Shown: piece by piece, positions 1-34,804 of the stretch
Layout: every line of letters starts with the position of its first letter
How positions within the stretch are numbered: the first letter of the stretch is position 1
The notes under the pieces: generated by a model
Told to the model about the DNA's origin: nothing
Seen by the model: the letters and a program-made list of their open reading frames with translations, nothing else
Databases searched by the model: none
Assembly (NCBI GenBank): GCA_009692555.1
Contig: SHYY01000048.1
Coordinates: 1 to 34,804 of the forward strand
Direction: 5' to 3'
DNA from: Myxococcales bacterium
Lineage (GTDB): Bacteria > Myxococcota_A > Polyangia > Palsa-1104 > SHYY01
Length of the DNA: 34,804 nucleotides
Position numbers and translations under genes: made by a program

Positions 1-2
1 AT

Positions 3-824
3 GGCGCCCGCTTCTACAGCATCGCCCGGGGCTCCGCGATGGAGTGCAAGGCGATCGTGGATGCCTTTGCGGTCCTGCAACTCGCCTTGGAAGACACTCG
101 GCGACAGGCCATGGAGTTGCTGACCCGCATCGTGGAGATGCTCACGCGCATGTGCCGGCGAGGTGATCCCCCGCGCGCGAGTGCCCCTGAATCGACTACG
201 ACTACGACTACGACTACGACTACGACTACGGGAGCGGAGGGACCCCCTTCTCCGTTAAGCACCCCGCGGCCGATCCATGCCGGCTGGCTTCGTTCCTCCT
301 CCGTCAAATACGGAGAGGATTCTCCGTCGTCGGCAAGAGGCGACGTGCAGCAAGCTCTGAAAGCAACGTCGCGCCTCGCAATCCGGGCGCCTCGGCCGCG
401 ATCACCAGGGTCCGCCGATGCATGTCAGCACGGGGCTAACGCCTCGGAGACGGCGGTCGCGATGGCGCGAGCCCGAGATCCTCCGCCGCCAGCCGCGCGG
501 CGATCTTGCCCGACAGCGCCACCATCGGGATCCCGGCTCCCGGGTGGGCGCTTCCTCCGACGAGGTAGAGGCCTCGCCAGCCCTTCACCCGGTTCTCCGG
601 CCGCTCGAACGCCGCCATCTTCGAGTTGGACGACGCGCCGTAGATCGACCCCCGGCTGGCCGGGAAGAGCGCCTCGAGATCGACCGGCGTCACGGCCTGC
701 TCCGCCGTTGGTGACAGCGCGAGGTGGTAGCGCTCCAGGGTGGCGAGGAGGCGGCTCCGGCAGTGCGGTCCGAGGGCGCTCCAATCGGTGCGCGAGGCTT
801 CGTCCAGCGGGGGCGCGTTGCTGA
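3..824 (+). CDS. Four-helix bundle protein (S23/IVP family), 5' end outside window
   Basis: The frame is already open at base 3 and reads GARFYSIARGSAMECKAIVD, then a Leu/Arg-rich helix ending ELLTRIVEMLTRMCRR. This is the C-terminal part of the four-helix-bundle proteins related to the insert in some 23S rRNA genes; their role is unknown. The family is about 115-130 residues long, so the conserved part ends near base 165. Beyond it the frame runs through a hexanucleotide repeat read as poly-Thr and stays open to 824, about 390 bases antisense into the carotenoid desaturase gene, which is unlikely to be native. A stop in another frame (TAA at 256-258) lies where a similar sequence at the right edge has TGA, so a frameshift near the repeat is possible. 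The family call is fairly sure; the 3' end is not. Confidence 0.6.
   Translation, partial: GARFYSIARGSAMECKAIVDAFAVLQLALEDTRRQAMELLTRIVEMLTRMCRRGDPPRASAPESTTTTTTTTTTTTGAEGPPSPLSTPRPIHAGWLRSSSVKYGEDSPSSARGDVQQALKATSRLAIRAPRPRSPGSADACQHGANASETAVAMARARDPPPPAARRSCPTAPPSGSRLPGGRFLRRGRGLASPSPGSPAARTPPSSSWTTRRRSTPGWPGRAPRDRPASRPAPPLVTARGGSAPGWRGGGSGSAVRGRSNRCARLRPAGARC
194..230 (+). repeat. (GACTAC)6 hexanucleotide array
   Basis: Six perfect GACTAC units plus one G. In the frame of the four-helix-bundle gene it encodes alternating Thr codons (ACG/ACT). Changes in copy number would not change the frame. The same unit occurs in inverted orientation at 34722-34745. Confidence 0.9.
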
Positions 825-1986
825 GGAGGAGGTGGCGCTCGATCCCGTCCGGGGGCGGCGAGAGCCCGGGCGCGCGGTCCTGCGCGCACAGGTAGACCGT
901 CGGGTCCTCGGGCGGGCGGCGGAGACGTCGATCGAACAGCTCGTCGAACTCGCGCCGGTAATCGCTGGAGAAGAAGACGTTGTGGTGCGCCAAAGGGAAG
1001 TCCCCGACCGCGGCGGTCGCGAGGAGCACAAAGGCCGACAGCGACGGCTCGAGGCGTGACACCTTCTCGGCCGCGCGCGCCGCCGCCGGATCGCCGGGGA
1101 GCAGGCGGCCGTAGAGCTGTGCCGCGTCGCAGTTGGCCACCACCGCGTCGGCATCGTGCGGCTCGCCGTCGACGGTGAGGCCGCGCACCTGCCCGCCCCA
1201 GGCCCGGACCCTCTCCACGCTCGCGCCGGTGTGGATCGCCACGCCGAGGGAGCGCGCCACTCCCGCCAGGGCCTCGGCGAGCCGGTACAGCCCGCCCTGT
1301 ACGACCTGGATCCCGAACTGCTGCTCGACGTGGATGATCACCGCCAGCGTGGCCGGGCAGAGGAAGGGCGAGGAGCCGTTGTAGGTGGCGTAGCGGCCGT
1401 AGAGCACGCGCAGCCGCTCGTCGGGAAAGAGCTCCTCGAGCGCCTTCCACAGCGTGCGTCCGGAGTCGATGTGGATGAACTGGGGCAGGGCGAAGAGCAG
1501 CGCCGGACTGAGGAGGTCGCGCATCCTCGGGACCGGCGACTCCATGAAGCGCTGGTGCACCACGTCGAAGATCCGGGCCGCCTGCTTCTGCAGCGCATCG
1601 AAGCCGCGTGCGTTCTTCTCGCCGGCGAACAGGCGGATCGCCTCCCGCGAGCGCTGCGGATCGTTCGAGAGATCGAGGCGCGATCCGTCGGGGAAGAAGT
1701 GGCGGCAGGCGGGGTCGACCGGGAGGAGCGTGACGTGATCCGAGAGCCTGGTACCGGCGGCGGCGAACAGCTCCTCGAACACGTAGCGCATGGTGAGGAC
1801 GCTCGGCCCGGCGGAGAGAAGGCGCCCGCCGACCTCCACCTCACGGAGCTTCCCACCGACGGTGGCGGAGCGCTCGAACACGGTGACGCGCGCCCCCGCG
1901 GCCTGGAGCCGGATCGCCGCCGCGAGCCCGCCGACGCCGGCGCCCACCACCGCCACCGCGGGCCCACGCGGGTTAGCGGGAGCCAT
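436..1986 (-). CDS. CrtD/CrtI-family carotenoid desaturase (FAD)
   Basis: A 516-residue flavoprotein of the phytoene desaturase superfamily. The N-terminal dinucleotide fold GAGVGG is at residues 15-20, followed by VFERSATVGGKL. The family's C-terminal FAD signature (YLVGGSAHPGAGIPMVALSGK region) is near residues 473-495. The stretch AGPSVLTMRYVFEELF and the later YGRYATYNGSSPF resemble CrtD, the 1-hydroxycarotenoid 3,4-desaturase, more than CrtI proper; this is a judgement from remembered family sequences. Length matches the family. It is divergent from the prenyl synthase gene with 165 bp between them, so the two are probably co-regulated. No phytoene synthase lies in the window, so the substrate could be a carotenoid made by genes elsewhere or another polyprenoid. 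Confidence 0.85.
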   Translation of the reverse strand: MAPANPRGPAVAVVGAGVGGLAAAIRLQAAGARVTVFERSATVGGKLREVEVGGRLLSAGPSVLTMRYVFEELFAAAGTRLSDHVTLLPVDPACRHFFPDGSRLDLSNDPQRSREAIRLFAGEKNARGFDALQKQAARIFDVVHQRFMESPVPRMRDLLSPALLFALPQFIHIDSGRTLWKALEELFPDERLRVLYGRYATYNGSSPFLCPATLAVIIHVEQQFGIQVVQGGLYRLAEALAGVARSLGVAIHTGASVERVRAWGGQVRGLTVDGEPHDADAVVANCDAAQLYGRLLPGDPAAARAAEKVSRLEPSLSAFVLLATAAVGDFPLAHHNVFFSSDYRREFDELFDRRLRRPPEDPTVYLCAQDRAPGLSPPPDGIERHLLLSNAPPLDEASRTDWSALGPHCRSRLLATLERYHLALSPTAEQAVTPVDLEALFPASRGSIYGASSNSKMAAFERPENRVKGWRGLYLVGGSAHPGAGIPMVALSGKIAARLAAEDLGLAPSRPPSPRR

Positions 1987-1995
1987 CGGGTGCCG

Positions 1996-2010
1996 TCACG
2001 TTGAAAGTGA
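1996..2010. promoter_or_regulatory. Imperfect inverted repeat upstream of the carotenoid desaturase
   Basis: TCACGTTGAAAGTGA is a 15-base near-palindrome (arms TCACGTT and AAAGTGA, one mismatched pair) lying 10 bases upstream of the minus-strand start at 1986. It is within the 165-bp divergent promoter region shared with the prenyl synthase. A repressor site is possible, but no copy elsewhere was noted. Confidence 0.25.
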
Positions 2011-2151
2011 TCCCAGGCACTTCCCCGGCGCCGCCATGTATGCGAGAGTGCATCGTCTTGTCACCGCTAGGCACCGGGATCGCCTCGTGCGAGCCGAGAA
2101 GCGGAGTCACTTGCAGCTTGCAGAAGACCGAGCGCCGGGAAGTCCAATAGC

Positions 2152-3084
2152 ATGACTCGCCCATCGGCCCAACTGGAACCGGACGGCTCCCTGGACAGCT
2201 CCCTGTTCGGGCGGCAGGCTCGGACGCTCGCGCTGATCGAGGAGTGGCTCGATCGCACGCTGCCTCACCCCGGATCGCCGCCCTCCCGCCTCCACCTGGC
2301 GATGCGCGAGGCGGTCTTCCCCGGCGGGAAGCGGGCGCGTCCGGCGCTGGTGTGCATGGTGGCGGAACTCCACGGCGCGGGTGGCGCGGAGCTGGCGGGG
2401 CGGATGGCGGCGGCGGTTGAGCTGGTCCACTGCGCGTCGCTGGTGCACGACGATCTCCCGGCCTTCGACAACGCGGAGGAGCGCCGCGGCAAGCCGAGCT
2501 GCCACGCGATGTTCGGCGAGGCGACCGGAATCCTGGTCGGCGACGCGCTGCTCACGCTGGCCTTCGAGGTGCTCGCGTCGTCGCCGCTGGTCGAGGCGGA
2601 GCGGGCCATGCGGCTGACGCGGCTCCTGGCCGATGCCACCGGGTCGCGCTCCGGGATCATCGGTGGGCAGGGTCTCGAGCTGCAGACCAACGTCGACCTC
2701 GATGCCTACCACATGCAGAAGACGTCGGCGCTCTTTCGCGCCGCGGCGGGCGGCGGGGCGCTGGCGGCCGGCGCCGACGCTGACCTCGCGCGCTGGCTGC
2801 GCTTCGGCGAGCTGATCGGCCGGGCGCTCCAGCTTGCAGACGATCTGGACGATTGTCTCTCCTCGGCCGAGGTTTGCGGCAAGCCGGTGGGCCAGGACGC
2901 GCTGTTCGACCGGCCGAACGCCGCCCTGCGCTTCGGCGTCGACGAGGTGCGGCGGACCCTCGGTCAGACGGTGACGGAGGCGGTGGGGCTGCTCGGGACG
3001 CCCTCTTTGGCCACCGAACCGCTGCGGGCGCTGGTCCACCTGATCAGCGCCCGGCACCTCGCGGCAGCGACGGCAGGACACTAG
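2152..3084 (+). CDS. Polyprenyl diphosphate synthase, probably GGPP synthase (CrtE/IspA type)
   Basis: A 310-residue all-helical trans-prenyltransferase that would condense IPP with allylic diphosphates. The first Asp-rich motif is HDDLPAFD (D100, D101, D106), with the two-residue insertion of type II enzymes, followed by RRGKPS. The second Asp-rich motif is DDLDD (D230-D234), and GGKRARPA is upstream. The fifth residue before the first Asp is Ala (ASLVHDD), as in CrtE-type GGPP synthases, whereas E. coli FPP synthase has a bulky Tyr there; GGPP is therefore the favoured product, by inference. It is the first gene of a plus-strand trio with the START-like protein (15-bp gap) and the flavoprotein (2-bp gap). 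ATG start at 2152; no strong ribosome binding site is seen. Confidence 0.88.
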   Translation: MTRPSAQLEPDGSLDSSLFGRQARTLALIEEWLDRTLPHPGSPPSRLHLAMREAVFPGGKRARPALVCMVAELHGAGGAELAGRMAAAVELVHCASLVHDDLPAFDNAEERRGKPSCHAMFGEATGILVGDALLTLAFEVLASSPLVEAERAMRLTRLLADATGSRSGIIGGQGLELQTNVDLDAYHMQKTSALFRAAAGGGALAAGADADLARWLRFGELIGRALQLADDLDDCLSSAEVCGKPVGQDALFDRPNAALRFGVDEVRRTLGQTVTEAVGLLGTPSLATEPLRALVHLISARHLAAATAGH

Positions 3085-3099
3085 GTTCCGGTTCGCAGG

Positions 3100-3627
3100 G
3101 TGACGCCGCTCCTCAGCCCTCGCCTCGTGGGCGCGATCGCGGCGCATCCGCTCGTCGAGGTGGAGCTTGATTCCCAGGGGCATCCGCTGGCGGCGACGGC
3201 GATCGCTCGGATCGAGCGGACGCCGGCGCACGTGTGGAGCGTGGTGTCGGACCTCGAGCGGCACGCGCGCTTCATTCCGATGATCCATCGCACCCGCCGC
3301 GAGGGCCAGCGGGTGCATGTCGACCTGCGGTTCAAGATCGCCCTCTTCACGGCGAAGTTCTCCGCCGAGGGGCTGATCACCTCGGAGGAGGGGCGCTGGA
3401 TCGATGTCGCCTACGTCGCCGGGGAGCCGCGCGACCTCGCGATCCGCTTCGAAGTCGAAGGGGTCGACGAGGGGCGCGCCACGGTGCTCGCGACGCGCGT
3501 GGGGTTCGACCCGTTCTCCCTGGGCTGGATGGTGAGCTTCTTCCTCAAACACCACCCCGAGATCCGCTTCGGCGTGGTGAGCGGATCGGCGCTCACGCTC
3601 CTCGACGCGATCCGCCGCGCGATGTGA
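3100..3627 (+). CDS. SRPBCC/START-like ligand-binding protein
   Basis: A 175-residue protein with a GTG start at 3100. The pattern IARIERTPAHVWSVVSDLERHARFIPMI, then alternating strands with VHVDLRF and FSAEG, and a long C-terminal helix (VSGSALTLLDAIRRAM), is typical of the polyketide-cyclase/CoQ-binding START superfamily, which has a deep hydrophobic pocket. No catalytic motif can be assigned. Its place between the prenyl synthase and the halogenase-like flavoprotein suggests it binds or presents a hydrophobic isoprenoid intermediate; that is inference. It could equally be a cyclase or a lipid carrier. Confidence 0.7.
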   Translation: MTPLLSPRLVGAIAAHPLVEVELDSQGHPLAATAIARIERTPAHVWSVVSDLERHARFIPMIHRTRREGQRVHVDLRFKIALFTAKFSAEGLITSEEGRWIDVAYVAGEPRDLAIRFEVEGVDEGRATVLATRVGFDPFSLGWMVSFFLKHHPEIRFGVVSGSALTLLDAIRRAM

Positions 3628-3629
3628 CG

Positions 3630-5168
3630 ATGACGGCGCCCGCCGCCCCGGTGGTCCTTGGGTCCTCGCTCTCGGGGCTGCTGGTCAGCCTGTCGCTCTC
3701 GCGCGCCGGGATCGAGCATGTGCTGATCGGCGGCGGCGAGCCGGCGGCGATTCCGCGGCTCGGCGAGGCGCTCACCGACGGCGCCAGCCCGGAGCTGTGG
3801 CGGCTGTTCGGCCGTGAGTTCCCGGAGTGCTTCTTCCACAAGAGCCACATCAGCATCCTCGACGGCCACTTCGCCACGCTGATCCATCTCGCCGATCCGC
3901 TGCGCGGAAAAAAGCGCGTGGCGAAGTTCGCCCCGGCCCAGGGAAAGCCGCGCTACCCATGGTTCGGCGAGGCGCTGTTCCACCTCGACCGGATCGCGTT
4001 CGACCGCGCGGTGTATCGCAAGGCCCTGGCAGAACCCTGCTGCCGCTTCGTGACCACGCGGGTGAGCCATCTCGAGTTCGACGCCGCCTCCGATGCCGTG
4101 ATCCGGATCGACTTCAGCGACGGGCCGCCGATCGAGCGGCCGCGCTACGTGTTCGACGCCACCGGGGGCATGAGCCTGGTGGCCCGGGCGGCGCGGCTCG
4201 CCGAGACCCCGCTCGGTCCGGCGCAGCGCGTGGTGTTCACCCACTTTCGCCGCGCCGACGCTGAGCCCCGCCCACCCGAGTGGTGGCGCCACGGCACCAA
4301 CCTGCTCCGCCTCGACCGCGACTTCGACGGCCTGGACGCCATGGCCTGGCTGATCCCGATCGGCCGCACCCTCTCGGTGGGCATGAGCCTCGATGCCGAA
4401 GGGGAGCACGGCGCGGACGACCGTGGCGATCTGATGGCGCGGCTGGATGAGGCCTTCCGCCGTCGCGGCCTCGACTACCGCCCCCTCTACCCCGACCAGC
4501 AGCCGATCCAGGACCTTCGCCACCGCTACTCGGTGCGCCAGCGCGCCTCGGGCCGAAACTGGCTGCTCGTCGGTGGCAGCTTCATCACGATCTGGTTCCC
4601 GAGCAGCACCGGCCTGTGGACCGCCACCGCCGCCGCCGCGCTGGCGCCTCGCCTGCTCGACCGGCCCGACCTCGGCGTCTGGTACGAAAAGACGATGCGC
4701 GGGCTGATCCCGCTGCACCACGTGTGGGATGGTCTGGTCCGCGGCCCGAGCTTCCGGAGCAGCCTGCAGGTCTATCGATTCCTCGCCCGTGGGATGCACT
4801 TCATTCCGCGCCGCATCGCCTCCTATCTCCGCATCCTCGACGACGCCCACGGCTGGTTCCGACCGCTCGGCTGGCTGCTCACACTGGTCGCCCTGGTCGG
4901 GTCGGTGGTGCCGCCGGTGATGCTCTTCCTGGGTGGCTTCGCGGTGGTCCGCACCCGGCTCGCGCCCGACCGGATGCGGCAAGCTGCAGCCTTCCCGCTC
5001 TATTTCCACTCCATTGTGTTCCGGGTGTGGAGCCTCCTGCGCGCCGTGCCGCACCTTCTGTGGGCGGCGATTCCGCGCCGCGGCCCGCTGGCCGGGAAGC
5101 CCGGGCTCCTCCGCCCGCCGATCAGCGAGACAGGCCCAGCCCGATCAGCTGCGCCTCCAGCGTCTTGA
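3630..5168 (+). CDS. Halogenase-like FAD-dependent oxidoreductase with C-terminal membrane segment
   Basis: A 512-residue protein starting at the ATG at 3630, two bases after the preceding stop. The N-terminus VVLGSSLSGLLVSLSLSRAG has the spacing of a flavin-binding fold but GSSLSG in place of GAGPAG. Later segments (PRLGEALTDG, FDATGGMSLVAR, NWLLVGGSF) match the tryptophan-halogenase/geranylgeranyl-reductase superfamily. The halogenase WxWxIP motif is reduced to AWLIPI, so halogenation is doubtful. A hydrophobic helix (about residues 413-437) and a basic tail suggest membrane attachment, which suits a lipid substrate. It overlaps the convergent thioredoxin-fold gene by 47 bp. The reaction is unknown: oxidation, epoxidation or reduction of a prenyl product are all possible. 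Confidence 0.65.
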   Translation: MTAPAAPVVLGSSLSGLLVSLSLSRAGIEHVLIGGGEPAAIPRLGEALTDGASPELWRLFGREFPECFFHKSHISILDGHFATLIHLADPLRGKKRVAKFAPAQGKPRYPWFGEALFHLDRIAFDRAVYRKALAEPCCRFVTTRVSHLEFDAASDAVIRIDFSDGPPIERPRYVFDATGGMSLVARAARLAETPLGPAQRVVFTHFRRADAEPRPPEWWRHGTNLLRLDRDFDGLDAMAWLIPIGRTLSVGMSLDAEGEHGADDRGDLMARLDEAFRRRGLDYRPLYPDQQPIQDLRHRYSVRQRASGRNWLLVGGSFITIWFPSSTGLWTATAAAALAPRLLDRPDLGVWYEKTMRGLIPLHHVWDGLVRGPSFRSSLQVYRFLARGMHFIPRRIASYLRILDDAHGWFRPLGWLLTLVALVGSVVPPVMLFLGGFAVVRTRLAPDRMRQAAAFPLYFHSIVFRVWSLLRAVPHLLWAAIPRRGPLAGKPGLLRPPISETGPARSAAPPAS

Positions 5169-5664
5169 GCTGGGCTTCGGACAGCGGCCCCTCGGAGACG
5201 AAGCGCACGCTGCCTTCGCCGTCGAGGAGCAGGATCACGCTCTTGCCCTTGGTCAGCCCCCAGACCTTGCGGGCCTCGCCCTTCCAGTCGATCCACACGG
5301 TGACCTTCTCGCGCTCGCAGGTGGCGCGTATGTTGTCGAGGACGTACTTCTTGGCGGGCCACCAGTTGTAGTCGCCCACGTCGGCGACCGGGACGAACTC
5401 GAACTTCCCGTGATTGGCGGGGTGGTCGGTGAAGGCCCCGAAGAGCTTGTTGGCGTGCTTGTTCTGCTCGCCGGCGTTCTTGTCCTCGTACTGGATCAGC
5501 AGCGGCAGCGTGCCGTCGGGAAACTGGCGGGGGTGCCACTCGGGATCGGAGAACGTCACCGGGGAGAGCTTGCTGCCCACGGTCGGGCCCGGTGCGGCGG
5601 GCGGCGTGGCGGCCGCGGTGGCAGCGACGGCGACGAGCATCGATCCGAGCGTGATCCGTCTCAT
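5122..5664 (-). CDS. Secreted thioredoxin-fold protein, YtfJ-like
   Basis: A 180-residue protein with an N-terminal signal peptide (MRRITLGSMLVAVAATAAATPP). The end, VILLLDGEGSVRFVSEGPLS followed by a helix, matches the YtfJ/TlpA-like thioredoxin fold, in which a late strand pair carries the Gly-Ser/Glu-Gly turn. No CxxC motif is present, so it is unlikely to be a classical disulfide reductase. It is convergent with the flavoprotein gene (47-bp overlap) and divergent from the radical SAM pair. The function of YtfJ proteins is not established; an exported redox or stress role is the usual guess. Confidence 0.6.
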   Translation of the reverse strand: MRRITLGSMLVAVAATAAATPPAAPGPTVGSKLSPVTFSDPEWHPRQFPDGTLPLLIQYEDKNAGEQNKHANKLFGAFTDHPANHGKFEFVPVADVGDYNWWPAKKYVLDNIRATCEREKVTVWIDWKGEARKVWGLTKGKSVILLLDGEGSVRFVSEGPLSEAQLKTLEAQLIGLGLSR

Positions 5665-5769
5665 GGCGCCAGCCAGTGTAGAAGCGGAGCCGGCGGCGGG
5701 TCAAGGTTCACTCAAGGTTCACGACCTTCCCTCGACACGCGCCCCCCCTCCGTGGTGTAGTGCCACGGA

Positions 5770-7347
5770 ATGCGCGTGTTGCTGATCAACTCGAATCGCG
5801 AGCAATCTCCGTGGCCGGCGGCGCCGATCGGCCTCGCCATGGTGGCGCGCGCGACCGCTGCGGCGCATCACGAGGTGTCGTTCCTCGACCTCGCCTTCGT
5901 GCGCAATCCGGCGCGCGAGACCCGGGTGCGGGCCGCCGAGTTTGCACCCGACGTCATCGGCATCTCGATCCGCAACCTCGACAACTGCAACTTCGACGCG
6001 CCGCGCTTCTACCTCGACGAGGTCCGCGATGAGGTGGTGCGCGTGGCCCGGCTGGCCTGCCCGCGCGCCCGGATCGTGATCGGCGGCGCGGCGGTGAACC
6101 TCGCGCCGTGGGATATCCTCCTGCACGTCGAGGCGGACTTCGCGCTGGCGGGCGAGGGCGAGGAGGCGCTGCCGGCCTTCCTTTCGGCGCTCACCGACGG
6201 TGCGGATCTCCAGGCTGTCCCGGGCGTGCTCGATCGCCACGGCCCGAAGCCCACCCCCGATCACGCGCGCGCCTTCGGCGGAGATCGCGTGTTCCTCGGC
6301 GAGCCGCCCGCCGGGCGATCGATCGTCACCGACTTCGAGACCGGCGGACGGAGCGATCTGTGGCGCTGGGTCGACTGGGCCACCTACGTCGGCCACGGGG
6401 CGCCCTATCCGATCCAGACCAAGCGCGGCTGCGCCCTGCGCTGCGTCTACTGCGCCTACAACAACATCGAGGGGCGCACCTATCGCTGCCGCGAGCCCCG
6501 CCTGATCGTCGACGAGATCGAGGAGGCGGTGCGCGAGGTCGGCGTGCGCTCGATCGACTTCGTCGACTCCACGTTCAATATCCCACCGGTCCACGCCATC
6601 GCTCTTTGCGAGGAGCTGGCGCGTCGCAAGCTGCCCTCCGACGTCGAGCTGTCGACGATGGGTGTCAATCCGGCCGCGATGTCGACCGAGCTCCTCGAAG
6701 CGATGAAGCGCGCCGGCTTCTCCAACGTGATGTGCACGCCGGAGAGCGCGTCCAACGTCACCCTCAAGTCGCTGCGCAAGGGATTCGACCGCGACCAGGT
6801 GATCTTCGCCGCCGAGCAGCTCCGCAAGGCCGGCCTGAAGACGCTGTGGTTCTTCCTGTTCGGCGCGCCCGGCGAGACCGTGGCGACGGTCAAGGAGACG
6901 CTCGAGTTCTGCGAGCGGTACATCGTGCCCACCGACGTGGCGCTGTTCACCGCCGGGATCCGGGTCTACCCGGGCACGCCGCTCGAGAAGCAGTGCAAGG
7001 AGCAGGGCTGGTTCGACGCCGCCGACAACCTCCTCCGGCCCTCCTGGTACGTGGCCCCGACGATCAGCGTGGCCGACATGTATCGCCTCCTGATCGAGGG
7101 CGCGATCGATCACCCCAACTGGATGACCGCCGCCGAGGGGATCCTCAATCCCGGGATGGTGTCCTTCGTCGACAAGGGCTATCGATTGCTGGGCGGCAAG
7201 GGGCCGCTGTGGGCGCGCATGCCCGATCTCTTCCGCTTCATGTCCCGGCTGGGCGTCCGCAAGAAGATCCTGATGCGGATGAACGACCTCCTCGTGTCGC
7301 GGACGCCGTCGCAGCTGCCGCATTCGCGGAAGCTCGAGGCCGGATGA
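5770..7347 (+). CDS. B12-binding-domain radical SAM enzyme
   Basis: A 525-residue protein. Residues 1-150 form a Rossmann-like B12-binding domain (MRVLLINSN, DVIGISIRNLDNCN, VIGGAAVNLAP). The radical SAM core holds the CxxxCxxC cluster at C221, C225 and C228 (KRGCALRCVYCAY). Downstream features include STMGVNPA, TPESASNVTLKSLRKGF and FFLFGAPGET, typical of class B radical SAM proteins. Such enzymes mostly methylate or rearrange unactivated carbons. The specific family is not recognised. It overlaps the next radical SAM gene by ATGA, so they are translated together and may act on the same substrate, plausibly a lipid given the neighbours. Promoter presumably lies in the 105-bp gap divergent from the YtfJ-like gene. 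Confidence 0.85.
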   Translation: MRVLLINSNREQSPWPAAPIGLAMVARATAAAHHEVSFLDLAFVRNPARETRVRAAEFAPDVIGISIRNLDNCNFDAPRFYLDEVRDEVVRVARLACPRARIVIGGAAVNLAPWDILLHVEADFALAGEGEEALPAFLSALTDGADLQAVPGVLDRHGPKPTPDHARAFGGDRVFLGEPPAGRSIVTDFETGGRSDLWRWVDWATYVGHGAPYPIQTKRGCALRCVYCAYNNIEGRTYRCREPRLIVDEIEEAVREVGVRSIDFVDSTFNIPPVHAIALCEELARRKLPSDVELSTMGVNPAAMSTELLEAMKRAGFSNVMCTPESASNVTLKSLRKGFDRDQVIFAAEQLRKAGLKTLWFFLFGAPGETVATVKETLEFCERYIVPTDVALFTAGIRVYPGTPLEKQCKEQGWFDAADNLLRPSWYVAPTISVADMYRLLIEGAIDHPNWMTAAEGILNPGMVSFVDKGYRLLGGKGPLWARMPDLFRFMSRLGVRKKILMRMNDLLVSRTPSQLPHSRKLEAG

Positions 7348-8987
7348 TGACGGACAAGCGGCGGATTTTGCTCATCTATCCGAAGTTCACCCGGAGCCAT
7401 TTGCTCAACTACGAGTTCATGGCGCCGTTCTATCCAGGCAAGCGCGGAGTGATGCCGCCGACCGGCCTGCTGGTGATCGCCGGGCTGTTCGAGGGCGACG
7501 GCTGGGAGGTGCGGATCGCGGACGAGAACGTGGAGCCGTTCAAGCCGGCGGACCTCGCGTGGGCCGAGGTGGTGGGCCTCTCGGGGATGCACCAGCAGCG
7601 CGTCCGCTTGATCGAGCTGATCGATCTGTGCAACCGGAGCGGGAAGATCACCGTCGTCGGTGGATCGTCGGTGAACATCTGCCCGGAGTACTACCCGCAG
7701 GCCGACGTCCTGCACGTTGGGGAGCTCGGCGACGGGACGAAGGAGCTGCTGGCGTTCCTGCGTACGGCCACCGCCAAGCCGCCCGCCCAGGTGGTATTCC
7801 AGACCAAGGAGAAGGCCACCCTCGACGAGCAGCCGCTGCCGGCGCTTCATCTCATCGACGTGAACGGGTATCTGCTGGTGCCGGTGCAGTTCTCGGTGGG
7901 CTGCCCGTTCACCTGCGAGTTCTGCGATATCCCGATGATCTACGGACGCGTGGCGCGCCTCAAATCGCCGGCGCGGGTGATGAAGGAGCTGGACGCCCTG
8001 TACGACCGCGGCTTCATCGGCGCGGTGATGTTCGTCGACGACAATCTGATCGCCAACCGCAAGGCGCTGCGCGAGTTCCTGCCCGAGCTGATCGCCTGGC
8101 AGAAGGCGCGCGGCTTTCCGTTCCAGTTCACCTCCGAGGCGTCGGTGAACCTGGCGCGCGACAAGGAGATCCTCGAGCTCCTGCGCCTGGCGCGGTTCAC
8201 GACGATGTTCGTCGGCGTCGAGTCGCCCGACCCGACCACGCTGATCCAGATCTCCAAGAAGCAGAACGTGATGGACCCGATCCTCGATTCGCTGCGCGCC
8301 ATCGAGGAGCATGGCATCGAGGTGCTGATCGGGATCATCTTCGGCTTCGACAGCGATACGCCGGAGACGGGGCGGATGGTGGCGCGGTTCATCGATCAGG
8401 CCAATGCGCCGATCATCCATTTCAACATGCTGGCGGCGCTGCCGAAGACGCCGCTGTGGGAGCGCATGGTGCGGGAGGGGCGCCTGGTGGCCGACGACGA
8501 CCACCTGCAGATGGACAACCTGCTCGGCTGCCTGAACAGCAATGTGAAGATGAAGCTCCCCAATGCGGTGATCAAGCAGATGTTGATCGAGACGATGCGG
8601 GACGCCTACTCGCCGGAGAAGGTGTGGGCGCGCTATACGTGGAACCTGGAGCACGTCTACGGACGGCAGGTGGCGGGGCGGCCACCGTCGAAGACCTGGA
8701 CGCACTTGAAGATCCTGTTCCCGTTCGCGGTGAAGGCGATGCGGAACGTGCTCCGCGTGGGGGTGCGGGAGGACTACCGCCGCCTCTTCTGGCGCTTCGT
8801 GTGGCAGGCGGTGCGGCTGCGGGTGCGCGGCAAGATCCCGAGCCTGCTCGATGTGCTGTTCAAGGTCGTACCGACAGCGCATCACCTGATCCGGTGGAGC
8901 GAGCGCTATCTCGCCCAGTTCGCCGAGGTGCCGGTGCGAGCAGTCGAGGCACCGAGCGAGCCGCACCAGATGGCCGTCGGATCGTAG
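7344..8987 (+). CDS. HpnP-like B12-binding radical SAM enzyme (DUF4070 type)
   Basis: A 547-residue protein starting at the ATG of the ATGA overlap. The N-terminal B12-binding domain carries FYPGKRGVMPPTGLLVIAGLF and RIADENVEP. The radical SAM core has SVGCPFTCEFCDIPMIYGR (C187, C191, C194). The run VMFVDDNLIANRKALREFLP, then TSEASVNLA, FVGVESPD and GFDSD, closely follows the hopanoid C-2 methylase HpnP and its relatives. The C-terminal 140 residues are basic and amphipathic, as in DUF4070 proteins. HpnP methylates ring A of hopanoids with cobalamin and SAM. No squalene-hopene cyclase is in the window, whereas an oxidosqualene cyclase lies 15 kb away; the substrate could be a hopanoid, sterol or carotenoid. 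Orthology to HpnP needs a tree. Confidence 0.85.
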   Translation: MMTDKRRILLIYPKFTRSHLLNYEFMAPFYPGKRGVMPPTGLLVIAGLFEGDGWEVRIADENVEPFKPADLAWAEVVGLSGMHQQRVRLIELIDLCNRSGKITVVGGSSVNICPEYYPQADVLHVGELGDGTKELLAFLRTATAKPPAQVVFQTKEKATLDEQPLPALHLIDVNGYLLVPVQFSVGCPFTCEFCDIPMIYGRVARLKSPARVMKELDALYDRGFIGAVMFVDDNLIANRKALREFLPELIAWQKARGFPFQFTSEASVNLARDKEILELLRLARFTTMFVGVESPDPTTLIQISKKQNVMDPILDSLRAIEEHGIEVLIGIIFGFDSDTPETGRMVARFIDQANAPIIHFNMLAALPKTPLWERMVREGRLVADDDHLQMDNLLGCLNSNVKMKLPNAVIKQMLIETMRDAYSPEKVWARYTWNLEHVYGRQVAGRPPSKTWTHLKILFPFAVKAMRNVLRVGVREDYRRLFWRFVWQAVRLRVRGKIPSLLDVLFKVVPTAHHLIRWSERYLAQFAEVPVRAVEAPSEPHQMAVGS

Positions 8988-9008
8988 CCGCGCCGCCCCC
9001 CGATCGGG

Positions 9009-10349
9009 TCACTCCAGGGCACCCGCAGCGACGAGCCGGGCGCGCACTCCTTCAGCGATTGCGACGGCGCGCGCGCGTCCGAGGAGCGGCTCGACGTACA
9101 CCACGTTGAACGAGAGCCGGCCACGGAAGGTGCACACCGCCATCGCGAGGGGCGCCACCAGCGCGAGGCCGATCGCGAAGTGGAGCCGGTCGAGCGAGAG
9201 CGCGCCGTAGCGCTCCGGCAGGCCGAGGCGGCCGATGTTGGTGATCCCGAGGCCCGCCGGGATGGCCTGATCGATCCGCCGCACCAGGCCCGGCAGAGGG
9301 TCACTCCCCGACGGGACGAACAGACCGAGCAGCGGGAAGGTGACGTAGGGCTCGCCGCGCGCGAGGGCCGCATCGAGGCGCGCCTTGGCCTCGCGGGCGA
9401 GATCCCACAGGGCTCGCTGCGGGTCGACGCGGAGGAAGGTGGTGGCTTGCGAGACATAGAGGCCCACTTCTTCACCGACGGAGGGGGTCAACTGATCGCG
9501 CAGGTTGACGCCGGAGAAGCAGCCGAGGTGGACGGACTCCTCGCCCGCGGTCGATCCTGCCGTTCGGTCGGCACCGCCTTGGAGATCGTCGCCCGCCGCG
9601 AGCAGCAACGCCGCCTGGAGCGCCCCCTGCACCGTGGTGCTCTCCTTCCGTGCGCGTGCTGCCAGCGACGCCGTCTCCCCCTCGGTGAGCGCGTGGTGGA
9701 GAACCCGGCTCTTGCGGGCCGCGGGTGCCACCTGTTCGTCGACCGCCAGGCGCCGCGGGCGCGCGGCCAGCGTGCGGCCCGCCTGCTGCCAGACGAAGGA
9801 GCCCAGCGCGCCCAGGCGCCCCACGCCGCGCCCGGCGGCGGGGAAGAGGTCGTTCATCGCCGGTCGCAGCGGAAAGGAGGGCTCCTCCCCGGGGGCGAGC
9901 CCGGCGGCGCACTCCAGGAGTTCGCGCACCTGCGAGACGGCGGAGAGCGCATCGGAGATCATGTGGTGGTGGGCCAGCACGAGGTCGTGCGCCCCGTCGC
10001 CTTCGAGGAGGGCGGCGCGCATCAGCGGGGCGCCGTGCGGGTCGAAAGGGAGGTTCAGCTCCTCCTCGGCCACCTCCTCCCAGTGCTGGTCGCTCCTGCG
10101 TCGCAGCACGCGCAACGCCACCGGCGTGGCGGCCGTCGCTCCGGGATCCACGAAGCGCGGCGCCCGCAGATCGCCGCCCACATGAGCCCGCAGGAGCGGA
10201 TGCCGTCGCTGCAGCCGCGCCAGCCCGGCCCGCACCCCCGCCGTGTCGAGCGGGCCCTCGATGCGCGCCACGATCACCCCGTTGAGCGGCGCCGCGCGAT
10301 CCATCAGCCACACCGCCCGCTCCGCCGCACTCAGCCCGCGTTCGCTCAT
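9009..10349 (-). CDS. Condensation-domain O-acyltransferase (PapA/WS-DGAT-like)
   Basis: A 446-residue protein starting at the ATG at 10349 (MSERGLSAAERAVWLMD), chosen because homologues begin at this helix; a longer open frame upstream is probably chance. The catalytic HHxxxD motif is HHMISD, with H128, H129 and D133. The C-terminal half has the second lobe of the chloramphenicol-acetyltransferase fold, including ITNIGRLGLPERYG and FRGRLSFNVVY. Relatives esterify alcohols with acyl-CoA or acyl carriers: wax esters, PapA-type lipids, and alcohol acetylation. With carotenoid, P450 and radical SAM genes around it, esterification of a hydroxylated terpenoid or sterol is plausible but unproven. 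It is convergent with the HpnP-like gene, 21 bp apart. Confidence 0.75.
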   Translation of the reverse strand: MSERGLSAAERAVWLMDRAAPLNGVIVARIEGPLDTAGVRAGLARLQRRHPLLRAHVGGDLRAPRFVDPGATAATPVALRVLRRRSDQHWEEVAEEELNLPFDPHGAPLMRAALLEGDGAHDLVLAHHHMISDALSAVSQVRELLECAAGLAPGEEPSFPLRPAMNDLFPAAGRGVGRLGALGSFVWQQAGRTLAARPRRLAVDEQVAPAARKSRVLHHALTEGETASLAARARKESTTVQGALQAALLLAAGDDLQGGADRTAGSTAGEESVHLGCFSGVNLRDQLTPSVGEEVGLYVSQATTFLRVDPQRALWDLAREAKARLDAALARGEPYVTFPLLGLFVPSGSDPLPGLVRRIDQAIPAGLGITNIGRLGLPERYGALSLDRLHFAIGLALVAPLAMAVCTFRGRLSFNVVYVEPLLGRARAVAIAEGVRARLVAAGALE

Positions 10350-10472
10350 CCGATTCCGGCGGTCACAGTATCTGAAAACCGAACACCATCCCAGGGTTCG
10401 CGCGGGTCGGATCGGAGAGCGCGAGCCTGGCAAGCGGTCAGCGTGGGCGCCGAGGTGGTGTACACTTCGGCC

Positions 10473-10793
10473 ATGGGAGATGACCTGACCGTCGAGATCC
10501 TCAAGCAGATCGGAGACGGAATCACGTCCGTGGGGGACGAGGTGCGTACGATGGGTACGAACCTCGGCGAGCGCATCGACCGGACCCACGATCGGCTCGA
10601 CAAGCTCGAAACGCGCTTTGGCCGCGTGGAGCAAGGTCTCGTGGATCTCGGAGGCTTCATGCGCCAGATCGCCGGCGACCAGCAGCGGCACGAAGGCTTC
10701 CACTCGCACCACGTCGACCTGCTGGAGAAGGACGTCGCGGACCTGAAGCAACGAATGCGGCGCGCCGAGGACGCGCTGTCGCGGCGGGAGTAG
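10473..10793 (+). CDS. Small coiled-coil protein, function unknown
   Basis: A 106-residue protein from the ATG at 10473. It is dominated by heptad-like charged helices (ILKQIGDGITSVGDEVRTMG, RIDRTHDRLDKLETRFGRVE, then LLEKDVADLKQRMRRAEDAL). No signal peptide or known domain is recognised. The open frame extends far upstream as an antisense shadow of the acyltransferase; only this last part has independent coding character. It stops 17 bp before the P450 gene and may be co-transcribed with it. Confidence 0.6.
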   Translation: MGDDLTVEILKQIGDGITSVGDEVRTMGTNLGERIDRTHDRLDKLETRFGRVEQGLVDLGGFMRQIAGDQQRHEGFHSHHVDLLEKDVADLKQRMRRAEDALSRRE

Positions 10794-10810
10794 ACGTTGG
10801 CCGCGACGCG

Positions 10811-12112
10811 ATGCTCCCTCCGGGTCCTGGCAAGCTCTTCTCGATCTCCGCCGCGCGGCGGCTGCTGCGCGATCCGCCGGGGCTGATCACCGATTTCACC
10901 GCGCGCTACGGGCCGGTGTGGCGCACCCATCTCCCCGACCGCGGGCGCCTGAAGGATCTGGTCTGGTTGATGGGGCCGGAGGGCAACGAGCGCATTCTTG
11001 CTGCAACGCACAAAGACGACTTCTCCTGGCACGAGGGCTACCGCTTCACGATGGAGCCGATTTTTGGCGCCACCACACTCATCCTCCTCGACGGCGCGGC
11101 GCACCGGACGCGGCAGCGGGCGCTCCAGCCGGCCTTCCACGCCCGGATGGACGGCGACCACGGCGCGGCGATGCGCGAGATCGCGGAGGGCCGGTTTGCG
11201 GGCTGGCGGCGCGGCGAGACGATCGATCTCGCCGGGGAGCTGAAGCGGATCTCGTTCCATGTGGTGGCGCGCCAGTTCCTCGGCGCGGCCGACGCGGAGA
11301 TCCCGCCGTTGACCCGCCTGTTCGAGGAGATCGGGCTGGGGCTGTTCTCGGTGTTCAAGGTGCCGCTTCCGGGCACCCGCTTCCATCGGGGGGTGAAGGC
11401 GCGCCGCGCGCTCGCCGGGCTCCTTGCCGAGCGGATCCGGGACTATCGACGGAGCGGCGCGATCCCGGCGAACATGCTGGGCAGCCTGATGCGCAGCGAG
11501 GACGATGCCGGCGAGCCGCTGCCCGACGAGACCCTGGTGTCCGAGATGCTCGCCCTGGTGTTCGCCGGCTACGACACCACGTCGAGCCTGCTCACCTCGT
11601 TGTGGGTCGAGCTTGGCCGGCGACCCGAGATCCACGCCGCGCTGCAGGGCGAGGCGCGCGCCCTCGGGGAGGCCACTCCGCAAGCGTCGTCCGAGCAGCC
11701 CCTGCTCGATGCCGCGCTCCAGGAGGCCGAGCGGCTCCATCCGCCGCTGGTGTTCTGCCTCCGCGGCGCGACGCGCGATCTGACCTTCCGGGGCTTCGAG
11801 ATCCCGGCCGGCAGCAAGGTCGCCTACAGCGCGCACTACACCGGGCGCATGCCCGAGCTGTTCGAGCGGCCGCTCGAGTTCCGGCCGGAGCGGTTTCTCG
11901 ACGGGTGGCGCCCGCCCGCCTACGCGATGGTGGGCTTCGGGGGTGGCCCTCGCGCGTGCATCGGCAAGCGCTTCGCGCAGATCGAGATGCGGCTGATCAC
12001 GACCCTGATCCTGCAGCGCTGGGACTTCGAGTTCCTGCCCGGGCAGTCGGACGAGATGTACTACAACCCGACGCCGCAGAGGCGGCACGGGTTCCAGGTG
12101 CGGATCCGGTAG
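10811..12112 (+). CDS. Cytochrome P450, CYP120/CYP26-like
   Basis: A 433-residue soluble P450. The I-helix motif is FAGYDTTSS, the ExxR motif is EAERLHPP, and the haem loop is FGGGPRACIG with the ligand at C383. The N-terminus PPGPGKLFSISAARRLL has no membrane anchor. The haem loop and the final PTPQRRHGFQVRIR resemble cyanobacterial CYP120 and retinoid-oxidising CYP26 enzymes rather than CYP51, whose I-helix and haem loop differ. Hydroxylation of a terpenoid, retinoid or carotenoid is a reasonable inference. A ferredoxin partner is not encoded nearby. It is convergent with the DUF349 gene, 27 bp apart. Confidence 0.88.
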   Translation: MLPPGPGKLFSISAARRLLRDPPGLITDFTARYGPVWRTHLPDRGRLKDLVWLMGPEGNERILAATHKDDFSWHEGYRFTMEPIFGATTLILLDGAAHRTRQRALQPAFHARMDGDHGAAMREIAEGRFAGWRRGETIDLAGELKRISFHVVARQFLGAADAEIPPLTRLFEEIGLGLFSVFKVPLPGTRFHRGVKARRALAGLLAERIRDYRRSGAIPANMLGSLMRSEDDAGEPLPDETLVSEMLALVFAGYDTTSSLLTSLWVELGRRPEIHAALQGEARALGEATPQASSEQPLLDAALQEAERLHPPLVFCLRGATRDLTFRGFEIPAGSKVAYSAHYTGRMPELFERPLEFRPERFLDGWRPPAYAMVGFGGGPRACIGKRFAQIEMRLITTLILQRWDFEFLPGQSDEMYYNPTPQRRHGFQVRIR

Positions 12113-12139
12113 CGCGGCGCGCGCGGGGCGGGCCGTCGC

Positions 12140-14617
12140 CTACTTGTCTTCCTCTTCGTCGGCCATCCGGCCCCACTCCGCGGCGATATCACCGAGGGGC
12201 AGCTTGTTCTCGAAGCGGCCGATCCCCATCCCCGACTTGTCTGCCTTGTCCGAGGCTGCCGCCGCCGAGGCTGCCGCCTCGGGAACCACCTCCGGCTCCG
12301 CGGGGCCGCGCCCCAACTCGCGCAGTCGATCGCACGCCTTGCGGAAGCGATCCCACACCGCGTCGGCCTGCTCGCGCGGCGCCGGTCCGAGCGCCTTCCA
12401 CTGCCCCATGTACTTCCGGATCTGCTCCGCGGCAGCCTGCTCGTCGGGCGGCTCGGGCAGCCCCTCCACCTCGACGCATAGCGCCTCCTTCTTCTGGAGG
12501 TTCTCTGCGCGCTCGGCGTCGAGCTTCTCGAACTCCGCCTTGCGTCGCGCGAAGAAGCGGTCGCACGCCTCGCGGAAGCGCTTCCACGCCGCCTCGCTCT
12601 GACCGCGCGGCGCCGCCCCCACGGTCTTCCAGTCCGCCTGCAGCCCCTTGACCTGCTCCGCCGCGTCCTTCCAGTTGATGGCCGCGTCGGGGGTCGCCGC
12701 GATCTTCTCCGCCTGCTCGCACAGCCCCTCGAGCTTCTTGAGACTCTCGACGCGCCCCTCGTCCAGCTTGCCGGCCTGCTCCTTGAATCGCGCGAAGAAC
12801 CTGTCGCAGCTGTCGCGGAAGCGCTTCAGGATCGCGTCCGATGCCTCCTGGGTGAGATCCTTCGGGCCCGGCCCGGTCTCCTTCCACGCCGACTGCAGCT
12901 TCTTGAGCTGGTCGGCGGTCTCCTTCCACTGCAGGTTCTCGTCGGTGAGCGCGGCGATCGCATCGACCTGCGTGCACAGATCCTCGCGCTTCTTCTGGTT
13001 CGCCGCGCGCTCCTCGTCGGGCACCTCGGGCTGGGCGCGGGTCTTCTCGTACGCCTTGTCGCCTGCGGCCTTGAAGCGGCCCCACAGCGCCTCGGACTTC
13101 TCGCGGGGCGCCGCACCGATGGTCTTCCACTCCGCCTGGAGCACCTTCAGCTCGCGCGCGATCAGCTTCAGATCGCTCTCCTCGAACAGCTTCTCCGCCT
13201 TCACGCACAGCGCTTCGAGGAAGGGCACGTTCGCCCAGCGACGCCAGTTCTCGGTATCGCGCATCTCCTGCACCCGGATCACCAGCCTGCTGCGCGCGGC
13301 CTGGTAGCGATCGCGCACCGGGTCCTGCATCTCGCGCGGGATCGCTCCGGCGCTCTGGAACGCCACCTCGGCGGTCTTGAGGGTCTGCTCGACGCGCTTG
13401 TTGTCATCGCTGCCGGCGAGCGCCTCGAGGTTGCCGCAGAGCTCGACCAGCCGCGCCAGCTGCTGCGCCTGCTCCTCCTCCTTGCGCACCCGCGCCTCGG
13501 CCTTCTCCGCCTCGCGCTTCGCCCGCTCCTCGGCCTTGACGGCGTCGCTGCGCTCCCGCTCGACCCGTGCCGCCTCGCGCACCACCGCCTGCTCGGCGGT
13601 CTCCTTGGCGCGCACCGCGTCGGCCTCCTCTTTTGCCTTCAGGGCCCGCTCGGCCCGCTCGGCCTCCGCCACCGCGCGCCGCGCCTGCGCCGCCTCGCTC
13701 TCGTCGTGGAGGTGATGGATCCGCTCGCTCTCCTCGCGCCGCAGCGCGACCTTCGCGCACGCCCGCTCGAAGCGCTTGCGGTACTCCTCGTCGCCCGCGC
13801 CGGGACCGATCTCCGCCAGCGTTCCGCGGGCTGCCGTCACCGCCGCCTCCGCCGCGGCGAGATCCTCGATCTTCGCCGCCTCGTCGACGGTGCGACAGAC
13901 CTGGGCGAGCTGCGCGCGGCGCCTGGCCTCGGGGCTCGCCTCGGTGGGCCCCTTGCGATCGGGGGCGGTCGGCGTCTCGGCGCGCAGGGCCCCGAGCTTC
14001 TCCTTCGCGGCCGCGCGCACCGACTTGTTCTTGGCCCGCTTGAGGATCAGATCGAGCGCACCCTCCTCGCTGATCCGGTCGAGCGCGGCGAGCCCGATCT
14101 CGCGCACCGCCTCGTGGATCGCCACGTCGCGCAGGTCGACCACCTCCTGGAGCCGCTCCGTCGCGGCCCGCCTGGTGTCGGAGTCCTCGGCGTTGCGGGC
14201 CACGTCGGCGAGCGCGTCCTGATCGCGCAGGTCGGCGAGGGCCTGCCGTCGGACCGAGGGCAGCGACGCGCGCCGCGCCACCTCGGCCACCGCCTTCTGC
14301 GCGGTCAGGAGCTTGAGCGCGGCCAGCCCCTTCGCCTCGTCCGCACCGGCGATCGCCCGTCCGAGCAGCAGCTCGGTGGTCTTCTCGGCCGCGGCGCGAC
14401 GCAGCCCCTCGTCGGGGTCGCTCTTCGCCACGTCGCCGAGGATCTCCGGGTCATCGATCTTCTTCAGCGCGATCTTGCGCACCTTGGCGTCGCTGTCTTG
14501 CCGCACGATGCGGAGCAGGAGCGCCTTGTCGTTGTCGTCCAGCTGGCGCACCGCCTCGGCGCGGACGTCTGCATCGCTGTTCCGCCAGCGCGGCCTGAAG
14601 TAGTCGAGAAAGCTCAT
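12140..14617 (-). CDS. DUF349 protein with N-terminal HEAT-like repeats
   Basis: An 825-residue protein, start at the ATG at 14617 (MSFLDYFRPRWRNSD) with an upstream GGAG; the longer open frame is rejected. Residues 1 to about 240 are short helical repeats containing DxDxxVR-type turns (DSDAKVRKIALKKI, SDPDEGLRRAA), as in HEAT repeats. Residues about 300-400 are a Lys/Glu/Ala-rich coiled coil. Then come five DUF349 repeats up to about residue 775, four with the pattern LQxxWKxxGxxPRxxxxxxWxRF and one more divergent. DUF349 proteins are widespread but of unknown function. The combination suggests a scaffold. High Ala, Glu and Lys content is a consequence of the coiled coil. Confidence 0.85.
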   Translation of the reverse strand: MSFLDYFRPRWRNSDADVRAEAVRQLDDNDKALLLRIVRQDSDAKVRKIALKKIDDPEILGDVAKSDPDEGLRRAAAEKTTELLLGRAIAGADEAKGLAALKLLTAQKAVAEVARRASLPSVRRQALADLRDQDALADVARNAEDSDTRRAATERLQEVVDLRDVAIHEAVREIGLAALDRISEEGALDLILKRAKNKSVRAAAKEKLGALRAETPTAPDRKGPTEASPEARRRAQLAQVCRTVDEAAKIEDLAAAEAAVTAARGTLAEIGPGAGDEEYRKRFERACAKVALRREESERIHHLHDESEAAQARRAVAEAERAERALKAKEEADAVRAKETAEQAVVREAARVERERSDAVKAEERAKREAEKAEARVRKEEEQAQQLARLVELCGNLEALAGSDDNKRVEQTLKTAEVAFQSAGAIPREMQDPVRDRYQAARSRLVIRVQEMRDTENWRRWANVPFLEALCVKAEKLFEESDLKLIARELKVLQAEWKTIGAAPREKSEALWGRFKAAGDKAYEKTRAQPEVPDEERAANQKKREDLCTQVDAIAALTDENLQWKETADQLKKLQSAWKETGPGPKDLTQEASDAILKRFRDSCDRFFARFKEQAGKLDEGRVESLKKLEGLCEQAEKIAATPDAAINWKDAAEQVKGLQADWKTVGAAPRGQSEAAWKRFREACDRFFARRKAEFEKLDAERAENLQKKEALCVEVEGLPEPPDEQAAAEQIRKYMGQWKALGPAPREQADAVWDRFRKACDRLRELGRGPAEPEVVPEAAASAAAASDKADKSGMGIGRFENKLPLGDIAAEWGRMADEEEDK

Positions 14618-14678
14618 GTGGGTCTCCGTGGGGGGCGGAACTCTACTGTCTGCCAGGGAAATCGGCAACGGGCCTGGC

Positions 14679-14711
14679 TGACTGGCAGCTGACTGGCAGC
14701 TGGCTGGCGGC
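14679..14711. repeat. 11-bp direct repeat in the leader of the DUF349 gene
   Basis: TGACTGGCAGC occurs twice in tandem (14679-14700), followed by a degenerate third unit (TGGCTGGCGGC). CTGCCAG at 14650-14656 is complementary to the CTGGCAG in the repeat, so a hairpin could form upstream of the DUF349 start. No function is known. Confidence 0.5.
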
Positions 14712-14718
14712 GGGTTGC

Positions 14719-15000
14719 CTACTGCTGTTCGGCGGCCTTCTTCATCAAGTTGTCCATCTTGTCGTCGTGGGCCTTGAGCTGCTGCTCCACCTCGTCCTTG
14801 ACCTTGCCGGGCGTCACCGCGTTGCTGGTGTCGGTGAAGATCGCCCCGTGCGTGGCGTTGGCGCACTTCTTCGCCAGACAGACCCAGCCGCGCGGGCAGT
14901 CGATGTTGGAGGCGCATTCCTTGGGTCCGGCCACCTCGGCGGACGGGCTCTTCGGGCAGCCGGCCAGGCCGAGGAGCAGGGCCAGCAGCAGCTTGTTCAT
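14719..15000 (-). CDS. Small lipoprotein with Cys-containing motif
   Basis: A 93-residue protein with a lipoprotein signal peptide (MNKLLLALLLGLAGC; lipobox LAGC, lipidated Cys15). The mature part has ECASNIDCPRGWVCLAKKC, a four-Cys motif common in myxobacterial lipoproteins. It ends in a Lys/Glu/Gln helix (VEQQLKAHDDKMDNLMKKAAEQQ) that is probably a coiled coil. It lies upstream of the DUF349 gene in the same orientation, about 100 bp away. The function is not recognised. Confidence 0.75.
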   Translation of the reverse strand: MNKLLLALLLGLAGCPKSPSAEVAGPKECASNIDCPRGWVCLAKKCANATHGAIFTDTSNAVTPGKVKDEVEQQLKAHDDKMDNLMKKAAEQQ

Positions 15001-15062
15001 CGCGGCAGCATAGGAGAAGGGGAGAACGCGATCAATCGAGCCGCTCGCACCGCTCCCGCCCG

Positions 15063-16013
15063 TCACGGCATCGGGTGCGCTTCGAAGAAGTCCAGCATCG
15101 TCTTCGTTGCGCTGATGTCCGCGCTCGTCTTGCCGAGGAAGGGGACCTGGTTTCCGCCGGGCCATGTGTGGCCGCCCCCTTCGATGGTGCAGGAGGTGAC
15201 GGCGCTGCCGGCGGCGCAGGTGGACCATGTCTCGCAAGTGGCGTCGCCCATTTTGTAGGTGATCGTCGAGGTGGCGGCGCAGCCGTCGAGGGCGCGGAAA
15301 ACGGCGATGGTCGGGGCGACGAGGCTGTAGGCGACGAGCGGGTCGGAGGTGCCGTGGAAGTGGATCACGGGGACCGGGCGCGGCGGCTTGCACTGGTCGG
15401 CGGAGAGGCGGAGCGTTCCGGCGACAGGGCCGATGGCGGCGACGAGATCCGAGGCTTCGCAGGCGAGCCGGTAGGAGAGGTAGCCGCCGTTCGAGAGGCC
15501 GGTCGAGAAGATGCGCCTGGGATCGACGCAGTATTCGCTCGCGATCTGCGCGGTGAGCGCGCGCACGAAGGCGACGTCGTCGACCCCGCTGCTGGCGGCG
15601 CCGCCGCAGCACGAGCCGGCGTTCCAGCTGTTCTGGATGCCTTGCGCATGGGCGACGAGGAAGCCGCGTGCGTCGCTTTCCTCGATCATCTTGGAAAAGT
15701 TCTTCTGCTGATCAGGGTTGGAGGTGAGGCCGTGGAAGTTCAGGACCAGCGTCGTCGGCGCCGCCGGGTCGTAGCGATCCGGGACGTGCAGCTGGCTGGT
15801 GCGCGCCATGCCGCCCGAGGTGATCATCAACGTGCGATCGCCCTTCGCGCCGGTCTTGCCCGTGCACACCCTTGCCGACACCGCGAGGTCGGTCGCTGGA
15901 TTTCCAGCGGCGAAGTCGGACGCGCCGCCACCGTCCGTTCCGGGTGTGGGACCGAGTCCGTCCTGGGTGCAGCCGGCGAGCAGAAGAACCGCCATCGAGA
16001 TCGACACGCGCAT
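15063..16013 (-). CDS. Secreted PHB-depolymerase/LpqC-type esterase lipoprotein
   Basis: A 316-residue protein starting at the ATG at 16013, with signal MRVSISMAVLLLAGC and lipid attachment at Cys15, then an Asp/Gly/Pro-rich linker (TDGGGASDFAAGNPATD). The alpha/beta hydrolase domain of the LpqC/feruloyl esterase (CE1-like) group follows. The nucleophile is S174 in GLSNGG, the acid D224 in HGTSDPLV, and the base H282 in GGGHTWPGG. NSWNAGSCCGGAASSGVDDV is the usual oxyanion-side segment of the family. It would hydrolyse extracellular esters such as short polyhydroxyalkanoates or plant phenolic esters; the exact substrate is not predictable. An upstream in-frame extension lacks a signal and is not used. 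Confidence 0.88.
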   Translation of the reverse strand: MRVSISMAVLLLAGCTQDGLGPTPGTDGGGASDFAAGNPATDLAVSARVCTGKTGAKGDRTLMITSGGMARTSQLHVPDRYDPAAPTTLVLNFHGLTSNPDQQKNFSKMIEESDARGFLVAHAQGIQNSWNAGSCCGGAASSGVDDVAFVRALTAQIASEYCVDPRRIFSTGLSNGGYLSYRLACEASDLVAAIGPVAGTLRLSADQCKPPRPVPVIHFHGTSDPLVAYSLVAPTIAVFRALDGCAATSTITYKMGDATCETWSTCAAGSAVTSCTIEGGGHTWPGGNQVPFLGKTSADISATKTMLDFFEAHPMP

Positions 16014-16075
16014 GGCCGTGAGACTACCAAATCCGACGCGCGACCGGCTTCTGCGCCTTCGGCGGGTCGTTGAGC

Positions 16076-16444
16076 TCAGCGTCCGGTGAGCGCGCGGCCC
16101 ACCTCGTCGCGCAGCCAGCCGAGGTAGCGGGCGCACGGCGTGCGCGCGGGGGCCAGCGCATCGACCATCGTGCGATCGTCGGTGACGACCAGCGCGGCGT
16201 CGATCGCCGCCAGCACCGCGCGGTGGTCGTCCAGGCCGCCGCCTGGGATCCCCACCACCGGCATCTCGGGGAGCTCCTCGCCCCGCGCCGCGGCGAGCCC
16301 GCGCGCGGCGTGGAAGAGCAGGTTGCGGGAGCGGAGCGCGGCGCGGTAGGCCGGGTCGCAGGCACCGTGGGTCGCGTGCGCAACGGAGTCGACCAGCGCG
16401 GCTCGCGCCTCTCCGAGCTGTCTCCTCACGCCAGCGAGCTGCAT
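16076..16444 (-). CDS. Hypothetical protein
   Basis: A 122-residue soluble, Ala/Arg-rich protein from the ATG at 16444. It has helical segments (RRQLGEARAALVDSVAHA, NLLFHAARGLAAARGEELP) and a central EMPVVGIPGGGLDDHRAVL stretch. No family is recognised. It reads in the same direction as the esterase, 62 bp upstream, and is divergent from the ABC-F gene with 74 bp between. The product looks like a folded domain rather than a chance frame, but function cannot be stated. Confidence 0.5.
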   Translation of the reverse strand: MQLAGVRRQLGEARAALVDSVAHATHGACDPAYRAALRSRNLLFHAARGLAAARGEELPEMPVVGIPGGGLDDHRAVLAAIDAALVVTDDRTMVDALAPARTPCARYLGWLRDEVGRALTGR

Positions 16445-16518
16445 GCCCTGGACTCTACATCGAGATCGATGCTCTGGCTCCCCGGCGCTGGATCGGCAAC
16501 ACTCCGGCCCGGAGACGC

Positions 16519-18441
16519 TTGCCCGCGATCATCACCGTCCAGGAGGTCGAGAAGAGCTTCGGGCCGCGGCGCGTCCTCGACGGGGTCTCGTTCGCCGTCG
16601 ACGAGCACGATCGGATCGGGATCGTCGGGGTCAACGGGTCGGGCAAGTCGACGCTGCTCCGCATGCTGGTCGAGGACGCCACCGCGCTGGACGCCGCGCC
16701 CGACGCCGGCCTGATCACGCGACGGCGCGGGCTGTCGGTCGCCTACGTGGCCCAGGAGCCGCGGCTCGATCCCGAGCGCACCGTCGGTGAGACGCTGCGG
16801 GAGGGGTTGAAGGCGCACAGCGAGGCGCTCGGCCGGCTGGAGACGATCGGTGCGCGCATGGCCGATCTCGACGGGGCGAGGCAGGACGCCGCGCTCGCGG
16901 AGCAGGCCGCCCTGCACCACCGGATCGAGCAGCTTGGCGGGTGGGAGATGGAGCACGAGGTGCGTGGGATCGCCGCGGCGCTCGCCCTGCCTCCCGTCGC
17001 TGCGCGGATCGATACCCTCTCGATCGGGGAGCGGCGGCGGGTCGCCCTCGGGCGCGCGCTCCTCGGTCGCCCGGACCTCCTCGCCCTCGACGAGCCGACC
17101 AATCACCTCGACGGGCGCTCGATCGAGTGGCTCCAGGGCCGCCTCGCGGAGCACGCCGGCGCGCTCCTCCTGGTGACCCACGATCGCTGGTTCCTCGACG
17201 CGGTGGCGACGCGGATCATCGAGCTCGATCGCGGGCGCCTCTTCACCTACGCAGGGGACTATGTCGCGTTCCTCGGGCAGCAGGCCGACCGGCTCGATCA
17301 GGAGGTGTCGCGCGAGAAGGACCGGGCCTCGTTCGTCCGGCGCGAGCTGTCGTGGATCCGGCGCGGACCCCAGGCGCGCTCGACCAAGCAGCAGGCGCGG
17401 ATCGATCGCTTCGATGCGGCGGTGGCTTCGGCACCGACGGCGGCGGACCGGCGCACCGGCCCGATGGTGCTGCGGCTCCCGGCTGGCGGGCGGCTCGGGA
17501 AGACGATCCTCGAGCTGCGCGGCGCGGGCAAGTCGCTCGGCGGGCGGCGGCTGTTCTCCGGGCTCGATCTGATCGTCAAGCCGGGCGATCGGATCGGCGT
17601 GGTGGGACCGAACGGCGCCGGCAAGACCACCCTGGTGCGGGTGCTCCTCGGGCTGCTCGCCCCTGACGAGGGCGAGGTGGTGGTGGGCCTTAACACGCGC
17701 TTCGCTTTTCTCGATCAGGGGCGCGCCGATCTGCGCGACGACCTGACGGTGCTCGAGGAGGTGGCAGGCGATCACGATCACGTGGTGCTCGAGGACGGCC
17801 CGGTGCACGTCCGCACCTTCCTGCGCATGCTCCTGTTCGACGACTCCTTCGCCGACACGCCGATCGGGACGCTCTCCGGCGGCGAGCGCAACCGCGTGCA
17901 GCTGGCGAAGCTCCTGCGCGCCGGCGCGAACCTCCTGGTGCTCGACGAGCCGACCAACGATCTCGATCTGATGACGCTCGGCGTCCTCGAGGAGGCGCTG
18001 TGCGATTTTCCCGGCTGCGCGGTGATCGTCTCGCACGACCGCTGGTTCCTGGATCGGGTGGCGACCGGGATCCTGGCCTTCGAGGGGGAGGGGAGGGTGG
18101 TGTTCTACGAAGGGGACTATTCGTCGTACCTCGCCCGCCGCCCGGCCGAGCGCGCACCTCCGGCTGAGCCACGCCCCGCAGCGACGGTGGCGACCGCGGG
18201 TGGGGCGGGCAAGCCGCGCAAGCGGAGCTATCGCGAAAAGCAGGAGCTGGAGGGGATCGAGGCGGCGATCACCACCGCCGAGGGGAGCGTCGCGGAGCGC
18301 GAACGGGTGCTCTCGGACCCGGCGGTCTACCGCGATCGGGGAGCGGAGGTCCCGTCGCTGGTGGCCGACCTTGAGCGGGCGCGGCGCGAAGTGGAGCGGC
18401 TCTACGCGCGCTGGCAGGAGCTGGACGCGCTACCCTCGTAG
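16519..18441 (+). CDS. uup: ABC-F family ATPase, Uup type
   Basis: A 640-residue cytosolic protein with two ATP-binding domains and no membrane segment. Walker A motifs are GVNGSGKST and GPNGAGKTT. Walker B/switch regions are LLALDEPTNHLD with THDRWF, and LLVLDEPTNDLD with SHDRWF. The linker has WIRRGPQARSTKQQARIDRF, diagnostic of Uup, and a C-terminal coiled coil (about 570-640). ABC-F proteins act on ribosomes; Uup has also been linked to DNA and ribosome maintenance. The first signature motif is LSIGE rather than LSGGE; the second is a normal LSGGE. The start is TTG at 16519, supported by GGAG at 16511-16514. Confidence 0.9.
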   Translation: MPAIITVQEVEKSFGPRRVLDGVSFAVDEHDRIGIVGVNGSGKSTLLRMLVEDATALDAAPDAGLITRRRGLSVAYVAQEPRLDPERTVGETLREGLKAHSEALGRLETIGARMADLDGARQDAALAEQAALHHRIEQLGGWEMEHEVRGIAAALALPPVAARIDTLSIGERRRVALGRALLGRPDLLALDEPTNHLDGRSIEWLQGRLAEHAGALLLVTHDRWFLDAVATRIIELDRGRLFTYAGDYVAFLGQQADRLDQEVSREKDRASFVRRELSWIRRGPQARSTKQQARIDRFDAAVASAPTAADRRTGPMVLRLPAGGRLGKTILELRGAGKSLGGRRLFSGLDLIVKPGDRIGVVGPNGAGKTTLVRVLLGLLAPDEGEVVVGLNTRFAFLDQGRADLRDDLTVLEEVAGDHDHVVLEDGPVHVRTFLRMLLFDDSFADTPIGTLSGGERNRVQLAKLLRAGANLLVLDEPTNDLDLMTLGVLEEALCDFPGCAVIVSHDRWFLDRVATGILAFEGEGRVVFYEGDYSSYLARRPAERAPPAEPRPAATVATAGGAGKPRKRSYREKQELEGIEAAITTAEGSVAERERVLSDPAVYRDRGAEVPSLVADLERARREVERLYARWQELDALPS

Positions 18442-18456
18442 ACGATGCACTGAGGC

Positions 18457-19446
18457 TCAGCCGACCACGGCGTTCACCCGCCCGAGCTGGAGGCCGAGGT
18501 CCCCGATCTCGCGCTGCCACCACGTGTGCTCGAGGAAATCGGGGAACGTGCGCGGGAAGGCCGGGTCGCGGTAGCGCTGCGCGATCCAGGCCGAATAACG
18601 CAGGATCCTGAGCGCGCGGAGCGGCTCAACGAGGCGCTCGGCACCCTGGGCGAGAGCGCGCATCGAGCGGTAGGCGTCGGTCAGGACCGCCCGCTGGCGC
18701 AGCGCCTCGGCGTCGTGGCCGGGCACGAGCAGCCACAGGTCCTGCACCGGCGGGCCGGCGAGGAAGTCGTCGAAGTCGAGGAAGAAGGGGCCGCTCGATC
18801 CCCACAGGAGATTTCCGAGGTGGCAGTCGCCGTGGAGGCGGATCGTCTCGGGGGACGAGCGCGCGAAGGCCCGGGCGCACGCGGCGATCAGCTCCTCGGC
18901 GACGGTGACGAAGCGGCCCAGCAGCTCGTGCGGGATCCACGGACCGGAGGTGAGCAGGCGGACGCTGGCGGCGCCGTAGCTCTCCGGCGTCAGCGTCGGT
19001 CTGGGCGTTGCGGCGCGGCGCGATCCGACGTGGTGGAGCCGTGCCACCAGCCGGCCGAGCTGGGCCAGCTGCTCGTCGGTGAGCTCCTCCGGGGCGCGCC
19101 CGCGCGCCTTCGGGAAGACCGCGTAATGGATCGCTCCACCGTCGCCGGGCAGGTCGCCCAGGGTCGCCCCGCCACCGAGATCGATCGGCGGCACCACCGG
19201 CAGCTCGGCCTCCAGCAGCTCGGCGAGGAGGGCGTGCTCCTCGAGGATCGCCTCGCGCGACCAGCGGGCCGGCCGGTAGAACTTCGCCACCAGGCGCTCG
19301 CCCTCCTCCAGCTCCACCTCGTAGACCCGGTTCTCGAGGCTGTTCAGCGCCAGCACGCGCCCGGTCGCTCGCCGCCCCCCGACCTCGACGGCGGCCAGCA
19401 CCCGCTCGGGAGTGAGGGAGAAGAAGCTGTCGTCGAGGGCGGCCAT
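18457..19446 (-). CDS. srkA: Stress-response Ser/Thr kinase, SrkA/YihE-like
   Basis: A 329-residue protein of the aminoglycoside phosphotransferase-like kinase fold. It starts FFSLTPERVLAAVE, and has NSLENRVYEVELEEGERLVAKFYRP with the ATP-binding Lys. The catalytic HGDCHLGNLLW has D207, and the metal-binding LDFDDF has D224. These match SrkA (RdoA/YihE), which counters stress-induced cell death in enterobacteria. Length equals E. coli SrkA (328). It is convergent with the ABC-F gene (15 bp) and divergent from the reductase gene at 19631. It overlaps no other gene. No DsbA-type neighbour is present, unlike E. coli. Confidence 0.85.
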   Translation of the reverse strand: MAALDDSFFSLTPERVLAAVEVGGRRATGRVLALNSLENRVYEVELEEGERLVAKFYRPARWSREAILEEHALLAELLEAELPVVPPIDLGGGATLGDLPGDGGAIHYAVFPKARGRAPEELTDEQLAQLGRLVARLHHVGSRRAATPRPTLTPESYGAASVRLLTSGPWIPHELLGRFVTVAEELIAACARAFARSSPETIRLHGDCHLGNLLWGSSGPFFLDFDDFLAGPPVQDLWLLVPGHDAEALRQRAVLTDAYRSMRALAQGAERLVEPLRALRILRYSAWIAQRYRDPAFPRTFPDFLEHTWWQREIGDLGLQLGRVNAVVG

Positions 19447-19595
19447 CGGCGGAGGATAGCAGACGCCCGATCGCGCTCGGGGACACCGCGCGAGCGATGC
19501 CGTCGGCGGGCCGCACCTGAAGTCGGTGCGGAGGCGGGTCGCAGCGACGCTGGGGGACCTTCTGGTTTCGTGATTTCGCCCGCGCGCCCTTCTGC

Positions 19596-19624
19596 TTGAC
19601 GGGGCGCGAGGCGCTTGTTAGAGA
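19596..19624 (+). promoter_or_regulatory. Candidate sigma-70-type promoter
   Basis: TTGACG (19596-19601), then 17 bases, then TAGAGA (19619-19624), immediately before the ATG at 19631. If real, transcription would begin almost at the start codon, giving a very short leader. The -10 match is weak. Confidence 0.3.
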
Positions 19625-19630
19625 ACGCGA

Positions 19631-20728
19631 ATGCGGATAGCCATTGTCGGTGCGGGACCGGGCGGGTCGACCGCGGCGCTGTCGCTGGCGCGGCAGAAGC
19701 GCCATGAGGTGGTGCTGATCGACCGCGACGTCTTTCCGCGCGTGAAGACCTGCGGCTCGGCGCTCTCCCCGCGCTGCATCACGCTCAGTCAGGAGCTCGG
19801 GCTCTCGTCGGTGATGGAGAAGCAGGCCTACTGGATCCGCGGGCTGCGCTTCACCGGACCGTCGGGGCGCGAGGCGACCCTCTCGGGCAAGGAGGGCGCG
19901 TGGATCATTCCGCGCGCGCGCTTCGACGCGGAGATCGCATTCACCGCCGAGCGCACCGGCGCGCGCTTCGAGCAGGGCTTCAAGGCGATCAAGGCGCTGA
20001 AGGACCCGTCGGGGCGCGTGCGCGGCATCTCCGACGGAAAACGCGAGATCGAGGCCGACCTGACGATCTTCGCCGACGGCGCCCACTCGCGCTTCTCCGA
20101 AGACAAGCGCCCGAAGCGGCAGATCGCCACGATCATGGGCTGGTGGGAGGGGATCCCGCACCTCGCGGGGCACATGGAGATGTGGTTCTCGAAGCGCGTC
20201 TCCCCCTGGTACGGGTGGCTGTTCCCCGAGAACGCGACGCGGGTCAACATCGGCATCTGCTACGACCCCGCCGACGCGGCCGATCCCAAGACCATCCTCC
20301 AGGAGATCATCGACCGCCACGTCGGACCCGAGCGCATGAAGGGCGCCGAGATGGTCGCCTGCGAGTGCAGCACGACCATCAAGTACCGCGGGGCGCCGAT
20401 CGTCTACACCGAGGAGGTCGGCCCCGTCGCCGCCCCGGGCGCGCTGTGGATCGGCGAGGCCGCGCGCCTCACCAACGCCGCCACCGGCGAGGGCATTTAC
20501 CACGCCATGAAGTCGGGCGCGATCGCCGCCGACGTGATCGCCCAGAACCTGAACGGCACGCTCGGCCAGGTCTACGAGCAGGCCATCCGCCGCCACTTCA
20601 CCTTCCGCCTCCGCATGGCCCTCGGCTTCCTGAAGTTCGCCGGCTCGCCCGCCTTCTCCGCGGTGACCTCGCTGCTCGCCTACCGCCCCGTCGAGAAGAC
20701 GCTCCAGTGGGCACTCGCCCACGTCTGA
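19631..20728 (+). CDS. Geranylgeranyl-reductase-family flavoprotein
   Basis: A 365-residue FAD enzyme. The dinucleotide motif is GAGPGG at residues 7-12. The family's PxxxxCG segment appears as FPRVKTCGSALSPRC. WYGWLFPENATRVNIGI corresponds to the YGWxFP motif, and WIGEAARLTNAATGEGIYHAMKSG to the second FAD motif with the TGEGI turn. These are hallmarks of geranylgeranyl reductases, which saturate isoprenoid double bonds in archaeal lipids, chlorophyll and quinones. It is not squalene epoxidase. Sitting 1.1 kb upstream of the sterol operon and downstream of an isoprenoid region, it might saturate a polyprenyl or sterol side-chain double bond; this is inference. No strong ribosome binding site is present. 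Confidence 0.82.
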   Translation: MRIAIVGAGPGGSTAALSLARQKRHEVVLIDRDVFPRVKTCGSALSPRCITLSQELGLSSVMEKQAYWIRGLRFTGPSGREATLSGKEGAWIIPRARFDAEIAFTAERTGARFEQGFKAIKALKDPSGRVRGISDGKREIEADLTIFADGAHSRFSEDKRPKRQIATIMGWWEGIPHLAGHMEMWFSKRVSPWYGWLFPENATRVNIGICYDPADAADPKTILQEIIDRHVGPERMKGAEMVACECSTTIKYRGAPIVYTEEVGPVAAPGALWIGEAARLTNAATGEGIYHAMKSGAIAADVIAQNLNGTLGQVYEQAIRRHFTFRLRMALGFLKFAGSPAFSAVTSLLAYRPVEKTLQWALAHV

Positions 20729-20777
20729 GCGCGGTTGCGCGGTTGTCCCTTCCTGGCTCCCGTGCGAAGATTGAATC

Positions 20778-21101
20778 ATGGTTCGGGCTGAGCGACGGAA
20801 GACCCTGCCACGCGACATGCGGTGGCTGTTCCCCGAAATCTACACGCCGCGGCTCGACCTCGACGCCCAGGCAGACGGGATCCTGGCCCGCGTTCTCGAG
20901 CAGGGTGGCACATCCGAGGTCCGCTGGGCGGTCCACAGGTACGGCCTCGCAAGGATCCACCGCTTCTTTCGGGACGTCGGTCATCCGGATCTAAGCCCCC
21001 GCACGATTCAATTCTGGCGCGCACTGCTGCATGCCCCGGACGAGGAATGGAAAAGCCCACCGGCCTGGCGAAAGAGCAAGATCGCGCCCTGGATCTACTG
21101 A
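20778..21101 (+). CDS. DUF6922-type putative antitoxin
   Basis: A 107-residue protein with RWLFPEIYTPRLDLDAQADG, then ILARVLEQGGTSEVRWAVHRYG and SPRTIQFWRALL. This pattern is typical of the small DUF6922 partner encoded just before AbiEii-type nucleotidyltransferases. It overlaps the downstream gene by 55 bp, a usual arrangement in such pairs. Its antitoxin role is inferred from that pairing. ATG at 20778. Confidence 0.75.
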   Translation: MVRAERRKTLPRDMRWLFPEIYTPRLDLDAQADGILARVLEQGGTSEVRWAVHRYGLARIHRFFRDVGHPDLSPRTIQFWRALLHAPDEEWKSPPAWRKSKIAPWIY

Positions 21102-21694
21102 AGCGCGTGCCCGCCGTGGCGGAGGGATTTTATCTCGCCGGGGGGAGCGCGCTCGCGTGGCACCTTCGCCATCGCCGGTCCAACGATCTGGACTTTTTTT
21201 CGCTCACTCCGAGCGTCGGTCTCGAGGGCGTCCGGCGGGGCCTCGCGCACGGGATACCGGCGGCCGTGGCGCTCTCCTCGTCCGACGTCGCCATGAAGGT
21301 GCGCCTCGGCGACACGATGGTGGATTTCGTGAGCTACCCCTATCCGCCGCTCGATGCGCCTCGGGTCGGGCCACGCGGCTTTCCCGTCGCTGGCGTGCGT
21401 GATCTGGCCGCCATGAAGGTGGCGACGATCGCGTCGCGGGGTCTGCGTCGAGACTTCTGGGACCTGTTCGCGATCCTCGACGGCCCGCGAATGACACTGC
21501 AAGACGCGGTGGAGTCCTATCGTGCGCGCTTCGGCCTCACCGAGGCCGCCAGCTATCATGTGATGCGGGCGCTGACGTTCTTCGAGGACGCGGAGCGCGA
21601 TCCTCTGTGGCCCCAGGGTCTGACGAGCCGCAAGTGGGCATCGATCAAGAGGTTCTTCACCAGCAGTGCGCCCCTGCTCCTCGATGTTCCGTAG
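21047..21694 (+). CDS. AbiEii/AbiGii-family nucleotidyltransferase (putative toxin)
   Basis: A 215-residue protein from the ATG at 21047. The nucleotidyltransferase motif YLAGGSALAWHLRHRRSNDLDFF is at about residues 29-51 (G32-G33-S34; acidic D47 and D49), matching the GGSxLAxxxxHRxSxDLDFF pattern of AbiEii. PVAGVRDLAAMKVATIASRG and RDFWDLFAIL follow, as in the family. AbiEii proteins act in type IV-like toxin-antitoxin or phage-abortive systems, and some transfer nucleotides to tRNA. It overlaps the DUF6922 gene by 55 bp. The pair ends 142 bp before the sterol operon and seems functionally unrelated to it. Confidence 0.85.
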   Translation: MEKPTGLAKEQDRALDLLKRVPAVAEGFYLAGGSALAWHLRHRRSNDLDFFSLTPSVGLEGVRRGLAHGIPAAVALSSSDVAMKVRLGDTMVDFVSYPYPPLDAPRVGPRGFPVAGVRDLAAMKVATIASRGLRRDFWDLFAILDGPRMTLQDAVESYRARFGLTEAASYHVMRALTFFEDAERDPLWPQGLTSRKWASIKRFFTSSAPLLLDVP

Positions 21695-21728
21695 TCGCCG
21701 GATCCGATTGCCGTTGCCGTTGCCATGA

Positions 21729-21742
21729 GTGCGAATTCGCAC
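21729..21742. promoter_or_regulatory. 14-bp perfect palindrome upstream of the sterol operon
   Basis: GTGCGAATTCGCAC is a perfect 14-bp palindrome, 94 bases before the first sterol gene. A related GCGAAAACGCAC follows at 21754-21765, next to an AT-rich stretch (AGTAAAATTAAG) that is unusual in this GC-rich DNA and could hold a -10 element. It is a candidate operator for the sterol operon. Confidence 0.4.
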
Positions 21743-21822
21743 CTGCCATTTGAGCGAAAACGCACAGTAAAATTAAGCACTTGAGCCACCTCCTGCCGCG
21801 TGCTACGTCGGGCGCGCAACAC

Positions 21823-21829
21823 AAGGAGG
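21823..21829 (+). promoter_or_regulatory. Strong ribosome binding site of the sterol operon
   Basis: AAGGAGG, seven bases before the ATG at 21837. It is the best Shine-Dalgarno match seen in the window and fixes the start of the first sterol gene. Confidence 0.8.
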
Positions 21830-21836
21830 CGGTCCC

Positions 21837-22955
21837 ATGATCCTCGTCACCGGCGGCGCCGGGCACCTCGGCGCCAATCTCGTTCGCAGGCTGATCGCCG
21901 ATGGCCACGGCGGAGACATTCGCGCCCTCTATCGGCCCGCGAGCGACAATCGCGCGCTCGACGGCCTCCCGATCGAGCTCGTGGCCGGCGATCTTCGCGA
22001 CCTCGAGTCCCTGCGCGCCGCGGTCCGCGGGTGCGACCTTGTCTACCACTGCGCGGCCAAGATCTCGACGTTGGCGGGCAGCGAGCGCGAGATCTTCGAC
22101 TGCAATGTAGTCGGCACGCGGCATCTGCTGCTCGCGGCGCGCGAGGCGGGTGCGAAGAAGGTGGTCGTCTCCGGCTCCTTCAGCGCCGTCGGCCATCACC
22201 TCAGCCGCCCCAGCGACGAGAGCGTGCCGTTCTACCCGTTCGCCCTGGCGATGCCCTACGAGTGGACCAAGGCGCTGGTGGAGATGGAGTGCTGGCGCGC
22301 CGCCGCCGCCGGGCTCGAGACCGTGGTCGCCACCTCGTGCGCGATCATGGGCCCGCACGACTACAAGCCGTCGCGGATGGGCGAGACCCTGATCGCGTAC
22401 GCCCACCGCAAGCTGCCCGCCTACATCCCGGGCGGCTTCGAGTTCGTCTCGGCGCGTGACATCGTCGAGGGGCACATCCTGGCGATGGAGAAGGGCCGGA
22501 GCGGCGAGAAGTACATCATCAGCACCCGCTACGTCACGCTCGACGAGCTGATGCAGATCTTCCAGGAGGTCACCGGGACGCCGAAGCCGCGCTTCCGCCT
22601 CCCGCCGCCGCTGATGGCCGGCATCGCCGCCGTCGCCAGCCCGATCATGAGCCGCTTCTTTCCGCGGCGCACCCAGCGCCTCACCCCCGGGGCGATCCGC
22701 CTCCTCCGGATGGGCCGCCGCGCCGATCACGGCAAGGCGGAGCGCGACCTCGGCTTCCGTCCGACCAGCATGGAGGAGGCGGTGACGCTGGCGTACGCCG
22801 ATTTCCTCCGCCGCGGCTTGATCGAGCGCCCGCGCAGGAGCGTCGCGTTCGTCGATCCCTATCCCGCGCCCAAGGGCAAGCCGGCGGTCGAGGCCGCTCC
22901 TTCAGCGGGTCAGGGTCCGGCCAAGGTCAACGGCGCGCCGGAGGTCCAGGCGTGA
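21837..22955 (+). CDS. sdmB: SdmB-like NAD(P)-dependent sterol dehydrogenase (3-beta-HSD family)
   Basis: A 372-residue extended short-chain dehydrogenase. The cofactor motif is GGAGHLGANL at residues 5-14, the active-site Ser lies in VVSGSFSAVG, and the catalytic pair is Y141 and K145 (YEWTK). It resembles 3-beta-hydroxysteroid dehydrogenase/C-4 decarboxylases. In Methylococcus capsulatus, SdmA (Rieske oxygenase) and SdmB (reductase of this family) together remove C-4 methyl groups from sterols. The same gene pair occurs here, with the Rieske gene overlapping by GTGA, so SdmB function is the favoured call. The C-terminal tail (residues 335-372) is Pro/Ala-rich and probably disordered. First gene of a five-gene operon; strong AAGGAGG upstream. 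Confidence 0.82.
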   Translation: MILVTGGAGHLGANLVRRLIADGHGGDIRALYRPASDNRALDGLPIELVAGDLRDLESLRAAVRGCDLVYHCAAKISTLAGSEREIFDCNVVGTRHLLLAAREAGAKKVVVSGSFSAVGHHLSRPSDESVPFYPFALAMPYEWTKALVEMECWRAAAAGLETVVATSCAIMGPHDYKPSRMGETLIAYAHRKLPAYIPGGFEFVSARDIVEGHILAMEKGRSGEKYIISTRYVTLDELMQIFQEVTGTPKPRFRLPPPLMAGIAAVASPIMSRFFPRRTQRLTPGAIRLLRMGRRADHGKAERDLGFRPTSMEEAVTLAYADFLRRGLIERPRRSVAFVDPYPAPKGKPAVEAAPSAGQGPAKVNGAPEVQA

Positions 22956-24070
22956 ACCAGGACACCGCGCGTCGTCCCCCCGACTTCCACCAGGCGCGCA
23001 ATCGCCGCCAGAAGGTGCGCGCGGCGGGGATGAACCCCGATTACTGGTATCCCGTTGAATACGACAAGAACGTCGCACCCGGGAAATCCGTGTCGGTGAC
23101 CTTCTGGAAGCGGGCGATCGCCCTCTACCGCGGGATGGACGGCCAGCTCCGCGCGGTCGAGGATCGCTGCGCCCACCGGCAGCTCAAGCTCTCCGCCGGC
23201 ACCGTCGAGGGATGCAACCTGGTGTGCCCCTACCACGGCTGGTGCTTCGACGGCGACGGCAAGCTCGCCCACGTCCCGCACGACCTGTTCGGGCACGAGA
23301 TGCCCAAGGTCCAGATCACCAGCTTTCCGGTCCGGGTGCGCTACGGCCTGATCTGGATCTTCCCCGGCGATTCCGCTTTAGCGGAGGAGCGCACGATCCC
23401 CGATCTCCCCGAGATCGAGGGGCCGGTGGCGAAGCGCTGGGGCCACGTCCTGACCGACTTCACCTGGCGCGCCCATCACTCGATGATCCTCGACAACGTG
23501 AGCGACTTCAGCCACGCCTACCTGCACCGCAAGTACCGCCCCTTCACCGACGCCAAGCTCACCAAGTGCGAGGCGGTGGGCGACAAGGTGTTCGTCAGCT
23601 ACGACACCAAGGTCGGCACCGGCCCGATCTCGGGCCTGTTCATCGATCGCCAGCGCGTCGACATGAACGCGATGGACCTCTGCTACGAATACCCCTACCA
23701 GTGGTCGAACACCGACGGGCAGATCAAGCACTGGTGCTTCGTCCTGCCGATCGACGAGCGCACCACGCGCAGCTTCTTCCTGTTCTATTTCAAGTCTTTC
23801 AAGGTGCCGTTCCTGCCGCTGCGCATCCCGCGGCGCGGCATGAGCGTGATCCTCGACTTCGCCAAGGTGCTGCACGTGAAGCCGCTGCTGGCCGAGGACG
23901 GGGTGGCGGTCGAGGCGGAGCAGGCGGGCTACGAGGCGCACTTCGACCAGCCGATCGCGGAGCTCAATCCGGCGGTGGCGCTGTTCCAGCAGCTGACGAT
24001 CCGGAAGTGGGAGGAGCACCTCCAGAAGTCTGACAAGAGCGGCCGGGCCGTCGCCCAGGTGCAGCCGTGA
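22952..24070 (+). CDS. sdmA: SdmA-like Rieske oxygenase (sterol C-4 demethylation)
   Basis: A 372-residue protein with a GTG start at 22952 overlapping the preceding stop by four bases. The N-terminal Rieske [2Fe-2S] domain has C73-x-H75 (CAHR) and C92-x2-H95 (CPYHGW). The catalytic domain has NVSDFSHAYLH, giving D185, H188 and H192 for the mononuclear iron. It would oxidise the C-4 methyl of a sterol stepwise, with the carbon lost by the SdmB-type partner. Related Rieske proteins include the DAF-36/Neverland cholesterol 7-desaturases, a less likely alternative given the SdmB partner. A separate reductase/ferredoxin is needed and is not in the operon. It also overlaps the cyclase start by GTGA. 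Confidence 0.85.
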   Translation: MNQDTARRPPDFHQARNRRQKVRAAGMNPDYWYPVEYDKNVAPGKSVSVTFWKRAIALYRGMDGQLRAVEDRCAHRQLKLSAGTVEGCNLVCPYHGWCFDGDGKLAHVPHDLFGHEMPKVQITSFPVRVRYGLIWIFPGDSALAEERTIPDLPEIEGPVAKRWGHVLTDFTWRAHHSMILDNVSDFSHAYLHRKYRPFTDAKLTKCEAVGDKVFVSYDTKVGTGPISGLFIDRQRVDMNAMDLCYEYPYQWSNTDGQIKHWCFVLPIDERTTRSFFLFYFKSFKVPFLPLRIPRRGMSVILDFAKVLHVKPLLAEDGVAVEAEQAGYEAHFDQPIAELNPAVALFQQLTIRKWEEHLQKSDKSGRAVAQVQP

Positions 24071-26130
24071 ACATCGTCGCGCCGCTTCCGATTCCACTCT
24101 CCGGCCCGGGGCCATCTGCCGTCGCTGGGGGCCGCCAGGATGCGCTCGCTCGCGCCGCCTCGCACCTCCTGGCGCAGCAGCGCGCGGACGGATCGTGGGA
24201 GGGCGAGATGGTGTGGAACACGATGATCCTCTCGCAGCACGTGATCGTGCGAGCGATCGTCGGCCGGCCGTTCGACGAGGCGACCCGCGCCGGGATCCTC
24301 CGCCACTACCAGGTGACCCGCACCCTCGACGGGGCGTGGGGGATGCACGCCGAGTCGGACGGCTACGTCTTCTTCACCACCCTCGCCTACGTCGCCCAGC
24401 GCCTGCTCGGTGTGCCGGCGAGCGATCCGATCCTGGCGACCGCGCGGAGGTGGCTCCACGCGCGCCCCGGTGGGGTCCTGGCGGTGCCGTCGTGGGGGAA
24501 GTTCTGGCTGGCGTTTCTCGGGCTCTACGAATACGAGGGGGTCAATCCCTGCCCGCCCGAGCTCTACGCGCTGCCGTCGTGGGTGCCGATCCATCCCACC
24601 CGCTACTACTGCCACACCCGCAACATCTACATGGGCCTCGCCTACCTCTACGGGCGTCGCTTCCGCGCCGACCTGGGGCCGCTCCGCGAGGCGCTGCGGG
24701 CCGAGCTGTACCCCGCGCGCTACGACACGATCGACTTCGCCGCCCATCGCCACGACGTCGCGGCGAGCGATCTCCACGTGCCCCCGTCGGCGGGCGTCCG
24801 GCTCTCCGCCGACGCGATGACCCTCCACGAGCGGGTCCACTCGCGACGCTTCCGCAAGCGCGCCCTCGGGCACTGCTTCGATCGCATCCTGTTCGAGCAG
24901 CGCTCCTCGAACTACCAGGCGCTCTCGCCGGTCAACGGCCTGCTCAACTGCCTCGCGATCCACGCCCGCGACCCGCAGCACCCCGACCTCGCGCCCAGCC
25001 TGGACGGGGTCGAGAGCTGGCGCTGGGAGGACGCGGCGGAGGGCGTCCGTTATTGCGGAGCGCATTCCACTACATGGGATACGGCCTTCTCCCTGCTCGC
25101 GCTGACCGAGTCGCCGGCCACCACAAGGCAGGCCGGGGCGGCGCTGGGACGGGCCTATCGGTTCCTCGACCGGGCGCAGATCACCGAGGACCTGCCGGCG
25201 TGGCGCGAGGAGCACCGCGACCGGGCGCTCGGCGGCTGGTGCTTCTCCGACGGCGTCCACCGCTGGCCGGTCTCCGACTGCACCGCCGAGGCGCTGTGCG
25301 CGATCCTCCAGCTGCACCGCCTGCGGGCGATCGCCCCGGGCGAGCAGATCCCCGGCGCGCGCCTGCTCCAGGCGGCCGAGTTCATCCTCCTCCGTCAAAA
25401 CGGAGACGGCGGGTTCGGCACCTACGAGCGGCGCCGCGGGTCAGCGTTCCTGGAGGGGATCAACAACACCGAGATGTACGGCAACTGCATGACCGAGCGG
25501 TCGTACGTGGAGTGCACCGCCTCGTCGGTGGCGGCGCTCTCGCACCTGCTCCTGACGCCGCCGGTGGAGCTGCCGGAGGAGTTGCCCGATGAGACGTTGG
25601 CGCGGATCGGCAGCGCGATCACGAGGGGCGTCCAGTTCCTGCGCGCCCAGCAGCGCCCCGACGGCTCCTACCCCGGCTTCTGGGGGATCAACTTCACCTA
25701 CGCCATCTTCCACGTCGTCAAGGGGCTCCGCGCGGCCGGTGTCGCCGCGGACGATCCGGCGATCGCGCGCGCCGCGGCGTGGCTGGTGCAAAAGCAGCGC
25801 AGCGACGGTGGTTGGGGCGAGCACTACACCAGCTGCCTCGACGATCGCTACGTCGAGCACCGCGAGAGCCAGGTGGTCATGTCGAGCTGGGCGCTCCTGG
25901 CGCTGCTGGAGGCCGGCAGCGAGAAGTCCCTCGCCCCCGCCATCGAGCGCGGCGTGGCGTGGCTGCGCGCGGTGCAAAAGAGCGACGGGTCGTTTCCCGC
26001 GGGGGCCCAGAACGGGGTCTTCTTCGGCTCCGCGATGCTGGACTATCGGCTCTACAAGGCGTACTTCCCCACCTGGGCGCTCGCCCGCCACGCAGAATGG
26101 ACCGCCGCCACCGGTCGGCCGCGCCACTAA
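24067..26130 (+). CDS. osc: Oxidosqualene cyclase (lanosterol synthase type)
   Basis: A 687-residue monotopic membrane triterpene cyclase, GTG start at 24067. The catalytic segment is WPVSDCTAE with the proton donor D404, the oxidosqualene form of the motif; squalene-hopene cyclases have DxDD. The partner Cys is in YVECTAS. Many QW-type repeats are visible (QQRADGSWEG, QNGDGGFGTY, QRPDGSYPGFWG, QRSDGGWGEHYTSC). The Val before SDC matches lanosterol synthases, where plant cycloartenol synthases have Ile. However, the usual MQG(T/Y)NGSQxWD motif is replaced by RYCGAHSTTWD, so product prediction is uncertain. The substrate, (S)-2,3-oxidosqualene, requires a squalene epoxidase encoded elsewhere. 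Confidence 0.93.
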   Translation: MNIVAPLPIPLSGPGPSAVAGGRQDALARAASHLLAQQRADGSWEGEMVWNTMILSQHVIVRAIVGRPFDEATRAGILRHYQVTRTLDGAWGMHAESDGYVFFTTLAYVAQRLLGVPASDPILATARRWLHARPGGVLAVPSWGKFWLAFLGLYEYEGVNPCPPELYALPSWVPIHPTRYYCHTRNIYMGLAYLYGRRFRADLGPLREALRAELYPARYDTIDFAAHRHDVAASDLHVPPSAGVRLSADAMTLHERVHSRRFRKRALGHCFDRILFEQRSSNYQALSPVNGLLNCLAIHARDPQHPDLAPSLDGVESWRWEDAAEGVRYCGAHSTTWDTAFSLLALTESPATTRQAGAALGRAYRFLDRAQITEDLPAWREEHRDRALGGWCFSDGVHRWPVSDCTAEALCAILQLHRLRAIAPGEQIPGARLLQAAEFILLRQNGDGGFGTYERRRGSAFLEGINNTEMYGNCMTERSYVECTASSVAALSHLLLTPPVELPEELPDETLARIGSAITRGVQFLRAQQRPDGSYPGFWGINFTYAIFHVVKGLRAAGVAADDPAIARAAAWLVQKQRSDGGWGEHYTSCLDDRYVEHRESQVVMSSWALLALLEAGSEKSLAPAIERGVAWLRAVQKSDGSFPAGAQNGVFFGSAMLDYRLYKAYFPTWALARHAEWTAATGRPRH

Positions 26131-26160
26131 CCACTTCACCCGACCATCAGGAGCTGGAGA

Positions 26161-26718
26161 ATGGGCTACATCTTTGATCCGGAGCACTTGCAGCAGATCG
26201 GCCAGACCGGTGTTGGACTCCCCCACGAGGAGATGTGCCGCGTGGTGATCGAGGGCCTCGCCGCCGCCTACCCCGGCCATATCGAGACCAAGCAGGATTG
26301 GATCTTCAATCTCGCCGCGGGGGCCACGGGAATCATGACCGTCCTCCACGGATCGCTCAGCGAGTACATCATCATCTTCGGCTCCGCCGTCGGTACCGAG
26401 GCGTTCTCCGGCCGCTACCACGTCGATATCTACGACACGATGCTCGCCGGCGAGATGTGGACCTACACCGAGGAGAACTTCCGGGAGAAGACGACCCATC
26501 TGCCTGGCGAGATGGCGCTCCTGAAGCGCGGCACGGCCAAGGGCTTCAAGACACGCGAGGGGAGCTGGATGCTCGAATACGGGCGCGGCCTCGTGCCGAC
26601 CGCGCTGCCGATCGGGCTGGGCGACGCGGTCCTGGCGATGGATGGCGTCACGGTCTGGAAGACGCTCCGCAACTACGGGCGCCTGGTCACGCGCGAGCTG
26701 CTCCAGGGCAAGATCTGA
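26161..26718 (+). CDS. ERG2/sigma-1 receptor family protein, putative sterol C8 isomerase
   Basis: A 185-residue protein. YIFDPEHLQQI, then DWIFNLAAGATGIMTVLHGS, SEYIIIFGSAVGTEAFSGRY and WMLEYGRGLVPTALP follow yeast ERG2 and the sigma-1 receptor almost throughout. The two acidic residues essential in the family are present: D92 in DIYDTML (human D126) and E139 in WMLEYGRG (human E172). ERG2 moves the sterol double bond from C8 to C7, which fits between cyclisation/C-4 demethylation and reduction here. Unlike its eukaryotic relatives it has no N-terminal transmembrane helix; the protein begins at YIFDPE. It may bind the membrane through its two C-terminal helices. A ribosome binding site (AGGAGCTGGAG) precedes the ATG, 30 bp after the cyclase. 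Confidence 0.88.
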   Translation: MGYIFDPEHLQQIGQTGVGLPHEEMCRVVIEGLAAAYPGHIETKQDWIFNLAAGATGIMTVLHGSLSEYIIIFGSAVGTEAFSGRYHVDIYDTMLAGEMWTYTEENFREKTTHLPGEMALLKRGTAKGFKTREGSWMLEYGRGLVPTALPIGLGDAVLAMDGVTVWKTLRNYGRLVTRELLQGKI

Positions 26719-26765
26719 TTCTCCCGTTCCATTCCCGCCAATCCATTCCCTTCCAGAGGAAGCGC

Positions 26766-28010
26766 ATGAACGAGAAGAAGAAGCAGGCATTTGCCTTCGG
26801 CTACGCCGCGGTCCCGCTGATGGTGATTCTCCCGCCGCTGGTCTATTACATGTGGATCTGCATGGAGTACTACGGCGGGGCGATGGTGATGCCGACGCTG
26901 GAGGTGTGGAGGCACATCCCGCTGCCGACGGTGACCTCGGTGGCGATCTGGATGGGCTGGTTCGGGTTCCAGGCGGCCCTCCAGATCTATGCGCCCGGGC
27001 CGTGGATCGAGGGGGCGGCGCTGGTCGACGGGTCGCGGCTGAAGTACAAGATGAATGGCTGGTTCACCTGGTGGTTCACCTGGGTCTGCATCGCCGCCGG
27101 GGTCTACCTCGGCTGGTTCAAGCCGACGGTGCTGTTCGATCATTTCGGCCCGCTGATGACCACGGTGCACCTGTTCGCTTTCGGGCTCAGCGCCTGGATG
27201 TACCTCCTCGGCAAGATGCGGCCCGATGACGGCACGGCGGAGCTCACCGGCAATCTGTTCCACGAGTATTTCATGGGCACCGCCCTCAATCCGCGCACCG
27301 GCAACTTCGACTGGAAGCTGTTCTGCGAGGCGCGGCCCGGATTGATCGGGTGGGTGGCGATCAATCTCTCGTTCGCGGCGCAGCAGTACCAGGTCCACGG
27401 GTCGCTCACGACCCCGATGATCCTGGTCTGCGCGTTCCATTTCTTCTATGTGGCCGATTACTACTTCCACGAGGAGGCGATCCTCTCGACGTGGGACATC
27501 CGCCACGAGAATTTCGGCTGGATGCTGGTGTGGGGCGATCTGGCGTGGGTGCCCTTCACCTACACCCTGCAGGCGCTCTACCTGATCCAGCACACCCACG
27601 ATCTCTCGCTGGCAGCGACGGTCGGGATCGTCGCGCTCAACGTCGCCGGCTACCTGATCTTCCGGATCACCAACATCCAGAAGCACAATTTCCGCAAGAA
27701 TCCGGAGGCGCTGATCTGGGGAAAGAAGCCCGAGTTCATCAAGACCCAGAAGGGCTCGGTGCTCCTCCTCTCGGGGATGTGGGGGATCGCAAGGCACCTC
27801 AATTACCTGGGCGACCTGATGATGGCGCTGGCGTGGTGCCTGGTGTGCGGCTTCGGCAATCTCCTGCCCTATTTCTACATCATCTATTTCACCATCCTGC
27901 TCGTTCATCGCGAACGCCGGGACCACGTCACCTGTGCCGCCAAGTATGGCAAGGACTGGGAAGACTATTGCGCCAAGGTGCGCTGGCGCATCGTCCCCGG
28001 CGTGTACTGA
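26766..28010 (+). CDS. ERG4/ERG24/DHCR7-family sterol reductase (C-7 or C-14)
   Basis: A 414-residue polytopic membrane protein with about eight to ten hydrophobic segments. The family signatures are LNPRTGNFDWKLFCEARPGL, GDLAWVPFTYTLQALYL, LSGMWGIARHLNYLGDL and the C-terminal HRERRDHVTCAAKYGKDW...YC. They build the NADPH pocket of Delta14, Delta7 and Delta24(28) sterol reductases. Segments such as INLSFAAQQYQVHG, LIWGKKPEFI and RIVPGVY look like 7-dehydrocholesterol reductase and plant DWF5. GDLAWVPF and NFRKNP look like the C-14 reductases. The double bond reduced is therefore undecided, with C-7 slightly favoured. Last gene of the sterol operon, 47 bp after the isomerase, with GAGGAAG before the ATG. 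Confidence 0.88.
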   Translation: MNEKKKQAFAFGYAAVPLMVILPPLVYYMWICMEYYGGAMVMPTLEVWRHIPLPTVTSVAIWMGWFGFQAALQIYAPGPWIEGAALVDGSRLKYKMNGWFTWWFTWVCIAAGVYLGWFKPTVLFDHFGPLMTTVHLFAFGLSAWMYLLGKMRPDDGTAELTGNLFHEYFMGTALNPRTGNFDWKLFCEARPGLIGWVAINLSFAAQQYQVHGSLTTPMILVCAFHFFYVADYYFHEEAILSTWDIRHENFGWMLVWGDLAWVPFTYTLQALYLIQHTHDLSLAATVGIVALNVAGYLIFRITNIQKHNFRKNPEALIWGKKPEFIKTQKGSVLLLSGMWGIARHLNYLGDLMMALAWCLVCGFGNLLPYFYIIYFTILLVHRERRDHVTCAAKYGKDWEDYCAKVRWRIVPGVY

Positions 28011-28028
28011 AGTGAGTCCTGGCCGTGC

Positions 28029-32227
<4,199 letters not shown>

Positions 32228-32231
<4 letters not shown>

Positions 32232-34039
32232 CCGCCTCCGCGCCCGGTGATCCCGTGCTGCTTGAGCTTGTAGACCAGCGTGCGCAGGGGCAGCCCGAGC
32301 TGTTCGGCGGCGCTCTTCCGCACCTCGCCACACGCGGCGAGCGCGGCGACGATCAGCTGGCGCTCGAAGTCGCGCACCTCGTCGGTGAGCGGTCGCCCGG
32401 GGCGGCGCGCCGGGGCGGTGGCGCCGGCACCCGGAGAGGGGGAGGACGGCGTCCCCAGTGCCGTGTCGGCAGCGATCGGGACGATCGCGTCGGGCAGGCA
32501 CCACGGCTCGAGCACCGGCTCGGGGATCGCCGCGGCGATGTACTCGATCACGTTCTTCAGCTCGCGCACATTGCCGGGCCAGGCAAAGCCGGCGAGGTGG
32601 ACCATCGCCCCCGTCGAGATCGCCATCTGCGGGCGGCCGAGGCGGGCGCATGCATCGTCGAGGAAGCGGCGCGCGAGCAGGGCGATCTCGCGCGGGCGGT
32701 CGCGCAGCGGTGGCAGCACGACCGTCGCCGCCCCGAGGCGGAAGAAGAGATCACGCCGGAAGCGCCCGGCCGCCACCTCGGCCTCGAGATCGCGGTTGGT
32801 CGCCGCCACCACTCGGAGATCGACCGGTACCTCCCGCAGCCCTCCCACGCGGGTGAGGCGCTTCTGCTCGAGCACGCGCAGGAGCTTCGCCTGGACCGCC
32901 GCGGAGAGCTCTCCCACCTCGTCGAGGAACAGCGTTCCGCCGCCCGAGACCTCGATCAGGCCGGGCTTCGCGGCGATGGCGCCCGAGAACGCGCCCTTCT
33001 CGTGGCCGAACAGCTCGCTCTCGACGAGCGTCTCGGTGATGGCGGCGCAGTTCAGGATCACGAATGGGCCGTCGCGGCGGGGCGAGTGCCAGTGCACGGC
33101 GAACGCCGCGTGCTCCTTGCCGGCGCCGGTCTCGCCGCACACCAGCACCGGCAGGTCACTCGCCGCGAGCCGCTTGATCAGGTCGTAGAGCCGCACCATC
33201 GCTGGATCCGCGAGCACCACCCGCCGATCGCCGAGCTGTATCTCCGTCGCTGCGCGGGTGGCGTCGACGGCCTCGCCGGGGGCGGCGCCCTGGGCCGCGG
33301 CGCGCGCGGCGCCCAGCAGGGTCGGCGCATCGCAGCCGTCCGCCGGCGCGGTGGCGAAGCCGGCACGGGCCGCGCGCGCGATCCCAGAGGCAGCGAGCGC
33401 CGCGACGAGCGCCCGCGCGATCTCCTCGCTGGCGTCGCGGTCGCGCTCCGGGAGGATCGCCACCAGCGTGCCTTCGGCGCTCCAGCCGGCCGCGTCCAGC
33501 CTGCGCAGGCACCCGTCGATCGCCGCCGCCAGCCCGGCACCGTCGGCGAGCGCGCGGGCACCGAGGGGGAGGGCGACCAGGCCGAGCGGGCGCTCGGTGG
33601 CCCCGACGCGCTCCAGCTCCTCAACGATTCGCCGCGTCAGGGCCGCCGGATCGAGCAACCGACGAGGCCGGCTGGTGTCGGCCGCCCGCCGGTAGATCAG
33701 CTCCGCGTCGCCGATCCCGATCATGTCCCCGTTCTGCAGCGGCCGGGCGCCGTCGATTCGCTCTCCGTTGAGGAGCGTGCCGTTGTGGCTTCCGAGATCC
33801 GCGACCCGCGCCTCCCCGTCGCTGACGTGGAGCTCGGCGTGGCGGCGCGAGACCGCCTGGCTCTCGATCCGCACGTCCGCCTCGTCGCCGCGGCCGACCA
33901 GCAGGCTCCCGTTGCGCGGAAGCCGCAGGCGCCTCGAAGTGGCGCCGTCGACCACCAGGAGGTACCCGCCGTCCCCGACCGCGCCCGCCATCGCCGGCAG
34001 GGTCTGCGTCGCGCTCTTGTCATCACCGGCGCTTGCCAT
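32228..34039 (-). CDS. FHA domain sigma-54-dependent activator (AAA+, Fis-type HTH)
   Basis: About 603 residues from the ATG at 34039; a GTG at 34057 is an alternative start, and neither has a good ribosome binding site. An N-terminal FHA domain (GSLLVGRGDEADVRI, SRRHAEL, LGSHNGTLLNG) would bind phosphothreonine. The middle region (about 120-275) has no clear family. The AAA+ domain has Walker A GETGAGKE, the sigma-54 contact loop GAFSGA in place of GAFTGA, Walker B GTLFLDEVGEL, and RRDLFFRL. The C-terminal Fis-type HTH is near FERQLIVAALAACGEVRKSAAEQLGL. It overlaps the kinase gene by GTGA, so the kinase is a likely partner whose phosphorylation is read by the FHA domain. Target promoters are unknown. 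Confidence 0.9.
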
Positions 34040-34118
34040 CGAGGAGAAAACTCGCACGGGCGGGCCCCGCTGACAAGGTGCCTGACGATGGGGGGTGTGA
34101 TCGCGAGTACCATGGCGC

Positions 34119-34130
34119 CTCCACGTGGAG
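34119..34130. promoter_or_regulatory. Palindrome overlapping the ribosome binding site of the end lipoprotein
   Basis: CTCCACGTGGAG is a perfect 12-bp palindrome in the divergent region between the sigma-54 activator and the lipoprotein gene. Its right arm, GGAG, is the lipoprotein's likely ribosome binding site, eight bases before the ATG at 34138. It could be an operator or a small RNA hairpin hiding the site. Confidence 0.3.
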
Positions 34131-34137
34131 CGAACCG

Positions 34138-34500
34138 ATGAAGTGCCTGCGCCCGCTCTGCCTCGGGCTCGCCCTTCTCTCCGGCTGCGGCCGGAGCGGG
34201 CTGCTCGAACTGCCCGATGGCGACGCGCCGCGCGACGCCGCCTTCCCGGCCGACCTGCGCCCCGATCTCCTGGTCGCCCTCGACCGCTGCGCCGACGGCC
34301 CGCGCCGTCTCGTGGTGCTCGACCAGGACCGGACGCTGGCGCGCTTCCGTCCCGACGCGCTCGTGTTCACCCCCGTCGGCCAGCTCAACTGCCCGACCAG
34401 CTCCACCCCGAACTCGATGGCGGTGCGCCAGGATGGCATCGCCTACGTGAACTACCACTCGGGCGAGCTGTTCGCGGTAAACACCTCCTTGATCTCCTGA
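34138..34500 (+). CDS. Short lipoprotein, probably C-terminally truncated
   Basis: A 120-residue protein, ATG at 34138, signal MKCLRPLCLGLALLSGC with lipid attachment at Cys17. The mature part has VVLDQDRTLARFRPDALVF, LNCPTSSTPNSMAV and GIAYVNYHSGELFAVNT, one blade of a beta-propeller-like repeat seen in long secreted proteins of myxobacteria. The protein stops right after this first motif, where relatives continue for some 200 residues, so it may be a broken gene. No continuation in another frame is visible downstream. It is divergent from the sigma-54 activator. A longer open frame upstream is rejected because it would bury the signal peptide. Confidence 0.55.
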   Translation: MKCLRPLCLGLALLSGCGRSGLLELPDGDAPRDAAFPADLRPDLLVALDRCADGPRRLVVLDQDRTLARFRPDALVFTPVGQLNCPTSSTPNSMAVRQDGIAYVNYHSGELFAVNTSLIS

Positions 34501-34679
34501 CCTCCCCGCTCTTCGTGCGCCGTGAAGCGGCGCCTGGGGTCTACCCGACCCTTGAGATGCAGCGCCCCGAACCAGAAGACGCCGCTCGAAAGCGCCAGCG
34601 CCAACGTCAACGCTCACGAGGAGGTCGCCCCCGACACTTCGGAACCGCGCCCTGCGTCGCCACTGCGTCGCCCGGGTGC

Positions 34680-34804
34680 TCAACAGCGGAGGGGCCCCTC
34701 TTGCTGGCTCTTGCTCGTCACGTAGTCGTAGTCGTAGTCGTAGTCGTCCCGTCCGCAGCGACGGCAATCGAACTTCCTCCCGCAACAAATTCCTCCTGCC
34801 AACC
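34680..34804 (-). CDS. Possible 3' end of an unidentified minus-strand gene
   Basis: Read from the right edge, one minus frame gives a Cys-rich segment (GGICCGRKFDCRRCGRDD), then a (Asp-Tyr)n run encoded by the GACTAC array, and ends EGPLRC followed by TGA at 34680-34682. The Cys spacing suggests real coding. A second frame gives a poly-Thr tail ending at 34718. The family is not recognised and the start lies outside the window. Confidence 0.35.
   Translation of the reverse strand, partial: LAGGICCGRKFDCRRCGRDDYDYDYDYVTSKSQQEGPLRC
34722..34745 (-). repeat. (GACTAC)4 array, inverted copy
   Basis: Four GTAGTC units on the plus strand, the reverse complement of the GACTAC array at 194-230. The sequence following it on the minus strand resembles that following the left array. 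Confidence 0.9.

Follow-up and report, generated by a model that had tools for sequence, protein, structure and literature searches.

An HpnP-clade radical SAM protein in a myxobacterial genome with an oxidosqualene cyclase and no detected squalene-hopene cyclase: a possible sterol methylase

What might be methylated by a protein resembling the hopanoid C-2 methylase HpnP, when the genome that encodes it appears to be equipped with a sterol cyclase as opposed to a hopene cyclase? The gene in question was examined within a 34,804-nucleotide stretch of DNA (the window) from a Myxococcales genome bin that is 80% complete and comprises 283 contigs; the coordinates of relevant features are collected in Table 1. 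The reading frame is exact, with the ATG at 7344 and the stop codon at 8985-8987, and the 547-aa product contains, according to Pfam, B12-binding (E 4.6e-11), Radical_SAM (E 8.5e-16) and DUF4070 (E 4.4e-17) domains, which is the domain set expected of HpnP. Comparison with a 70%-identical orthologue gave values of 0.23 for dN and 0.93 for dS, indicating that the gene is under purifying selection and is therefore not a chance open reading frame.

Table 1. Features of the window discussed in the text
Feature	Position	Strand	Basis or remark
CrtD/CrtI-type carotenoid desaturase	436..1986	-	profile matches
Short-chain polyprenyl diphosphate (FPP/GGPP) synthase	2152..3084	+	profile matches
Polyketide_cyc/CoxG-type lipid-binding fold protein	3100..3627	+	Pfam
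Flavoprotein, weak likeness to geranylgeranyl-reductase superfamily	3627..5168	+	start approximate
YtfJ-like protein	5122..5664	-	Pfam, tblastn; homologue near the gene pair in L061
Divergent intergenic stretch 5' of the two-gene unit	5665..5769	.	gene calls; presumed promoter region
Second B12-binding/radical SAM protein	5770..7347	+	525 aa; profile and structure-database matches
HpnP-clade B12-binding/radical SAM/DUF4070 protein	7344..8987	+	547 aa; translation, Pfam, tree, clade residues, dN/dS
PapA-type acyltransferase (condensation-domain superfamily)	9009..10751	-	converges on the 7344-8987 gene
Cytochrome P450	10811..12112	+	closest solved relative CYP120 (2ve3); CYP51 types lower in list
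GGR-family reductase, candidate bacterial sterol C-24 reductase (Bsr)	19631..20728	+	YxWxFP motif: YGWLFP at residue 194
SdmB-like protein (bacterial sterol C-4 demethylation)	21837..22955	+	329 bits, below cut-off 600
SdmA-like Rieske oxygenase (bacterial sterol C-4 demethylation)	22952..24070	+	393 bits, below cut-off 600
2,3-oxidosqualene cyclase, not hopene cyclase	24067..26130	+	TIGR03463, 903 bits, cut-off 851
ERG2/sigma-1-receptor-like sterol isomerase	26161..26718	+	Pfam E 3.1e-51

The initial annotation recognised a B12 domain together with CPFTCEFCD, FVDDN and TSEASVNLA segments, all of which are present in the protein, and ascribed them to hopanoid C-2 methylases. They are not diagnostic: in an alignment FVDDN/TEASxNLA and CEFCD were found also in HpnP-like proteins outside the HpnP clade, and the motifs were rejected as proof of HpnP. 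Indeed, the HpnP-like DUF4070 proteins of many clades have the same three-domain layout, FVDDN and TEASxNLA as the window protein; the 11 rows aligned are only 30-34% identical to it, however, and have CEFCDII or another ending in place of CEFCDIP. Letters that are truly specific to the clade include CDIP (versus CDII) as well as two segments, SGMH and H-GE-GD-T. The window protein has its three domains in common with the Methylobacterium bullatum HpnP homologue (L086; family of UniProt B3QHD1), as well as the CEFCDIP cluster segment and the SGMH, H-GE-GD-T and ALPKTPLW segments. Against the model for the hopanoid C-3 methylase HpnR (TIGR04367) the protein scored 53 bits, where the cut-off is 650, and on TIGR04072 it scored 72 bits.

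On the basis of its sequence, the 547-aa protein is a member of the HpnP clade. A tree of 77 rows, a check proposed in the initial annotation, groups it with the M. bullatum protein and with homologues from three relatives (L061, G377 and G351) with support of 100/100, apart from the many clades of HpnP-like DUF4070 proteins and not with a non-lipid B12 radical SAM family. The rows came from 53 of 58 genomes, those omitted being G030, G039, G064, G194 and G244, with second copies included in part only. M. bullatum provides the single HpnP reference row, and was taken as such because it has a squalene-hopene cyclase in the same record, has one homologue only, and is from a genus known for HpnP (PMC12583986). 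Within the clade, the window protein forms the deepest branch, being 39-40% identical to other members, and the stem that it shares with the L061 protein is long (0.82). Grouping of the myxobacterial members as one unit without the Methylobacterium row was disfavoured (AU test, p 0.016), this being a group named after the tree had been seen. A count of clade residues, which addresses clade membership and makes no claim as to substrate, revealed that 18 of 43 HpnP-specific residues are retained, versus at most 7 of 44 in the outgroup rows, a value reached by the best of them. The remaining 25 of 43 are changed, and with only 18 retained the pocket may differ from that of HpnP; the predicted structure (mean pLDDT of 61 with four alignment rows) is too poor to view it. 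The protein is 39.5% identical to the M. bullatum protein and 42.5% identical to a putative R. palustris HpnP sequence, both values being identities as opposed to PSI-BLAST similarities. For alphaproteobacterial HpnP, and hence for a different class, a rule has been given that asks for a similarity to the R. palustris protein of ∼55% or higher (PMC12583986).

The absence of a nearby hopene cyclase, noted at the outset, was borne out: the window has none, and the cyclase that it does encode is a 2,3-oxidosqualene cyclase that matches lanosterol synthase (1w6k, E 1.6e-120) and has the VSDCTAE motif. It is the only full cyclase in the 80%-complete genome, where the search proposed in the initial annotation recovered no squalene-hopene cyclase, the one other cyclase-like match being an Ig-domain protein. 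Neither a second DUF4070 protein nor a second HpnP was found in the same bin, so one of the outcomes named at the outset as refuting the original idea, namely a true HpnP orthologue plus shc elsewhere in the genome, was not seen in this 80%-complete bin. The relatives agree. A clade member is present in 4 genomes among 317 of the class, and each of the four encodes a VSDCTAE-bearing oxidosqualene cyclase, with no hopene cyclase found in any; given completeness values of 80, 71, 88 and 91%, the chance that all four missed a hopene cyclase through incompleteness, if each had one, is near 6e-4. Across the order, none of the 14 genomes yielded a hopene cyclase. Sterol cyclase is present in 12 of these 14 (4/4 carriers versus 8/10 others), and its co-occurrence with the clade gene was for that reason rejected as proof. 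The oxidosqualene and squalene-hopene classes were assigned by hand from bit scores, with weak partial matches set aside (e.g. those of G073 and G323, and the second matches of G234, G263, G322, G325, G328, G343 and G364).

The window does, as was first suggested, hold a sterol operon, in which the oxidosqualene cyclase, 15 kb downstream of the HpnP-clade gene, sits beside SdmA-like, SdmB-like and ERG2-like genes; the candidate Bsr is of a type described in PMC12004948. However, 13 kb and unrelated genes (DUF349, ABC-F, APH) separate the operon from the 7344-8987 gene, and in the genome of L061, G377 and G351 the clade gene is found on one contig and the sterol cyclase gene on another. Linkage is therefore no evidence for a single pathway, and was rejected as such. 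A search for squalene epoxidase (PF08491) drew a blank in the 80%-complete genome, but succeeded in all five relatives searched (G331, G377, G351, G076 and G378), and this gap in the sterol pathway may be explained by the incomplete bin.

One feature that the initial annotation does not mention is an overlap with a second B12 radical SAM gene immediately upstream: the TGA of the latter overlaps the ATG at 7344 by four bases (ATGA). This overlap, like the lack of a detected squalene-hopene cyclase, distinguishes the window gene from the M. bullatum HpnP. The closest kin of the upstream gene product are TIGR04072/TsrM-like enzymes, although the likeness does not extend to its partner and its TIGR04072 score (285.6 bits) is below the cut-off of 360; its best solved-structure match is TsrM (PDB 6wte, E 2.3e-30). 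The pair is kept in one relative, L061, where it is directly followed by a homologue of the flavoprotein that is 62% identical over the first 350 residues. An antisense ORF at 3411-5054 (-) was dropped in favour of this plus-strand flavoprotein gene. Homologues of the second radical SAM protein that are 50-60% identical occur in seven other genomes, with no terpene gene among the neighbours scanned; two of the seven neighbourhoods were scanned with Pfam, revealing CYTH, Yip1, serpin, NAD synthase and others. The gene was thus rejected as a pathway clue to terpenes.

Taken with due caution, the 7344-8987 product may be a B12 radical SAM C-methylase of a non-hopanoid polycyclic isoprenoid, most likely a sterol, a reading to which we would give somewhat less than an even chance. 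By analogy with HpnP, cobalamin would be bound in the N-terminal domain, and CPFTCEFC would hold a [4Fe-4S] cluster; the enzyme would generate a 5'-deoxyadenosyl radical that abstracts hydrogen from an unactivated ring carbon, the methyl group of methylcobalamin then being transferred. We infer that the substrate would be a sterol, or sterol intermediate, arising from the genome's own oxidosqualene cyclase, as opposed to an endogenous hopanoid, and that methylation would be on ring A, at the C-2 position used by HpnP. Clade support of 100/100, the 18 of 43 residues, and the presence of sterol cyclase without hopene cyclase in 4/4 carriers are consistent with this, as is the ability of HpnP to methylate tetrahymanol, a non-hopane pentacycle (PMC12583986). 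The distance and broken linkage of the sterol operon argue against it, as do the wide distribution of sterol cyclase in the order, which discriminates little, the isoprenoid/carotenoid character of the nearest genes, and the lack of a known sterol role for the conserved neighbours (the second radical SAM protein, the flavoprotein and YtfJ). The loss of 25 of the 43 HpnP-specific residues and the undetected squalene epoxidase likewise count against it.

Those neighbours, which include the carotenoid/terpenoid genes pointed out in the initial annotation, raise the alternative that the enzyme, perhaps with its radical SAM partner, methylates another isoprenoid that is made or tailored by local genes, whether carotenoid, prenyl chain or terpene. 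FPP/GGPP synthase, CrtD, the PapA-type acyltransferase, the CYP120-like P450 and the GGR-like flavoprotein all lie within ∼7 kb either side, the pair stays together with the flavoprotein and YtfJ in L061, and a P450 follows the G351 clade member on the same strand. A carotenoid substrate would be suggested by the neighbour genes only, though, and these are on mixed strands, do not form a single operon and, excepting the distant P450 in G351, are not common to G377 or G351; moreover, the second radical SAM homologues occur away from terpene genes in the scanned neighbourhoods, and HpnP enzymes of known substrate act on polycyclic triterpenoids. On balance this alternative is somewhat unlikely. 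Loss of lipid methylase function, for example in favour of peptide or small-molecule modification with the overlapping gene product, is less probable again: the match of the latter to the tryptophan methylase TsrM, the 25 altered residues and the long stem would accord with it, whereas grouping with HpnP and the isoprenoid neighbours would not.

Two further explanations retain hopanoids as substrate. Myxobacteria eat bacteria, and clade membership would suit a functional HpnP acting on hopanoids acquired from prey or soil. The authors of a 2023 study leave room for such uptake in the case of deltaproteobacterial HpnP homologues (PMC10697835); nevertheless, the window branch is further from the Methylobacterium protein (∼40% identity) than is the G377/G351 branch (48%), and no hopanoid gene was recognised within the window, making this improbable here. 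That a hopene cyclase resides in the missing 20% of a bin in 283 contigs seems very improbable indeed, since none was found in four separately binned carriers or in any of the 14 genomes of the order, and the only other cyclase-like match is the Ig-domain protein.

The sterol reading bears also on novelty. Methylation of a sterol ring or a carotenoid was put forward as new for this enzyme class, a statement that calls for qualification: myxobacterial HpnP homologues without squalene cyclase were reported in 2023 as the deepest branches of the HpnP clade (PMC10697835), a description that fits the window protein. The word 'oxidosqualene' is absent from the main text of that report. In favour of the sterol reading, fossil 2-methyl steranes exist, and the possibility that ring-A methylation of sterols has its origin in a radical SAM enzyme has been raised (PMC6997595), this being the one relevant paper on 2-methylsteranes that was found; against it, a literature search brought up no myxobacterial sterol with a methyl group on ring A.

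The presence of HpnP-clade enzymes in genomes with sterol genes and without a detected hopene cyclase indicates that the link between the clade and hopanoids is not obligatory, and bears on the role of the ancestral enzyme. This matters because 2-methylhopanes are read, via HpnP, as traces of ancient bacteria. The larger proposition, that the window protein is a bacterial C-methylase acting on ring A (C-2) of sterols, either descended from HpnP or of the ancestral type that gave rise to it, and that sterol-making Myxococcota produce 2-methylsterols, is doubtful at present. If true, 2-methyl steranes preserved in rocks would have a biological source in the 2-methylsterols of Myxococcota, and HpnP would either have started out as a sterol-modifying enzyme or have changed into one. 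In either event, the identity of the organisms that produce sterols methylated on ring A, from which 2-methyl steranes are expected to derive, becomes a testable matter.

A search of 377 genomes from the phylum gave homologues of the window protein in 58 of them at E 1e-40 or better; further homologues were collected from the family, one named Calditrichaeota genome and plasmid records. A Methylobacterium bullatum protein was taken as the true-HpnP reference, since it is the single homologue in a 2.8-Mb record that also encodes a squalene-hopene cyclase (460 bits), and since hpnP and the production of 2-methylhopanoids are known from species of Methylobacterium (PMC12583986). A 77-row tree (IQ-TREE, LG+C20) unites the window protein, its nearest relative (L061, from Myxococcales bacterium palsa_1153; 70% identical), the proteins of two other myxobacterial genomes (G377 and G351) and the M. 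bullatum protein in a single clade with 100/100 support and a long stem (0.86). In this clade the window protein and L061 branch together, as the sister group of (M. bullatum,(G377,G351)); a constraint uniting all four myxobacterial rows lowers the log-likelihood by 32.7 units (AU p 0.016). The three rows of the other branch agree at 43 positions where their residue is rare in outgroups; of these clade residues the window protein keeps 18 and L061 keeps 19. Among outgroup controls the best row keeps 7 of 44 and a middle row 1 of 35. The tree and the clade residues therefore place the window protein, on sequence grounds, as a divergent member of the HpnP clade, in agreement with the methylase class and the B12 plus radical SAM architecture proposed in the initial annotation. 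No NCBIfam model claims the protein, top scores (≤77 bits) being far under the cut-offs. A sequence presumed to be R. palustris HpnP shares 58% identity with the M. bullatum protein and 42% with the window protein.

Coordinates of features in the window
Position	Strand	Feature
3627-5168		flavoprotein
5122-5664		YtfJ-like protein
5770-7347	+	partner gene, B12-binding/radical SAM protein
7344-8987	+	HpnP-clade candidate, 547 aa; B12-binding, radical SAM and DUF4070 domains
19631-20728		GGR-family reductase
20822-21694		AbiEii-type nucleotidyltransferase, immediately upstream of sterol operon
28029-32651		1540-aa protein; Ser/Thr kinase, nSTAND1 NTPase and C-terminal FGE-sulfatase domain

The ATG of the window gene overlaps the TGA of the partner gene, which makes co-translation of the two probable. 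The partner enzyme may add a second modification. The L061 locus has the radical SAM pair in the same order, then homologues of the flavoprotein and YtfJ-like protein; the L061 reading frame is interrupted at an NN gap and the break is therefore most likely an assembly artefact. Comparison with this locus gave dN 0.23 and dS 0.93 for the window gene, and dN 0.16 and dS 0.91 for the partner gene.

The host bin (6.1 Mb, 283 contigs) encodes one DUF4070 protein and one full cyclase, a 2,3-oxidosqualene cyclase (TIGR03463, 903 bits) whose nearest solved relative is lanosterol synthase and which reads VSDCTAE where the M. bullatum hopene cyclase reads LDDTA. The observation that no hopene cyclase lies nearby was borne out, a search of the 80%-complete bin revealing no second full cyclase, as was the presence of a sterol operon, in which SdmB, SdmA and ERG2 homologues adjoin the cyclase. 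Another, weak cyclase-like match proved to be an Ig-domain protein. The operon begins 13 kb downstream of the window gene, past DUF349, ABC-F and APH genes. Near it, 10.6 kb downstream of the window gene, the GGR-family reductase carries YGWLFP and is a candidate for the bacterial sterol C-24 reductase Bsr, in which this motif has been described (PMC12004948). Squalene epoxidase was not found in the host bin (80% complete), and is present in all five relatives searched.

Clade members at E 1e-95 or better occur in four of 317 genomes of the class, all within one order of 14 genomes; two genome entries, G378 and G478, appear to be the same genome, with equal contig number and coordinates. A sterol cyclase is encoded by all four carriers and a hopene cyclase by none of them, the totals for the order being 12/14 and 0/14, respectively. 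The evidence is strongly against home-made hopanoids as substrate. Since a sterol cyclase is also present in eight of the ten order genomes without the enzyme, genome co-occurrence does not pick out sterols. Three genomes of the order have, in addition to the sterol cyclase, another match with remote similarity to cyclases (TIGR03463, 80-101 bits; contigs G263:C6, G472:C773 and G322:C45).

A 17-row HpnP-like clade outside HpnP (including L060, L071, L074, L047 and L053) co-occurs with squalene-hopene cyclase in this phylum, the cyclase being found in 11 of its 17 genomes versus 17 of the 360 others (Fisher p 4e-10, kinship ignored, cyclase classes assigned by hand); a sterol cyclase is absent from all 17. 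The member in genome G016 adjoins SUF genes, not hopanoid genes. Two contigs, G179:C151 (L084) and G279:C860 (L165), each carry two HpnP-like genes at most a few kb apart.

Class B radical SAM enzymes employ a 5'-deoxyadenosyl radical to abstract hydrogen from a ring carbon, which receives a methyl group from methylcobalamin. By analogy, the window enzyme would use this radical to take hydrogen from a ring carbon, and methylcobalamin would supply the methyl group. HpnP targets C-2 of ring A in hopanoids and tetrahymanol (PMC12583986). Because gene content indicates that sterol is the polycyclic isoprenoid this organism can make, sterol would be the leading candidate substrate, and a sterol-methylating HpnP-clade enzyme is our best reading, held tentatively and at somewhat below even chances. 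A carotenoid or other local isoprenoid ranks after sterol and seems rather unlikely. As initially annotated, carotenoid/terpenoid genes do flank the window gene: a CrtD-type desaturase, FPP/GGPP synthase, lipid-binding-fold protein, flavoprotein and YtfJ lie to the left, with a PapA-type acyltransferase (opposite strand) and a CYP120-like P450 to the right. No neighbourhood conserved throughout the clade was seen; around the G377 gene lie genes for a GNAT protein, a SAM methyltransferase and a cytochrome b/c set, and in G351 a P450 is next, on the same strand. Partner-gene homologues (50-60% identical) occur in seven genomes, and no terpene gene was present among the neighbours scanned in two of these. 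The window gene is real and encodes a divergent HpnP-clade enzyme, for which a role as a methylase of home-made hopanoids is unlikely.

The deepest HpnP homologues have been assigned to myxobacteria without squalene cyclase, and were taken to suggest enzymes outside hopanoid biosynthesis, with hopanoid uptake allowed for (PMC10697835, 2023); the main text of that paper has no match for 'oxidosqualene'. Titles and abstract openings of the HpnP-sterol and HpnP-myxobacteria literature contain no HpnP-sterol link among the matches listed. The fossil record holds 2-methyl steranes, and the question whether sterols methylated on ring A could arise by radical SAM chemistry has been raised (PMC6997595). 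This protein type and its lack of a hopanoid partner were already known; the present analysis adds the occurrence of an HpnP-clade enzyme together with a sterol cyclase and an overlapping radical SAM pair.

Follow-up and report, generated by a model that had tools for sequence, protein, structure and literature searches.

A five-gene operon of an uncultured member of the Myxococcota as the probable core of a sterol pathway

The 34,804-nucleotide stretch of DNA analysed here (the window) belongs to the 80%-complete draft genome of an uncultured member of the Myxococcota, and very probably carries the central part of a myxobacterial sterol pathway with a lathosterol-like product, laid out as an operon of joined modules. 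Five sterol genes on the forward strand follow one another in the order sdmB-sdmA-osc-erg2-erg24 (Table 1), with 4-bp overlaps at sdmB/sdmA and sdmA/osc, both GTGA, and gaps of 30 bp between osc and erg2 and of 47 bp between erg2 and erg24. An earlier note on this DNA had described five families packed in this way in a single direction, and the coordinates and profile matches bear it out. GC3 lies between 0.90 and 0.94 across all five genes, and their packing suggests that they probably constitute one transcription unit. The expected catalytic residues were found in all five proteins; these residues and the family matches are far beyond chance. The 142-bp gap 5' of sdmB is likely a control region: its GC content is 0.59 versus 0.70, a 14-bp palindrome (GTGCGAATTCGCAC) sits at 21729-21742, and GGAGG precedes sdmB. 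A sigma-70 consensus scan of this gap returned no match.

Table 1. Sterol genes of the window and the features next to them
Feature	Position	Strand	Evidence
Bsr-like C-24 sterol reductase candidate, geranylgeranyl-reductase (GGR) family, 365 aa	19631..20728	+	GG-red-SF E 4e-46
DUF6922 protein, probable antitoxin-like partner	20778..21101	+	PF21956 E 1e-6
AbiEii-family nucleotidyltransferase, type IV toxin-antitoxin-like	21047..21694	+	PF08843 E 2e-14; start codon read from sequence
Gap 5' of sdmB, 142 bp, likely control region	21695..21836		
sdmB: NAD(P)-dependent dehydrogenase/decarboxylase, bacterial sterol C-4 demethylation	21837..22955	+	NF052578 E 5e-98; YxxxK
sdmA: Rieske oxygenase for sterol C-4 methyl group	22952..24070	+	NF052579 E 8e-118
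osc: 2,3-oxidosqualene cyclase, predicted lanosterol type	24067..26130	+	TIGR03463 902.9 bits
erg2: sterol Δ8-Δ7 isomerase, ERG2/sigma-1 receptor family	26161..26718	+	PF04622 E 3e-51
erg24: integral-membrane Δ14-sterol reductase, MaSR1 type	26766..28010	+	4QUV E 5e-157; tree

In profile searches the SdmA and SdmB models were the best matches by a wide margin (HpnA, next best for SdmB, reached E 4e-71), with scores of 393 and 329 bits, respectively, both under the 600-bit Methylococcus-specific equivalog cut-offs. The two genes are adjacent and their motifs are present, namely the Rieske CxH..CxxH and the N..D..H...H iron site in SdmA, and GxxGxxG together with YxxxK in SdmB. The oxidosqualene cyclase (OSC) scored above the TIGR03463 cut-off of 851, its catalytic DCTAE is at residue 404, and human lanosterol synthase matches it at E 1.6e-120. 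At human positions 381, 449 and 453 it carries Ala, His and Val, the Val being common to every bacterial OSC compared. Given that a lanosterol-type OSC is recognised by Val, not Ile, at position 453 (PMC10152446), the lanosterol type is predicted here, by a rule that leans on one residue because position 449 is His and position 381 is Ala. In the tree, the OSC pairs with that of a same-genus genome (100/99) inside a clade of the order (100/100), and the gene is found in 12 of the 14 genomes of the order, including all seven of the good ones. ERG2 scored 174 bits against a family cut-off of 21, is matched by the sigma-1 receptor at E 4e-32 and has D92 and E139 as the equivalents of receptor D126 and E172; it is 68% identical to ERG2 of Minicystis rosea. 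In trees and best matches OSC, ERG2 and ERG24 fall with sterol enzymes.

In the proposed pathway, OSC would cyclise oxidosqualene to lanosterol, a CYP51-ferredoxin protein encoded on another contig would strip the C-14 methyl, and ERG24, being of the MaSR1 type, would reduce the Δ14 bond left by CYP51. SdmA would oxidise and SdmB decarboxylate the C-4 methyl groups, ERG2 would shift Δ8 to Δ7, and the GGR-family protein (Bsr) would saturate the side chain at C-24. Since neither a C-5 desaturase nor a second ERG4/ERG24-family reductase was found in the draft, which holds one ERG4/ERG24 protein only, the main product would be a C27 sterol with a Δ7 double bond, for example lathosterol. The C-5 desaturase was among the genes that the earlier note wanted sought in the rest of the genome, and none was recognised in the 80%-complete draft; four of the five FA_hydroxylase proteins have the His-box motif and do not look like a C-5 desaturase, and the fifth (C57) gave no clear call. 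The gene set thus predicts what that note had proposed, a C-4-demethylated sterol whose ring double bond has been shifted and reduced. Its description of a eukaryote-like late pathway fits by family; however, SdmA, SdmB and Bsr arose in bacteria, and the set has been published for other myxobacteria.

Of the other genes on that list, CYP51 was found in the genome, and there is a candidate for the C-24 reductase. Just upstream of the operon, and absent from the earlier operon description, lies the gene of a GGR-family protein that we regard as a candidate Bsr, the GGR-family C-24 sterol reductase of myxobacteria (PMC12004948). Its GG-red-SF score of 157.9 bits is just under the cut-off of 158.8, and YGWLFP at residue 194 and Cys41 in KTCG reproduce the YxWxFP/KTCG motifs of published Bsr. 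It is 40% identical to a homologue within the sterol cluster of G190, a genome that is probably Sandaracinus amylolyticus, and GGR-type genes occur together with ERG2 in 14 genomes versus 2.7 expected. A first small GGR tree was too long-branched, and a larger one was used instead, which includes presumed S. amylolyticus and Calothrix homologues, leaves out menaquinone reductases and has an unresolved backbone; there the window protein stands with G002 and G004 in a separate clade, outside the one that contains the presumed S. amylolyticus Bsr. CYP51 is fused to a ferredoxin on a separate contig, C224 (L240:2379-4292), and its best match is 6MCW, a CYP51 with a C-terminal ferredoxin domain (E 8e-155 across both domains). 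A P450 within the window (10811-12112) was rejected as CYP51, which is located on C224.

On C224, the neighbours of CYP51 are a hydroxylase of the ERG25 type and a dehydrogenase (SDR) resembling ERG26/NSDHL or OleD. The ERG25-type call is based on the motif NYAHPLETL, which we take to mark this type, because a search of the hydroxylase against PDB structures gave no match. Contamination is an unlikely source of C224, since the hexanucleotide repeat families CGTAGT/CGACTA and CCGTTC are common to it and the window, and two genomes of the same order have an ERG25-type gene and CYP51 as a close pair.

The content of C224 raises the question of how far C-4 demethylation would proceed. The pathway might stop at a 4-monomethyl or partly processed sterol, with SdmAB taking one methyl and the ERG25/ERG26-like pair taking the other or acting elsewhere, a reading that we consider unlikely. 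It is favoured by the ERG25-type hydroxylase and the NSDHL/OleD-like SDR, which lie on the contig that carries CYP51, and by an operon without a third SdmB-like gene. SdmAB remove a single methyl in Methylococcus and both in Calothrix, and need SdmC in Enhygromyxa (PMC10202945), a spread that also favours this reading. By contrast, S. amylolyticus and M. rosea reach cholesterol with SdmAB and without SdmC (PMC12004948), and the window SdmA is closest to that of Calothrix rhizosoleniae (65% identity, and 57% to the G190 homologue), which belongs to the same genus as the strain in which SdmAB take off both methyls. It is conceivable, though the less probable course, that the genome runs two unrelated C-4 systems, the bacterial Rieske pair SdmA/SdmB of the operon and the eukaryote-type ERG25 and ERG26-like pair, each handling one methyl, in a pathway built from an order-inherited module and a laterally moving ERG2-ERG24 module. 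The ERG25-type locus beside CYP51 offers a testable case for two C-4 demethylation systems per cell.

ERG24 matches the ERG4_ERG24 family at E 1e-117 and the MaSR1 structure 4QUV over its full length, with the next structure at E 2e-76; Y228 and D350 align with Y241 and D363 of MaSR1. In a tree made without eukaryotic DHCR7 sequences it groups with methanotroph MaSR1 in a clade of 86-90% SH-aLRT that is not starred. Of the 'ERG24/DHCR7-type reductase' in the earlier note the ERG24 family stands, but the MaSR1 match and the tree point to the Δ14 type and speak against a DHCR7 identity for the last gene. It is accordingly very improbable that this gene encodes a DHCR7-type Δ7 reductase and that the operon alone yields a cholesterol-like Δ5 sterol. 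DHCR7 and C-14 reductases do belong to one Pfam family, and the composition of the tree leaves that reading some room, but MaSR1, deposited as a Δ14-sterol reductase, is the best match by far, the gene clusters with it, and the CYP51 of this genome would create a Δ14 bond requiring a Δ14 reductase.

Squalene synthase-type genes are present in the genome, and squalene epoxidase was found in the 80%-complete draft neither by family search nor with the same-genus protein as query; two FAD proteins matching the latter are the GGR-like gene product and a halogenase-like protein rather than a hidden epoxidase. The earlier note had counted such an absence against its interpretation, but about 20% of the genome is missing from the draft, and the other 11 of the 12 OSC-bearing genomes of the order, the same genus included, carry the gene. 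That the epoxidase was lost and the enzymes modify sterols from prey or surroundings is hardly credible: this failed search and ERG2 relatives in Mycobacterium and others without an OSC match in the fetched loci would fit, but the OSC is intact with its DCTAE, the order genomes and the missing fifth speak against a loss, and we know of no use for an OSC without oxidosqualene.

As regards its assembly, the operon is probably an order-wide SdmB-SdmA-OSC trio joined to a mobile ERG2-ERG24 pair. The trio recurs across three of the order's families, with the same gene order in G006, G008 and G009 and with CYP51 interrupting it in G001, and the pair is adjacent in G001, G002, G004 and methanotrophs. 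The ERG2 clade has 99% SH-aLRT, and the ERG2 and ERG24 clades contain matching taxa. In a genome of the same genus that is 95% complete (G013), OSC and squalene epoxidase are present and ERG2 and ERG24 are not, indicating that the late pathway is not conserved within the genus. A sterol pathway assembled from modules that can be traced separately bears on the origin of eukaryotic sterol synthesis and on steranes as eukaryote markers, and the range of bacteria that probably produce late-stage sterols is extended to an uncultured order of Myxococcota in which OSC is nearly universal.

S. amylolyticus and M. rosea produce cholesterol (PMC12004948) with the same enzyme set, which places the window operon in a known kind of pathway; it is a new, unusually compact case of one experimentally shown in related myxobacteria, and a handy cassette for heterologous expression. 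Common to these two and the window genome are OSC, CYP51, SdmAB without SdmC, ERG2, a reductase of the ERG24 family and a C-24 reductase of the GGR family, the latter a candidate here, whereas gene order and compactness are unlike, and the second ERG4/ERG24 member and C-5 desaturase were not found in our 80% draft. The sterol genes of S. amylolyticus lie mostly in one cluster, and the G190 set comprises SdmB, SdmA, GGR, SQMO, OSC, ERG24-family, CYP51, ferredoxin and ERG2. The CYP51 proteins of the window genome and G190 are 77% identical, but the ferredoxin is fused in the window genome and a separate ferredoxin-like stretch in G190, and the in-cluster ERG24 copy of G190 falls in a different clade from the window protein in the MaSR1 clade. 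Enhygromyxa salina (PMC10202945) is likewise myxobacterial, with CYP51, SdmAB-type C-4 demethylation and an ERG2-family gene (L150), but its genes are scattered, SdmC is needed and its C-24 reductase is canonical, unlike the five packed genes and GGR-type candidate here.

Outside the myxobacteria, Methylotuvimicrobium and Methylobacter (MaSR1, PDB 4QUV) have ERG2 and ERG24 adjacent, in the window order and with agreeing clades, but in the loci fetched (<=10 kb on each side) the pair is not linked to SdmB-SdmA-OSC. The 21-kb sterol cluster of Calothrix (PMC10202945) overlaps functionally with the window set, and a single neighbourhood of C. rhizosoleniae (L165) holds OSC, SdmA, SdmB, CYP51, ERG2, GGR and ERG24-family genes, although in another phylum, over about 12.7 kb, in a different order and with other genes interspersed. 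The nearest arrangement seen is CYP51-SdmA-ERG2-ERG24-OSC on one strand of the Planctomycetota MAG K_Offshore (L101), where SdmB was not found in the 17.6-kb locus and ERG2-ERG24 precede OSC rather than follow it.

Two features of the annotation may be added. The DUF6922 gene, which overlaps the AbiEii-family gene, interrupts the sterol genes between the Bsr-like gene and sdmB, and the erg24 reading frame as called mechanically opens upstream of the gene start, at 26235.

The sterol genes sdmB, sdmA, osc, erg2 and erg24 follow one another in the same direction (+ strand) between 21837 and 28010, and the packing described in the earlier note (two GTGA overlaps and gaps of 30 and 47 bp) was confirmed exactly on the sequence. 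The gene identities it had assigned were borne out by strong family matches for all five proteins (SdmB, SdmA, OSC, ERG2 and ERG24), each containing the expected catalytic residues. In profile searches, OSC scored above the curated 2,3-oxidosqualene cyclase cut-off and both ERG2 and ERG24 exceeded Pfam cut-offs, while SdmA and SdmB had sterol demethylase models as top match, yet under the Methylococcus-specific cut-offs. GC3 is 0.90-0.94 across the five genes and resembles that of real genes in the draft genome (6.1 Mb, 283 contigs, 80% complete) of this uncultured member of Myxococcota. In that draft, the window is contig 216. A 14-bp perfect palindrome, GTGCGAATTCGCAC, lies at 21729-21742 inside the low-GC gap 5' of sdmB; its core had no copy in the other fetched loci compared, and it is possibly an operator.

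Sterol-related features of the window and of a second contig (C224, fetched as locus L240) of the same draft
Feature	Coordinates	Strand	Remarks
GGR-family gene, Bsr-like	19631-20728	+	family match, YGWLFP and KTCG
DUF6922 and AbiEii-like genes, overlapping	20778-21694		between Bsr-like gene and sdmB; family matches
sdmB	21837-22955	+	
sdmA	22952-24070	+	
osc	24067-26130	+	
erg2	26161-26718	+	
erg24	26766-28010	+	
Second sterol locus	L240:237-4292	SDR and hydroxylase +; CYP51-ferredoxin -	

Trees and best matches, the former proposed as a check in the earlier note, placed OSC, ERG2 and ERG24 in the company of sterol enzymes. The window OSC pairs with that of the same-genus genome G013 (100/99) within an order clade (100/100) that also contains a Planctomycetota MAG, K_Offshore (L101), while human and plant cyclases stand apart, this eukaryotic set of two sequences being too few for the direction of transfer. 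The SdmB-SdmA-OSC trio recurs in the same-order genomes G006, G008 and G009, and in G001 with CYP51 inserted. The ERG2-ERG24 pair is found in G001, G002 and G004, in methanotrophs and in L101; the window's companions agree between the two trees, the closest ERG2 relative is from Minicystis rosea (68% identity), and neither protein was found in G013. On the simplest reading of these comparisons, the front module would be inherited within the order and the back module, which moves laterally, would have been attached to it. In the G013 genome (95% complete; locus L045), OSC and squalene epoxidase are retained, whereas ERG2, ERG24 and any FA_hydroxylase-family gene are absent; by its gene content G013 is probably an early-stage sterol maker. 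ERG2/sigma-1 receptor proteins also occur in Mycobacterium (L133, L136, L138, L142, L146, L149), Bacillota (L120, L137), Chloroflexota (L116, L121, L155) and Asgard archaea (L124, L167), and the loci fetched from these carriers gave no OSC match.

For the last gene, called ERG24/DHCR7-type, the ERG24 family assignment stood, and best match and tree narrow the type to MaSR1-like Δ14. Because ERG24 matches the methanotroph sterol reductase MaSR1 (4QUV, deposited as Δ14-sterol reductase) over its full length (E 5e-157) and clusters with methanotroph MaSR1, it is most likely a C-14 reductase, a role that fits the presence of CYP51 in the genome.

A GGR-family (geranylgeranyl-reductase family) gene upstream had been overlooked. 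Its protein is 60-61% identical to proteins from two same-order genomes and 40% identical to the homologue within the sterol cluster of G190 (one contig, 10,327,335 bp), which is probably Sandaracinus amylolyticus, judging by its length and that cluster. Among 379 genomes of the phylum, 14 have both a GGR relative of this kind and ERG2, versus 2.7 expected with kinship ignored, and several of these relatives adjoin SdmA, SdmB, squalene epoxidase or OSC genes. Work from 2025 showed that myxobacteria which make cholesterol use Bsr, a GGR-family protein with YxWxFP and an active-site cysteine as hallmarks, as their C-24 sterol reductase (PMC12004948). Both YGWLFP and KTCG occur in the window protein, a candidate C-24 reductase. 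The DUF6922 and AbiEii-like genes would, from their family matches, form a toxin-antitoxin-like pair of type IV that interrupts the sterol genes; since they separate the Bsr-like gene from sdmB, that gene is probably outside the transcript of sdmB and the following genes.

OSC carries Val at human position 453, and by the published rule linking this residue to lanosterol (PMC10152446), lanosterol is its predicted product. Residues A/H/V at 381/449/453 are identical in the window OSC, G190 and a Calothrix relative, and lanosterol production has been demonstrated for a Calothrix cyclase (PMC10202945).

The search for CYP51 found it on C224, where the P450 carries a ferredoxin at its C terminus and lies beside an NSDHL/OleD-like SDR and an ERG25-type hydroxylase. 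The top match of this CYP51, spanning both domains, is CYP51 entry 6MCW, the natural CYP51-ferredoxin fusion of Methylococcus. Because hexanucleotide repeats are common to C224 and the window, and the ERG25-type-CYP51 neighbourhood also occurs in the same-order genomes G002 and G004, C224 is very likely binned correctly. Hexanucleotide repeats at 31358-31522, in a protein kinase gene, and at L240:2706-2798, where the P450 and ferredoxin domains of CYP51 meet, are read as TG-rich linkers in coding sequence. The draft holds three squalene/phytoene synthase-type matches. Squalene epoxidase was not found in the 80%-complete draft; given that the other 11 of 12 OSC-bearing genomes of the order carry the gene, including the same-genus genome, assembly loss is the likeliest explanation. 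With no C-5 desaturase recognised in the draft and a single ERG4/ERG24-family protein there, the predicted pathway product is a C27 sterol with a Δ7 double bond, for example lathosterol, cholesterol being possible if the missing genes sit in the unassembled fifth.

S. amylolyticus and M. rosea have been shown to make cholesterol with the same enzyme set (PMC12004948), and homologues of SdmA-C together with ERG25-27 have already been noted in myxobacteria (Nannocystis, PMC10152446), so the pathway type is already known and the window is a further case. ERG25/ERG26 homologues have been reported at loose thresholds in other myxobacteria (PMC4919349). Enhygromyxa also makes cholesterol, with an enzyme set that differs in part (PMC10202945). 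Two aspects are worth pursuing: how compactly the two modules are fused, and the presence in one genome of two gene sets for C-4 demethylation. Further upstream, the window holds a farnesyl-diphosphate-synthase-like gene (2152-3084), a P450 that is not CYP51 (10811-12112) and a B12-binding radical SAM protein (5770-7347) nearest TIGR04072 (lipid biosynthesis), under its cut-off.

Follow-up and report, generated by a model that had tools for sequence, protein, structure and literature searches.

What does a protein of the ERG2/sigma-1-receptor family do in a bacterial sterol operon, and are its pocket residues those of the fungal enzyme or those of the animal receptor? The sigma-1 receptor is a drug target, and there is still debate over its natural ligand and its biochemical role. 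The locus that raises this question is an open reading frame at 26161-26718 on a contig of a Myxococcales bacterium, analysed here over a stretch of 34,804 nucleotides (the window). The frame, with exact coordinates, runs from ATG to TGA on the forward strand and encodes 185 amino acids. Its GC content is 0.90 at the third codon position versus 0.43 at position two, in keeping with a coding frame of a GC-rich genome. The protein matched PF04622 (ERG2_Sigma1R) with an E-value of 3.1e-51 and 174 bits (cut-off 21) over profile positions 22-210 of 210, and this was the sole Pfam family matched. Its best PDB matches were the human sigma-1 receptor (5hk1, 3.9e-32) and the Xenopus sigma-1 receptor (4.9e-30), and a profile made from 30 bacterial relatives matched no PDB entries but these receptors (Xenopus sigma-1, 3.1e-53). 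A first-pass annotation of this DNA had proposed both the gene and its homology to sigma-1 and ERG2 through the ligand-binding domain. The gene was confirmed by its coordinates, the AGGAG motif, the positional GC and 67-68% identity to a protein of Minicystis rosea, and the homology by the extent of the PF04622 match and by 5hk1. Judged by its sequence, 26161-26718 is a real gene for a full-domain homologue of this family.

Table 1. Features of the window around the ERG2/sigma-1-receptor family gene.
Feature	Coordinates	Strand	Evidence and remarks
Geranylgeranyl-reductase-family protein, probable C-24 sterol reductase (Bsr-like)	19631..20728	+	TIGR02032 4.4e-46, just under cut-off
SdmB-like sterol-4-carboxylate dehydrogenase	21837..22955	+	NF052578 4.7e-98, under strict cut-off; 56% identical to L113
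SdmA-like Rieske 4-methylsterol monooxygenase	22952..24070	+	Start overlaps SdmB stop; NF052579 7.9e-118, under strict cut-off; 57% to L113 homologue
Oxidosqualene cyclase (OSC)	24067..26130	+	TIGR03463 9.7e-272, over cut-off
AGGAG, Shine-Dalgarno-like	26149..26153	+	7 bases 5' of ATG; sequence read
ERG2/sigma-1-receptor family protein, 185 aa, class B; probable sterol Delta8-Delta7 isomerase	26161..26718	+	PF04622, 5hk1, relatives' profile
Codon of N50 (yeast N86; human sigma-1 Val84)	26308..26310	+	Asn in 31/34 bacterial copies
Codon of D92 (human D126 position)	26434..26436	+	Alignment; class B Asp (21 copies), class A Phe (13 copies)
Codon of E139 (human E172, yeast E174)	26575..26577	+	Alignment; invariant in 34/34 bacterial copies
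Delta14-sterol reductase (ERG24 type)	26766..28010	+	PF01222 3.8e-118; PDB 4quv Delta(14)-sterol reductase 4.9e-157

The sterol operon setting, also part of the first-pass annotation, was confirmed: the genes follow each other on the same strand in the order SdmB-SdmA-OSC-ERG2-Delta14-reductase, with 4-base overlaps or with gaps of 30 and 47 bases. The putative C-24 reductase upstream is 40% identical to the copy beside SdmA and SdmB in locus L113 (G177, presumed Sandaracinus amylolyticus), and C-24 sterol reductase activity was shown for Bsr of S. amylolyticus (PMC12004948). An AbiEii-like nucleotidyltransferase gene (20822-21694, +; PF08843, 1.9e-14) lies between this reductase gene and SdmB, an odd site for a toxin-antitoxin-type gene. 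The CYP51 gene is located on another contig of the genome (G000:C224, 1.7e-134 to CYP51 6mi0). A cytochrome P450 encoded within the window (10811-12112, +) was considered for this role and rejected, its best match being CYP120 with CYP51 at just 1e-33; it is a possible sterol or isoprenoid oxidase. No squalene epoxidase was found in the source genome, which is 80% complete, and we put this down to its completeness because a same-genus genome has one. As the ERG4/ERG24 family is represented by a single gene and the epoxidase is missing, the full pathway is not evident in this genome. Elsewhere in the window, two neighbouring genes (5770-7347, +, and about 7559-8987, +) encode B12-binding radical SAM proteins, the first of which is similar to TIGR04072, the 'ladder' family of lipid biosynthesis (5.6e-85, under the cut-off), and 9009-10751 (-) encodes a PapA-type acyltransferase/condensation domain protein. 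Beyond the operon, 28029-32651 (-) encodes a large protein resembling Ser/Thr kinases, in which Gly and Thr alternate over a long run; the opposite strand reads as Pro-Val repeats from about 31360.

The protein had been described as lacking the transmembrane helix of the eukaryotic members and as a possible minimal catalytic form. The absence of the helix was borne out: an in-frame stop ends 10 codons 5' of the start, so that a hidden N-terminal helix cannot be added, and no hydrophobic segment was detected in the first 40 residues. The N-termini of yeast ERG2 and of the human receptor reach 2.3 and 2.2 on the same hydrophobicity scale. Among the relatives, 35 loci were extracted and yielded 34 usable proteins, one pair being identical; none of these 34 bacterial proteins has an N-terminal helix ahead of the FDPE-like motif. 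Since every bacterial relative checked is equally anchorless, the missing anchor is ruled out as a special feature of this protein, and the idea of a special minimal form falls with it. An anchorless protein is therefore the norm in bacteria. The protein may still touch the membrane, because the sigma-1 receptor domain lies against the membrane, with ligand entry thought to be membrane-side, between helices alpha4 and alpha5 (PMC10094450).

We looked at the pocket residues in an alignment of the bacterial copies with the human and Xenopus sigma-1 receptors and with yeast ERG2. In the yeast sequence used, Asn86, Tyr105, Ile107, His122, Tyr164 and Glu174 fall exactly at the positions named in PMC8230181, and N86, Y105 and E174, which are pocket residues in the yeast ERG2 model of that paper, correspond to N50, Y69 and E139 of the protein studied here. 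D92 and E139 are 47 residues apart, and D126 and E172 of the human receptor 46. The initial claim that both key acids are kept was right for human D126/E172, but its implication that yeast ERG2 shares both was wrong, as yeast ERG2 has Phe128 at the first position and its Asp two residues earlier. This difference also divides the bacterial copies into two classes. Class A (13 copies) has Asp at human I124, Phe at D126 and Ala at 170; class B (21 copies, that of the window included) has Val or Ile at 124, Asp at 126 and Met at 170 (one Val). With I90 and D92, the protein does not follow the fungal-type ERG2 pattern, that of class A. Human and Xenopus sigma-1 align with class B, while yeast ERG2 aligns with class A (Asp126 and Phe128 in yeast numbering). 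In the human receptor, I124 lines the ligand pocket and D126 hydrogen-bonds E172 (PMC10094450). Since residues two apart on a beta-strand face the same way, the second carboxylate would stay in the pocket in both classes, shifted by one strand repeat. The sigma-1 set of Val84, Trp89, Val162 and Trp164 is not kept, the corresponding residues being N50, A55, F129 and T131. At the first three of these positions, both bacterial classes and yeast agree and sigma-1 differs; N50/Val84, A55/Trp89 and Tyr or Phe at 129/Val162 may mark what was lost in the receptor. Two class A copies (L012 and L015, from G094 and G130) have a C-terminal extension that replaces the usual GK(I/L) end. We found no description of the class A/B split in the literature searched, and what appears to be new here is this split and its match to the difference between sigma-1 and ERG2.

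PF04622 was detected in 32/377 Myxococcota genomes and in 1/149 genomes of the Planctomycetota set. A strong OSC match, defined by a threshold of our own (about 1e-110 or better), was present in 26 of the 32 genomes with PF04622 versus 36 of the 345 without (Fisher p 1e-17, an optimistic value as the genomes are related). PF04622 tracks OSC across Myxococcota, patchily. The six genomes with PF04622 and without a strong OSC match (G002, G079, G137, G252, G260 and G354) may reflect incomplete assemblies or the use of outside sterols. The same-genus genome G331 has a cyclase and lacks the PF04622 gene; its cyclase (L117, G331:C170) adjoins the same phosphotransferase gene (75% identical), with no Sdm, ERG2 or ERG24 gene on the short contig, so that gain or loss of the operon may have taken place within the genus. 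One further ERG2 copy (L029, G351:C47:213482-214075, -) carries an in-frame TGA and adjoins an open Delta14-reductase-type gene. A tblastn search of plasmids for further relatives gave no match, and viral contigs searched with the family alignment gave no relative. The presence of EBP (PF05241) was rejected as a clean alternative marker, as this family is broad (59/377 genomes) and weakly linked to OSC.

We consider that the protein is most probably a sterol Delta8-to-Delta7 isomerase, either soluble or bound peripherally to the membrane. Isomerases of the ERG2 type protonate C9, giving a C8 cation that loses a proton from C7, and basic-amine ERG2 inhibitors mimic the C8 cation. The protein would act after C-14 demethylation and after the operon's own Delta14-reductase, and transfer the double bond of ring B from C8=C9 to C7=C8. 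Protonation at C9 would lead to the C8 cation and loss of the C7 proton would complete the shift, with the carboxylates of E139 and D92 delivering and taking up protons. The second carboxylate of class B would be at the human D126 position, whereas that of class A and yeast ERG2 precedes it by two residues. The activity, the substrate, the order of the steps and the facing of both acid positions into the pocket are what we infer from sequence and gene context. The gene co-occurs with the sterol pathway, and no EBP-family (PF05241) isomerase was found in the 80% complete source genome. Two other genomes of the same order, G263 (94% complete) and G322 (99% complete), have class B copies with an adjoining Delta14-reductase-type gene, and no EBP-family protein was found in either. 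In G177, the presumed S. amylolyticus, the search found a class A copy and no EBP; as S. amylolyticus accumulates lathosterol, a Delta7 sterol, and also makes cholesterol, the PF04622 family is the only known candidate for this step there. The cholesterol producer M. rosea has the nearest PF04622 relative but also two EBP-like proteins, which counts against an isomerase role, as do the six genomes without a strong OSC match. The support is weaker for class B than for class A. The human sigma-1 receptor is not known to have isomerase activity and, since it has the same two acids, the acids alone are no proof of catalysis.

The same resemblance would suit a protein that binds sterols without catalysis, a bacterial sigma-1 counterpart serving the operon as a sterol chaperone or sensor. 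The protein has the acid positions D126/E172 in common with the human receptor, along with the residues at 124 (Ile) and 170 (Met), and the genomes without a strong OSC match include some with class B copies. However, at the sites of Val84, Trp89 and Val162 in human and Xenopus sigma-1 it retains Asn, Ala and an aromatic residue, as do yeast ERG2 and class A, and its gene sits between two biosynthetic genes in a genome where no EBP-family isomerase was found; we hold a purely binding role to be quite unlikely. Alternatively, the protein could be a double-bond isomerase with another outcome, such as a shift from Delta8 to Delta8(14) or turnover of a 4-methyl sterol, the two classes differing in product or substrate. 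The displacement of the second pocket acid by two residues between the classes, which co-varies with position 170 (Ala in A, Met in B), and the fact that both classes adjoin the same kinds of sterol gene would agree with this. Against it, the two classes do not differ at E172 or at most pocket positions, and 8(14)-unsaturation in bacteria is credited to a reductase (PMC13277303), which makes a different product very unlikely in our eyes. A Delta8-to-Delta7 isomerase is still the reading that we prefer.

To place the two classes, a tree was built with 33 bacterial and three eukaryotic rows (yeast ERG2, human and Xenopus sigma-1). A starred branch splits class A with yeast from class B with sigma-1 (97/91, and 99% of 200 bootstrap trees), and it was still found, at 90/85 (94%), once the five trait columns had been deleted and the divergent rows excluded. 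The protein groups with the M. rosea copy (99/94) and, with four more rows, forms a starred clade. One class B copy, L030 (G362), is very divergent and has a long branch. Forcing the three eukaryotic rows together cost 8.1 log units (p-AU 0.097), these rows being few and long-branched, and with this AU p and three eukaryotic rows neither a transfer from eukaryote to bacterium nor the reverse was supported, and separate origins of the eukaryotic proteins were supported no better than a common one. It is conceivable, although on the whole unlikely, that there are two old bacterial lineages of the ERG2 family with the second pocket acid shifted by two residues, animal sigma-1 and fungal ERG2 each being tied to a different one. 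If true, the sigma-1 pocket would be the inherited pocket of a working enzyme, its activity lost through the changes from Asn to Val84, Ala to Trp89 and Tyr/Phe to Val162 and not through the acids. A recent acquisition of the gene from a eukaryote is scarcely credible: the gene is patchy and absent from the same-genus genome searched, and the AU test does not reject one common clade of the eukaryotic rows (p 0.097), but the nearest relatives are bacterial (68% identity to M. rosea, 54% to a Planctomycetota MAG; starred, 99/94 and 99/93) and identity to the human protein is just 36%. In the present tree, with its three eukaryotic rows, the clade of the protein is surrounded by bacterial copies alone.

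Bacterial ERG2 in sterol clusters is already known, and 26161-26718 is a further example. ERG2 was described in steroid gene clusters of sponge-symbiont MAGs, where earlier bacterial operon work is cited (PMC9531527), and a homologue for C-8 isomerisation was noted in a Calothrix cluster (PMC10202945). Compared by description, the sponge-symbiont clusters likewise have ERG2 beside OSC and ERG24, but their CYP51 lies inside the cluster, unlike in the operon studied here. The M. rosea protein (L031) is 68% identical, of class B and the starred sister, whereas its surroundings hold no homologue of the other sterol genes of the source contig within 8 kb. EBP (emopamil-binding protein) of animals and plants performs the reaction proposed here and belongs to an unrelated family, PF05241, not found in the source genome. 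Yeast ERG2 shares PF04622, 37% identity, the Asn, Tyr and Glu pocket residues and the sterol-pathway setting; it differs by its N-terminal hydrophobic helix and by Asp at human I124 with Phe at D126, where the bacterial protein is anchorless with Asp at D126. Human and Xenopus sigma-1 (36% and 34% identity) share the D126/E172 pair, Met170, E102, Y103 and F107, while the bacterial protein is without the transmembrane helix, has Asn50, Ala55 and Phe129 against Val84, Trp89 and Val162, and is encoded in a sterol operon. A protein that has the acid pair of human sigma-1 but no anchor, in a biosynthetic operon, opens a direct route to the residues that set a working isomerase apart from the sigma-1 receptor.
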